DNA from: Castanea sativa
Lineage: Eukaryota > Streptophyta > Magnoliopsida > Fagales > Fagaceae
Assembly: GCF_040712315.1 (NCBI RefSeq)
Contig: NC_134018.1
Coordinates: 5,756,001-5,820,000, forward strand
Reading direction: 5' to 3'
DNA length: 64,000 nt
Part shown: piece by piece, positions 1 through 64,000 of the stretch
Position numbering within the stretch: the stretch's first letter is position 1
Layout of the letters: every line of letters starts with the position of its first letter
Program-made: the position numbers and the translations under genes
Notes under the pieces: model-generated
The model's input: only the letters and a program-made list of their open reading frames with translations
Told to the model about the DNA's origin: nothing
Databases searched by the model: none

Positions 1-528
1 TGTAAGGTCTTTGGCTGATGTCCTTGGCTGACGGACCACGTTGGCGTACGTAAGCTGACGACAGTATAGGAGTTACACGTGGGCTGACGACCTTGGCAGG
101 TGAAGGCTGAAGGAATAATCCAACTTTCATTTTTAGCCTATCTTGACCTCTGCTTATGTGAATATAAGGAAAGTCCTTGCGCTACGCGTTCGACTTAGTT
201 AAGAAGATTCCTATAAGGAAAGGGCTCAATACAATAGGCAAAGATCCGCGAATTACTCTTTTAAAAAGGAAAGTACTTCTTCACCAAGGCGCATATTTCG
301 GCCACACACCACTATATATACCCCAAGACCCTCATGACCCAAAGGTACGCACAATTACCTCGACTCTGGCACTCTAGGGTTGTTTAAAGATTCTAACTTG
401 ATCGTCGGAGGGTCTTTGGCCGGCACCACACCGGTGCTCTCTGTCGATCACCTACTTTTTTCTTCGCAGGTGTTGCTTCAAATCGGTGGAGTACTAGCAG
501 CTTACTGGTGATCTCTTAGGCATCATCA
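1..528 (+). repeat. 5' LTR (partial) of the gypsy element
   Basis: It matches the 3' LTR (9604-10345) and the inverted copy at 11884-12621. It ends GGCATCATCA at 528, followed two bases later by the primer-binding site. At scattered positions it agrees with the inverted solo LTR rather than with its own 3' LTR. A TATA box lies at 311-320. A 66-codon reading frame through the middle is present in all LTR copies but spans the promoter and has no ATG, so it is not called as a gene. Confidence 0.95.
311..320 (+). promoter_or_regulatory. TATA box of the LTR promoter
   Basis: The string CTATATATACCCC sits in the LTR about 200 bp before its end, the expected place for the retrotransposon promoter. 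The same box is present in the 3' LTR near 10130 and in the inverted solo LTR near 12100. Upstream the LTR is rich in TGACG boxes. Confidence 0.65.
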
Positions 529-530
529 GT

Positions 531-548
531 TGGCGCCGTCTGTGGGAA
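531..548 (+). other. Primer-binding site
   Basis: TGGCGCCGTCTGTGGGAA starts two bases after the LTR end. TGG pairs with the CCA end of a tRNA, and this position and start are typical of plant gypsy elements. I do not assign the tRNA species. Confidence 0.75.
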
Positions 549-592
549 AGACAAGCATTTAGCCTTGCTCTATTCCTGAGACAAAAAGTTGT

Positions 593-1280
593 ATGGTACT
601 CACTCGATCGATGGCAACGATCCAACAACCAAGGCGACGAACCGCATGCTACGGCGCTAGAAAGGCAAGTTCGGACGGCGGCTGCCGCCGTCGAGCGCCT
701 TACTAAACAGAATCACGACTTAGTAGAGCAACTACGGCAGAGGACGGCGCCCCAAAGTGCGCCCGGGGAGGACCGGGAATTAGCGAGCCGGGAGGGGAGG
801 AATGCTTGTCGAGCTGAAGGTAGTACCGCACCGACTAGGCTGGAGCGGCCGGAGACAAACCCGCCATCCGCCTCGGACTCCCTGCCACCTCATATCACAG
901 CCGAGATGCAGGAGATGAGGGAGCGCATGGATGCAATGATGAACGCCCTTAAGGGACGGGTATCCAGCAATCTGGAAGACCTAGTCCATAGAACGGATTC
1001 ACCATTCACAGCGTTGGTGAACTCATGCCCCGTCCCTTCAAAGTTTAAAATGCCCCATGTGGAAAACTATGACGGATCCAAGGACCCGCAGGATCACCTG
1101 GAGTCTTTCAGAACACTAATGCATCTTCAGGGTGTACCGGACGAAATCATGTGCAGGGCTTTCCTCACCACCTTGAAAGGGCCTGCGAGGGATTGGTACA
1201 GCAGGTTGACGCCTAATTCCATCGGCACTTTTAAGGAATTAGGTGCACAGTTTGTATCACACTTCATTGGAAGTCATTGA
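593..1280 (+). pseudogene. gag N-terminal part, frameshifted and stopped
   Basis: An ATG at 593 opens a start typical of plant gypsy gag (MVLTRS), but the following gag frame (reading ALERQVRTAAAAVERL from 654) is in another phase, so a one-base shift lies near 628. The open frame then runs on through the capsid-like retrotransposon gag domain (CPVPSKFKMPHVENYDGS, then PQDHLESF and ARDWYSRL around 1030-1210). It halts at TGA 1278-1280, where the family has arginine (CGA), a change expected from loss of a methylated CpG. The reading frame after the stop is the same, so this is a point nonsense mutation. Confidence 0.85.
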
Positions 1281-4262
1281 CACAAGAGGTCTATTGCATG
1301 TATACTGGGAATTAAACAACGAGAATGTGAGACATTAAGGTCTTATATAGCCCGCTTTAACAAGGAATCCCTCTCGATAGACGAGGCAGACGACAAGACA
1401 CTTGTGGCAGCATTCATGAACGGGTTACAAGAGGGTAAGTTCTTGTTCTCTCTATGCAAGAACGACCCAAAGACTATGTCCGACGTATACTACAGGGCGA
1501 CTAAGTATATGAACGCGGAGGACGCCTTGCTGGCCAGGGACGACTACAAACCCAGAAAAAGGGAGAGACAGGAAGATACGAAACCCGATAATGGACGAAA
1601 AAGGGGGAGAACCAGAGAGGGACGAGATGATCGACGACCCAAGCCGCCTACAGGAAGGTACACGAACTTCACTCCCTTGAATACGCCCATCGACCAGGTG
1701 TTGATGCAGATTAAAGACGAGGAAAACTTGGCCTTCCCTGGAAAACTGAAGGGAGATCCCAACAGGAGACCAAGGGATAAATACTGCCGATTTCATCAAG
1801 ACCACGGCCATGACACCGTCGATTGCTACGACCTGAAACAGCAAATAGAAGCCCTCATTAGGCGAGGGAGGTTACAAAGGTTCGTCAACAAAGAGAGGGT
1901 AAACCCGCCACAAAATCAAGCCCCTCGGCAAGATAATGATCGCCCCAGGCAACCCGTAAGAGACATAAGGATGATTGTAGGAGGCACCGCGAGGGCCGGA
2001 TCTTCCAAGAAAGCCCGAAAGGCATACATCAGAACGATCCAGAACGTCCAGTCGGCAAGTCCTGCGCTTGGAAGGTCACGGATTGGGAATCCCCCCATTG
2101 AATTCTTGGAAGTAGATGCCCAGCGCCTTCACCATCCCTATGACGACGCTCTGATCGTCACCATACGGGCAGGAGACTACAACATACACCGAGTTCTCGT
2201 AGACAACGGTAGTTCAGCAGACATCCTTTACTATCCTGCTTTTCAGCAGATGCGAATTGAAAGGGAGCGACTAATTTCGGTTAACGCCCCACTCATTGGC
2301 TTTGGAGGGGCGAGGGTACACCCACTTGGTACTGTTACTTTAGCGGTAACCGTTGGAGACTACCCACAGCAGGTCACCCGGAACATAACATTCCTGGTAG
2401 TCGATTGCTCGTCGGCCTACAATGCCATCATAGGGCGTCCAACCCTTAACTCATGGAAAGCCGTGACCTCGACATACCATTTGATGATAAAATTCCCCAC
2501 TGATCATGGAATTGGAGAATTGAGAGGAGATCAGGAATCCGCACGAGAATGTTACGTGGCCATGATGGAGATGGACAATCACATTCAAGCCATGAACATA
2601 GAAGAACGTCGGATGGCGACAGAGCCCGTCGAGAGGCTCGAAGACGTACATCTCGACGAAGCCTACCCGGAGCGAACAACAAAAGTCGGAACCCTGGCCG
2701 ACCCGGCGGTACGCCAGAAACTCGCAACTTTCTTGAAAGAAAACAAAGATGTGTTCGCATGGAGCCACGAAGACATGCCGGGAATCGACCCGTCGGTCAT
2801 GGTGCACAGGTTGAACGTATCGCCATCTTTTCCGCCCGTCCGACAGAAGAAAAGAACCTTTGCCCAAGAAAGAGGCCAAGCAATAGCGGAAGAAGTCCGC
2901 AAACTGCAAGAAGCGGGATTTATCAGGGAAGTGTATTACCCCGATTGGTTGGCGAACGTCGTAATGGTCAAAAAGAACAACGGGAAATGGAGGATGTGCG
3001 TTGACTTCACAGACTTGAACAAAGCATGCCCCAAAGATAGCTACCCCCTCCCGCGGGTCGACGTCTTGGTGGATTCTACGGCTAAACATCAGTTGCTAAG
3101 CTTCATGGATGCGTTCTCCGGGTATAACCAAATCCAAATGGATGAGGCTGATCAAGAGAAGGCTTCGTTCGTGACAAGCCAAGGCCTTTTTTGCTACAAG
3201 GTCATGCCCTTCGGCCTGAAAAACGCTGGCGCTACCTATCAGAGGCTCATGAACAAGATGTTTGCGCGGCAGATTGGAAGGAACGTCCAGGTGTATGTCG
3301 ACGACATGCTAGTCAAGAGCCAAGAAGAAGAAGCTCATCTGGAGGATCTTAAGGAAACATTTGATACTCTTCGCTCCTACAACATGAAGCTCAACCCAAG
3401 CAAGTGTGCCTTTGGAGTGACGGCAGGAAAGTTCTTGGGGTACATGGTATCCCAAAGAGGGATCGAGGCCAACCCAGACAAGATTCAGGCCATTATGGGG
3501 ATGGCCCCTCCTAAAAATATCAAGGAAGTACAAAGCCTCAATGGTAGGGTCGCCGCGCTTAGCAGATTTGTGTCGAAGGCTGCAGATAGATGTCTACCTT
3601 TTTTCCGAACATTGAAAAAATCCTTTGAATGGACTGCCGAGTGTCAACAAGCATTCGAAGATTTAAAGGCCTACCTCTCTTCCCCGCCATTGCTAAGCCC
3701 CTCGCAACCAGGAGAGGAACTGTTCCTCTATCTGGCCGTTTCCCCAGCAGCCGTCAGCGCAGCCTTAATCAGAGAAGACGATAAGATCCAGCGACCCGTG
3801 TACTACGCGAGCAAGGCATTGCACGGTGCAGAAAAGAGATATCCCCCCATGGAGAAACTTGCCTTCGCTTTGGTTACAGCGGCCCGTAAGCTCAAGCCAT
3901 ATTTTCAAGCCCATACAATAGTTGTTCTAACTGACAAACCTTTGCGGCGCGCAATGGGCAGCCCTTCGGCTGCCGGACGAATGGCGTTATGGTCCATAGA
4001 ACTAAGTGAATTTGATATACAATATCGCCCCCGCGCCGCCATCAAGGGACAAGCGGTAGCCGACTTCATCGCCGAGTTCACCAGCGCGGAAGGCGAAGAG
4101 GAGAAGAATCCCCAATGGGACATTTTCACTGACGGGTCATCCAACAAGAAGGCTGGCGGGGTAGGGGTCGTGCTTAACTCTCCGGAAGGCGACGAGCTCA
4201 AATGCATGATTCGCCTCGACTTTCCTACAACTAACAATGAAGCGAGTATGAAGCCACGATAG
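1281..4262 (+). pseudogene. gag C-terminal part, protease, reverse transcriptase, RNase H
   Basis: One long frame. A zinc-knuckle-like CRFHQDHGHDTVDC lies near 1788. The aspartic protease has VLVDNGSSADIL near 2194. RT shows the FMDAFSGYNQI block and the YVDDM catalytic motif near 3293-3307. RNase H of the gypsy type follows (YYASKALHGAEKRYPP). A second, archaeal-type RNase H begins with FTDGSSNKKAGG near 4127, a trait of the Tat group. The frame is lost near 4242 by a one-base deletion and hits TAG at 4260; a one-base insertion near 4264 restores the original phase, so only about seven codons of the second RNase H are scrambled. The longest ATG-started ORF is 1404-4262. Confidence 0.92.
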
Positions 4263-5222
4263 CGAGGTTTAGACCTTGCTCAAGGTGTAGGGGCCACGAA
4301 CGTGGTTGTTCATTGCGACTCCCAAGTCGTCACAAGCCAGGTAAACGGCGAGTACGAGTGCAAGGGCGAAAGAATGAAGAGGTACTGGGAGCAAGCAAAA
4401 AAGAGGATGGACGGGCTCCAAACCAAAATAGTCCAAATTCCAAGGGGAGAAAACGAACATGCCGACCGACTTTCCAAAGCCGCATCTGCGGAAACTATGA
4501 CCCCCATCGACAAGGTACTTTCTTTCATTCAATCCTCACCGCTAATTGACGTTGTCTGCATACAGGAAATTGGTTCCGAAAACAATTGGACCACGCCCCT
4601 GATCTCCTACCTAAAAGATGGCACGTTGCCTGATGAAAAGGAGGCTGCCAAGAAGCTGAAGGTCCGGTCTGCACGGTTTGTCTTGATAAAGGATGTTCTC
4701 TACAAAAGGGGCTTTTCTCGACCGTACCTAAGGTGCGTGGACCCCGAAGAAGCAAGCTATATTATGAGAGAAGTACACGAGGGGATATGCGGCAACCATT
4801 TCGGGTCACGGTCATTGGTACAAAAGTTGATTCGGGCCGGATACTACTGGCCAACAATGCAGAATGACGCCCAGGTTTATGTGAGAGCTTGCGACAAGTG
4901 TCAAAGGTTCAGCAACATCATTCGGCAATCGGCGAAAGAATTGACCCCCATAACTGCCCCATGGCCATTCGCCCAATGGGGGTTGGACATCATGGGACCA
5001 TTCCCGATGGCAGCAAGGCAGCTGAAGTTCCTCGTCGTCGGCATCGATTACTTCACCAAATGGGTTGAAGCTGAAGCCCTAGCCACAATTACTGAAAAGA
5101 ACATAAGGGGTTTTGTATGGAGAAACATTGTTTGCAGGTATGGAATTCCAAGGTCTTGTGAATATGAGGAAATGGTAAACAATTTGACAACGACTCCTTC
5201 CGGGCCTTCTGTTCAGAGTTAG
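4263..5222 (+). pseudogene. Second RNase H end and integrase (N-terminal and core)
   Basis: In the original pol frame again: GLDLAQGVGATNVVVHCDSQ completes the second RNase H. The integrase zinc domain follows as HEGICGNH ... CDKCQRF (HHCC), then the core with the first catalytic Asp in WGLDIMGPF near 4981. At 5151-5175 the sequence departs from the family: where the second catalytic Asp should be (VSDNG-type block) it reads SCEYEEMVNN, and the frame changes there. Such an integrase would lack its DDE triad. Confidence 0.88.
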
Positions 5223-5823
5223 GAATCAAGAACCATTATTCTTCCCCAGCCCATCCTCAAGCAAATGGACAAGTAGAAGTCACCAACCGATCCTTGCTGC
5301 GAATCATCAAGACTCGGCTCGAGGGGGCAAAGGGCGTATGGCCTGAGATGCTACCCAGCGTGTTGTGGGCATACAGAACGACGTGCGAACCCCTACCGGA
5401 GAAACCCCTTTCCAGCTGACATACGGAAGTGAAGCGGTCATTCCAGCCGAGATAGGACTCACAAGTTATAGGGTGGCCAATCACGACGAGGGAAGAAATG
5501 ATCAAGAGCTTCGTTTACAACTGGATCTAATTGACGAAGTAAGGGTGGTGGCTGAGCAGAGACTCGCGCGATACCAGGACCTCGTAAGCAAGCACTACAA
5601 CTCCCGAGTCAAGCACCGAGACTTCAAAGTCGGAGATCTTGTTTTAAGGAAAGTAATGGGCGCGGCCAGAGATCCCACACAAGGAAAGCTCGGCCCGAAC
5701 TGGGAAGGACCCTACAAGATCGTATCATGGCGAAGAAAGGGCACCTATCACCTAGAGACTCTCGACGGGCAGAAACTGCGACACCCATGGAACGCCGACC
5801 ACCTCAGAAAGTACTACCAGTAG
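5223..5823 (+). pseudogene. Integrase C-terminal part
   Basis: Continues the integrase core in two phases: SSPAHPQANGQVEVTNRSLL with the third catalytic residue Glu in the QVEV context, then a second one-base loss near 5382 (WAYRTT meets VRTPTGETPFQLTYGSEAV in another frame). The tail KVGDLVLRKV and GPYKIVSWRRKGTYHLE is the usual gypsy integrase end. It stops at TAG after YYQ. No chromodomain is seen, as expected for this group. Confidence 0.85.
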
Positions 5824-6052
5824 AAGATAGCAAGCAGAACGTTACTCCTCCTAACCAGTTTACGATCCTTAATTATTTGTCTTAGCTTATTCTTGCCTAC
5901 AGTATATTTTAAGCCCAAAGGGCTGAAAACTTATCTTTCCTATTTTTGAACAAAATTTTACTTATGCATTCATCATAATAAGAGGAGGTTCATTCAGAAA
6001 CGACTAGTGAATTTTTTTTATGTCTTGAAGAAAACAACAGGTCCTTTACATC

Positions 6053-6360
6053 TAAGTCCACAAAGTGGACGGCCTACGTCTAAGTCCACAAAGTGGACGG
6101 CCTATGTCTAAGTCCACAAAGTGGACGACATGCTTATAAGTCCACAAAGTGGACGACATGCTTATAAGTCCACAAAGTGGACAACATGCTTATAAGTCCA
6201 CAAAGTGGACGACCTACATCCAAGTCCACAAAGTGGACGGCCTGCTTATAAGTCCACAAAGTGGACGGTCTGCCTCTAAGTCCACAAAGTGGACGATCTA
6301 CATCTAAGTCCACAAAGTGGACGGCGTCATAAATAAGTCCACAAAGTGGACAATCTTACA
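6053..6360 (+). repeat. Tandem array of eleven 28-bp hairpin units
   Basis: Units begin at 6053, 6081, 6109, 6137, 6165, 6193, 6221, 6249, 6277, 6305 and 6334; only the last interval is 29 bp. Every unit holds the perfect inverted repeat GTCCAC-AAA-GTGGAC; the linker varies (GGCCTACGTC, GACATGCTTA and so on). It lies between pol and the 3' end of the antisense gene. Tandem repeats in this part of Tat-type elements are known from other plants and can seed satellites. Confidence 0.97.
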
Positions 6361-6361
6361 C

Positions 6362-6478
6362 CTAAAATGACGGTGTCATGTTCAAAATGACGGCGTTATG
6401 TTCAAAGTGACGGCGTTATGTTCAAAATGACGGCGTTATATTCAAAGTGACGGCATAATAACGGTGTTATGTTCAAAG
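6362..6478 (+). repeat. Second tandem array, about 20-bp unit
   Basis: About five to six units of the form TTCAAAATGACGGCGTTATG with small variation. It directly follows the 28-bp array and has a different sequence. Each unit brings a TGACGG box, the same motif found throughout the element's 3' region and LTR. Confidence 0.85.
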
Positions 6479-6902
6479 TTAGCTGACGGCATCGTTTGTA
6501 GAAAAATGGGCGTATTTCCAAATGAATACATCGAGCTAGATTCGCTGAAAGAGAAGCTGACGCCGTTGGGAAACTCAAGCATACAATTCTGTCCAACGGC
6601 GTCGCCCATGTAACTGACGGAATGATAAAAAACGACCCTGTTTTTATGAAAAAGAGGCTGACGCCGTCATCAATTCAAAAAATTGGATTGAAGAAAAATA
6701 CCGTCACCCTTAAGCTGACGAGTTCATCACGGACAATCTTGACTTAATAAAAAAAAACACACATGCTTGAAGCATAAAATGACATTAAAATTAAAATAGG
6801 CAATGTCTTTACAAAAGCCCAGAAAAATGGGCGCCAAGTACTACAATTTCGTCTACAGTTCTTCAAAAAAAAAAAAAAAAACTTTAATCTCATGAGAGGG
6901 CG

Positions 6903-9183
6903 TCAGTGTTGTCCATTATCTTCAGCAGTGAAAGGCTGGGCACAAGAGAGAGAAGGGCTGACGGCATTTGGGTCGCCATTGTGAGGATTTGGAGTCAGAG
7001 TGACGGAGTGATCCGCAGCTGGCTGGGCTAGGACGACGCTGTTGTCTCTCTGATTATTGTCGTCAGCACCTTCATGGACGACGTCGCCTGCAGGGGTTGA
7101 CGGGATGGACTCATCCATTGAAATCCTTGACAGATCCAAGTCCGGATAGACGGATTTTACTTGCTTCAAGCAGTCCTCAAACCCATCACCGTAGTAGGCA
7201 GCACAAGCGTCTATAAAGGCCGACGAATCTTTGAACTCCGTCACAGCGTCGTTCCTAGCCGTCTCCACTTGGACTAGGATGGATCTCAACTCCTTCTCCC
7301 CCGTCACCTTGGCCTCCGTTTCCATCTCCCGTCGGCGGGTCTCCTCCGTCAACTTTTCCTTATAATCCTTCAGCTCCGTGCCCAAGATGTGGTTCGCCTC
7401 TTTGAACTGCGCCTGACCGTTAGCTAGGTACTTGACGTGCTCGTTCAGACGGGTGATCACCCCTTCCTTGGCAGAGCACCTGCTTGACAGTGCCTTCATG
7501 CGAACCATAGCCTGAAAGAAAAAGGGGGCAAGACAACGTCAGGGCATAAAAAGTTGGACGGGCATCAAAATAGAAAGCGAGACTCACCCTGGTAAGGTCA
7601 AAAAGGCCTGACGCCTTTATCTCGTCAATGGTCTGCTCGGCACAAAGGTCCATTTCCTCATCCTTCAAAATGGACTCCGTCACCTCTACAGCGTAATCTT
7701 TGTGGGTCAGAAGGCGACGAGCAGACCCCTGGGAGATAGGGCCTGACGAAGTCATGGGCCCCTTACCTGCCCCATGAACGGGCCTGGGAGGCGACGGCCT
7801 TCGTGAAGACTTGTCCCCAGGGGTTGGGGCAGCTTTCTTCCCTTGACGGTCTTTTCTACCGTCAGGCTTCCTCTTGGCCGCGACCTTCCCGACGGGCCTG
7901 TGGGCTGACGGTGGGGTTGACTCGTCCCCAACCTTCTCCTGCTGTCTCTTCTTGGCCGCAGCAGCAGCTCGAATCCGTTGTTTAGCTGACTCCATCTCTG
8001 CGAAGAATAAGGGTTAGAAAGAGACAACGTCAGGATAAAGGCAAGAAGGTAAAAGGCACTTACGACGACGTGAATAAGCGTTCAATTTGCAAGCTTCCTC
8101 CGTCGGTTCAGGACCTCCACAATATAAGTGAAGAGTATCTAACGTGATTAGATCCCGACACTTCCTCTCGTCCAATGGAATGGCCGTCACTCGACGAATG
8201 AAATCCTCCTGCTCCTCGGTAATACGTGGACGATTATTAGCTGCAATGAAAAGTGACGGGTTAGGATAGCAAAAAAGTAGACGAGGCGAGAAGAGTCGAC
8301 GGGATTAACCTGAATCTCTAACGTAAGCCCATGTGTTATCAAAACCATTGGGCATTGACTCCCACTCCTCTTGACGACATACCCAATTTGTCCCTTCTAC
8401 AAAGAAGTATCTGCCCTTCCACTTCCTATTGGAGTCGGGCATATCTGACACTAACTTCAACTCCTTATCCCTCACTGCAAAATGATACACTCTTTTTGAC
8501 GAGGAAATGTGCTGAGGACGATAACACCAAAAGAACTCGTCTAAGGTCAGTTGACGGTTCCCACCACTTAGACTACCCCACAAGATCTCGGCACCAATGA
8601 AGGTTCGCCAAGCATTGGGGGCAATCTGGCTGACATAAATCCCTAGAAAGTTAGCCAGCTGACGGTGTAATGCCGTCAGCGGCAACCTCAGTCCTGCCGC
8701 GAACATGGCATCATACATGCCGACGTCCGCGGTTCGTCCTGAGTAGCACCTCTCACCCTCCTCAGGCAGTCGGATGGGAATGTCGTCGGGTATTTGGTAA
8801 CGGGACCGCAAACTTTTGAAAACATTCTCCGACATTGTCGGGAGAAAATTGTTGACGGACCACTCGGAGGGTAAGATGAAGGGACGGTCATCACCAGAGG
8901 ATCCCGAGGTGCTCACTGAGGCTTCCTCGTCACCGTCACTCTCACCCCCGTCATTGCTACTTTCCCTTCCACGAACCCCTTGGTCTTCGTCGGCTACCCC
9001 TTCTTCATCACCATACACCTCACTTCCTCTAGAACTCTCTACTTCACCGTCAGAAGGAGTTGACGAGTCTCTTTCTAACGACCAGGATAGGCCCTCCGCG
9101 GGCTCACGACCTGATGGAAAAACTTCGTCGTAACCCGCTCCGTCGCGGATTGACGATGGATCACTCGGCGTCTCCCTAGACAT
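6903..9183 (-). CDS. Antisense four-exon gene of the gypsy element (Transposase_28-like)
   Basis: Exons on the minus strand: 9183-8310, 8240-8064, 7997-7588, 7511-6903. Each intron starts GT and ends AG (donors CAG/GTTAAT, TC/GTAAGT, AGG/GTGAGT; acceptors TTGCAG, TTCGCAG, TTTCAG), and all four exons join in phase to 689 codons plus stop. Residues 1-95 are acidic and serine-rich. About 100-290 resemble the plant 'putative gypsy type transposon' family (PF04195), with RYQIPDDIPIRLPEEGERCY. About 350-430 are Lys/Arg-rich, perhaps nuclear-targeting. About 490-600 look like a coiled coil. The function of this family is unknown. Antisense extra ORFs are known in Tat elements; the intact exon structure in a copy with dead gag-pol is the notable part. 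Confidence 0.85.
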
Positions 9184-9410
9184 CTGACTACCTACACACG
9201 ACGGGTTTTTCTAAGATCCTAGGCAGACGACTTCACTAAAGGGCGTCACTAGAAAAAGTAAAAAGGTAAAGTAAAGAAAACTTACGTGTAGGAGGACGGT
9301 CTCAAGAAGGTGACGGTTGCACGATCGACGGTGTGGTAAAACTGGCAGTGACGAATTTTTTCTCTCAAGATGAACAAGGCGAAAAAAGTGGAAAAAAGGT
9401 AAATAGTGAG

Positions 9411-9420
9411 ATATATATAG
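9411..9420 (-). promoter_or_regulatory. TATA box of the antisense gene
   Basis: On the minus strand the sequence reads CTATATATATCTC, about 230 bp upstream of the start codon at 9183 and outside the LTR. A start about 30 bp downstream would give a ~200-nt leader. A donor-like CAC/GTAAGT at 9285 and acceptor-like CTAG at 9219 suggest an optional leader intron. Confidence 0.5.
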
Positions 9421-9587
9421 GAGAGAGGAGGCGCGAAAGACGAAGTGACACACTCGTCCAGACGCGGAGCCAATCTGCTTACGACATGTGTCCCACCATT
9501 TAATGAACATGGCACAAATCACCATGCAAACACCATTTCCCCAGTAACACCAACTCCATGACCCGTCGCCTATAGCTGACGGGATAA

Positions 9588-9603
9588 TGGAGTGGGGGGC
9601 AGC
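9588..9603 (+). other. Polypurine tract
   Basis: ATGGAGTGGGGGGCAGC directly precedes the 3' LTR start TGATAGTG at 9604. This is the plus-strand primer position in LTR elements. Confidence 0.8.
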
Positions 9604-10345
9604 TGATAGTGACGTTATTACAAGGTGACGGCACATTAAGAAGCTGACGGAAGTTCACTTGTTACATATCCGAATGCACGTTAAGAAGCCGACGCAATAC
9701 GCTATCCGTCAACTACCGTCATTGACACCTCTTTAGCATTCATAGCCATGCCCCTTACGCAAGCGCAACATTAAGCCGACTCGGATCACGTGGACGAGTC
9801 GTGGGTGACGACCTTGGCCGTAAGGTCTTTGGCCGATGTCCTTGGTCGACGGACCACGTTGGCGTACGTAAGCCGACGACGCATAGGAGTTACACGTGGC
9901 CGACGACCTTGGCAGGTGAAGGCCGAAGGAATAATCCAACTTTCATTTTTAGCCTATCTGACCTCTCGCTTTATGTGAATATAAGGAAAGTCCTTGCGCT
10001 ACGCGTTCGACTTAGTTAAGAAGATTCCTATAAGGAAAGGGCTCAATACAATAGGCAAAGATCCGCGAATTACTCTTTTAAAAAGGAAAGTACTTCTTCA
10101 CCAAGGCGCATATTTCGGCCACACACCACTATATATACCCCAAGACCCTCATGACCCAAAGGTACGCACAATTACCTCGACTCTGGCACTCTAGGGTTGT
10201 TTAAAGATTCTAACTTGATCGTCGGAGGGTCTTTGGCCGGCACCACACCGGTGCTTTCTGTCGATCACCTACTTTTTTCTTCGCAGGTGTTGCTTCAAAT
10301 CGGTGGAGTACTAGCAGCTTACTGGTGATCTCTTAGGCATCATCA
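9604..10345 (+). repeat. 3' LTR of the gypsy element
   Basis: 742 bp, TGATAGTGACG to GGCATCATCA. It differs from the 5' LTR and the inverted solo LTR mostly within about 9670-9975, where CTG/CAG-containing sites are changed (for example GCTGACG to GCCGACG); the rest is nearly identical. Right flank AATTT. Confidence 0.95.
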
Positions 10346-10409
10346 AATTTCAATCAAAGACTATTTACACAATCAGGAGCCCACTTCAATATGACATAAA
10401 AGAGAATAC

Positions 10410-10732
10410 CCTTGGACCTGGCAGAACACGGCCATCAACTTGAGTGAAGCTGGTACTGATTGAAATGCCACATGAACGTAGCAAAGTTTCAGAATCATTT
10501 AATAGAAACATTTCAAAGCCTGCAGCAGAAAACAAGGACCAAAATGTAAGAAAGGAATACGGCAGTAAGAACAAAATCCATCACAATTTCAGAAAAGACA
10601 CTTACCTCACACAATACCTTCATCCTCTCTTGCGGCTTTTGCCTTGGTTTTTCCACTAGTGAAGCTCTTTCAAGAGTGGATAAAGCTTTTGTGTAACGTT
10701 GCAAGGACACCAATGAACAAAGCTGGAAAAAA
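10410..10732 (-). pseudogene. Argonaute (AGO4-group-like) exon fragment
   Basis: Exon 10732-10606 on the minus strand has an acceptor (TTTCCAG) and donor (GAG/GTAAGT) and reads LCSLVSLQRYTKALSTLERA, then a block with KPRQKPQERMKVL. The next exon, 10519-10410, contains SCGISISTSFTQVDGRVLPG. These match the linker-2 to MID region of AGO4/6/9-type Argonautes, the branch that binds 24-nt siRNAs in RNA-directed DNA methylation. The second exon starts out of frame (an in-frame stop soon after the acceptor), and I find neither the PAZ nor the PIWI domain nearby. This is an exon fragment, not a gene. Confidence 0.7.
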
Positions 10733-11883
10733 AAACAAAGGAGTAATAGAAACCACAGATGGCACGGACTTGTCTCTCAACCACTCTGCTTCTTTCAACA
10801 TAGACTTCAGCAAATTCAACCACTGCATGAAAAGCATTGCTCAAACCTAACCCTCACTAATTGGGGTTGCAAAGAACCTATTCTAACTTACCCCCACCCC
10901 CAAATTTAAAAAAAAAAATGTACATATAAAAAAAATCCACTCTAATACCACACACTGAAGCAAAACCAAAATGCTCATACAACTGGACAAGAGCTCTCTC
11001 TCTCAAAAAAAAAAAAAAAACTGGACAAGAGAAAAACAAATGATTCACAATTTCCTCATATTCACAAGACATCATACATGAATCAGAAACTACTTCTAGC
11101 TTTGTAATTTAGGTCTAACTTCACAAACAAACCATTATTAATTATTTCCACAGAAAAATAAGACGTTTCAAAGGTAATATCAAACTCTCAAATCTGGCCC
11201 AAAAGGAATTCAGCCAAGCAGAAACAACAGTACCATAATTATCATCCAAGGTCTAGTACTTTTCATAAGAAAACACTATAAAGTCCGGACCAGAATTAGA
11301 GTGTGGCGAGATTAACTTGTCCTTAAATTTTCCCCATATACAATGAAATCTTACATAGTTCACCCGCCACTGTAGGTTGGTGAAGTTTCCTAGTGATCAA
11401 TTAGATCTACAGTTCGCATAAAAACTCTCATTTTTCAATCTACCCTTCAACTTAAACCAAGTAGATGATTCAGCGAAACTGAAGTACCATCTCCAATACA
11501 CGATTTAGTTTTAAGCCAAAGCTGATTATCTACAAGACAGGACAACTTTCCAACCCAATAGTCAGAGCGCTTAAACCTGAAACTAAAAATGCTTTCCTTT
11601 ACAGTGCTTAGCCATTAACTCCTTATGCAGCAAACATTTTGGATTACAAATAACTCTATAACAGAACTGCTTTGCTATCAAACCTTATTCAAAGGACCCA
11701 TTTTCTACATCCTAATTCCTATCCCCTGATCTTTCTTAGATGAGCACAGATGGAATTCCAGTTTAGTAAATGAATTTACCTGCTCCCTACAATATCTCTA
11801 GAAAAAATACAAACAATTCCACCTCAAAATTTTCAAAACACTATGTTGCGTATCATTAGTCCCTGAACAAAAATAATACAATT
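10733..11883. other. Non-coding stretch between gypsy LTRs
   Basis: AT-rich, intron-like sequence beyond the AGO-like exons. It holds a small poly-A insertion (10982-11031). A minus-strand piece near 11000-11077 reads CEYEEIVNHLFFSCP, which faintly recalls the C-terminal zinc motif of LINE reverse transcriptases; this is weak. Nothing else is recognised. Confidence 0.4.
10982..11031 (+). mobile_element. Tiny poly-A insertion with 12-bp target duplication
   Basis: ACTGGACAAGAG occurs at 10982-10993 and again at 11020-11031, flanking 26 bp made of CTCTCTCTCTC plus an A run. This has the form of an extremely 5'-truncated retroposed insertion. Slippage at a simple repeat is the alternative. Confidence 0.45.
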
Positions 11884-12621
11884 TGATGATGCCTAAGAGA
11901 TCACCAGTAAGCTGCTAGTACTCCACCGATTTGAAGCAACACCTGCGAAGAAAAAAGTAGGTGATCGACAGAGAGCACCGGTGTGGTGCCGGCCAAAGAC
12001 CCTCCGACGATCAAGTTAGAATCTTTAAACAACCCTAGAGTGCCAGAGTCGAGGTAATTGTGCATACCTTTGGGTCATGAGGGTCTTGGGGTATATATAG
12101 TGGTGTGTGGCCGAAATATGCGCCTTGGTGAAGAAGTACTTTCCTTTTTAAAAGAGTAATTCGCGGATCTTTGCCTATTGTATTGAGCCCTTTCCTTATA
12201 GGAATCTTTTTAACTAAGTCGAACGCGTAGCGCAAGGACTTTCCTTATATTCACATAAGCAGAGGTCAAGATAGGCTAAAAATGAAAGTTGGATTATTCC
12301 TTCAGCCTTCACCTGCCAAGGTCGTCAGCCCACGTGTAACTCCTATACTGTCGTCAGCTTACGTACGCCAACGTGGTCCATCAGCCAAGGACATCAGCCA
12401 AAGACCTTACAGCCAAGGTCGTCACCCCTGACTCGTCCACGTGATCCGTCAGCTTAATGTTGCTGCGTAAGGGGCATGGCTATGAATGCTAAAGAGGTGT
12501 CAATGACAGTAGTTGACGGATAGCGTATTGCCGTCAGCTTCTTAACGTGCATTCAGTATGTAACAAGTGAACTTCCGTCAGCTTCTTAATGTGCCGTCAC
12601 CTTGTAATAACGTCACTATCA
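11884..12621 (-). repeat. Inverted solo LTR of the same gypsy family
   Basis: The full LTR in reverse orientation, TGATGATGCC to CGTCACTATCA, with no internal region next to it. In its own orientation the flanks are AATTT and AATTG, a likely 5-bp target duplication with one change. It matches the 5' LTR at 1-528 more closely than the 3' LTR at 9604-10345 and keeps the TGACG boxes lost from the latter. Confidence 0.93.
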
Positions 12622-12765
12622 AAATTAATAGTCATTGTTACCCTGGATTAGTCAAATTAAGGTTGTTGTTCATAGAATAGAGAAAAGTTTGTTTGACTGC
12701 TTGAGTTTATTAGAATCGCAATCGGAGATGTCCTATGTTCAAAATTGCTGGGTTTCTCTTCCCAG

Positions 12766-13685
12766 AAATGGCTTACTGCTGGAGGTCTTGGGACCGTCTT
12801 GTTGACTCTTGCCGGTCGTGAGGTACAACCATAATTATTTTTGTCATTTAATTAATGTTACTAATCTGTATTAATCTATTTATTGAAAAAAATTAACATA
12901 TTTTTTGCTTATTCTATCTAGATATTCACAAATTTCCTTTCAAGTGCTATAATTCATGCAACTCGGCCTTTTGTTGTGAATGAATGGATTCAAACAAAGA
13001 TTGAAGGCTATGAAGTTTCTGGTACTGTTGACGTTGGTATTTAAATGTTGAAGATCACCCTAAACAACAAGAGGCTATCAAGCTCAAGAACTAAGTGAAA
13101 ATTTTATATCTATGTGCAGATTCTTTTTTTTTTTGTTTTTAATTCCTTTTCTTTTTATATTATTAATGAGACACAAAAAAGCATAGTGTATGAATGCACT
13201 CGTTGCTCATATAAGTTGAAACAGAATACTTTATTCACAGGTTTTTCTTCTATGGATTTTGATCAATTTTATTCCCTACAGCATGTGGGCTGGTGGTCAC
13301 CTACAATTGTGAGAGGTGAAGATCGTGAAGCTGTTCATATTCCCAACCATAAGTTTACAGTGAACGTTGTGAGAAATCTCACTCAAAAATTGAAGGTTGG
13401 CGTAGCAAAACACATCTACCCATTAGTCACTTGGACGTCAATAAGATTAATGTGAGGAACAAAGCTAGATTATCTATCCTTTAATATGTATTATAGTTGC
13501 TTTTTGCTGCCATGAATTGTTACTTAATTTTCCTCTCTGATTGGTTGATTTGACTGCCTCTCTCTGTGCAGAATATTGTTGCTGACATGCGTAAAGTTTT
13601 GGCCAAGAATCCTCAAGTTGAGCAGCAGAGGTTACACAGAAGAGTGTTCCTGGACAATATTAATCCTGAAAATCAGGCTCTATTG
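12766..13685 (+). pseudogene. MSL2/MSL3-like mechanosensitive channel exons
   Basis: Four exons in order: 12766-12822 ([16 protein letters not shown]), 12922 to about 13031 ([20 protein letters not shown], then EGYEVSGTV), 13282-13451 ([20 protein letters not shown]), 13572-13685 ([20 protein letters not shown]). Acceptors CCCAG, TCTAG, TACAG and GCAG are in place. These match the conserved MscS pore and beta domain of plastid-envelope MSL2/3. A missing A in an A run near 13390 throws the third exon out of frame ([16 protein letters not shown] is read only after correction). The N-terminal membrane segments and C-terminus are absent. It is a partial copy with introns kept, so not a processed pseudogene. 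Confidence 0.85.
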
Positions 13686-14869
13686 GTTAGTGCTAAAATT
13701 CTTTTTTACAATTGATAATTTCATTCTTAAAAAAAAAAAAAAAAAAAAAAATTCTTTATGATCTTTTGAGTAATCAATTCTTTATTAAAACAGCATTATG
13801 AAAAATATAATCATAGTAATTGAAGTATTTGTGCAGTCAAGTGTGTGTGTGTGTATTTAGTTCTTTAAGTCTAGGTTCCCTTAATAAGGGAAAGACACCT
13901 GTGTTCTCTATGTTATTTTGGATGCATTTTGAAGTCATGCCACTGCCATTGGATTGTGATGAGAACGTGCATTGAACAATACTAATGGTTGGTTTTAGTT
14001 CTATTTCTTTGGAGTGTATTTCAAATTATCATGTTAATTTTATACGTTATACTATCTTATAATTTAGATAGACATTTTATGGGCAATTTACATTTTGAAA
14101 TTTGAATCCTGAATTTTAAACCATCATTCCTCTCCCAAAATCCATCGCTATTGAAACCACATTTCCACGCCCCATCCATGGCTTTCCCACATCCCAATCT
14201 CGCCACCGCTGAACCATTTTCACCCATTCACCCCAAAGCCAAGCCATAAACCACAATTGCATTGTTTCACCACCCATGGCTACCACCAGAAAACTCACCA
14301 CCACTACCACCTATTTTAAGCAATATACCCAGCTACACCCACTCACAAAACCAACCAAATCCAGCCAAACCCAACTACACCACGTTCTCCAAACCCATCT
14401 CAACTGCCACCATTGCTATTTAACCCAACATGGCTGAAACCCAATCAACCCAAATCACCTTCAGGCCACCCTTGTCCAATAACAATCCTCCACCACCCCA
14501 CAACAACCAAGAAACTAATAGGAATAAGGGTAAACATCATTTTTTTTTTTTAAATAATTTTTTTAAGTATGAGGTGTCAAATTCTTTACTAAAATTTGGG
14601 CGTTTTGTGTGGGAGAACATTTCTGATTAGATATTGCTCTACAGCTTGATGGTCATTCCAAGCATCCCTAGATGGTGAAGCGATGGGTTTGGCCTGTTCC
14701 CTATTTCCCCCAGTGATTTTTTTCCTACCCTCAGTTCTGCGGGAATGCAGTGCGGTTTGTCTAATTTAATGCTTGCATTAACTTGGTTAATTTGAATCTG
14801 ACATGTTAACAGAATTATTTTATCTGGAATTTTGCTTGATGAATCATGTTTGCAACATCGACTCTTTAT
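13686..14869. other. No gene seen; intron-like sequence
   Basis: Contains an A run at about 13730-13750, a short (GT)n and a C-rich stretch 14110-14500 (many CCACC and CCCA). No coding match is recognised on either strand. Confidence 0.5.
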
Positions 14870-15720
14870 ACTGATGAAGGAGGAAAAGAAGAGCCGTAAA
14901 GGAGGAAAGCTTCGTTCCCCTGAATGTTACTATTTAATGGGGTATGTTGACAATCCAAAGAGTCTTTTGGGAGCCATATCTAAGAATATATTTGTAATGA
15001 TTTGAACGTTACTTTTACTGTGAATTCAGGTTTTCTCTTATATTGTCCAAGACTACAAGGCTAGAAGTTGATTTAGCATCTATTAATATCCAAACAATTG
15101 AAGATGTACTTTGCATGGTATGATCTTGGAATTATCTTTTCAATGAAATTTCTTGTCTTCTATGAACCTGGTTAAATTCAATTTTTTTTTCTTATCCATT
15201 TCTCTTGAATATGCATTTTTTCCCTTTTTCCTCTATGGGTTAACTGCAGGATGAAGACGATAAAGTACACATAGGAAAAAAATGAGAAACCTCGTATACA
15301 TACAGATGGAACTGGTTTCATATCTGAGGATTTAGCTTTGATTTTCCGTAATAATGTACACAGAGGAGAGCGCACAAGGGATGAAAACATTGAGGTTTGT
15401 GATTTTAGATATGTTTCCTTGTAAGTAAACTAAAGATTAAAATAATGAATCAAAAAGTTAGTTTCATCGAACTGATCTCAATTTGTTATGTTTCTGTTTC
15501 TATGAGTTAAATGATCTAAACTCATGTCATGGTCCGACTGGATGTTTTGTATTTCATTGCCTTTTTATCTTATGTATTTTTTTATAAAACGATTGCCTTT
15601 TAAAGTTCTGTGTACATAACTTATCATTTGATTAATGGTCTCTTTAATAATGTCAGACAAATCCCAGTATTGTTGAACTTGAAAGTAATCTTTTGGCAAT
15701 TCATGATCCAAGAATCTAAA
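14870..15720 (+). pseudogene. RNA-dependent RNA polymerase (RDR3/4/5-like) exon fragments
   Basis: Collinear pieces of the plant gamma-type RDR: a GGKEE-type block then ECYYLMG near 14880-14945; FSLILSKTTRLEVDL near 15032; after a GCAG acceptor near 15249, DEDDKVHIGKK, a stop, then IHTDGTGFISEDLAL to ENIE with a donor near 15393; and IPSIVELESNLLAIHDPRI near 15660. The HTDGTGFISEDLA block is a hallmark of plant RDRs. An in-frame stop and the absence of the catalytic DxDGD region show that this is a broken fragment. Introns are kept. Confidence 0.7.
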
Positions 15721-16960
15721 GCTCTAGATCAAAGTAATTTGTTGGCAATTCATTACCTTCTTATTGTTGCAGAAAGAGGAGGCTTAGGTCCCAGGATGTA
15801 CCAGGAATCCTGAAACATATATTTTGAAAGACCAGGTATTGATTAATATCCTGAAACATATATAGTTGCTCCTTAATAAACTGAATCTTTCAAACCATTT
15901 CTTTGAAAGTAATATGAAGCTTTTATCCTGGGGCTCACACTATCGGTTGGCCTCTGGATAAAGCCTAAAGGAACTAGTAGGCTTAAAGGCACTACCCCTC
16001 CCCCTTAGTACTCTCATTGCTGCCCCTCCTCCTTCTCTCTCACTCATCAGTGTTGGCACTAGCAAAAAAATGTAAGTTGCCCATGCGTCGACCCAACCAA
16101 AATTTTCCCTCTCCCCCCCCCCCCCCCCTTCCGCCCCTTTAAAAAAAAAATTGCTTGTTTTCCCCACTTTGAAGAAAGGAAGGGGCAGAGACGGGGGCAC
16201 CTATGATCTGACTTTGCATCACCAACCCTAATTATATCATCCCATCTCAAGATTGATTAATTGAACATTGTTACTTGTTTGACTTTCTAGGGGTGAGGTT
16301 TGTTATTTGAACATTCTCAATCGGCATTCTACATTCACTCTGTCAACTGCAAAAATAAGAACACAATCACATTTGATAGTATAACAAGAGAGGAAAGGGG
16401 TTGCAGGATGGAGCAGGATATTTATGAAGATTGTTGGTGTATTTTAATACTAGCGAAGTTTTAGTATGCATTTGGACAATAGGTTTTGTGAATTCATAAA
16501 TATACCAGTACTAAATACATAGGAGCATTACAATTAAAAGTCACTAGTATATCCTGCTCCACGAAAGTATAAAAGAAATGGAGAGAGAGATTACTACTGG
16601 GTTGTTTGAAATTACTAATTGAAGACTGCACTAGATGGGGATAGAAACTATATGACATTTCACAAAAAAATTGTCCTGTGAAACTATTTTCCATCTGACC
16701 AAAAATGATGAGCATTTATCTAAAGACCCATCTTGATCCCTTCCTTTACCCAACCAAACATGTATTTAAATACTAGCCAAGTTTTAGTATGCATTCAGAC
16801 AATAGGTTTCATGAATTCAAACTCTTTGAAGATAACTCATAAAACCAAAATTTGGGTTCCAACTATTCTACTCTTTACAGTATATTGTTTATTATTTTTA
16901 GTCGTTTATCTACATAAACATTAACATTTTCTTTTTCCTTTTCCAAATAACTTTTAACAG
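15721..16960. other. No gene seen
   Basis: Intron-like and AT-rich, with a C run followed by an A run near 16113-16150. The sequence GTATGCATT(T/C)(G/A)GACAATAGG occurs twice (about 16465 and 16788), a small local duplication. No coding match. Confidence 0.45.
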
Positions 16961-17060
16961 GTGTGCAGATGATAAGCCATTTGTGCCAACATATCAGGTG
17001 TCCAAAGAAAGGACAAGAAGCTTGGGTATTGAATACATTCCTTTTGAGGTGAGCCTCAAG

Positions 17061-17092
<32 letters not shown>

Positions 17093-17105
17093 TATCAGTT
17101 TTTAG
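16961..17105 (+). pseudogene. Last exon of a cinnamoyl-CoA reductase-like gene
   Basis: After the acceptor TTTTAACAG the frame reads [20 protein letters not shown], then [20 protein letters not shown] and a natural stop at 17103-17105. This is the C-terminal end of the CCR/DFR-like short-chain reductases (SDR108E), NADPH-dependent cytosolic enzymes of phenolic metabolism. No upstream exon with the Rossmann motif or the catalytic YxxxK is seen nearby, so this is an isolated exon. Confidence 0.75.
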
Positions 17106-19101
17106 TATTGGTAGCACCCTGAAGTTTCTGCCAAGTAATAAACAATGGTGAGGCATATTGCCTAGAACCAATTTTTGGTTGGTGTGTTGGTTTTAGGAGT
17201 CTTCAGCTTGATGGTGTATTTCTCTGCATATCTATGTATGCACCATGTAGGTTAGTAACTTCAGTCCTAGACTTTTCCCTATCCAATAAAAGGAAATGCT
17301 ATGTATTTCTTTTCTGTTTAGATGAAGTATTTACGACTTTCAAAATTATAAGTGCTGTCCGATGCTCTTTTTGATGTGAATTGGAAAATGGTAATGAGAA
17401 AGACTATGTACTACTTAATAATGATCATTGATGCCATGATTGTGATTATTAATCTCCTTGTCAATGTTGCCACTTTAATTGAAACTTAGTTTCATTTCCA
17501 CTAGAATGGTTAAACTTATTAGAAATTAGCTAGACACGTTAAACTTATAATTCAGTTTAAAATTCATTAGAAGATTGAATTGTAAGTAAAGGGTAACTTA
17601 CACTTACGGTTACTGGAATTTGATATAGATTTGATTTTGGTCCCACAAATTAAATAGTTCGGATTTGATCAATGAAATTTGAAAAAATGGAATTTGGTTC
17701 AATTTTAGTTCCTTCAATTTATGGTTGGTTGAATTTGGTTCTTAAATAATGAGGTGCCTTTCTAGTATCACTGACACAGCCCTTTGATGAGTTATCACCA
17801 CCACTTTGGACACCAACTTTGCCCCCATCACTTCCTCCTCCTTTGGCACCTCCACCACCACCAACACCCTTGCCGTCCATTTTTGAGTTGTATGTGTGGC
17901 TACTTCGTATGTATGTGTTACTAACTTATAAATATGAGTGGCCTAACTCAGGAGACTGCAATGGGTGTATCACTATCACACAGGGCCTGATGGCTAGGAA
18001 GCCACCAAAAAAAAAACATAAAAAAAAAAATTAAAACCAACCTATAACTCGAGTTCATAGAACTCGATTTCTGTGCAGTTATAAATCGAGTCCTATGGAC
18101 TCGAGTTCTACATTTAGTACTCGACTTCCCATACTTCGAGTTTTCAGGCAAAGAGTAGGGACAAACTCAATCATTCTAAAGTCGATTTTTATGTTTTTTT
18201 TTCCCTTTTTTTCGTTTTTTTTTCATTTGTTTTCGTTTTTTTATAGAATGTAGTGCAAAAACACAAGATATTTTGCTCTCTCTATTCAGTATGTCAACTG
18301 AAGCATAAGCAAAACCTTTAGAAAACCACCTTATTGGTTCTTTTCCTTCCTCACAAGTAATGCCACCATCAGCTTAACAAGACTAAAAACTAGTCAAAGT
18401 AAGTGAACAATGTCATGCAGAGTAAAAATAAAGTAAGACTTGATGAAAAGAATGTGGTAAAAGAATCCAAAGCTACCCAGATGAGGAAGAAAATGCAAAA
18501 GGAAAGGATTGGAAAAGCCATCTGGTCATAATATTGTAATGAAACCGTACCTCAGATAAGCTAATTGTAAGTTGCCCATGCTACGCCAGTCCAATGTTGA
18601 AAGCTCATAAGTAAAAAGTTAAGATGAAGAAGGGCTTAACAAGAAGCACCAATGCATGAGTAGAGCAGCTAATAAAAACATATTTATAGTTACTTATCAA
18701 AAAAACAAAAAAAATGACTTATAATCTCAACAAGAAGCACCAACACAAATGAGTATAATAGCTAATAGAAATAATTAACAACTAATTGAAAGATAAAATT
18801 AAACATTCATAATATCACAATATAGAAATTGGTACATTAGATACATAATACTTCAATTACAAGAGCATTTAGTGATAAAAGAAAATAATAATTGTGTCGA
18901 TACAACCCAGTAGTAAGTTCGAATACACAATAAAGAGAACCACGATTTACATCTACAATGCCATTCCAAAATTGAGTATCTGCATACCTGACAAAAATTG
19001 AAATATTGACGTTAGATACCCAAAGCCAAAACAAAGGTACTAATCTACGCAACTTGGTTAATTGATACAATCATGAAATTTTATATAAAAGCATCACTTA
19101 C
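17106..19101. other. No gene seen
   Basis: AT-rich. 18040-18150 carries repeated CTCGAGTT / AACTCGA strings, a motif that recurs in the element at 41878-42615. 17600-17760 holds a low-complexity stretch of TTTGGTCC/TTTGGTTC type. No supported ORF. Confidence 0.4.
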
Positions 19102-20640
19102 CTAGGTTCGTTTAGTACTGCTTGTCGAAGCCCCACTAGAAAGCGGACATCTTCTACAGTTATGCTCGTGTTGATAACACAGTCCACAGCTCTGCTTTTG
19201 TTGAATCTCCCTCAAGTCAGAATCTGGCCTTCGACTTCCCGGTTTTTGCCAGACCCCATCCATCTCATTCCATATCCTACACTTCACAGGTCGACCTTTG
19301 GCCCACAACAGGTCTGGGTCAGGCACCCACTTTGGACCTTCCACATCCCTCTACAATGACTCTAACTTTGGCACCACAAATTGGTGTGAGTAGGTGCAAA
19401 TGACGTTCTCCAAACTATAATATGAGTCAATATATGTACTTGCATCTTGCCCCCAAGTACTGAAGAATTGTAATTGCATGTGAACAAGGGATCTTTCAAT
19501 TTTGCCACTTTCCACAACCACATATTCTGGTCAATATGTTTATTTCATGACTATGTTGTCCCCCTCCAAAGCTATGGATGTCGTACGCAGTCGTTGCTTG
19601 ATATATACCATGGACATTATTAAACGGCCTTACTTGGTGTGTTTTAGATTTTTTCAGATTGTGCTCATAGATTTCTAACGCTTATTTACTCCACACCTTG
19701 CCTTTCAAGAGATCATGAGTAGTTTTTTTGTGTCAATCATGGAAATATGTGACAAGTTTGCTCCAAGTGAATTCAACCATTGCAGCAATGGGCAGGCCAT
19801 GGGCACCTTTGAGTACTCCATTGAAGCACTCTGAGACATTGGTTGTCATAGCCCCATAACGGTATCCACCATCATGTAGCTGGGTCCACTTGTCTAGATC
19901 TTCTTTCATTAGATATGTGTATGGCATGATGGATGAGTCGGGTTCACTTACCTGTTGTTCGGTGGCTGATTTCTTCCTAAGGGTCTCGATCTCGGCTTCC
20001 TTGATAGGTTGCATGTACAACTTGAATTTAGCTTCCTGAGTAGCATACCCCGCTTTCAAGGCCAATGACTTTAAAGTGGTGTCCTGAAAATGTGTGTTGA
20101 AGTTGCTAGCAATATGTCAAAGGCAATATCTATGAAATACTCGTACTCGTCCATTATCATCTCTAAGCCATTTTGCAATTGCGTTTCGAATACCCTTATG
20201 TCAGTCAGAAATTACGCAGATGTCCTTATTTGCTATCACATCCCCAGTGAAATCCTGAAGCAATCTACAAACCACCTCCAACTAGGCCTTGATTCTTTGT
20301 CCACAACAGCAAAGGTGAGAGGCAAAACCTTGTTGTTGGCATCGGTGGCCATTGCAATCATCAACACCCCTCGATATTTACAATACAAATAGGTCCCATC
20401 ACTACTGATCACTGGCTTACAATGTCTGAATCCTTCAATGCACAGAGCGAAAGCCCAAAATACATATCGCAATATTGTAACACCTTCCTCTCTCGGTTCA
20501 GTGAGATACCAGTACCGGGTGCCAGCTTCTTGATCCAAGTATGCCAACAACAACTTTTTCAACCTTTCAAACGTTGCCTTACTAATGATATAGTTTGGAT
20601 TTTATAGGTACTTTATCAAAAATGCCTGAGTTTCTTTATT
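19102..20640 (-). pseudogene. MULE (MuDR-type) transposase, degenerate
   Basis: Read on the minus strand from about 20640: KKLLLAYLDQEAGTRYWYLT, then CKPVISSDGTYLYCKYRGVL with the first catalytic Asp, AMATDANNKVLPL, then ICVISD and a stop where R is expected, HRYCL-stop-HIASNFN, NVSECFNGVLKGA, a SWIM zinc domain (CGCGKWQN ... KIPCSHAI), and a C-terminal CGLCYQHEHNCRRCP knuckle. At least five in-frame stops break it. Plant MULEs are cut-and-paste elements that also capture host gene pieces, which matters for the gene debris at 10-17 kb. Terminal inverted repeats were not found. Confidence 0.85.
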
Positions 20641-21139
20641 GAATGAGGACTACTTGATTTAGATTTTTTTTTTGGGGAGAAAGTACTTGATTTTGTTGAT
20701 AGCACAGCAAGTAAACTTTTTTTTTTTTAACGGGAGCAGACTAGCATAGTAAGTAGATTATTTTTTAGATAATTATAACATGTTAATCTCACAACTTAAA
20801 CTCTTCCACCTTCACACCCAAGCACTTTGTGATAGAGAGATGTATTCAGCAGCAGGGCCATTCCTAGCCAAGGAAAACTTGAAAGGCATCTTACGTCACA
20901 ATGTCATCAAGAGCCTAAAAAAACCTGTGCAACTCTCTTCCCCAAATTGATGCATGTTTCACTGTTAGAGTCAAAATTGACACGCCCCATCTTAACCACT
21001 CCTCTATTGTCATCTTTTCAAAGAAAGGAAACCAACCAAGTCTTCTCAAGTACGTGTCTATTTCCATGTCCTAAACTTCATAAAATGTATAGTAGTTTGC
21101 AATTAATTCTCCAGACCAATCCAGCCCCATACCTGTGAC

Positions 21140-22277
21140 AGTGTGAGGGGGGACGTGATTGGCCTTGACCTCAGTTGTAGCTGGCTTTATGGCACCATAC
21201 CTTCCAACAGTACCCTCTTTCTTCTTTCTCACCTACAACATCTCAACCTCGCCTTGAATGACTTCAATTCTTCATCCATTTCATCTCGGTTTGGTCAATT
21301 TGCTAGCTTGAGTTATCTCAACCTTTCTAACTCTGTATTTTCTGGCCAAGTCCCATATGAATTATCTATTTATCTCTAATGCCCCAATTGGCCTCGCTAG
21401 ATTTATCCATCTTTCATCTTAGTATAGAAACCTCTGTTGTGAAAAGGCTTGTTCAGAATCTGACCAAGCTGAGAGACCTTCATCTTGATCTTAGTGACAT
21501 GTTTTCTGTTTCGCTTACTTCTTTCATGAATCTCTCTTCTTCTTTGATGTTCCTTTCTCTCAAAAGTTGTAGATTGCATGGGAGGTTACCGGATAACATT
21601 TTCTGACTACCAAACCTACGTGAGCTGAATCTATTTGGTAATTCTGAACTCACGGAGATTTTCCATTGTCAAATTGGAGCAATCCCCTTAGATTCTTGGA
21701 TTTATCTTAGACGGCTTTTTCAGGAGAATTACCGAAATCAATTGGCAATCTAAAATTCTGGAGGCAATTGGTATTGAATGGATGCAATTTTACTGGATCA
21801 GTTCCTGCATCTGTTGGTAACCTTACACAACTCACTCTTTTAGATATATCAAATAACCATTTTAGTGGGGAGATACCATCATCACTGTCAAATCTCAGAG
21901 AGCTCTCTCGCTTGGATCTATCTAACAACAATCTCAGTGGTAAGATCTCATCATCACTTTTAGTTGGCTATGCATAGTTCTTGGAAATCTTTTGAATCTC
22001 ATAAAATTGCAATTTTGCAGGACCAATACCCGTGTCACTTTCATTCCTAAAGGATCTCACTCTTATTGACCTCCGTCAAAACAACTTTGGAGGTGAAATT
22101 CCCAATCTTTTTCCCAACCTCACAAAACTCACGGATGCTTACATGTCTAATAACCAGCTTACTGGTAACTTTTGTGAATTCCAGTTTGGCAGTTCATTAC
22201 AGTTTCTTACATTAGATAATAACAGGCTATATGGCTGTATTCCAAAGTCAATCTCCAATCTTGTGAACATTTCAGAA
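21140..22277 (+). pseudogene. Receptor-like protein pseudogene, N-terminal LRR half
   Basis: VIGLDLSCSWLYGTIPSNST, then successive LRRs (HLQHLNLALNDF, LSYLNLSNSVFSGQVP, LTLLDISNNHFSGEIPSS, LSRLDLSNNNLSGKI, LTLIDLRQNNFGGEIP), the pattern of Cf-9/RLP12-type receptor-like proteins. Frameshifts and stops fall at about 21380, 21606 and 21977. The N-terminal region upstream (20940-21140) is poorly preserved. It is cut at 22277 by the copia element; the same gene resumes at 27894. Confidence 0.88.
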
Positions 22278-22596
22278 TAAGAAAATTTACTAAAGAAAAA
22301 ATGATTTTATTGATCTTAATGAAACTGAGATAATTACATGTATTTATAGTACCACTAAGTAACTAAACTAAGCCCAAGACTAACTTAACTGATCTAACAA
22401 ACTCCCTAACTAACCAACAGATATTTACAATTAAGTCAGTCACGTGTAGGTCACATGTCCACTAGCTAAAACTATACTAAATGTAGTCTTTGTATTTAAG
22501 CTACTTGTCGTTGTCCTCTATTTCATCTTTACTGCTACCTGGACTTCTGGATTCATGAAATTCATTCAGCTTCTCTAATTTCTTTAACTTCTGATA
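22278..22596 (-). repeat. 3' LTR of copia element 1
   Basis: 319 bp, nearly identical to 27561-27893. It lacks a ~14-bp CTAACTGTTCTAAC-type insertion present in the other LTR. Confidence 0.93.
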
Positions 22597-23433
22597 CTCC
22601 CCCTCAGGATGGACATCATGAGAATGAATATTGGAAATGCCCATCCTGGTAAGAAGACCACAAAATTGATTCCAAGTCAAAGCTTTTGTCAACAAATCAA
22701 CTAGCTGGTGTTGAGTTCTAATATCCATTAACTTTATGACTCCTGCTTGCACCTTATCCCTTACAATATGGCAGTCTATCTCAATATGTTTTGTACGCTC
22801 ATGGAACACTGGATTAGTACCTATATGAATTGCTGCTTGAGAATCACTGAACAGTAAGGCAGCTTGATTGTGTTTTACATTAAGATCCTTAAGCAAAAAC
22901 AAGATCCATGTCACTTTACACACTGCAACAGCCATTGCTCTGTACTTTGCCTCTACTGTGGACCTTGAAACTGTATTTTGCTTCTTAGACTTCCAAGAAA
23001 TGAGAGAATCACCAAGAAATACATAGTAGCCTGTGATGAACCTTCTAGAGTCAATGCATGCAGCCCAATCTGCATCTGCAAATGCCTTGATGTGTAAGGA
23101 GGACTGAGCTGAAAAGAACAACCCTTGTCCTGGGGTGCCTTTGAGATACTGAATTACTCTATAAGCTGCCTTTAAATGAGGCTCTCTAGGCTTAGACATA
23201 TATTGACTTAACCTATGTACTGAATAGGTAATATCAGGCTTAGAAATAGTAAGAAACAACAACCTTCCTATCAGTCTTCTGTACATCCCAGCATCAGCCA
23301 ATAACTTGCCTTCATCTTTACTTAATTTCAAATTTACTTCCATGGGAGTTTTAATAGGCTTGCATCCAAGCATTCCCACATCATTGATCACTTCAAGGGC
23401 ATACTTTCTCTGACATAGGGAAATGCCTTTCTC
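22501..23433 (-). pseudogene. Copia RT end and RNase H, original orientation
   Basis: Minus strand: [40 protein letters not shown], then [34 protein letters not shown] and [14 protein letters not shown], the copia RNase H end. The ORF runs 22501-23391 and ends inside the LTR. The first 260 bp of this segment (23174-23433) are repeated in reverse at 26608-26867. Confidence 0.9.
22597..22606 (-). other. Polypurine tract of copia element 1
   Basis: Minus strand TGAGGGGGAG directly before the LTR start TATCAGAAG; typical of copia elements. Confidence 0.8.
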
Positions 23434-23437
23434 ATAG

Positions 23438-24502
23438 ATGGGGCTTAACGAGTCATGTTCTCAGATCAAAGGACAGATCTTGTTAATGGAACCATTGACA
23501 ACCATTAACAAAGTCTACTCCTTGTTGATTCAAGAAGAGAGGCAGAGGAGTGTAGGGCTTGGTAATTTTGTTCACATAGAGTCTACTACTCTTGCAGTGA
23601 AGGGTTCCAATGTCAATTCCAATCCCAATTTTCCTGGTTTCTTTGGTAATTCTAGTGGCTTTGGGGGAAAGAATTCCAAAGGCAGAGACAGGCCTATATG
23701 TACTCACTGTGGGTAGCTTGGACATGTCATGGAAAAATGTTTCAAGCTACATGGTTTACCTCCAGGCTTCAAACCTAAAGGCAAGAACTTTATGGTGAAT
23801 CAAGTCAATATGCAAGAGGCTTGTGCAGACAATGGGCATACATCTACTAGTTTTCCCTTCACTTAAGAGCAATGTCAGCAATTTTTAACTATGTTGGGGG
23901 CTCAAATGCAAGCTACTCATCTCACTTCTGATGGCAAGGATGCTCAGTTCAATGTGGGCAGCAAGGAAGTACACATGGCCAACAATGTGATTAGGCTTAA
24001 TCCAGTTGTGTCTTCTTCTTCCAATGCCACAGATGCTCTCACCATGGCAGGTATGCCTAATTCTATTTGTACCGATTTGAGGCATTCAATTTTTTCTACT
24101 CAAATTATACATAGAACAACTTTTGATGGTAATACTTGGGTTATTGACACTGGAGCAACAGACCATATAGTGTATTCTGTTCATTTGTTGACTGATTTTA
24201 TTGCTGTTAATTGTGTGGTTGCACTTCCCAATGGTGAGACTGCTTTGGTAACTCACATTGGTTCTATATGTCTTTCTGATAATCTGGTCTTAAGCAATGT
24301 GCTTTGTGTTCCATCTTTCTCCTTCAATCTATTATCAGTCAGCCAACCCACCAAGAAAATGCATTGTTGTCTCATTTTCTTGTCTACTTTCTGTTTCATT
24401 CGAGACCTCAATTGTTGGAGGACAATTGGTGTGAGTAAAGTTCATGATGGGTTGTATCTTCTTCAACATAGCCCTCCTGATACTTGTGCCATTCCAATTT
24501 AG
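23438..24502 (+). pseudogene. Copia gag C-terminus and protease, inverted segment
   Basis: Plus strand, opposite to the element: [20 protein letters not shown] continues the gag that breaks off at 26868. A CTHCG-stop-LGHVMEKCFKLHG zinc knuckle follows (stop at 23714-23716 for Q). A second stop near 23863 again replaces Q. The protease is WVIDTGATDHI near 24138. Gag binds RNA and protease processes the polyprotein; neither can be made here. Confidence 0.88.
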
Positions 24503-24599
24503 TCCAAGGCTCCTTCATCTTTCCAATCTGTTTTTAATTTTGTTTTTCATTCCATTTTTAGTACAAATAAAACTTATGTAGTCAATAATGTCAAAATTC

Positions 24600-25480
24600 C
24601 AACTTCTGTCTGGCGTTCCAGACTTGGGCATCCCTCAGATGCTAAAATTTCTGTTTTGAAGAATGTACTTCCTGATCTCAATTGTTTTTCTAATGAAATT
24701 TGTGAAATTTGTCCTCTAGCTAAGCATAAAAGGCTTCCATTTCCTTTTCACAATCATGTTTCTGCTTTTCCATTTGATTTGATACATTGTGACATATGGG
24801 GTCCCTATGTTACACCTACTGTTGCAGGTCACAAATATTTCCTTACCATTGTTGATGATTGCACTAGATCAACCTGGGTTTACCTTATGAAATCTACGTC
24901 TGAAACTAGATCCTTATTACAATCCTTTTATGTTATGATTAAGAATCAATTTGGTAAGTCCATTAAAGTCTTTAGGACAAACAATGGCCTTGAATTTCAA
25001 ATGATTGAAGTTTTTAATCTTTATGGCATCATTCATCAACATAGTTGTGCTGCCACTCCATAACAATATTCTGTTGTGGAAAGAAAACATCAACATATCC
25101 TTTGTGTTGCTAGAGCTTTAAGACTTCAATCAAATGTACCTATTGCTTATTGGGGTGATTGAATTCTCACTGCTGTCCATCTTATCAACGGAATTCCTTA
25201 TCCTCTTTTAAACAACAAATCTCTTTTGAGCTTCTTTACAATAAACCTCCAGCTTATTCCCACCTAAAAGTGTTTGGTTGTCTCTGTTTTGCCTCCACTC
25301 TTTCTCACAATAGAGGTAAGTTTGACCCTAGGGCTATCAAGTCTGTTTTTCTAAGATATCCTTTTGGGGTTAAGGGTTATAAACTTTTGAGTTTACAAAC
25401 CAGATCATGTTTCATTTCCAGAGATGTAGTTTTTCATGAATCTGTGTTTCCTTTTAAGTCTCTTCTTGTTTCTATTCCTT
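24600..25480 (+). pseudogene. Copia integrase, inverted segment
   Basis: WRSRLGHPSDAKIS and CEICPLAKHKRLPFPFH are the zinc-binding start. LIHCDIWGPY carries the first catalytic Asp. FRTNNGLEF has Asn where the second catalytic Asp is expected (RTDNG in the family). Stops lie at about 25062 (Q) and 25161. The GKxKR-type C-terminal block FGCLCFASTL ... KSVFLRYP follows. Confidence 0.85.
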
Positions 25481-26867
25481 TGTCTCAGTCTAACCATTTT
25501 TATCATGCTTGTTTTCTTGATGCTCCACCACTCCCTGTCACTGATTCTATTCATCATTCTGCTCCTTTACCAGACCCCTCAATTCATGTTGATTCTTCTA
25601 TTCTTGAGGAACATTTCACTGATCTTCCGGAGGATTTGTCTGTCTTTGTTCCTAATGACATCACTGTTCCTATTTCTTCCTTGTCCATTGAACTTGCTTC
25701 TCCATCCCTTCCACCCAGTCCTGTTTCCCTCACTCCTATTCCCAGGAGGTCTACTAGACTCTCTAGACCACCTGCCTATCTTCAAGCCTATAAATGCAAT
25801 GCTGCTTCCACCAAATATCCTATTGCCTGTTATCTTTCCAGTCATAAACTCTCTTCCTTTTACTCTCATTTTTGTAATAGTATCTCCACCATTCTAGAAC
25901 CACAGTTTTACCATCAGGTAGTTGGTGATCCTAATTGGGATGCTACTATGGCAGCTGAAATTCAGGCTTTAGAACTCAATAACACTTGGTCTCTTGTCCC
26001 TTTGCCCCCACATAAAAAGGCAGTTGGTTGTAAATGGGTCTTCAAAATTAAATACAAGTCATATGGGAGTGTGGAGAGGTACAAGGCAAGGTTGGTTGCC
26101 AAAGGATATACTTAACAAGAGGGTTTGGATTATACTGAGACCTTCTTACCTGTTGCCAAGATGGTGACTGTTAAGCTTCTATTATCTTTGGCTGCTGTGC
26201 AAGGCTGGACTCTTCATGAATTAGATGTAAACAATGCATTTCTTCATGGTGACTTGCATAAAGAAGTGTATATGTGCCCTCCTCCAGGCCTGCCCAGCAA
26301 GGGGGAGTTTGTATGCAAGTTGAATAAGTCCTTGTATGGCCTTAAACAAGCCTCAAGGCAATGGTATTCTAAATTTTCCACTACTTTACTGCAACATGGT
26401 TTTCTACAGTCTAAGGCAGATTATTCTTTGTTCACCAAGCAATCTGGAACTTCTTTCATGGCACTTTTGGTATATGTTGATGATATACTCATTGCCAACA
26501 ATAATCCTCAATCTGTAGCAGACCTAAAAGTTGTTCTAGATAAGTAGTTTAAGTTGAAGGACCTTGGCAGTTTGAAATACTTCTTAGGCTTGGAAGTGGC
26601 TAGGTCTGAGAAAGGCATTTCCCTATGTCAAAGAAAGTATGCCCTTAAAGTGATCAATGATGTGGGAATGCTTGGATGCAAGCCTGTTAAAACTCCCATG
26701 GAAGTAAATTTGAAATTAAGTAAAGATGAAGGCAAGTTATTGGTTGATGCTGGTATGTACAGAAGACTGATAGGAAGGCTACTGTTTCTTACTATTTCTA
26801 GGCCTTATATTACCTATTTAGTACATAGGTTAAGTCAATATATGTCTAAGCCTAGAGAACCTCATTT
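25480..26867 (+). pseudogene. Copia linker and reverse transcriptase, inverted segment
   Basis: A proline/serine-rich linker, then NNTWSLVPLPPHKKAVGCKW, WVFKIKY, [40 protein letters not shown] and the [11 protein letters not shown] catalytic block near 26470. A stop at 26545-26547 replaces Q before [18 protein letters not shown]. It ends after MSKPREPHL at the inversion boundary 26867. Confidence 0.88.
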
Positions 26868-27472
26868 AAGAATTGCATAACTGATTCTTGAAGACGAAGA
26901 TCTTCAAGCTTCTGAGGCAAATTACAGGTACACTTTCCACAAGAACAAGTAGGGGTAGGCCTAAAATTCTGAAGTTGATCCCAAAATAGCTTTGATTGAG
27001 TGAAATAGTTGGTAATTAAGGACTCACTCTGACACATTGAAGCTATATCCTTTTGAAGTTGGAAAACCCTAGGTCCGTTCCCTTGAGAATGTGTATCCCT
27101 GAGATCATTCCAAATCTCCAGAGCAGTGTCTCTGTACGTGATACTCACTCGAATTTGAAGTGAAACAGTCTTCATCAACCAAGAACCTACCATGTTATCA
27201 CAGCGAATCCAAGCATCAACCGCCGCTAGAGTCTTTATCAATGGTAAGGAGAGAGTGATGCTACCATTGACAAAACCAAACTTATTCTTGGCAACCAGTG
27301 CTTTCCTCATTGAACAAACCCTAGCATGGTAATTCTCACCAATCAACGGTTCAGACACAAGCATGGCTCCAGGACTTTCAGCGTGATGAAGAAATAGAGG
27401 ATTTGAGATGTCCTCTACAAGTGCAGGATCTTGCACTGAGGAAGAAGACGAAGTATTAGTTGCTTCAGCCAT
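26868..27472 (-). pseudogene. Copia gag N-terminal part, original orientation
   Basis: ATG at 27472 gives MAEATNTSSSSSVQDP, then PLIGENYHARVCSMRKAL, WIRCDNMVGSWL and the gag-typical QLQKDIASMCQSESLITNYF. It reaches LQESVMQFL and then enters reversed RT sequence. The logical continuation (MGLNES...) is at 23438 on the other strand. Confidence 0.9.
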
Positions 27473-27548
27473 TGACGAAGCTTCAAAAAAAAAAAAAAAA
27501 AAAAAAAAACTCTCAAGAGTAAACCCTAGAAATTTTGGGAGAAAATAC

Positions 27549-27560
27549 GCTCTGATACCA
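27549..27560 (-). other. Primer-binding site of copia element 1
   Basis: Minus strand TGGTATCAGAGC right after the LTR; it pairs with the 3' end of initiator methionine tRNA, as usual for copia. Confidence 0.9.
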
Positions 27561-27893
27561 TAAGAAAATTTTTCTAAAGAAAAAATGATTTTATTGATCT
27601 TAATGAAACTGAGATAATTACATGTATTTATAGTACAACTAAGTAACTAAACTAAGCCCAAGACTAACTTAACTGATCTAACTAACTGTTCTAACAAACT
27701 CCCTAACTAACCAACAGATATTTACAATTAAGTCAGTCACGTGTAGGTCACATGTCCACTAACTAAAACTATACTACATTTACTCTTTGTATTTAAGCTA
27801 CTTGTCGTTGTCCTCTGTTTCATCTTTACTGCTGCCTGGACTTCTGGATTCATGAAATTCATTCAGCTTCTCTAATTTCTTTAACTTCTGATA
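27561..27893 (-). repeat. 5' LTR of copia element 1
   Basis: 333 bp, next to the PBS on its inner side. Nearly identical to 22278-22596. Confidence 0.93.
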
Positions 27894-29580
27894 CAGAACT
27901 TGATATTTCATCAAATAACTTGAGTGGCATTGTGAATTTTGAAATGTTCACCAAGTTTAAAAAAATAGGCACTCTTGCTCTTTCACATAATAGTCTGTCA
28001 GTAAGCATCAACAAAAAATTTAATCATACCTTCCCCGCACTTGATAACTTGGAATTAGCTTCTTGCAACATCACTCATTTTCCAAATTTCCTAAATACAT
28101 CATTTCTACGGCTAGACCTCTCTGATAATAGGATCTCTGGTCGAATCCTAAAATACAAATTCGGAACTGGGAAATATCTGATGTTCCTAAATCTTGCTTA
28201 CAACTTTTTATCAAGTATAGAGCTACTTCAATGGGAGAATCTAAGGTTCGTTGACCTTCGTGCAAATCTACTACAAGGACAGCTTCCTGTTCCACCATCT
28301 TTGGTGGACTTCTTTTCAATCTCAAACAATAGATTGTCTGGGGAAATCCCTTTGGGGATTTGCACTGTAAGTGACCTTTCCATATTGGATATCATATGGA
28401 TATCTCCTATAACAACTTGAGTGGTATTATTCCACGGTGTTTAGGAAACTTGGGCGATTCTCTGTCAGTGATAGATTTGAGTATGAATAGCTTCCAAGGA
28501 ACCATCCCTGAAACACTTGCAGATTGCACAAGATTGAACACCATCAGCTTTAATGGAAATCAATTGGAAGGACTCTTGCCACCAGCTTTGGTCAACTGTA
28601 CAAGTCTCAAAGTTCTAGACCTTGGAATAACAAGATAAATGGTTCATTTCCCTATTGGCTGGAAGCACTTTTTGTGCTACATGTTCTTGTCCTAAGATCC
28701 AATAGATTTCACGGCCGCATAGGAATTCATAATACTAGTGGGATGTTTTTCTCTAAACTACAAATTCTCGATCTCTCTCACAATGAGTTTACTAGTCTTT
28801 TACCAAGTCATTATTTTGGAAACATGAAAGCCATGATGATTAATGATGAGGGTAAACAAGAATTGGAATATTTGGGTGAAAATTATTTTCATGATATGGC
28901 GGGTTCAACTTATTATCAATATACAGTAGGGGTGACAGTGAAAGGTTTGGAGACTCCACCACTTGGAATCCCAACCATCTTCACAACCATTGATTTATCG
29001 AGTAACAAATTCTAGAGAGAGATTCCAGAGGCACTTGCAAGTCTTAACTTTCTCTGATTGCTTAATCTTTCCCATAATAGCTTAACCGGCTCTATACCAT
29101 ATTTATTGGCAAATTTGTCAGCACTTGAATCATTGGACCTCTCTTCAAATAGACTTGTTGGGGAAATCCCTATGCAATTGACAAGTCTAACATTTTCGGC
29201 TTTATTAAACCTTTCACAAAATCATCTCACAGGACCCATTCCACAAGGTAAACAGTTCGCTACATTTCAAAATGACTCTTATGATGGTAACTTGGGATTG
29301 TGTGGATTCCCATTGTCTACGCAATGTAGTACAGAGGCATCACCACTGCCACCACCATCAATATTCCAAGAAGACAATGATTCAATGTTTGCAAGTGGAT
29401 TTGGTTGGAAGGCTATGTTAATTGGCTATGGATGTGGCTGCTTGGTGTTTTGATTAGCTGTGGGATATGTTGCTTTTGAAACAGAAAAACCTCATTGGCT
29501 TGTAAGGTTTGTTAAAGGAGAACGAAATGGAAAGACAAGAAGGCCTAATAATAAAAGACTTGGGCGAAGAACAAGTTAAT
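27894..29580 (+). pseudogene. Receptor-like protein pseudogene, C-terminal half
   Basis: Resumes with LDISSNNLSGIVNFEMF and continues through LRRs (LSHNSLSVSINKKF, LELASCNITHFPNFL, SISNNRLSGEIPLGIC, IDLSMNSFQGTIPETL) to the GLETPP island, the last LRRs and NLGLCGFPLSTQC. The acidic juxtamembrane part is FQEDNDSMFASGFGWKAML, followed by a membrane segment broken by TGA at 29452 and a short basic tail ending near 29578. Frameshifts near 28400 and 28620 and stops near 29014 and 29055 show loss of function. It is closely similar to the C-terminal half of the intact gene at 31082-33640. Confidence 0.9.
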
Positions 29581-31081
29581 GCATTCAAGGGTGGTCTTAG
29601 GTGAGCTTGACAAACTTCTGTTTAGAATTAAATTATTTAATGATTTCAAATAAACATATCTTAGAATTAGAAACAATATTAGTAGTTTGTATATTCTATA
29701 ATTTTTCTGTGTTATAAACTTGCAAGGTAAGTAGAACGTGATGAAGACCCTATTCTCTACTAGCAGTGAGAGAAGATTGTGAGCATTTAAATTACATCAG
29801 GGCATTCGAATGGTGGCTAGTGAGGAGTGGATCATGCTTGTATGAATTAAGGTGCTATTTTCTTCTTCTTAGGATAGATATGTTCAACTTTTATTTTTGT
29901 ATGGTTTAAAAAATAAAAAATAAAAAATTAATAAAAAAAACTTTTCTGTGTTTGTTTGTCAAGAGATTGTGAGGCAAATTGGACATAGCTAGCCCTGGGG
30001 TATCTTGTGTTCTCATGGTCTCTATCTATGTATTTGAGGGTATTTCATGTGTTTATTTGTTTCTTTTGAGACTGTCAGTGTCTGGCATCATGTGAGAAGG
30101 AAATTACGCTTGTGTATTTCTCTACCTAATACTTTTCCATCTCATACCCACCATCTATTTATAGCTAAAGTTTAGCCGAAATATCAATAGTTACATGGAC
30201 ATAAAACTAATTCAAGACTTCAGAAGTCAATAAATTCGGCCATGAGTTCATGCAACATTTAATGCAAGATTCAGATTTCTTCACGCATGCTTAATTACAT
30301 GCTGAATTGCATGTCTTTGGCTTTGTTGATCAAGCCACACTTTCTAACATAGGCATAAGACTTACTTGGTCAAAGAAAATGGCAAGCATTTATTTGCCAA
30401 AGAGTCATCCATTTCGGCTATAAAGAAATGAATTTAGCTTATGTCAGTGTTGTTCCTGACTTTTTCTTTCACCATTCATGCAAGATAGCATTTAATGCTT
30501 GCTTTTAATGTCAATCCACTCTCATTACAATTCAAGCCATTTCAACAATCATAAATGAAGATGGGAAAATAATAATAATAGGGGTAAAATTCTATTCACA
30601 CCTTGGGCTAATGTCAGCCAAGGTTTCAAAACTAACCAATTTGGTCTTAAAATTAATTTTTAGTCTCTTATACCGTTGGAAAAAATAACTATATGTTTAA
30701 AGACTAAGTTGGATTTAAAGATTAAATTAGTTTTGAAAAATCTTAAACCTGGTTGGTATTAGCCCAAACCTCACCGGTGTGAATAAAATTTACCCTAATA
30801 ATAATAATAATAAATACAGCAAAAGTTTTTTTTTTGGTTATGTGAGATTACAAAGATTAAAAAGCAACGACATATCCCAATTCTCAAGTCAGGGACATAC
30901 TAATTAAAACTTGAACACCATCACAATGTTTATGTCACGACAATACTTTCTACTTTCAGGTGAAATAGCACCATTATGCCATAAAATGGCACTATCTTCA
31001 GCCTTAAATTCATTATTCTCTAAATAAGATCACAATAGATAATACCGACAAAAGTTTACGCCATTCAGTCCACCATAGGGC
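29581..31081. other. Intergenic, between RLP copies
   Basis: AT-rich, no ORF. It contains a MITE at 30580-30796 and would include the promoter of the chimeric receptor gene. A possible TATA-like CTAAATAAG is at about 31020, 60 bp before the ATG; this is weak. Confidence 0.5.
30580..30796. mobile_element. Small MITE with terminal inverted repeats
   Basis: Starts GGGGTAAAATTCTATTCACACC and ends with the reverse complement form GGTGTGAATAAAATTTACCC. A second inverted pair (GCTAATGTCAGCCAAGG against the reverse of CCTGGTTGGTATTAGC) extends the arms. It is flanked by (TAA)n on both sides, so the target duplication cannot be fixed. Confidence 0.7.
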
Positions 31082-33640
31082 ATGTCGCGTCCGCCTATCC
31101 ACCCTTTCATCCTCCTTTTTTGCTTCCTCCACCTTTCCTCTGGAATCCAATCCAATGACCTTCAAATTCTCATGAAACTAAAATCCGCCCTTCAAACATC
31201 AAACACCAATGTCTTCAGTTCTTGGGAATCTGGAAATTCCATATGCAACTTCACTGGAATCTCCTGCAACTCCGATGATTCCATTACAGAAATCGAACTT
31301 TCATTCCAAAATTTAACCGGGGTTCTTCCTCTTGATTCCATATGCCAGCTCCAGTCACTAGAAAAGCTCTCATTCGGGTTCAACTACTTGCACGGTCCAA
31401 TTATGGACGACTTGAAAAATTGTGTCAAACTGCAATACTTGGATTTGGGCAACAATTTGTTCACAGGAAGGTCGGTTCCAGAAATATCCTCTCTAAGCCA
31501 ATTACGGTATCTACATCTGAATGCAAGTGGATTTTCTGGGATTTTCCCGTGGAAATCACTCCAAAACATGACTGGTCTTGTCTGGCTGAGCCTCGGAGAC
31601 AATCCTTTTAATCCTACTCCATTTCCAAACGAGGTCTTGCTGCTTACTAACTTGACTTGGCTTTTCCTATCAAACTGCGGCATCCAAGGCACAATTCCAG
31701 CAGAGATTGGAAACCTTAAAGAGCTAATCAACTTGGAGCTTGCCGACAATAACATGACGGGGGAAATCCCAGTTGAGATTGGGAACCTAGTCAACCTGTG
31801 GCAGCTTGAGCTCTACAACAATTCATTCACAGAAAAACTTCCTATCGGTCTAAGAAACCTCACAAAGCTTGAAATGTTTGATTTTTCGAATAACTATCTT
31901 GAAGGCGATCTATCTGAGTTGAGGTTCTTGAATAACCTGGTTTCTCTGCAACTGTATCAAAATGAGCTATCTGGCCAGGTACCGGCCGAGTTCGGCAACT
32001 TCACGAAGCTTGTGGACCTTTCTCTGTATAGAAACAGCTTCACTGGTCCGCTGCCTCATAACCTTCCCTCCTCGGCTAAAACTAATTTCATCGAAGCTTC
32101 TGAGAATTTCTTTACCGGTCCAATTCCACCAGATATGTGCAAGCAAGGTACTATGAAGTCGCTTATCGTGTCTGAGAACTATCTCACTGGTGAAATTCCA
32201 GCAAGTTATGCCACTTGTTCCACTTTAAGTCGTTTTGGGGTCAACAATAACTCACTCTCGGGGAAAGTTCCTATTGGAATCTGGGGATTACCGAACATGA
32301 ATCTAATTGATATCTCGTTGAATGATATTGAAGGCCCAATTACATCTGATATAAAAAACGCCAAGTCTCTTACATACTTATTTGCAGGAAACAATCGCCT
32401 ATCTGGTGAATTACCCGCAGCGATTTGCAACGTAAGTTTTCTTATAATTTTGGATATCTCTAATAATAGTTTGGAAGGCAAGATTCCACAATGTTTAGGT
32501 AACTTTAGTTATTATCTTAGGGTGATGAATTTGGGAATGAATAATTTCCAAGGTACCATACCTAATACATTTGCAAAGGGTAATCAGTTGAGAACTATTG
32601 TCTTCAATGACAATAATTTAAAAGGGCTATTACCAAAATCTTTTATGGACTGTAAAAATCTGGAAGTTCTTGACTTCGGAAACAACAAGATTAATGATTT
32701 ATTTCCTTACTGGTCTGAAGCTCTTACCAATCTGCAGGTTCTTGTCTTGAAATCCAACAAATTCCACGGACCTATAGGAAATCATAACACTAGTGGGGTG
32801 TTTTTCTTTAAGCTAAGAATTCTTGACTTGTCTCACAATGAGTTTACAGGTCTTTTACCAAGAAATTATTTTGAAAAATTCAATGCCATGATGATTAATG
32901 ATGAGGGCAGACTTGAACCGCATTATTTGGGTGAACGTTATACAGGTTATGGTTGTAAGCGTCAAAGTTGTCAATATCAGGATTCGGTGGCGGTGACAGT
33001 GAAAGGGTTGGAAATTAAACTACAACGAATCCTAACCATCTTTACAACAATTGATTTATCCAGCAACAAATTCGAAGGAGTTATTCCAGAAGTACTTGGA
33101 AGGCTTACAATCCTTCGACTACTCAACCTTTCCCATAATAGCGTAACTGGCCATATCCCATCATCATTGGCAAAATTGTCCGCACTTGAATCCTTAGACC
33201 TTTCTTCAAATAGCCTCACTGGAGAAATTCCTTTGCAACTAACAAATCTAACATTTTTGGCCATGTTAAATCTTTCACAAAACCAGCTTATTGGACCCAT
33301 ACCTCAAGGCAAACAATTTGCTACATTTGAAAACAACTCTTATGATAGAAACCTAGGATTGTGTGGATTTCCATTGTCAAGTAAATGCGGCACTAATGAG
33401 CTGACACAACGAGCACCACCATCAATATTCCAAGAAGACAATGATTCATTGTTTGCAAGCGGATTTGGTTGGAAGGCTGTGCTAATCGGCTATGGATGTG
33501 GCTTGTTGTTTGGATTAGCTATGGGATATGTTGTGTTTAAAATAAGAAAACCTATATGGCTAGTAAGGTTCATTGAAGGAAAACAAAAAGACAAGAAGAG
33601 AAGGCCTAATAATCAAAGACCTGGACAAAGAAGAAATTGA
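31082..33640 (+). CDS. Chimeric LRR receptor-like protein: RLK7/HAIKU2-type N-half, RLP-type C-half
   Basis: Intact 852-aa single-exon ORF. Residues 1-24 form a signal peptide (FILLFCFLHLSSGIQS). The N-cap cysteine pair is CNFTGISC. Residues ~25-445 follow the RLK7/HAIKU2 (LRR-XI receptor kinase) pattern: SICQLQSLEKLSFGFNYL, FPWKSLQNMTGLVWLSLGDN, PPDMCKQGTMKSL, ITSDIKNAKSL. From ~AGNNRLSGELP (near residue 443) onward it is a Cf-9/RLP12-type protein: QCLGNF, NNFQGTIP, an island around VAVTVKGLEI, NLGLCGFPLSSKCG, the acidic FQEDNDSLFASGFG, a GxxxG-type membrane segment (AVLIGYGCGLLFGLAMGYVV) and a ~35-residue basic tail. No kinase domain. In RLPs the C-terminal LRRs and juxtamembrane region recruit SOBIR1/BAK1; RLK7 itself senses secreted PIP peptides. 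A role at the plasma membrane in peptide or pathogen sensing is inferred. Confidence 0.88.
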   Translation: MSRPPIHPFILLFCFLHLSSGIQSNDLQILMKLKSALQTSNTNVFSSWESGNSICNFTGISCNSDDSITEIELSFQNLTGVLPLDSICQLQSLEKLSFGFNYLHGPIMDDLKNCVKLQYLDLGNNLFTGRSVPEISSLSQLRYLHLNASGFSGIFPWKSLQNMTGLVWLSLGDNPFNPTPFPNEVLLLTNLTWLFLSNCGIQGTIPAEIGNLKELINLELADNNMTGEIPVEIGNLVNLWQLELYNNSFTEKLPIGLRNLTKLEMFDFSNNYLEGDLSELRFLNNLVSLQLYQNELSGQVPAEFGNFTKLVDLSLYRNSFTGPLPHNLPSSAKTNFIEASENFFTGPIPPDMCKQGTMKSLIVSENYLTGEIPASYATCSTLSRFGVNNNSLSGKVPIGIWGLPNMNLIDISLNDIEGPITSDIKNAKSLTYLFAGNNRLSGELPAAICNVSFLIILDISNNSLEGKIPQCLGNFSYYLRVMNLGMNNFQGTIPNTFAKGNQLRTIVFNDNNLKGLLPKSFMDCKNLEVLDFGNNKINDLFPYWSEALTNLQVLVLKSNKFHGPIGNHNTSGVFFFKLRILDLSHNEFTGLLPRNYFEKFNAMMINDEGRLEPHYLGERYTGYGCKRQSCQYQDSVAVTVKGLEIKLQRILTIFTTIDLSSNKFEGVIPEVLGRLTILRLLNLSHNSVTGHIPSSLAKLSALESLDLSSNSLTGEIPLQLTNLTFLAMLNLSQNQLIGPIPQGKQFATFENNSYDRNLGLCGFPLSSKCGTNELTQRAPPSIFQEDNDSLFASGFGWKAVLIGYGCGLLFGLAMGYVVFKIRKPIWLVRFIEGKQKDKKRRPNNQRPGQRRN

Positions 33641-33810
33641 TGTATTAAAGGGGTTCTCTGTTTGTCTAGCCTCTCCTTTGATGGTATTTTGTGTATTTGT
33701 TTGGTTATTTTGAGATTGAATGGCATGTTTAGCTTAATTCTGGGGCTAGCCTTGTGCTCACTTGTTCTTCTATTTTATGTATTTTATATTTGAGAGTATT
33801 TTTGTATGTA

Positions 33811-33841
<31 letters not shown>

Positions 33842-34914
33842 GTGAGACCATGTGGCATGTTGGACTTATGGTCCATTTGGATTGAGGAGAAAGAAGAGTA
33901 GAGTAAATTAGAGTAGATTTAGTACAATATTAGCTTATTTTCAAAGGATGGCATTGTGTTCAGTTGTACTTTTAATATTTTATTTTGCTCAATAAAAAAT
34001 GATAGACGAAATATTTATAATGGCAAAAATTACTGAAGAATTCTGAATTTGAGAAAGAAAACTACACTTCATAGATTCTACTTTCTACTAAGGAATCTTT
34101 CTTTCTTTTTTTTTGTTGCTAAATTACTTTCTACTAAGTAATCGTAAGAAGGGGAATAGAGATTGGATATATAGTGGAAATGGCCAGTAATACACTCCCA
34201 AGTCCCAACCCCACCTTGAAAGAAACGTTCTGCCTCATCCATTCACTCTCCTTGATTACACAGGACTCACCCACGTGTTTTCTTGCGTTCAGAAAAAAAA
34301 TAAAAAAATAAAAAAAAAGATTTGATATTTCTTTAATAGTTTCACCAGATAATCTGGGTCCAAATCCATTTTGGATAATGTCCGGAATGGTTCGATTATC
34401 AGGATGAAAAAATTTTGGTATGGTTCTGAACATTCTAGAATCTTTCCCGTCAATATAAAATTAATAGTCACACTAATGGAGAGAGAGAAGCACAATTAGT
34501 GTCGCGCGGGCATTTTCCTATATTGTATGAACCAAGCTCACTAAAAGAATTGTAGCCAGCCAAGGGAAAGTATGAGGAGCAACAGATTGGAAGGTATAAA
34601 AAGGATGGTCTACATCAATTTGGATCCATTAAAGGTATGGTAAGAGGGCTTTGAACAATTTTGAGACCAATCTATCCTGGTTGAGGTCATGTGTGAGAGA
34701 AAGAAATCATAAAGTTAAAAAAAATACCTATTGTGTAACAAAATAACAGTCTCTGCTTTGCTTTTCCCTTCATAAAAATCAGCAAAAAATCAACACCAAC
34801 AAACAAGGCTGTTGCAGTCCTTAATTTCAACATATTTGAATAATGGTTTTCCTTTTAAGAAGAATTTAATTGAGAAACTTTAGTTATAACACATAGAGAA
34901 TGATACCTGTCTTT
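33641..34914. other. Intergenic; no gene seen
   Basis: 3' flank of the chimeric receptor; (TG)n and a T run near 33815-33840, AT-rich. No supported ORF. Confidence 0.5.
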
Positions 34915-35270
34915 TCGAGTTATGGTTCTTGTCTTGAGATTTAATTGATTTCATGGTTCCGTAGGAAACCATAAAAGTAATGTGATGCTTTTCTCTAAAA
35001 TACAAATTCTCGACCTCTCTAGCAATGAGTTTACTGGTCTTTTATCGAGAGATTAGTTTGAAATGTTGAAAGCCATGATAATTAGTGATGAAGATAAAGA
35101 TGGACCATATCCTTTTGATCCATATGATTGATCTAGGAGAAGTGGTGTTTATCAAGATTCAAAAAAGGTGACAATGAAAGGATTGGAGACAAAATTAGTA
35201 ATAGTCCTAACCATCTTCCCAACAATTGATTTATCAAGCAACAAGTTCCAAAGAGCGGTTACATGAATGA
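34915..35270 (+). pseudogene. Third RLP copy, C-terminal fragment
   Basis: Fragment similar to 32740-33080 of the intact gene: a VLVLRF-stop-FHG block, FSKIQILDLSSNEFTGLL, KAMIISDEDKDG, VTMKGLETKL and FPTIDLSSNKFQRAV. It has several stops and no N- or C-terminus. It shows that RLP sequence was duplicated at least three times here. Confidence 0.82.
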
Positions 35271-38200
35271 AATACACAATGAATGGAATACTCCACGCAA
35301 AATACACCTATGTGAGTCTAAGCATGGAATACACAATGAATGGCCTAGACTACATGAATGGAACCATAGTAAAAAAAAGAATCGGAGAACGGCAGTATTG
35401 TTCCGGTTGAGAAACCGCTGAGGATGTCAAAGTGTAATGGACGGCCGAGATTATTTCCAATTCACCTTATACATCTTGTGCCCATGAGCCAACGGGGTTT
35501 GAACCATGAAGAGTGGCTTGGGTAAGAGAGACTGAGAGAGCAGGAAATTTTAAAAAAAAAAATAATAAAAAAAAGGAAAATGAAAAATAGAATACGGAAA
35601 AGAAATTAAAAATAATTTCATATATTTATATATAAAAAAAGGCACCCAAAAAAAAATCAAGTGAACAAAATGATTAGTGCTGTTTCTATTGCATTAAATT
35701 GCTAATTTGAAATGGCCTTGATTTCATGGTTCATAGTATTTAGGATTCCATTATTTGCCTTGAATTTAAATTTAAATTTTGTAATTATTTTTGTACTCAA
35801 TTTCAAGAGCCGTAGACTTTGGCCACTTAAGTCATTATTTAAGGTTCCCATTGAAAAAGGGTCCCAAAATTATTAGTCAAACCAAAGGCGGTTGTGCAAT
35901 CTCTTCCCCCATTTTACAAAATGTACCCATAATTATGGGCCTATAGACTATAGTAAACCTAAACCAACCCAGTGAAAATCTTGAGTTGTTTTACTCACAC
36001 GAAAAAAAAATGTGGCCAGAGTTCATCAAAATAAAAAAGTGGCAAGTTTGTGAAATCATTGTGACAATCAGTTTTCTTTTAACAGTTTGAAATTTCAATT
36101 AATCTTCACATGATATATTGTCTGCATTAACTGTCCATTGTCTCACATTGTTCGTTCACTCACCAAACAATCTCTCTCACTCTCTCCACCAAAATCAAAA
36201 TTGGAAATTAGATTTCAACTTTACATCACCCTGTGTTGCGTTATATATTCTCTTTTTTTGGGGGAAAAATAATATATTTTATATCTTTTTGTTAATTATA
36301 CCTTAACCTTGTTATTAGATTTTGCTAAAATACAAATTACACCCTTTAAGTTTGATTGAAATTTATTTTAATCTTCTAACTTTACTTTTATTTAATTGAG
36401 TCTTTTAAAATTCAAATTTATTTAATTTAGGACTTCTATCCAATTTTGAATTTTGTTAAAAAAAATTTCATTAAAAAATATTATTTTCACATGAAAAAAA
36501 AAATCTATAAAATTATTTAAAATATTTCTAGATTTTTTATGTAATAAATTTTTTTTAATTAATTAATATCATACTTAACGGAAAATGTTTTAACAAAATT
36601 AGACAAAATACTTGAATTGAATAAATTTGAGTCTTAGAGGACTCAATTACACAAAAGTAAAGTTAGAGGATTGAAATGATGTAATTTGCTTTTTAGCTTT
36701 AGACTATCTATATGAAATTAATCTTGCTTTGCTAATATCCATCAAGTCATTGAGTTATATATTGAAACTTGAATTTGTCATTATGAAGACATGTTGAGAA
36801 TTTTGGTTTTTATTGTTTAATGAAGTTGTAGTAGTGCTTAATTGAATCTCAAATAGGATCTCTTATAAATATAAAAAATACAACAAAAAAAATTTAGATG
36901 AAACATTTACAAGTATGAAAGAAAATTATAGAAAAGTGTTAAATATTGAAATAAATAACACAAAAGAAAGATAATAATGAAATAAATATAACTAGTCGTC
37001 GATCCATGCGATACACGGGAAAACTATTGAGTATATGAAATATTATTTAATTTCGGTTTATTTACAATAATCATCATATCATAAATGCATAGTATACTTA
37101 GAAACATGTGACATTAATAATATACAAATTGTAGCAATTAAACCTATATAATAAATTAAGTTCTATCTAGCAAATATTGTAACTCTTTAAGAACTATCCA
37201 ACAAATACTGTAACTCTTTTGGGAATGAACTTTAAGTGAGAACAATTTTTAGTAAATTTATTTGTCTAAGATGTAAATGAAAGTTTTACAAAGATAACTT
37301 TTATTGATTTTTGTAAGAATATTTAAACAGTTAATTGTTTCTTCTTCTTTGATTGCAAATTAGGATTTCAATCTCAAAAACCCCTAACCTCATTATAAAA
37401 AATTCAATTGCTAAATAAAAAATATGAATTAATAAAAATTAGGATTCTAGTCCTTAATATCCTCAATTATCCGATAGATATTGCATTGTTAAAATAACAA
37501 TTTGTTTTTTCAACAATTATTGTGATTTTGTTGCATGACATACCTAAACATAAGGCATTAATGATGGAAGATATGTAGCATGCAAGCAATAGAGATATAA
37601 ATATTTTATTAGAAAGTCTCTTTAGAAGAAGTTTATGTTTTTATTTTTGGTTACTTGCCTTCAATAAAGAAAATAATAAAATCAATCACCAAAAAGATTT
37701 TTTTTTTAAGTGAATACGAGAGAAATATATAAATACAAAATTTCAAATATAATTACATATTACAAATTTATAATATATATATATATAAAAGCCAAGAAAT
37801 AGCTAATGAAATAATCTCTGAAATTAATATGAACAAAAACCCACCACCATGATCATTTTGTTAAATGATCACTAAAGTCATGAAAAACAAAGAACCTTCA
37901 TTAAAGGGAGGAAGTTTTACTGAGTTTAATACTAAGAAACATACTCAAATATAAACTATTAAAGAAAGAACATAAACAAACACATGGCTATAAAAGTAAA
38001 AATATAAAAGACAAAAGCAAGAAAAGCTACGAAGAGAAATTTAGATACTTAGAAGACTAAGAGTTTGTAGAAACAAAAGAAAGGGCATGGAGGGTTTTCA
38101 TGTGGTGCAACTAGGGGTCAAACCAATGGTGATATCATAAATAATTTAATTAATAATTAAATAATTTAAAAAATAAAACAAAAATAAAATAACTCAAAAT

Positions 38201-38549
38201 ATATATTAAAAATTTATCCAAGGCACATAAATAATTTTAAGTGAGTATTTAAACCTCATAATACTAATAATTTTAAGTGAGTATTCAAGGCACATAATAT
38301 TTATTAATAATTTGTCCAAGGCACATAAATAATCATATTAATGTTACGGAAAATTTTATTTTTTTGCCAACTTTTATTTTTATATGTTTTACAACGTAAT
38401 CAAAAGGACGTAATTGGACTCCCAGATTGAATTGAAGCTTTTTTTAATTTAATAAGAAATTCAAGTTGATTTAATGTTTAGATACAAATTGTTCTATCTT
38501 TAGAGTAACTATATCTCTTATATAATTATTGTTTTGAGAATCTTTGATA
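35271..38549. other. AT-rich intergenic sequence
   Basis: No ORF supported. Contains the foldback element at 36324-36698. Near 36990-37020 the minus strand reads CCCGTGTATCGCATGGATCG, then ACGACTAGT, which looks like a plant Helitron 3' end (CTAG then T), but no matching 5' TC end was found. (TA)n lies near 37770. Confidence 0.45.
36324..36698. mobile_element. Foldback element with ~110-bp inverted arms
   Basis: Left arm begins GCTAAAATACAAATTACACC and contains CTAACTTTACTTTTATTTAA, then TTGAGTC. The right arm, read in reverse, begins GCTAAAAAGCAAATTACATC and contains CTAACTTTACTTTTGTGTAA, then TTGAGTC. The arms pair over about 110 bp around a ~150-bp centre. Non-coding; a MITE/foldback type. 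Confidence 0.75.
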
Positions 38550-38564
38550 ACACTATATTTAATA

Positions 38565-38566
<2 letters not shown>

Positions 38567-38604
<38 letters not shown>

Positions 38605-39378
38605 TTTGGGAAACAAACACACACACTATATGTAAGTGCACAATTGTACCTGGCCCCAAGAACAGTTATGGGCTCAGGCCCAATGAGCCTTAAACAATAT
38701 GAATTTGTAGAGTGTGGGCTTGAAACCCAGGTTAGAAGTGTGTGAGGATTAAATGACAAACTAAAGATTGCAAATACTTGGAAACAACAAGAAATATAGT
38801 AAATCAACTTCCTCGGACGTAAGCCGAGAGTTGTTCTTCTATTATCTCTCTCTCTTTGTTTCTTTTTCTTTTTAGGTTACAAAAAGTCCGTCCCCCTTTC
38901 CTGTCTTAGATTGCTCTTTAAATACTACTATTTGGAATACTTTGTACACGTGTTGCCCCAACTCCCCCTTAGCCTAGATATTTCTTTTCTTAGTGCCTTT
39001 GAATAGTAACCAGAAGTTTCCCTTCCACTGTTCAAGTGTCACTTCCCCATTAATGCGGCCAGGGTGGTAGGTGCAGGGTCTTTAATGTGGAGGTAGCAGC
39101 CTTTATCTTTGATATTTCTCCAACATTGGTGCTTCTAAGACATTCAAGGGTTCACTTCCTCTAACCATTGGTCTTGACCGTGTCATTCCCTAACCTTCAC
39201 CATGAAGTCCCGGGTTCTCCGGTGTCAGTCCGAGGGTATAAACACCCTCGGCTGGATCCTCGGATCCTCGGCGTATGGACCGACCCGTAGTATTATCAAG
39301 TCCTAAACCCAAGGATAGGTCGGCCTTCCTTAGCATGGCCCCACGGCCCATGTACCCATCAAGGTCTTTTTACCCCCC
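38567..39378 (-). mobile_element. Retroposon-like insertion with 17-bp target duplication
   Basis: ACACTATATTTAATATA at 38550-38566 recurs at 39379-39395. Inside, the left end is (TA)n followed by a long T run (poly-A on the minus strand) and the right end is GC-richer (CCTCGGCTGGATCCTCGG and similar). A long duplication plus a one-sided poly-A is the form of target-primed insertion. No ORF. Much of the body could itself be a solo LTR of another family (TGTAAGTGCAC ... GTACCCATCA), which I cannot exclude. Confidence 0.5.
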
Positions 39379-39950
39379 ACACTATATTTAATATAATTGA
39401 CTGTTTTTTACTAACATCATACAAATTACAAAGTTTTACAAAAACAATATTCAAAAAAGAGGAAAAGATAAAAAGAAAAACACCAAAACAAAAGTGTGGC
39501 AGACAATGTAAGTATAGTAAAAATAGATTAGTTTATAATATTTTTTACCCTCTCCCATGCTTTCCAGCTAAGTTATTGCATATCAAAATAAAATATATTA
39601 ATCTATATATATATATATATATATCATATCATATCATATACTATATATAATAGTAGAAGCCTTTTCCTGCAATTAAGGAGGTGCTGCCACGTTTGGAAAA
39701 ATGACCACTTAAAAAACAACCAAGTATAGAGTTTATTTTGAAAAATACTGTACAGTGCACCATTTTGGAAGAGGCTTATAAAAACACAAACCCGCTTATA
39801 AATAAAATTTAAAAAAAAAAAAAAAAAACCCATAACAACCCAAAACAGACATACGTTGCCAAAAGAAAAGGAGAACCGAGAAAGAGAACAATAGAGAAAG
39901 AAAAATGTTAACCCAAAAAAAAAAAAAGATAGAGAAAGAAATTCGGTTTT

Positions 39951-40120
39951 TGTGAATTAGCATTGCTTAATTGCTATGAGGTAGAATTTATGTGGGGGGC
40001 TCACATGTGGGTGAGAGATGTATCATATGCCGAGTGCATATGAAAATTTCTCCACCGTCAGTAGTAGTGGTCTTAGAGTTTTGTTGTGGGTCAGATGGGG
40101 TTTGGCTAAGAACTTGAGGT
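39951..40120 (+). repeat. 170-bp dispersed repeat, copy A
   Basis: TGTGAATTAGCATTG ... GGCTAAGAACTTGAGG matches 55350-55520 along its whole length with scattered changes and small indels. Nature unknown; no ORF. Confidence 0.85.
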
Positions 40121-41867
40121 AATTTTATATTTTGCATTGCGAGAATTTTCATTAGACACTTGACCAACAAAGGTCATACAAAATGTCCCTGTAGACACTA
40201 GGTCAATTAAGATTCTCAAACATGTATTTTAATGATTTGGCGTTTAATTTTCTTTCTCTTGGTCGTCTGGAACTAAACCCTATCTCTTTCACTCTTTCAA
40301 ATTTCAGTTTAACCATATATAACTTTGATTCCAACATCTTTCACTCATCAAATCAAGGTAATCTCATGATATTTTCTTGCATTTACATCATAAAATAATT
40401 TAGATTCAAATCTAGGTTTATGAATTGGGGTTTTAACAAGTTTTGATATTGTTCATGAGGTTTTTTTTTTTTTTCAATTTCTTTTTGTCGAATGTTTGTA
40501 CATAATGGAGTTTTTCACCTTTGGTGCCATTGAGGCTATGTGAGTGTAAATTTTGGACATTTTTGTGGTTGATCCTTCACTAAATCCATGGTCGTTTTCA
40601 TGTTGCACACCATGTTTTCAACAAGATGCATGAGTGACGTTTTATTGTGTAACCATCATTTGAGTGACGTGTGATTGATTTATAAACCTTGTAATTGGCC
40701 TTAATGGATATTTTTGTCATGTATTCATGTTCGTTTCATTTAGATTGCATCCATTTAGTGAAGCGCCATATGCATATTCAAACCATTAAGTCGTGTGTTG
40801 ATCCAATTTGCATTTCTTTCTTATTTCATTTAGGTTCATGAATTCTAAGGGGTCTCGGACAAGTTCCTCCTCAAACATGCTTTTTATTCCACAATACCGT
40901 TAAATAAATTTTAGATATTTTTTTTAGGGGAAATAAATTTTAGATATGATAAAATCAATAGGTGGAATTAGTGTTGAAAATAATATAACCTTATCTTGGC
41001 AAATGGAAAATATTATCATATCAAGTTTATCCACTTCATGCACCATGTAGGGTTGATGTGCACCTTCAAAATCTTTGTGAGCCTTCTCTACATCAAGTAG
41101 TGGGTAATTTTCATTCTCTAGGCAAAGCAACATACTTGACCCTTCAACAAGTGTATTAAGTGGTGGGATAAGTAGAACCTAGTTTGTTTTTTATCCAAAT
41201 TAAGATTTGACTCAATAAAAAAGTGTTATGGTTTTGGTGGAAAATTTTCTGTGGCCTAGTCCATGGAGCAGTGACTTGAGCTGATAGGCCGTGTTGTTTT
41301 GAGAGAAACACTGTATTGTCACATCTTATATATATGTTTTTTTTTTTTTGGAAATATTAAATCACTACAATTCCGTGAACGTAGGAAAATTGCTAAATTA
41401 CGTAATTTCTTGTCTCATCTAATTTCCTTATGTGTGTGTTATTTTTATCTATTTTTCATTTCTCACAAATCTAAGAATTTGTGTAAATTCCCAACATGAA
41501 GTCTACTATACATGGTTCAAGTATTCCAACTCATTGTTTAGACATTGTGGTATATTCTTCTTGGGGCAAATTACAACATACCAATATGTGGCTTGAACAA
41601 AATTTAAATTGTCTACCTATGATTTGAAATTTGACATTTTACCCACCTGACCCATTAGAAACATAAAAATAAAAATAAAAATAAAAAACCAAAGGAAACA
41701 AGATCAAAGAGTTGAATTTGAAAATCATAAAAACTTGATTTAAGAACTTCAATTTAACACAGAAATTGGCAATTTAGATGATGTTTTACTCTCTCTCTCT
41801 CTCTCTCACACACACACATATCAATTTGTACCAATAGGATATTTATCTCTCTCTCTCACAAGTTAAC
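40121..41867. other. No gene seen
   Basis: AT-rich intergenic sequence; (CT)n and (CA)n near 41790-41818. No supported ORF. Confidence 0.5.
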
Positions 41868-41877
41868 CATCTCTCTC

Positions 41878-42613
41878 AGCCAAAACGGCCAAATACCATT
41901 ATTTGGAAAAATATGTAGTGTTTTACCATTGTTTGAAAAATATTTAGCAAACTACCACTTTTTTAGAATTCGATTTTGTGAAACTCGAGTTTAAAATGGA
42001 ATTCGAGTTTCAAAAACTCGAGTACCTACCATGTAAGAAAAACACCATTCCCCACAGCACTCATATGGCCACAGATTATTTACCTTCAAAAAAAAAAACA
42101 AATAAACAAAAATCTCTTACCACACTTTACATCAGTGTACTTTGCATGCCTTTCTAACTCTTTTATCTAAGGTATTGGAAAGGGAAATTATTCAAATAAA
42201 GCTAGTAGTGGTGCTGGATATGGGGCAGAGGGATGACATCACAAAATCAGTCAATGTTGGTTTGCACGCTTTTATCTAAGGTATTAGAAAGGGAAATTAT
42301 TCAAATAAAGCTAATAGTGGTGCTAGACATGGTGCAGAAAGATGATATCACAAAGTCAATCAATGTTGGTTTGCACGCTAATAAAACTGTGTAAACAGAA
42401 AATTTTAAGTCTGTTGAACTTTATGTATAAGGTACTCGAGTTTATGAAACTCAAGTTCCAAGTGCCATTTTTTATAAAACTCGAAAACTCGAGTAATGTG
42501 CCAAACTTGAGTTTGTGAAAATTGAGTTCTAAAGAGTGGTAGATTGCAAAATATTTCTCAAATAGTGGTTAAACACTACATATTTTGCCAAATAGTGGTA
42601 TGTGGCCATTTTG

Positions 42614-42615
<2 letters not shown>
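41878..42615. mobile_element. MULE-type non-autonomous element with ~110-bp terminal inverted repeats
   Basis: Left end GCCAAAACGGCCAAATACC pairs with the right end read in reverse, GCCAAAATGGCCACATACC. The arms go on through ATATGTAGTGTTT and TTTAGAA(T/C)TC to the AACTCGAG strings. It is flanked by CATCTCTCTC at 41868-41877 and 42616-42625, a 9-10 bp duplication as in Mutator elements, though both copies lie in CT-rich sequence. Interior: a 109-bp tandem duplication and no ORF. Confidence 0.85.
42161..42378 (+). repeat. 109-bp tandem duplication inside the MULE-type element
   Basis: Unit 1 is 42161-42269 and unit 2 is 42270-42378; both run from TTTTATCTAAGGTATT to GGTTTGCACGC with about ten differences. 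Confidence 0.92.

Positions 42616-42617
<2 letters not shown>

Positions 42618-42649
<32 letters not shown>
42618..42649 (+). repeat. (CT)n microsatellite
   Basis: About 16 CT units abutting the right end of the MULE-type element. Confidence 0.95.
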
Positions 42650-42653
<4 letters not shown>

Positions 42654-43043
42654 CCAAATAGGACAATGATGCCGCGTGAGCGTGTAAAAGTAGAATCTGT
42701 AACACACAATTACTACAATTCTTCAATGAAACCTATGTTCCACAAGAACACTAGGCTAATAGGCCAAATAATAGAAAAAAAAAAATCTCTCTAACAAGCT
42801 TTTATTAATCAACACATAACAATAATCAACTTTTCTGTAAAGAGTATTTATAATAATAGAATTTCTCCTACTCCTTTTTGGAAAAGAAATAATAAACTTA
42901 CTTTTACTTGAAAAAGGAAAAACAATTTAACTAGGAAAAGAAAAACAATTAAAATCCTAACTCAACTAGGAAAAGGATTTTAATTGAATTTGTAAAAGAA
43001 AATAAATCATAATTCCACTAGAAAGAGAAAACAACATAAAATA

Positions 43044-43880
43044 CTAAAATATTTTATTCTCTCTTAACCAATTTGCATCATTCTCTTGAGGTTGGGGACA
43101 ACTCGTCCTCGAGTTTTGTGGCAATCTTCCATGGTCAATTGGAACCTCGAATAATCCTCTCCATCCTATCCTTCTGCCCAAGACAAGACAAATCAATATG
43201 CTACTTATCAATCTTTTATCACTCATAATAAATCTTGATGTACGAATTTTTATTCTTGAACTCTTTTGCCACTTTGGGATATATGAAACAAGTACTAAAA
43301 AAGAATCCATGCACATATCCATAAACTTCATACCTCCTCCACAATGATTACTAAAAATCACAAGTTCACGCCTCTTATTAATCTCTATCAATTCTTGTTC
43401 AATAAAATCCTCCTAGAAGGGATCAATAACATTTTCCATTAATCTTTCCAAATTAATGTTAACTATATTATCAAAAAAAAAAAAAAAGAGAAGCTCATTA
43501 ACTCCAATGAAATCATAGTGTTTAATGTGTTCAAGTTCAAGCTTTAGTAGATTGAAACTTCGTTCATCAATTGAGAACCCATCTACTATTGAACAAACCA
43601 ATTGTACCAACTTATGATTATAATCAGTAAAATCAATAACCTTTTGTTTTTGAATGTCGAAAGTCTCATCAATGGTGTGAGTTATGGGCTCACCTTCTAT
43701 GTATATGACTTTATTTTTATCAAGCTCAATCTTGTCTCCTTGACTAAAATCTTCAAGATAGTCATTGTAAATTGGTGGAGAATCCCAATTTATTGCGCAA
43801 ACTCTTTCAATGTATTCATTGTTCTCTTTGATATCACAATCCTTCTCAATATCAAGATCCTCCTCCTCCTCCACCTCCAC
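43044..43880 (-). pseudogene. Unrecognised ORFs, probably a retroelement 3' remnant
   Basis: Minus-strand ORF 43880-43413 starts MEVEEEEDLDIEKDCDIKEN and is acidic, without a known domain. ORF 43391-43044 ends in RTSCPQPQENDANW. The nucleotide string CTCGAGGACGAGTTG there recalls the sequence that follows the polyprotein in plant gypsy elements (DLRT-type ending), so a transposon origin is likely. The two frames are separated by a stop. No function is proposed. Confidence 0.4.
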
Positions 43881-43928
43881 ATAACATGGATTCGGATGGT
43901 AGTTTTGAGGTCAATTTCCAACGGCTAA

Positions 43929-45566
43929 GGCGATGAGCTGCTTTGAAAGCGCATCAAACACTCCTCTGTTCTTTGAAAGAACGTCTCTAATTGCGCATCG
44001 CGTGCAACCTCATCGCGTTCATACACGTCATCTATGGCAACAAGTCTTCCCCCAGGTGCTTCTCTTTGTGCCATTTTAGGAACCTAACTTGGGACCTAAC
44101 CCATCTGCATCATACATGGCTGAAAGCCTTAAAGGATTGTTCTCTATTGCTCATTGCCACTGCCACCAACAACAATGGCTTTACCTGATCTATTAAACCC
44201 CGAGTTCTCTCTCTCATGCCGAACCAAACCCATGGTGGGCCTCCTTGCTCCGCCTTTCGCCTCAAGCTTTTTCCTTCTCTATCTCTGCTTTCTCTCTCTC
44301 TCTCTAGCCTGGCATTTGAAGGGGAAACGAAATGATGGTTAGGTTTGTACTGTTGAAGGGGTGCGATCTGGGTTGTGTTGAGGTGGTAACATCTTCACCA
44401 TCTCATTCTTGATAGCGTCAATCGGGATTTGGAGCACGATCTATTACAGGGACCACTTAGAATTTTTTGGGTTCTATTTGAGTGTTCTAATTTTGATGGG
44501 TATAAAACACATTTGCTGGGCATATTTCTAGAACTCACTTTCATTTTTTTTTTTTTTCGTTTTACTAGATCACTAGATGATGTAAAAAGTATGAATTTTT
44601 TAAGTGGGTTTGTTCAGAGAATAGATGGATGGTAATGGTATTTTTTCAATGTGTTTGTTGTTTTGTTGAGAGAAAATATAGAGGACCGGAGGAAGGAATA
44701 AAGAAGTGGAGTTGGGGTTTCACTTTTCATTGTTCCTCACTGATTTCCTCCAATTTTCCATCCATTACCTCTGTTAGTGATTATTTTCTATGTTTGATTT
44801 GTTCAATTGTGGTGTTGTTCTAATTTGTATACAAGTTTAGTAGGTTTTGGATGTGTATAATTGTTGTAGAGAGTGCTAGCAACAGCTGCGATTGGATAAT
44901 TTTTGTGTTCTACTGAAGTTCTTGAGCAAGTTTCTAAATTTTTTCAAAGCCACTCTTTGATTTTGTTTTCTTTGGTTTTGTTATGTTTTTAGTGTTTTTA
45001 ACAAAGAAAGTCCAAAGGTAGGTTGCAAACCCCTAATGGAGTGGACCATAGCCGGGTAAAGTGTCAAATTTCAAACCACAAATAGGCAACTTAAATTTTA
45101 GCCAAACCACATGTGCGTAAGTTGCAATTTGTCATTATTCTTAGTATTGTAGTAACATTTGTTGGCACTTGTACAGTTGTACTTTCACTTTTGGCAATAA
45201 GTTTGTGGTTGTTCTTGATGTTTCTTCATCAACAAGATCGTTACCAATGTTATTGTCTCTTGTGTGGCCTTCCGACCTATTATTCCATTTTTTTCTTACT
45301 GCCTACTTGTTTCTTATGTGTGTACTGTATGGTATAGCTGAGACATGATTTATGGGTCGAGTTAAAATCGGTATGGGTGTTTGAAGTTTGAGTGGGCCAG
45401 ATGAATCTTCTTGCTTTAATGGGTTGAGTGGGCTTTTTTCAAATTGAAAAACCCTCCACATTCAAATTTCATGACCTTGAAAGGCTTGAAATACATCAAA
45501 TTTCAATCGTCCACGTGGTCATAAAGGTTGCAACTTGCAGTCCTGGTGAGAATTTTGATTTGATAA

Positions 45567-45604
<38 letters not shown>

Positions 45605-47010
45605 GTTTTCTATATTAAATTTACTAGTTGTTTTTTTTTTAATATATTAGTTGTAATGTATATTTGGGGAATTTTTCATATTTGGGTTATTATTGAGGTC
45701 ACTCAATTGAGTGGGGTGGCTATCATGTGATTTGGTGGTTTTAGGCTGCGTAAGGGGTGTCAGTAAATTCTGGTGGCTCATATCAGAGTGTAAAATTTTT
45801 AGTGGAGTTCTTGATGAAGGGGTGATCTAGTGTTTTGGTTGGTGCAAAGATTTGAATTTTTGCGCACTATATTAAAGATTCAAAATTGATGCCGGACAAC
45901 CAATTCTCAAATATTTTTACAGAAAAATTGTCTAGAAAAAGAGAGATTACATTATAAATTGCATTTTCTAATTTTGCATAAAAATTAATTTAGTCTTATA
46001 ATTTGAGTTTCATTCAATTCAGTTCTCTAACTTTTAATTTTCATCAATTTAGTTATTCTATCAACTTCCATTATAGGTTGCTGATAATCCCAAAATGATG
46101 TAATTTTTGTATTTTTGAAATTTTAAAATTTAGAAAAAATAATAAAAAATATCGATAAAAAATTAGATTATTTTTCTCTCAAATTAGGAAGAACATTTAG
46201 ATTTCCCTAAATTTACATCAATATGAATTTTTGTATATATTCAACTTACTACTAAAATTAAAAAATATAGCCACCCAAATTCATCTCTTCTGAGCAACCA
46301 AACAAAGCCATAGCATCTAATCAACAAAAATCCTGAGTTAAAAACTTCCAAATTAACCTTAGAACCCACTAATAGCATCATCAACATGTAACTCACAACC
46401 CAAATTTGTGGAAACCCGATAACAAAAATTGTTTTTAGCTCTTGAAAATAGGAAGCTCTGGTTAACTCAATCGTATCACCCAAATACCCAACAGACCAAC
46501 TACCATAAGCAAGATGAACCAAATGTGGGAAGGATCCATCGGCAAGAGCTCAACTAATGTCAGATGAGGTATAAGGCTTTTAGCAAGCCATCACGAAGCC
46601 GCGTCGAGGTAGGCCAGGGGGGCAACGACACCACAAGCTTTTTGAAAATTTCATTTACTACCTTAAAAACTTGAAAAATTTTATCTAAATTATCTATAAA
46701 TTAACTTATTAGTCCCCCCTAGAATTTGATAATAATAATAAAAAAATGTTATGGACTTAGACTTTAGACTGTTTCCCACATATCTTAAAATTTGTTAAGA
46801 GAATCCCACAAAAAACCTGGTCTATTCCTTGGCCCATTAGCTCTTCCAAATAGCAAAAATAAAAATCTCTAATGTACATTGGTTGCCGCTGTTGCAGTCT
46901 TAACACTGCAACAACTCAACAATTGGCTTTGTTTCTTGTTGTCTTCTCCACTCCAACCTCCATTCGAGTGAATCAACAACCGGTGACCGACTACCTTTGA
47001 ACCAGTGGTG

Positions 47011-47011
<1 letters not shown>
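43929..47011. other. No gene seen
   Basis: Mixed sequence; short ORFs only and none with recognisable protein. (TA)n near 45569-45602. A stretch at 45950-46100 of the type TTTAGTCTTATAATTTGAGT resembles one arm of the foldback at 36324. Confidence 0.45.

Positions 47012-47082
<71 letters not shown>
47012..47082 (+). repeat. (CT)n(TA)n compound microsatellite
   Basis: About 16 CT units followed by about 19 TA units. Confidence 0.97.
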
Positions 47083-47085
<3 letters not shown>

Positions 47086-47767
47086 TGTTTTATCTATGCC
47101 CCTGATATCTCTCTCTATTTGGATAAAGGATCTCTCTAAAAGAAGTGTTCATTACTTTATTTGGCTTGTAAATGACGCTACTTCATTCACAACAACAGAT
47201 TAGTGGCTTGTAGCTCTAGCACGTTTTTCTATTATTTTATATTATATTTAACGTTTCAGTATAGGTTACTAAACTAGAAATCAAATTTAGAAAATAAATA
47301 TTGTTTTTAGTATGTGTAATTATAGACTATTGAAGCATTAAGATAAAAACAAATTTACAAAGTTGTTTGCTTTTATTTTTTTTTTTTTAACATAAACAAT
47401 ATTTTACAGTTTTTTTAAGTGAAAAGATTGGCTATATATATATATATTTTTTTTTTTTTTGGTAACCCAGATTGGCTATATAATTACTATATAAAATTCA
47501 ATATTCAGGTTTTAATATGTGGGTAATTTAATGAGAAAACAATCGATAATTGATGCATATTTTAAGAGAAAAAATATTTAAGATTTGGAGACTACTACAC
47601 AATTATCTATTTAGAATATTGAAATTTCAAATGTTGCACACCTATAATAGCTCAAAGATATGAATTTAAGGAATATTGCTTGATTTGAATCGTGATCTTA
47701 AGTTATAACGAATGATATTGGAATGAGTTTTTGAGTGGTTGTTTACTTGTTTAGTGGCGTGTGTGTG

Positions 47768-47768
<1 letters not shown>

Positions 47769-47813
<45 letters not shown>
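47769..47813 (+). repeat. (TA)n microsatellite
   Basis: Long TA run, interrupted once at its left end. Confidence 0.95.
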
Positions 47814-47817
<4 letters not shown>

Positions 47818-47895
47818 AAAAATTATTTCAAGATCAGTTATAAATAGTTTTTAAGGTGAGTTTGATTCAACTTTTTTATATTGTGTTATCTGAAA

Positions 47896-48390
47896 CTAGC
47901 CTCATCACACGTGCTTCGCGTATGCGATGAGGCTTTTTTTTTTTTAGTGGTCCTATATTTTTTTTTTAAAAAAAAACTCTATTTAATTATTTTATATATA
48001 TAATTTTTATTTTAAAATTTTAATTTATAAGTGAATAAATCAATTTGAAAATTAATGGGAGAGTTGTTCTATTTTTTAGGTAATGTTTTAGTGGGAGTTA
48101 AAGTTACATTTTTATCAGATTGTCCTTTAATCTACTTAAACATAGGATAGGTTGTTTAACTTATTTTTCTATTTAAAAAAAAAAACAATAAATGTATAGT
48201 TACTTTGAAGAAGTGGGTTAGTGGAAGAGTGTTCCTATTTTGTAGGCAATATTTTAGTGCAAGTTAGATATGTATTTTTACAAGATTGTCATTTAATTTT
48301 GTCTCTACTTAAACATAGGACTGTAGGAGCATTTTTGAACTAAAAAATGAAGAATCCAAATAGAGGAAGCCCCTTAAATAATAGTATAGA
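47896..48390 (-). mobile_element. Short non-autonomous Helitron
   Basis: On the minus strand it begins TCTATACTATTATTTAAGGG with A just before it. It ends with the hairpin GCCTCATC ... GATGAGGC followed at once by CTAG and then T. TC start, hairpin, CTRR end and insertion between A and T are all as expected for plant Helitrons. 495 bp, no ORF; the interior has an imperfect ~100-bp duplication (about 48045-48160 and 48195-48320). Confidence 0.85.
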
Positions 48391-49808
48391 TAAGATATTG
48401 ATAGATAACTGGAGGTAAAGTAAAGTAACGTTAAAGACCTAAAGCAATGGAGCACATCTCCTCCTAAACTTATGGCCACGATGGCCGTACTCCTAAAACT
48501 AAGACACCACTAACACTAATAACACAATCCAAATACAAATCAAATACTAACAACTTCCTACTCGCACAAATCCCTATCTTAACAAATACCTATAAACATG
48601 ATAATTCTCGATAAACATGAAACAACTAATAAATAAACATTAATATTATTTCCTAACAAATTAACATACATAACATTCCTTCACCACTGAAATCAGCCTT
48701 TGTCCTCAAGGGCTTAATCTAATATTTATTGTTTGATCTTTTCGGGTTGCTTCTCACACGCTACATAACTTCTTGGATGAGAAAAGTCGAGGTGGTACAA
48801 CTTTTGGTTCAACAAAAATGTCTTCAACCTTATCAAAATATTGCTCCATGAAAACTAAAACTCCAACAATTAGTCTAATGGACCCACAATTCCAAATACA
48901 TGTACATCTCATTCCTCCCCCCTTAGACTAGACCCTTGTCCATAAGTAATTGATCATTTATATTTTGATCATTAATCAAATTTTCAAAATTACATTTAAA
49001 AAGAAAAGGGAAAAAAAAAAAAGAGCTAACATGATACATATAAAAAAAAAATAGAACTCAAAGAAAGTCATTCATAAACTAAAGAAAAGAAAAGAAAAGA
49101 AAACAAAGAGGAATTTGCAAAAGATAGAACCTGAAAATTTATTGGAGCCTCTGACAATAAATGTCTTTAATCAAAGAAAATGAAAAGAGGATGTAGAGCT
49201 AAACTAAATATCTTCAATCTGAAGAAGAATGAGAGATAGAAAGTGAGATAGAAATTGTAAAATGTACGTGAGTTTGTGGGTTTTAAAGTGTAGGAGTTTT
49301 AATTTACATATTTATCCTCGTTAGTTAAAAACTTGTAAGTAGATATGATGAGGGTACTTTAAGTATCCAAAATGTAGAATCTAAATAGGGAAAGCCCCTT
49401 AAATAGTAGTATAGAAAATGACAATTTCAAAATGTGTGGTATTAAATTGAGATTTTTAAAAAAGAAGTCTTTTTTTTTTCTTTTTTTTTTTAAGTTGGGT
49501 GTTTGGCAATTTGTTAAAATTTCTGTTTGAAGTGTAAATTTCCAAAAAGTACAAGATATATTATTAATTTTATCTCTTCGTTCTTCCTGAATTAAACGTA
49601 TTTTCTGATCAAACATCTAGACCAATCACAATACATCAAACACAACAACACCACTCTTTCAAGGACTTTGCTACTCAAACACAACCCATAAATCCAGATC
49701 TACTCAAGAAAAAAAAATTGCAATCCCAGATTCGCTCAAAAAGAAAAGAAAATGAAATGAAAAAAAATGGTGTGAAATGTGAATGAGTTGGAAGGTCTTT
49801 TGAGTGCC

Positions 49809-49853
<45 letters not shown>

Positions 49854-50261
49854 CTGGTGATGGAACAAAGAAAGGTGAGAGAGTGTTGGATTTAGTGTTT
49901 AGGGAAGAAGGGCAAAATTGGGTTTATTGAAAAAAAATGTACGGTTAATTAAAGGACACGATAGAATGTTTTTTGCTGTGCTTTTGTATTGCTTGGTTGT
50001 CCAATACGAAAAAGTGACCAAACGCAAAAATTGCAATCGTGCCTTTTGGGCCCAAAAAGCCCATCTATGGGCCTTTGAAGAGTTAAAGTTAACTTGTATA
50101 AGAATGTTTTTTTTTTCTTTTTTCTTTTTTAAGAATATGGTTATATCTCTTTTCTTCTTTTCCTCGAAAAAATAAAAGGAAAAAATAAAATGGGTATATT
50201 TAGTTTAGCTCCTGAAAAAATTCTTGGTTTCGCCACTATTAGTAAGGTTTTTTGAAATCAA
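48391..50261. other. Intergenic with retroelement remnant and a second Helitron-like 5' end
   Basis: 48620-48960 on the minus strand resembles the untranslated 3' part of a retroelement (ACAAAGGCTGATTTCAGTGG and a G run GGGGGGAGGAATGAG), without ORF. On the minus strand at 49415 the string TCTATACTACTATTTAAGGG repeats the first ~40 bp of the Helitron above but is preceded by T. A (GA)n is at 49811-49851. Confidence 0.45.
49811..49851 (+). repeat. (GA)n microsatellite
   Basis: About 19 GA units. Confidence 0.96.
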
Positions 50262-50264
50262 CAC

Positions 50265-51315
50265 TAAAATTGCGTTTGGAATTAGAGTTTGAAGTTAGCT
50301 TATTTTATTATTTAGTTTATTTTTGCTACTACTCATGGGTCTCACAACACTTTTTTGTACTATTTATAAGTTTCACTGTACTATTTCAGCTAGTTTTTAC
50401 TTTTATCTACAGTACTTTCAACAAAAAAATTTTCAGTTTCAGCTATGTTGGGTTCTAAGACTTTAGGTTTAAATGTATTAGAACTTCAATTTGTAATGTT
50501 GGCAAACCATAATCAAAACGTTTAGTCTTATTTTAGACTTGCTCAAAGTATGTTTAAGTGTAAAGTTGGAATCGAGTGTACTGCAAGATTTACTGTGTAA
50601 ATCTGCTTAGCTCGATCGATCAAAAATTAGACTCAATCAATCGAACCTCGTGCAGATTTTTTTGCAGAATTTTCTAACTCAGCCCAAGCCCGTTTGACGT
50701 GTAGCGTTTTATGTTTTGTCTTAAGTATAAAAGGGAAAACCCCTAACCACGTTTTATGGTTGCTCTTTATGCTGTGTGTGTGAATCTCTTGTGAGATCTG
50801 AAGGTATTTGCCTTCACATACACTTAGGGTTATCAAGATCTAGATTGATGTCAAAAGCTTGGTGATCAATTTAGCTGCAGATTCAAGAGCTTAAAGATAT
50901 ACAAGCGGGAGTGCTTGTGCTTGCTGGGAATCCAAGAAAGAAGTGATCCGTGAACTCAGAGCTATCACGTGATCATGGTAGTAAGTTTCCTATTCGAGGT
51001 AATAATAGGATGTCAGTGGTCTAAGTCGCTTGGCTTTCCTTGTGTAAACTTCAATTCTTTCATAGTGGATTTATTTTACCTTGAGGATAGCTAAGTTAAA
51101 TCCTCTCTAAGTTTTTTACCGGCTTGGCTTTCCTGAGTTATCATATCGTTGTGTTCTTTATTTTCTGCACTTTACAATGATATGATATATTTGTGTTAAC
51201 CTAGATTTAAATAATTTACCTAAGTTAATCACTTACCTAAATAACTAGGTTAATCTGGTTGTGTTTAAGGGGTCTAAAAATGTAAAAACTAAATAAGTTA
51301 TTCCCAAATGGACTC
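50265..51315. mobile_element. MITE split by a copia-type solo LTR
   Basis: The MITE starts TTGCGTTTGGAATTAG at about 50269 and runs to TTCAGTTTCAGCTA at 50445; its end, ACTAAATAAGTTATTCCCAA, lies at 51288-51309. The two ends form an inverted pair (GTTTGGAATTA against TTTGGGAATAA in reverse). A second copy at 51514-51700 shows the uninterrupted form. Between them, 50446 to about 51286, is a block starting TGTTGGGTTCTAAGAC and ending GGGGTCTAAAAA with the look of a copia LTR; flanks AGCTA and AACTA could be a target duplication with one change. Confidence 0.65.
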
Positions 51316-51513
51316 TAAGCTTCTTTTTTTTTTTTTTTTTGAGAAAAAAATTCAACACTAAGCAATAGAAAATTTAGGAATTCTAGGATTTCTTAAATTG
51401 ACTCCAGATTATTATTGTTATAAAAAAAATTCTAATAAATCTTTTTTTTTTTTTGGGTAAAATGGACTAATGCTCCTTTCTCCTTCAACTAATATTTTAA
51501 CCAATTTCATACA

Positions 51514-51700
51514 CAAAAGTTGCGTTTGGTATTGGCTTAAAAAATCAGTATTTAGCTTATTTTTGCTACTATTCAGCTTATTTTTGTTACTATTCAACTT
51601 ATTTTTGCTATTATTTCATGAGTCTTATTTACAGTACTTTCAGCAAAAAGATTTCAATTTTAACTATATAAACTACTCTCTAATGGACTCGAAATATTCA
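51514..51700. mobile_element. MITE, second copy
   Basis: Starts TTGCGTTTGGTATTGGC, contains repeated AGCTTATTTTTG(C/T)TACTATTC and CAGTACTTTCAGCAAAAAG, ends near CTCTCTAATGG. Same family as the split copy at 50265-51315. Confidence 0.7.
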
Positions 51701-51704
51701 TAAA

Positions 51705-52715
51705 TGGCTACGACAAAAATTTTTAATGTACAAGCTAGCGCTTCCATGCTTGACTTGCTCTTCCCTATACCCACCTACATGCTATCTTCCAAAGTTAAGA
51801 TCCAGCGAATGCAAACTACTTACCTCAAACTCTATCATTTTTGTACGTACCAGTCCATGATTGTTGACCTCAATGATCTCGCTTGCACTACTACTCTCTT
51901 CCTCAATCTCACTCACGCTGCTATGTGTTAAACTGCTTTGTATTCCTGGAAGTTGTAGATGTACTAGCTTCATAACTAAATGTTTGCTTACAAAGCAGTA
52001 TAAAAGTCTTTTGGACATACGGAACTTGTTAGCTCATTTGGTGTTTAATTATTTCTCTTGTTATTTTATGTTTTGGACACATATTTGGTTATTTTGGGAG
52101 AAGAAAATGTATGATTTTTATCTTATGCACATAAATATATTTATTAAGTTAATTATATCTGTGGATATATATAAGGATGATATATATATGTGGGGATGTA
52201 TAAAAGAGGACCCGAATGGCTAATAGGTAATCTATTCATAAAGATTTAATGGCTCATAAAGTACTCATATAAGGATTACCATATATTATAATACATAGAA
52301 GGAAGTACTCATTATAATTAAGGGTATTACCGCTATTATTCATGTATTGGATTTTTTATTTAAATGAGAGCATTTCACAACTAGTTGACATGGGTAATAT
52401 CATTGCCATATTAAATGAATATCACTTATCAAATTATTTAAATGTCTCATGGGCCAAGTGTGAGAATATAAGATTTTGTGGCCCTAATTTAAGTGAAAAA
52501 TGAAAACTCATGTCATAAGAATTTTATTTGTGAAAGACGTTATGGTAAATAACAATTTCTAGGTAAATCTCAATTGGTATAACACCTTTAGTTAATAAAC
52601 ACCTTGAAATTACAAGTTTTAAACTCCTTGATGGAAGAATAGTAATGAAACAAATCTTAATCTAAAAGAGCCCCTAATTTGGCTTATATATATAGCTTGT
52701 GTCTCCATCAAATGG

Positions 52716-52770
<55 letters not shown>

Positions 52771-53579
52771 GGGAGAGAGAGAGCTTGAAATTGAGGTATA
52801 TTTTATTGAACAATGAAGCAGTACGTATATTTTATTTAGCAACTCTAGATTTATCTTACAAATTGAGGTACAAGAATTTTAGCAAGGTTGCTTGAAATCA
52901 ACACTAAGTTGAATAGAAAACATAAGGAATTATGGGATTTCTTGAATTGACCCTAGATTATTATTCTTTTTTATATAAAAAAATTCCAATAATTATTTTT
53001 TGGGTAAAATGGACTAACACCATTAAACTTTAAGGAGGTTGCATTTAGCACTCCCCTCCCCTTCAACTATTCATAAATGGCTGTGATAGATTAAAAAACA
53101 AAAGGGAAAAAAATATATACCTATAAATGGCCAAAAAATTCTTCTCTCATCCTTGTTTCCAAATAATTAATGACAACCAGGGGTGGAGCTACATTTTATA
53201 GCCGGAAAAAAATAGGTTCTACCACCCCCCCTACCCCATGTGTCCTTGACTTCTTGTTTCTTTTTTTGCTGAATGACTTCTTGTATCATTCAAATATACT
53301 TAATTACTTTGACCTTTTTTCCCCAACACGTCGACAAGCCCACAACTTTCATAAGTTTTACGATTTTAATAACTTTTACAAAAAAAAACTACTTTCATCT
53401 TTTCAATATGTATTTAATGTTGTACTTTCTGGCCACCTTCCAAGAGCCCTCATCACTTATATAAAGTTGTGATTTACAACTATTTTGTATTGGCTTTAAT
53501 TTCGTACTAAATTTAATTGTAATTTTGTTCAATTTTATGTACCCTGTATTTTATGTGGGATTTCTTTGTATGAGTTGTG
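51705..53579. other. No gene seen
   Basis: AT-rich; short ORFs without recognisable protein. Compound (TA)n(GA)n at 52715-52783. Confidence 0.5.
52715..52783 (+). repeat. (TA)n(GA)n compound microsatellite
   Basis: TA run followed by GA with GGGA interruptions. Confidence 0.95.
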
Positions 53580-54495
53580 TGTGAGAGAGAGTGTGAAAAC
53601 TCAAGGCAACATTAAAGATCAAAGAAGTTTTCGCGGGTAGCTCAAGAGAAGCCTTCCCGCAAAGTGAAGCCATGTGCTCAACACATGACTGAAATGCAAA
53701 GAGTCATGACAGATGGTGACAACTGGTTTTTGCAAGTATTTTGCGGGTAAGACCTTCCCGCGAGATACCTGCAAAACATTCTGTTTTGCTATTTTGTCAT
53801 ATCTGATACACCATGTCTCTACCCACACTATATATACCCACATTATTCACATATTGTGAGGAGTGCTTTTCAAAGAGAAAACCATAGTCACAATCCTTGA
53901 GATATAGAAATTGCCATACCCACAACCCTCTACACAATCCATTGTGGTTTTCCTCAACTCCTACCTCTTCATATCCACATCCTTGAGAGGTTGATAGCCC
54001 AAACACTTACCACACCCATTCTAAGTGTCAAATGAGGTTTTGGTGCTACTAAGAAGCATTGGAAGAAGCCAACCTTTGGCGGATGCAATCGGGCACATTG
54101 CGAGATCTAGAAAGCTAGACAAGACACTGTTCCAAGAAGCCTTGTTGGAGTAGGAGCTTGGAGGGCTTAGATGTACTGGTTAGATTAAGCTTGGAGGGTC
54201 TTTTGATATTCGTGTATCACAACTTATTATTTAGTGGATCGATTTATCGTTTGGAGGGTGGCAGAGAGGTTTTTTGCTGAGTTCTTTAGTTTCATCTTCG
54301 ATAACACATTGGCGTGTTATCTTATGTTTGCATTTCTCTTCCCTACTCTTTTAACTTTCATTTTATTGCTATGATTTGATAAATATGGCTTAGAGTAGTT
54401 TTATTGTTTGTTTGCTCGCATTTACTTTATTCCGCACTTAGTTTAAGTTAGTAAAATCAACCAAGCCGTAATATTTTAATTTAGGGGTCTAAACA
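53580..54495 (+). repeat. Probable LTR fragment of a copia-type element
   Basis: Non-coding block that ends TTAGGGGTCTAAACA, the same type of end as the LTR in the split MITE (GGGGTCTAAAAA), and shows a TATATATACCCAC box near 53831. The start was not fixed and no target duplication was seen, so the call is tentative. Confidence 0.4.
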
Positions 54496-55349
54496 AGGTC
54501 TTCTGTTTCACACAAATCCGAGTTTTCAACTTATGCAAATGTTCTCATAGTCTTACCGTTACTGTCTTCAATCTTTTCACAATTCTGTTTCTTCATCTCT
54601 TTTTTCATTTCTATTTTACTTCCAACTTCTATCCATTTCAATCAAACTTGAATTTCTATTTATTTATTTTGAGGTTGATGATTTTTTTCATTTATTTATA
54701 AAACTAATTGATAGTCTATATTCATTATTTTAATCTAGTATGTCATTCTAACATACCCAAACAACCAGATTTAGGTAGAATTTGGTTTGATAAACACATC
54801 TAGTGCTATTTGTCTTTATGTTTGACATTTGGAGAAGCAAATCTTAAAATTGATGTTTGAAAATTCAATAGTGGAGGTCATACATTTATGTAATAGAGAC
54901 ACACATATTTTTTATGAATAAATATGATCATTTAGTCTTGACCGGCCCCTAAAGACAATTTTCTAACTCTGTTCCCTGATGACAAGACAACCAATTTGGA
55001 AAATTTTGATGATGTTCCTAATTCCAATTCTTCTGTGTCCTAATTTGGCTTTTTTTTAAAAAAAAAATTTATGATTTTTTATATGTGCACAATTATTTTT
55101 CATTAATCTTTACTTCTTGTGCATTGTGCATGTCATATATTCTTTAAAACGCACGAAATGAACATGCTTAAAAAATAGATGTGGTGCTGTAGTTAAATTG
55201 AAGATGCACAAAATATGAGCTGAATAGATTAAATTTCAGTTTCTAAGAAAATACAAAGTTGGGTCAGTTAGAAATCTAAAGTTGATTGATCCACAGTGTT
55301 CAAACACTTTACAACTAGATTGATGATGAAACCAATGACAAAAGTGATT
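54496..55349. other. No gene seen
   Basis: AT-rich intergenic sequence without supported ORF or repeat. Confidence 0.5.
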
Positions 55350-55520
55350 TGTGAATTAGCATTGGTTATTTGCTATGAGGTAGGATTTTTGTGGGGGCTC
55401 ACATGTGAGTTAGAGGGATGTCTTATATACCTGCATATGAAAATTTCTCCATTGTGAGTAGCAGTACTGGTCTTTGAGTTTTGTTGTCGGTCGGAGGGTG
55501 TTTGGCTAAAAATGTGAGGT
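55350..55520 (+). repeat. 170-bp dispersed repeat, copy B
   Basis: Matches 39951-40120. Copia element 2 begins 12 bp after its end. Confidence 0.85.
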
Positions 55521-55532
55521 TGATGATGTTTT

Positions 55533-55567
55533 TGAAAGAAGATGATAATTCTTGAAAGAAAATTCTA

Positions 55568-55602
<35 letters not shown>

Positions 55603-55906
55603 GAAGAAATGAATATTGCATATCTCATAGATTACATCAGGTACAAGTATATATAAGCTAGCTAATCATAACTGAATTATGGCGCCAAACCATCCTAACA
55701 GATTTGGATGAAGTCTAATAGAGTAACAGAATACACACACGTGTATAATTGTAACTAACCAATACTTCAAGCACTTAACTATAACTACATACAGTTTTAC
55801 ACTAGACTAAACTATAGGTCATTTAGGCAGATTATGCAGCTGTGCTTTTCTATGAACTGATGCTATGCTAGCTAAACTTCTTGAGGCAACACCATCATCC
55901 TTTACA
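55533..55906 (-). repeat. 3' LTR of copia element 2
   Basis: 374 bp, longer than the other LTR because of a (GA)n expansion at 55570-55598 and a TATATAAGCTAGCTAATCA stretch absent on the right. Confidence 0.95.
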
Positions 55907-56268
55907 TCCCCCCTCAAACTAAGGGGAGGAAGTCCCATGAGTTTGACAAAAAAAGCATGAAAATGAGGAGAAGGCAAGCTCTTGGCAAATAAATCAGCCA
56001 ATTGATCCAAGGTAGAAATATATTTGAGAACTAAATCTCTATTCAAAACCTTCTCACAAACATAGTGGTAATCGACTTCAATATGCTTAGTGTGGGCATG
56101 AAAAATAGGATTAGAAGCTAAGGCAAGAGCTGAGACATTGTCACACCACAAAATGGGAGGATGATACAAATAAATCCCTAAGTCCTTGAGAAGCATCCTT
56201 AACCAATAGACCTCAGCAGTGGTAATAGCAAGGGATCTGTACTCAGCCTTAGTAGAAGATCGAGACAC
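55819..56268 (-). pseudogene. Copia RNase H end (element 2)
   Basis: SRSSTKAEYRSLAITTAEVY, WLRMLLKDL, NPIFHAHTKHIEVDYHYV and DLFAKSLPS are the conserved copia RNase H end. It stops at 55819 inside the LTR. A stop upstream at about 56291 separates it from RT; the intervening DVDWARD-type block near 56350 can still be read. Confidence 0.9.
55907..55918 (-). other. Polypurine tract of copia element 2
   Basis: Minus strand TTTGAGGGGGGA immediately before the LTR start TGTAAAGG. Confidence 0.8.
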
Positions 56269-56475
56269 AACAGCTTGTTTCTTGGCAGACTAGGTAATAG
56301 GTGAAGAACCCAAGAAAACAACCATGTCAGTAATGGATCTCCTATCTAAATGATCCCTAGCCCAATCAACATCACAATAGGCTGAAAGGGAGAGAGGACC
56401 AGGCTTGAAGTGAATTCCCAAATGAAGAGTACTTGTTAGGTATCTCAAGATCCTCTTAGTAGCAATGAGGTGATG

Positions 56476-57512
56476 TTAAGAAGGCTTGCTCATGAACTGA
56501 CAAGCTTGCTGGACTGCATAAGACAGATCTGGCCTGGTAAAGGTCGAGTATTGTAAAGCCCCAACAAGGCTTCTATAAGCAGTGGGATCTGAGAGTAGAG
56601 GACTGACAAAAGCATGAGAATGAGTAGAAGCACATGGATTAGAAGCAGGCTTACAATCCAACATGTGAAATCTAGACAATAGGTCTTTGGCATACTTAGA
56701 TTGATGCACAAACAGACCAGCAGCAGTATACTCAACTTGCAGCCCTAAGAAGTAACCCAAAGGACCTAAATCCTTAAGGGCAAAGGAAACACCAAGCTGT
56801 TTGATAATCTCAGCAACAAAGGCACCATTATTGCCAGTTATAATAATGTCATCCACATACAAAAGGAGGTAAACAACATAAGCTGAATGAATAAGGATGA
56901 ATAGATTACTGTCAGCACAAGAAGCATGAAACCCCAAGTGAAAATTTGAGATGTAAAGCTATCAAACCAAGCATGAGGGGCCTGTTTAAGGCCATAGATT
57001 GCCTTGTGTAACAAACAAACATGATGAGGCTTAGACTTATCTCTATACCCAGGGGGCTGACTCATGTATACTTCCTCTTGCAAAACACCATGTAAAAATG
57101 CATTGGAAACATCCAATTGCCTAAAGGACCAACCAAAATGAACAGCCAAAGCAAGAATGATCCTCACAGTAGTAGGCTTCACCACTGGACTAAAGGTCTC
57201 AATATAGTCCAAACCATATTGCTGCAAGTAACCCTTGGCAACCAACCTGGCCTTAAACCTAGCAATACTCTTATCACTATGCCTCTTAACCTTATACACC
57301 CATTTACATCCCACAACATTCTTATCAAGAGGCAAAGGAACTAGAGTCCAAGTATGCTGCTGTTGCAAACTAGTAAATTCTGAATCCATAGCATCAACCC
57401 AATGAGAATACTTAAAAGCAACAGAATATGAAAGAGGCTCAGTACAGCTATAATCAGTTTGAACAGAAAAAGCTTTAGGCTTGAAAATACCATTCTTGGA
57501 CCTGGTAAGCAT
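56476..57512 (-). pseudogene. Copia reverse transcriptase (element 2)
   Basis: LVPLPLDKNVVGCKWVYKVK, RLVAKGYLQQYGLDYIETFS, LDVSNAFLHGVLQEEVYMSQ, LYGLKQAPHAWFDSF, then a frame change near 56930 and LLLYVDDIIITGN with the catalytic DD, KDLGPLGYFLGLQVEY, and PDLSYAVQQACQFMSKPS. The frameshift and a stop near 56478 disable it. Confidence 0.9.
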
Positions 57513-58618
57513 AGATGAGCATTTGTGGTCAAAGGAAGAGTAGCTGAAGTGGAACTAGGAGAAATGGAAGGATCACTTGGAACAGACTGAACTGGCTCAA
57601 TAGAAGAAGAAGCAGGCAAGACAGACTGGACAGGAACCAAAGAGCAAGAAGAAGAATCAAATTGGACAGAAGTAGAACTAGGAGTAGAGGCTAAAGTGAT
57701 AGGATTAGAAGAATAACCTAAGCGAGATTGAGACACATGAAGCAGGGAAGAAAACCAAAGATCACAAGTAAAAGGAGAAGGAGTAGAGGCAGTGGAGAAA
57801 GAATCAGACTTAGGAATAGGAAAAATAGGAAAGATAGATTCATCAAACAAGCAAGGACAAGAGATATACACTCTACCAGTAACCACATCCATGCAAATGT
57901 AACCTTTGGATTGAGGAGGATACCTAAGGAATATACACTGACTAGACTTGGGATCAAACTTATGAGAAGCATAAGGTCTTAAGTAAGGGTAATAGGCACA
58001 GCCAAAAGTCCTCAAGGTATGAAGGGGTGGTCTATGACCATACAATTTTTCCCAAGGTGAGACAAAGTTCAAAACAAAAGAAGGAATCCTATTGAGAAGG
58101 TAAACAGCTATACTAAAAGCATATGACCAAAAAGAACGAGGAAGATTGGATTGATGAAGCATGGACAAACTACTCTCTACAATCTGCATGTACTTTCTCT
58201 CAGCAACACCATTCTATTGAGGAGAGTAGGGACAAGAAAACTGATGCTGAATGCCATGCTCTAAACAAAAGGATTTAAAGTTATTATTAACATACTCACC
58301 ACCACCATTAGACCTCAAGGTTTGGATTTTAGCATTAAATTGAGTTGCAACCAAAGAATGGAAATGCAAGAAGACCTTAAACACATCATACTTTCTTTTC
58401 AACATAAATAACCAAGTAAAACGAGTAAAATCATCCACAAAGATCACATAGAATCTGTGTTCAAGAACAGAATTAACAGGAGCAGGACCCTAGACATCTG
58501 AATGCACTAATTGGAAAGGAAATTCAGTACATGATACATGTTTAGGAAAAGGAAATTTGTGCATTTTAGCACTTATACAAGAAGTACACTTGGAACAAAT
58601 ATCAGTAACAGAAGAAAT
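57513..58618 (-). pseudogene. Copia integrase (element 2)
   Basis: CSKCTSCISAKMHKFPFPKH starts the core; LVHSDV-stop-GPAPVNS has TAG for Trp; FVDDFTRFTWLFMLKRK; LRSNGGGEYVNN has Asn where the second catalytic Asp (RSDGGGE) is expected; FSCPYSPQ-stop-NGVAERK replaces the residue after Q; LNRIPSFVLNFVSPWEKLYG and FGCAYYPYLRPYASHKFDPK follow. Three nonsense changes and the Asp loss make it inactive. Confidence 0.9.
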
Positions 58619-60209
58619 CTATACAGAAGGAGAAAAAGACGTAGCTAAATGGAGAATCTTTGCATAAGGATGACTAAGCCTATTGTGCCAAAGTAGAGTC
58701 TGTGGAGAAAGGGCAGCAAAACCACCAGAAGTGACATGAGAAGAGGAGGAGGAGGAAGGCAGAGGGGCAAAGACAGGTATAGGGTAGACTCCATCCTTAC
58801 TCAGCCCTCTATAAAGCACCTTCCTCGTAAGTAAATCCTGAATTAAGAATTGATAGGCATCAAAATAACAAAATGCATTATTTTGAAGACAAAGTTTGTG
58901 AACAAAAAGCAAGTTTGAAGCAATTTGAGGAACCCTAAGAATATTGTTCAAAGAAAAATTATGAGAAGGAGTAACAAGCTTACCATTACCAATATGTGTC
59001 ACAGGTAAATCTTGCCCATTGCCAACTGTGATAGACTCACCTGCTGCAGGTTGTTGAGCAAGAGACAATTGAGACAAGTCTAAAGTGATATGATTAGAGG
59101 CACCAGTGTCAGTCAACCAATTCTGATTTTGATTAGCACTTGATGAAGCAACCATTGATCTTGCAGCCATGGTAGCAAGCTTGGCTGGAGCATGTCTTCC
59201 TTGGTAAGCAAAGTTCATGCGATGGTAACAATCTAAGGCAAAATGTCCATTCTTACCACAGATTTGACATGTGACCTTTTGCCCTTGAGAAGAAGAGGCC
59301 TTGGTTTGTGGAGAATAGGTGAATTGAGAATCAAACATCTGATTATTACCATGATGAAATTGATTACTTCCTCTACCATTACCACGACCCCCTCTATTAT
59401 TATTACCATTACCATTCCTACCTCTTCCTCTACCTTGACTGTGATTGAACTGATTAAATTGGTTAGCTGCCACAGCTAAAGATAAGGAATCCCTAAGATC
59501 AGAAGCAATTGACCTCTTCTTGATTGATCTTTCTTCTGCATTCAAGAGAGTATTCAACTCTTCAAGTGTGATAACATCATTCCTGGTTCTAATTGCAGAG
59601 CAGAATGCATCATACTCTGAAGGCAGAGCTTCAAGAACCAGATGAATGAGCTCTTCTTCATCAGCACAGACTACTACAGCCCCAAGTTTATCCCTGACTT
59701 CTTTAATTCTTTGAAAGAATGAATCCATAGATTCTGAACCCTTCTTAATACTCATTAGTTCATCTCTAAGACTTAGGACATGAGAGCGTGATATTGATGC
59801 AAACATTTTCTCAAGCACCTTCCAAACACCTTGTCCAGACCTTTGGCCTACAGTGAGAGCCAAGATTGATGGAGAGATAGTTGAATTGAGGAAAGTGAAC
59901 AAAGCTTGCTCACAACTCTTCCATTGGAAAAACTCTGGATTAGCTGCAGTTGTAAAATTTCCTGAGCTATCCTTAAGAAAAGGATCTAAAGCATGATCAT
60001 CATCACTGATGAAATTGATCATTGAGTATGCTACCAGAATGACTTTAATCTGATGTCTCCACACCATATAATTGTTGTAATCAAGCTTCACGGTAACCAT
60101 ACTTGCCATATTTGACAAGTAATAGAGATGGATTGACACCAAGAGTGATTAATGAATTTGAAGTTGACCCTGTTGTTGCAGAGAACGAAGAGCTAGCAGA
60201 GGACGCCAT
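58619..60209 (-). pseudogene. Copia gag and protease (element 2)
   Basis: The natural start is probably ATG at 60209 (MASSASSSFSATTGSTS), with a frame change near 60110 into MASMVTVKLDYNNYMVWRHQ. UBN2-type gag follows, with the knuckle CQICGKNGHFALDCYHR near 59270 and protease WLTDTGASNHI near 59110. The long open frame ends at TAG 58619-58621 after SFSPSV; the integrase zinc region (LLWHNRLSHP) is already inside this frame. Confidence 0.88.
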
Positions 60210-60216
60210 TAATGTG

Positions 60217-60228
60217 GCTCTGATACCA
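60217..60228 (-). other. Primer-binding site of copia element 2
   Basis: Minus strand TGGTATCAGAGC directly after the LTR; initiator methionine tRNA type. Confidence 0.92.
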
Positions 60229-60568
60229 TGAAAGAAGATGATAATTCTTGAAAGAAAATTCTAGATGAGAGAGAGAGAAATAGAAGAAATGAATATTGCA
60301 TATCTCATAAATTACATCAGGTACAAGTATAACTGAATTATGGCGCCAAACCATCCTAATAGATTTGGATGAAGTCTAACAGAGTAATAGAATACAGACA
60401 CGTGTACAATTGTAACTAACCAATACTTCAAGCACTTAACTAAAACTACATACAGTTTTACACTAGATTAAACTACAGGTCTTTTAGGCAGATTATGCAG
60501 CTGTGCTTTTCTATTGAACTGATGTTGTGCTAGCTGAACTTCTTGAGGCAACACCATCATCCTTTACA
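60229..60568 (-). repeat. 5' LTR of copia element 2
   Basis: 340 bp, next to the PBS; near-identical to 55533-55906 apart from the indels noted there. Confidence 0.95.
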
Positions 60569-60573
60569 GTTTT

Positions 60574-63500
60574 GTTATCAGTTTTGATTTTGGGAGTGCT
60601 TCCGTCAATTGTTTGGCTAAAAGAGTTTATAGTTATATTCTACCCATGAATAGTTTCGATACTAAATTGGGCACAAAAGTCATCAAATACCTAATTTTTC
60701 CAATAGGGCCAGAATTTTTTCTTTTGGGGGCCGACCTTTAGCTTTAGGACGACACGGGCATTTAAGACCAAAACACACATACACATGGTGGTACTGGTAC
60801 ATAGTTATGTATGTATTTGCTATTTACTAGAAAGTATGAGTAACTTAATAAATTAAGAATTTTAAATGTGTAACATTGTATTAGAATCACTTCAGAATTT
60901 TCATGTATTTTTTTTTTACAAAAGTAATGAATTTAGGGGGCGGGGGACTTTTATAAAATTTGTATAATCTATTTGTAGTCTTGTTATTTTTTAATTGAAT
61001 TAGAAACACTCAATATTTTTTTTTTTTTTTTTGTGGTGAATCTAGACTTAATGAAATGGAAAAATTGCCTTTTGTATCACTCATGAACAGATTTTTTTTT
61101 TGTTGGACAAAGTATGGGTATGGAAATTTTACTACCAACTAGAATTTCGTGTCTATAGATAAAGATTTATTACCAAAAAAAAAAAGACTATATAATACAA
61201 AATAACCTAAAGTCCTCTATACATAAAAAAAGTCAAGTACATTATCGTAAGAAATTTCCAATAGCCGAAATCTTTGAGCAACTTGTTTCCCCCAAATGAT
61301 ACCCTTCGGTTTGGACTAATGCAAAGTCTCTCACATAATATTCACAAAAACATAAATATCTAATATAATAGTGTAAATACTGTGCGAAACATTAATTTAA
61401 TCTATCTTTTTAAGGTCTAAAGGAAAATAAAAATAGCTGATGTTTTTTTAATAATTTAAAAAGAAAAAGAAAAACACACGGATTGAAAAATCAACTTTGA
61501 CTTTGACTTCTCTTTTTCTATCTCATTTTGGACTATCCTCTTCTGTGTACGAGTCTGCTAGAATTTCATTTACTCTCTAAAATAGATTAATGAAAATTAA
61601 ATATTGTATCTAACATTAATTATTAATCAATAAATTTAGAAATACACTCAATCTTGTTGTAAAAAAAAAAAAAAAACCTTAAGAAAGAAACTAGACTGAA
61701 AGAAACTGGGCTATTATTGAAACAAAAACCTTAAGAAACATCAGCACTTACCAATGGGACAATGTCCTCCGGAATATCTTTAATAACGTGTCTCTATTTG
61801 TTAGAAAAATTGTATATGACTTCTAGCCATAATATAAGCTCATAAATTAAAATCAATCTTTCTAATTAATTCAAACAATATACTCTAAACAATTTAGGTA
61901 TTAATCATCAATATAGATTTATGCATGCATAGAAATTTTTGGTCACTATATTTATTTACTTATTTATGGGGAAAGTTAATCAAGTAGTACGTAATAATGT
62001 TGGAGTTTTTTTCAAAAAACAAATTCCAAACTTAAATATATAGTCTAGCTCAAAGTTATTCTCAAAATAATAATAAAAAAAGCTAGTTTGAAGGCAAGTG
62101 CATCCCGTTCTCCATGGTTTAGTTTTGATTTTTGCTCAAAAACTAAAATAAAATAAAATAATCTTAATGATTTAATACTCAAATTGATTCAACTCAATTA
62201 TTACAAAACAAATTTTGATGGTTTATAGTATTCGATTTTCATAGTTGTTTTGCCCCATTAACATCAAATCAAGATTTCCAAGTTTGGTATACATATGGTT
62301 TTACCCAAAAAAACCCTTTCTAGTCTACCAAACTAACAAAGTATAGCTCCTATAAACATCCTAAAATGCAAGTCCACAATTTTCTGTTTTGTATGCACCC
62401 AGGTATTTGGCTAATTATAAAATTTAGGAGGAGATTCAGGGTTGAAAATTTCTAAAAAATTCAACAAACATCATAATAATATGTAAGTATTCAGCTTGTT
62501 CTTTTCAAAACATAGAAAATCATTCAGATTTACATTTTTTTTTAACAAAAAACTCCTAATTATTTAATGAATTTATAGGATAACCTGAAAATTTGTAGAG
62601 ATTCATTATTTGTGATACCAGTCGGAAAACTTATTGTTTGGGAATTATTATGGAAAAGTTGTGAGCTTATTTATAAATCTTTGTGGAATATTGACAGTAT
62701 TTTGTTTGAAACCACTCAACAATATGTTGTGCAGTTTAATTATTTTAAACCTATATATAAGCTCTTTATGTTTTATCCTTCTGTGAGATGTTTGTGATTA
62801 CCCAGCTTGCATGGAACCCTAATCTTTCTGACATTGGTATCTAAGCACCCATCTGTATGACTATTATTGAGTTTTTTTTATGAGATGACTATTAAGTTTC
62901 ATATATGTGATGTTTATTTTGTCCATGTGGGGGCTAATAAGTTCTATCTGTGTGACAGCAATTGACAAGACCTTGGGTTGGATTATTTTCCTGTTTAGGT
63001 TGATGTTGTCGTTGTGATTCACATGTACTATGTAATTTCATGACTTTTATCTAAAAATGCTTTATGCAGTATTATTTTAATTATTTTTGCCACATTATCA
63101 ATGAAAATTGTTAAGCAAAACTTACCTAGAGAATCCAAATTGTAACATATTTTATAAAAACACAACTAGAAAAATATTTTTTCAAGTCAAGAGCATTGCT
63201 TTGTATATATTAATCAATAGTTAGTGGTGGGAGATTTGAACACGGCACGCATGTCTCTATTGAAAATATAAAAAAATGTCAATTAGTTAAGTTACAAGAC
63301 TCTTATCAAGTTGAGCGCATTGCCGAGCAAGCTAGAGAGAGTCTATTTGTCTTCAATCTCAGGCATGATTAGTGGATGCGAATTAGCGGATCTAGATGGT
63401 CTGAAACAACGTAAAGTCTTCAATTACGAAGTCAAGGTGCGTTGTTAGAAGAAATTTGCTATGGCCAAAATTTTCGTGCAACTTTCTTTCCAGACAAAGA

Positions 63501-63943
63501 ATAGAATAATTTAAGATAAGTTTCAAGTCTTCATGGATGACTTCTATTCAAAGATTAATGGTCTATTGAATAAATAGTATATACAAAAAAAATTTGACAT
63601 CATTTTTCACAGAGTTGATCTACTATTGTTAATTCTAAATTAAGTTACTAATATTACTTTTTTATTTACTATTAACCCTCTATCTCATTAACAATAGTCT
63701 TTTTTTTTTTTTGGTCTAAATCAAAAGGACGGTCTTTTTATTATTTTTATATATTTTCAAGTTCAAGTTAGCTGCCAATTTCTAACCATGACAATTTTTT
63801 GTTTTTTGTTTAGAAAAATTCTAACAGTAACTTGGCCCTTCCAACACGGCTCACTCGGTCCCTCTCACATTTCCCTCCTTTCTTGGGTTCAAAAAATGTA
63901 AAAAAGACCTTACCTTTGAACATCAACACTGCCAGAATTCAAA

Positions 63944-63948
<5 letters not shown>
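60574..63948. other. AT-rich intergenic sequence; no gene seen
   Basis: No supported ORF or full element. Several A and T runs (for example 61020-61033, 61661-61676, 63701-63712). Confidence 0.5.

Positions 63949-63979
<31 letters not shown>
63949..63979 (+). repeat. (CT)n microsatellite
   Basis: About 15 CT units, nine bases before a possible start codon at the window edge; (CT)n leaders are common in plant genes. Confidence 0.95.
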
Positions 63980-63982
<3 letters not shown>

Positions 63983-63987
63983 CTCAA

Positions 63988-64000
63988 ATGGTTCGGCTGA
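63988..64000 (+). other. Possible start of a gene cut by the window edge
   Basis: ATGGTTCGGCTGA with a G at +4 follows a (CT)n tract, but only four codons are visible (MVRL), so this is a hint only. Confidence 0.2.

Follow-up and report, generated by a model that had tools for sequence, protein, structure and literature searches.

Receptor fusion in chestnut

An uninterrupted open reading frame of 852 codons in Castanea sativa is a true fusion of an RLK7-type and an RLP-type receptor. It lies at 31082–33640 on the forward strand of the 64-kb stretch of DNA that we analysed (the window), starts with ATG, has no internal stop, and was read and translated as a continuous frame in a single exon. 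An earlier sequence-only reading had described this frame as an RLK7/HAIKU2-like N-terminal half (N-half) joined to a Cf-9/RLP12-type C-terminal half (C-half). Segment painting, identities and trees of each half all bear this description out, and the sequence blocks it named (PPDMC, TSDIKNAKSL and AGNNRLSGELP) are all seen in the translation.

When overlapping segments of 120 amino acids were painted against an RLK7 panel and an RLP panel, seven matched the former best and the following seven the latter, with a single switch; the breakpoint falls at residue 446, with a tie range of 435–449. Among the 120 matches listed, RLK7-type kinases are 62–74% identical to the window protein in the N-half and 24–32% in the C-half (N-half exceptions are P0006, at 55%, and P0081, at 85% over part of that half), whereas RLPs are 24–32% identical in the N-half and 44–69% in the C-half. 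Matching the halves separately had been set beforehand as the refutation test; other chimeras aside, the halves led to different families, indicating a fusion. The half-by-half identities rule out an ordinary RLP with both halves from one family, and a truncated RLK7 is ruled out because the C-half is RLP-like by identity, painting and tree. The N-terminal repeats are not of the RLP type; RLK7-type repeats are retained up to the one starting at residue 430, just before the join at 446.

In the N-half tree the window protein groups with RLK7/HAIKU2; the rows of the Fagaceae chimeras cluster together (98/92), in a clade that also includes the odd P0081 row and is separate from four Castanea/Quercus RLK7 kinases (100/99). 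The C-half tree again unites the chimeras (96/78, unstarred) and nests them among Fagaceae RLPs (23 rows, 98/94). The two halves thus belong to different families, both placed within Fagaceae.

Domain layout and the RLP-type end

The protein (all coordinates on the forward strand) opens with a hydrophobic signal peptide resembling the start of Fagaceae RLK7, with its boundary set by eye (residues 1–22, 31082–31147), and a leucine-rich repeat (LRR) cap identified by domain match as LRRNT_2, PF08263 (residues 24–63, 31151–31270). The RLK7/HAIKU2-type half, as defined by identity, painting, N-half tree and breakpoint, spans residues 64–446 (31271–32419), with LRR starts from residue 69 to 430 in a register to which the repeats at 69 and 334 were added by eye. 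The junction zone, NNRLSGELPA/AIC, was placed at residues 435–449 (32384–32428) by the breakpoint scan and the alignment of relatives. Identity, painting, the C-half tree and the LRR register assign residues 450–601 (32429–32884) to RLP-type C2 LRRs. They are followed by an island domain at residues 602–648 (32885–33025), its boundary estimated from the LRR register and an AF2 model, and by the C3 region (33029–33325), which comprises the final four LRRs and ends in QxxT (QFAT, residues 745–748), in keeping with the QxxT/S criterion for RLPs excerpted from PMC10834447. An acidic extracellular juxtamembrane stretch (residues 770–796, 33389–33469, boundary estimated from the sequence) leads to a transmembrane helix, seen in sequence and AF2 model, with three overlapping GxxxG motifs (glycines 803, 807, 811 and 815; 33473–33541). 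The short basic cytosolic tail (33542–33637) contains no kinase by sequence and domain search, so that the juxtamembrane, helix, tail and missing kinase are all those of an RLP. In the AF2 model of the 852-residue protein the solenoid runs unbroken over the join, at block pLDDT 94–97. A Foldseek search with the whole model was not discriminating, with GSO1, MIK2 and FLS2 on top, HSL1 at rank 8 and RXEG1 at rank 49.

The sequence features of the RLP end that we examined for SERK and SOBIR1 contact are present, in line with the RLP C-terminal module previously read from the sequence. Between P0001 and P0003, 1 of 20 exposed C3 sites differs, against 38 of 75 exposed sites in the N-half, which suggests that C3 is mostly conserved on its co-receptor face; taken alone, the C3 contrast gives p=0.059. 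We dropped C-half constraint as evidence of function, since a dead neighbouring copy scores equally: the chimera has lost 3 of 91 conserved C-half sites and dead copy 1 has lost 4 of 91, in a non-discriminating test based on 42 hand-picked RLPs.

The join in relatives and the neighbourhood

The same junction, sought in related genomes, is present in gene models of both Castanea and Quercus. C. dentata, Q. lobata and a further Quercus entry have identical letters, ELPA/AICN, in their models, and longer forms of the join also occur (Q. robur; rows P0008 and P0003). Splicing, truncation or fusion to a neighbour affects many of the relatives' gene models (P0002, P0004, P0005, P0007, P0008 and P0010), possibly a sign of decay in some genomes. 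In the gene models P0002 (C. dentata) and P0005 (Q. lobata) the equivalent of 32432–32737 is omitted as an intron; in the window this is a possible in-frame intron of 306 nt on the forward strand (AAC/GTAAGT ... CTGCAG/GTT), whose removal leaves 750 codons. AF2 gives the spliced 750-residue form a worse fold, with pLDDT 75 in block 441–450 and below 50 at residues 506–551. P0081, a candidate kinase-bearing donor, changes from chimera-like sequence to canonical RLK7 around window-protein residue 345, and is therefore recombinant, converted or misassembled.

Two dead RLP copies adjoin the gene, as had been described, although the upstream one proved larger than first thought; both lie on the forward strand. 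The upstream copy 1 is split by a copia-type element into an N-terminal part (21131–22277, found by tblastn) and a C-terminal part (27869–29576, by tblastn and alignment), which has three stops where it aligns with the chimera's C-half; the downstream copy 2 is a fragment with three stops (34868–35260, by tblastn and alignment). A tblastn search of the window with the Q. robur RLK7 found no kinase remnant, and queries P0022 and P0010 found neither a kinase remnant nor cox15 there.

Altered sensing surface

The conserved concave face is selectively altered in the Fagaceae chimeras, a pattern that is new here. Among sites conserved in the kinases, 14 of 20 ligand-facing positions are changed in at least one of seven Fagaceae chimeras, compared with 11 of 90 elsewhere (p=4.7e-7). 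None of 300 random sets of seven kinases reached p<=0.01, the true LRR register gave the smallest p among 24 shifts, and p stayed <=0.00015 with any one chimera removed. P0007 carries much of the exposed-site signal, the count being 10 of 20 without it; the window copy by itself is changed at 5 of 20 exposed and 2 of 90 other sites. Of 114 conserved sites in the N-half, the window protein retains 107.

By parsimony, the ratio of exposed to other rates is 3.48 in the chimera clade versus 1.23 for the rest of the kinase branches (p=9e-9), and 3.26 within the five chimeras that have the shortened join in common. The ratio is raised also in the four Castanea/Quercus RLK7 kinases, at 1.84, and against these the chimeras differ only at p=0.010; the Castanea–Quercus pairs among the four kinases reach 2.55.

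Most of the multi-hit changed sites lie in the RxR motif and LRR12–14 (residues 334–405, 32081–32296, forward strand; sites 338, 362, 364, 384 and 386 in the site test), a region that aligns with the part of HAESA holding the peptide C-terminus, as excerpted from PMC4848090. Related receptors anchor the peptide's C-terminal carboxylate through an arginine pair, RxR. It is intact in 105 of 105 kinases and altered in five of the seven Fagaceae chimeras; the window copy reads Arg-Phe-Gly, RFG, at residues 384–386 (32231–32239, forward strand). The change in P0002 is a conservative Arg to Lys, and P0004 and P0010 keep RxR. The expectation of a retained surface for endogenous, PIP-type peptides is hence not supported for this copy, where RxR has become RxG and the concave face has changed. 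Relaxed constraint and positive selection may each account for the ligand-face change, and look alike in a protein-level comparison.

The site tests cover seven chimeras: the partial P0041 was left out, P0008 lacks most of its N-half, and P0010, whose C part is cox15-like, was counted as a chimera-clade N-half as it groups there and ends in ELPAAICN. The 105 kinases were drawn by identity, coverage and kinase motif from 243 proteins (the best 120 matches per search, many overlapping, window protein included), dropping matches that do not span about residues 60–430, such as P0081. Because of this selection the set leans towards window-like kinases.

Probable separate fusions in other genera

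A Rhododendron RLK7-RLP fusion has its N-half with the kinases of its own family and its C-half within Rhododendron RLPs; by these placements it appears to have arisen separately from the Fagaceae fusion. Judging by gene models, Rubus, Hibiscus and Dipteronia may hold further RLK7-RLP fusions. By the topology of the N-half tree we reject a single ancient fusion common to Fagaceae and these four genera, since each N-half groups with its own family's kinases. The C-half tree includes Rhododendron, Rubus and Hibiscus; the C-halves of the last two sit on long branches of unsure placement.

Discussion

No report of an RLK7-RLP fusion appeared in titles and abstract openings among the open-licence PMC matches listed. 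The nearest precedent in the excerpted literature is Arabidopsis RFO2/RLP3 together with RLP2, in which repeats closely resembling those of the peptide-hormone kinase PSY1R are combined with an RLP-type C-terminus and no kinase (PMC3662643, PMC7318236); the two papers disagree on whether RLP2/RLP3 are truncated PSY1R paralogues. PSY1R belongs to the LRR-Xb kinases and has an end region related to that of RLPs, whereas the chestnut donor is an LRR-XI kinase (RLK7), with a join well ahead of the island domain and an altered peptide pocket. RLK7/HAIKU2 kinases (LRR-XI) resemble the chimera in N-half sequence, LRR register, cap and N-half tree position (excerpts of PMC4154866 and PMC12507258); the chimera differs in having no kinase and no RLK7 sequence past the join, in its altered RxR, and in the 14 of 20 exposed sites changed across the seven chimeras. 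Cf-9/RLP12-type RLPs share its C-half, island domain, C3, juxtamembrane, helix and tail by the excerpted criteria of PMC10834447, but their N-terminal sensing repeats are here swapped for RLK7-type ones. The engineered EFR-Cf-9 likewise places a kinase-receptor ectodomain on a Cf-9 end, and its excerpted description has it interacting with SOBIR1 and requiring SOBIR1 and BAK1 (PMC6637901); it is laboratory-made with another ectodomain, whereas the chestnut fusion is natural and its RLP part spans C2, island and C3.

Starting from what was computed (the fusion, the common junction, the placement of the halves, the intact frame and the site pattern), we find it reasonably probable that the gene encodes a SOBIR1/BAK1-type receptor with re-specified sensing, which arose by recombination between an RLK7-type and an RLP gene. 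A duplicated RLK7-type gene would have recombined in frame with a Cf-9/RLP12-type gene, probably within an RLP cluster and at matching LRR consensus stretches, before the split of Quercus and Castanea; in the order of events that we favour, two repeats at the join would have been lost afterwards by exchange between repeats. The product would be a membrane receptor-like protein without kinase, sensing through RLK7-derived repeats; its C3 repeats, together with the juxtamembrane and the GxxxG helix, are expected to keep SOBIR1 bound and to bring in BAK1/SERKs. The sensing surface would have kept its framework while the ligand-facing residues and the carboxylate-binding arginine pair changed; its most likely ligand would therefore be not PIP/CEP but another that fits the groove, such as a molecule from a pathogen that targets RLK7 or imitates its ligand, whose sensing would feed into the SOBIR1 immune output. 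We consider a role in immune sensing more likely for the protein than one as a PIP receptor.

A receptor that still binds PIP/CEP-type peptides or RLK7-acting factors, and dampens or guards RLK7 signalling as a decoy or sink, is unlikely but deserves consideration. Its ectodomain resembles that of a receptor kinase and the kinase is absent, as in decoys of the RFO2 kind; RLK7-type repeats persist up to that at residue 430 with 107 of 114 conserved N-half sites, and for RFO2, with its resistance role and PSY1R-like repeats, a decoy model has been proposed in the excerpted account (PMC3662643). However, RxR and LRR12–14 bear most of the multi-hit changes, and the RLP end retains the SOBIR1/SERK contact features. 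A guard-type decoy would come close to our preferred re-specified receptor.

It is improbable that the frame is a non-functional relic, an in-frame recombinant open by chance and drifting like its dead neighbours. The adjoining dead RLP copies, the fragmentary orthologue models in several species and a C-half retention no better than that of a dead copy would fit such a relic; yet 852 codons are open, the junction letters are common to two genera, the exposed C3 sites are largely retained, and the changes spare the framework (11 of 90) and cluster on the concave side (14 of 20), a pattern that neutral decay would not produce. Although repetitive LRR clusters can misassemble and the models from Q. 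suber and Q. lobata extend into a neighbour with cox15-like sequence, an assembly or annotation artefact fusing two genes is extremely improbable, because the frame is continuous in the window and the identical junction letters in C. dentata and Quercus models rule out an assembly error.

More tentatively, and with less confidence than in the re-specified receptor itself, RLK7-type ectodomains may have been captured repeatedly onto RLP ends, a pattern read from both halves in Fagaceae and Rhododendron and from gene models in Rubus, Hibiscus and Dipteronia. They would serve as integrated decoys, or as sensors converted to detect pathogen products that attack or imitate RLK7 and its peptides. 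In Fagaceae the groove would then have diversified in an arms race, with no change at the SOBIR1/BAK1 end. The fusion would be nature's parallel to engineered receptor swaps, with a hormone-peptide sensing half on an immune RLP chassis in two genera; together with the later change of its sensing surface, it suggests that plants are able to convert hormone receptors into new immune sensors. If true, this would be one route to new immune specificities, and would make RLK7 a possible pathogen target.

A fusion of RLK7-type repeats to an RLP end

The window gene is a real fusion receptor common to Castanea and Quercus. It is encoded at 31082-33640 (+) in a single open frame of 852 codons (P0001), in which Pfam finds LRRs and an LRRNT_2 cap and no kinase domain. 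Residues 1-445 are 62-74% identical to kinases of the RLK7/HAIKU2 kind (outliers being P0006, at 55%, and P0081, at 85% over part only) and 24-32% identical to RLPs, whereas residues 453-852 show 24-32% to the kinases and 44-69% to RLPs (all among 120 matches plus the window protein). The sequence-only reading, which had an uninterrupted frame with about 445 RLK7/HAIKU2-type residues followed by an RLP-type remainder, thus holds; taken separately, and other chimeras aside, the halves have different best families. Among overlapping 120-aa segments along the protein, the first seven are kinase-like and the next seven RLP-like. The optimal single breakpoint is residue 446 (ties span 435-449), within NNRLSGELPA/AICN, where the LRR consensus is present in both parents.

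Among the matches listed, the closest proteins are from Fagaceae, P0002 of Castanea dentata being 96% identical over the N-half. The junction is not confined to this assembly but recurs in C. dentata and Quercus gene models: the letters ELPA/AICN are identical in P0002, P0004 (Quercus), P0005 (Q. lobata) and P0010 (Q. suber). Relative to these, the join of P0008 (Q. robur) retains extra sequence; that of P0003 (Q. robur, 948 aa, a cluster of 27 member sequences) is the longest, breaking at ...SIRLND/NLLQGKLL.... The simplest order would be fusion first and loss of repeats at the join afterwards.

The relatives' gene models have gaps and odd ends, which could reflect genuine isoforms, decaying genes or the way the models were annotated. 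P0002 and P0005 lack 306 nt equivalent to 32432-32737, as if spliced out; P0004 has gaps at other places; P0007, a further Fagaceae chimera, skips ahead to just before C3; P0010 passes from AICN into cox15-like sequence, in which P0005 likewise ends. Read from the sequence, the 306-nt removal leaves a 24-residue repeat with 19 residues. AF2 gives the spliced form a pLDDT of 75 for block 441-450 and below 50 for residues 506-551, whereas in the 852-aa form residues 431-470 score 94-97 and the island domain, which precedes C3, scores 53-81.

Independent origins and genomic setting

In the N-half tree (44 rows), a single clade (98/92) unites P0081 with the Fagaceae chimera rows, two of which are Q. 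suber models without the RLP half; with Fagus HAIKU2 and four Castanea/Quercus RLK7 kinases it makes up a Fagaceae group (97/99) of unsettled inner order. The Rhododendron, Rubus, Hibiscus and Dipteronia chimeras each stand beside kinases from the same plant family (100/97, 100/100, 100/99 and 100/98, respectively). In the C-half tree (51 rows), a single clade of six Fagaceae chimeras (96/78, not starred) is nested in Fagaceae RLPs, and the Rhododendron chimera falls among Rhododendron RLPs (100/100). Because both trees place the Fagaceae and Rhododendron chimeras separately, two independent fusions are well supported. Three further fusions, in Rubus, Hibiscus and Dipteronia, rest on gene models; C-half branches are long in the Rubus and Hibiscus chimeras, and Dipteronia is outside that tree. 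Near residue 160 the Rhododendron model contains an anomalous segment, and the Hibiscus model misses part of the repeats. The break lies beyond the repeat with the arginine pair RxR (LRR14) in Fagaceae, Rhododendron, Rubus and Dipteronia, but not in Hibiscus. Models P0039, P0043 and P0096 (Rubus, Dipteronia, Hibiscus) join RLK7/HAIKU2-type N-halves to RLP-type ends, the Rubus end being apparently of a different RLP class.

No Fagus chimera was found among the 120 matches listed in either protein search, where Fagus kinases are present. Fagus is basal in Fagaceae, and the Castanopsis-Castanea split is put at 48.3 Mya (excerpts of PMC12135283); we infer an age of no less than 48.3 Mya for the fusion in Quercus and Castanea. 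P0081 carries a kinase and is chimera-like up to a point near window-protein residue 345, then matches Fagaceae RLK7; it may be a recombinant, a product of gene conversion or a misassembly.

The two dead RLP copies reported nearby were found: an upstream pseudogene (21131-22277 plus 27869-29576), interrupted by a copia-type element, and a downstream fragment (34868-35260). The C. dentata chimera 06G032000 is numbered near RLP genes 06G032400 and 06G033000, and the Rhododendron chimera 01G0071400 shares a chromosome with RLP 01G0074400, with about 30 gene numbers between; the fusion may have arisen inside RLP clusters. The copia-type LTR element splitting the upstream RLP gene spans 22282-27894, with end repeats (22282-22597 and 27566-27894) about 97% alike, and a MULE transposase fragment (20239-20598, -) lies directly upstream of the pseudogene. 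Positions 1-12411 hold a retroelement region encoding reverse transcriptase and integrase domains, presumably of Gypsy type judging by this domain set, with inverted arms (1-528 and 11884-12411) 99% complementary and a tandem array at 5997-6378 (ten overlapping matches, 28-nt spacing). A second copia-type element (55668-60514) has direct repeats (55668-55853 and 60329-60514) 95% alike, with a 508-codon copia gag ORF between them.

Altered ligand-facing sites

The RxR pair stands at residues 384/386 in 105 of 105 RLK7-type kinases; its counterparts in the alignment are RIR in HSL1 and RVR in HAESA. By alignment the HAESA pair would be Arg407/Arg409; these two residues contact the IDA carboxylate, the IDA C-terminus lying in LRR11-14 (PMC4848090, in part). 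Residues 384-386 read RFG in P0001, RFK in P0002, EFR in P0003, RFR in P0004, RFM in P0005, DFR in P0007 and RFR in P0010, the pair being altered in five of these seven chimeras, once conservatively.

We took 110 positions at least 97% conserved in the kinases, 20 on exposed strands and 90 others, with the LRR register assigned by pattern (repeats at 69 and 334 by eye). One or more of the seven chimeras depart from the kinase residue at 14/20 exposed sites, versus 11/90 others (p=4.7e-7); the window copy alone accounts for 5/20 and 2/90. Altered positions such as 195, 219, 267, 290, 314, 338, 362 and 386 end strands of the concave face as modelled by AF2. A held-out group of eight Fagales kinases gave 3/21 versus 4/80 (p=0.15), and none of 300 random sets of seven kinases reached p<=0.01. 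When the register was shifted 24 ways the true one gave the smallest p, shifts 2, 3, 21 and 22 also falling below 0.05; leaving out any one chimera kept p<=0.00015, the exposed count dropping to 10/20 without P0007.

For the chimera clade, parsimony puts the ratio of exposed to other rates at 3.48 (105 and 113 changes), and for the five chimeras with the shortened join at 3.26 (40 and 46). The four Castanea/Quercus kinases have a ratio of 1.84 (29 and 59; p=0.010 versus the clade), and all other kinase branches, those of Fagus among them, 1.23 (88 and 267; p=9e-9 versus the clade). Pairwise ratios are 1.76-3.93 for the 21 chimera pairs; over 5454 kinase pairs the median is 1.17 and the maximum 2.88, Castanea-Quercus kinase pairs giving 2.2-2.6. 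Relaxed constraint after ligand loss would also raise the exposed rate in the chimeras. The Rhododendron chimera, with changes at 0/20 exposed and 6/90 other sites, is consistent with a more recent fusion or with retained specificity, and no significant exposed-site bias was seen in Rubus (3/20, 5/90), Dipteronia (2/20, 1/90) or Hibiscus (5/20, 12/90).

The signalling end

The C-half carries C3 with QFAT, an acidic juxtamembrane, three GxxxG and a short basic tail, in agreement with the membrane features first described. Published work links C3/QxxT with contact to SERKs, and the GxxxG helix with SOBIR1 (passages of PMC10834447). Between P0001 and P0003, C3 differs at 1/20 exposed and 17/74 other sites (p=0.059 for this contrast alone), and the N-half at 38/75 and 50/281; the exposed/other split differs between N-half and C3 (p=0.0015). 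The C2 repeats, which precede the island, show no exposed bias in this pair (10/30 versus 33/116). Conserved RLP sites are lost at 3/91 in the chimera C-half and 4/91 in the upstream pseudogene; since this dead copy retains nearly as many, such retention is not informative on function.

Relation to known receptors and proposed working

Receptor-kinase/RLP fusions are already known as a kind, because RFO2/RLP3 likewise carries PSY1R-like repeats on an RLP end (PMC3662643, in part) and an engineered EFR-Cf-9 fusion works through SOBIR1 and BAK1 (PMC6637901, in part). A decoy model was proposed for RFO2, which its authors consider not simply a truncated PSY1R (same excerpts of PMC3662643); RLP2/RLP3 have been termed truncated PSY1R paralogues (sections of PMC7318236). 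Against the literature matches listed (open-licence PMC), three features appear new: an LRR-XI donor, recurrent fusion and a changed groove.

RLK7 binds PIP1 (portions of PMC4154866) and interacts with CEP4 (portions of PMC12507258). The proposed RLK7-type ectodomain with an RLP end is borne out, but not an endogenous-peptide pocket, as RxR reads RFG in the window copy. The chimera could act as a PIP sink, although its altered RxR makes this less likely. The fusion receptor is probably working, with altered sensing: it would be an RLP held by SOBIR1 and recruiting BAK1, with a groove descended from that of RLK7 but no longer suited to holding the free carboxylate of a peptide. Its ligand would be expected to be other than that of RLK7, most simply a pathogen product meeting the RLK7 groove.
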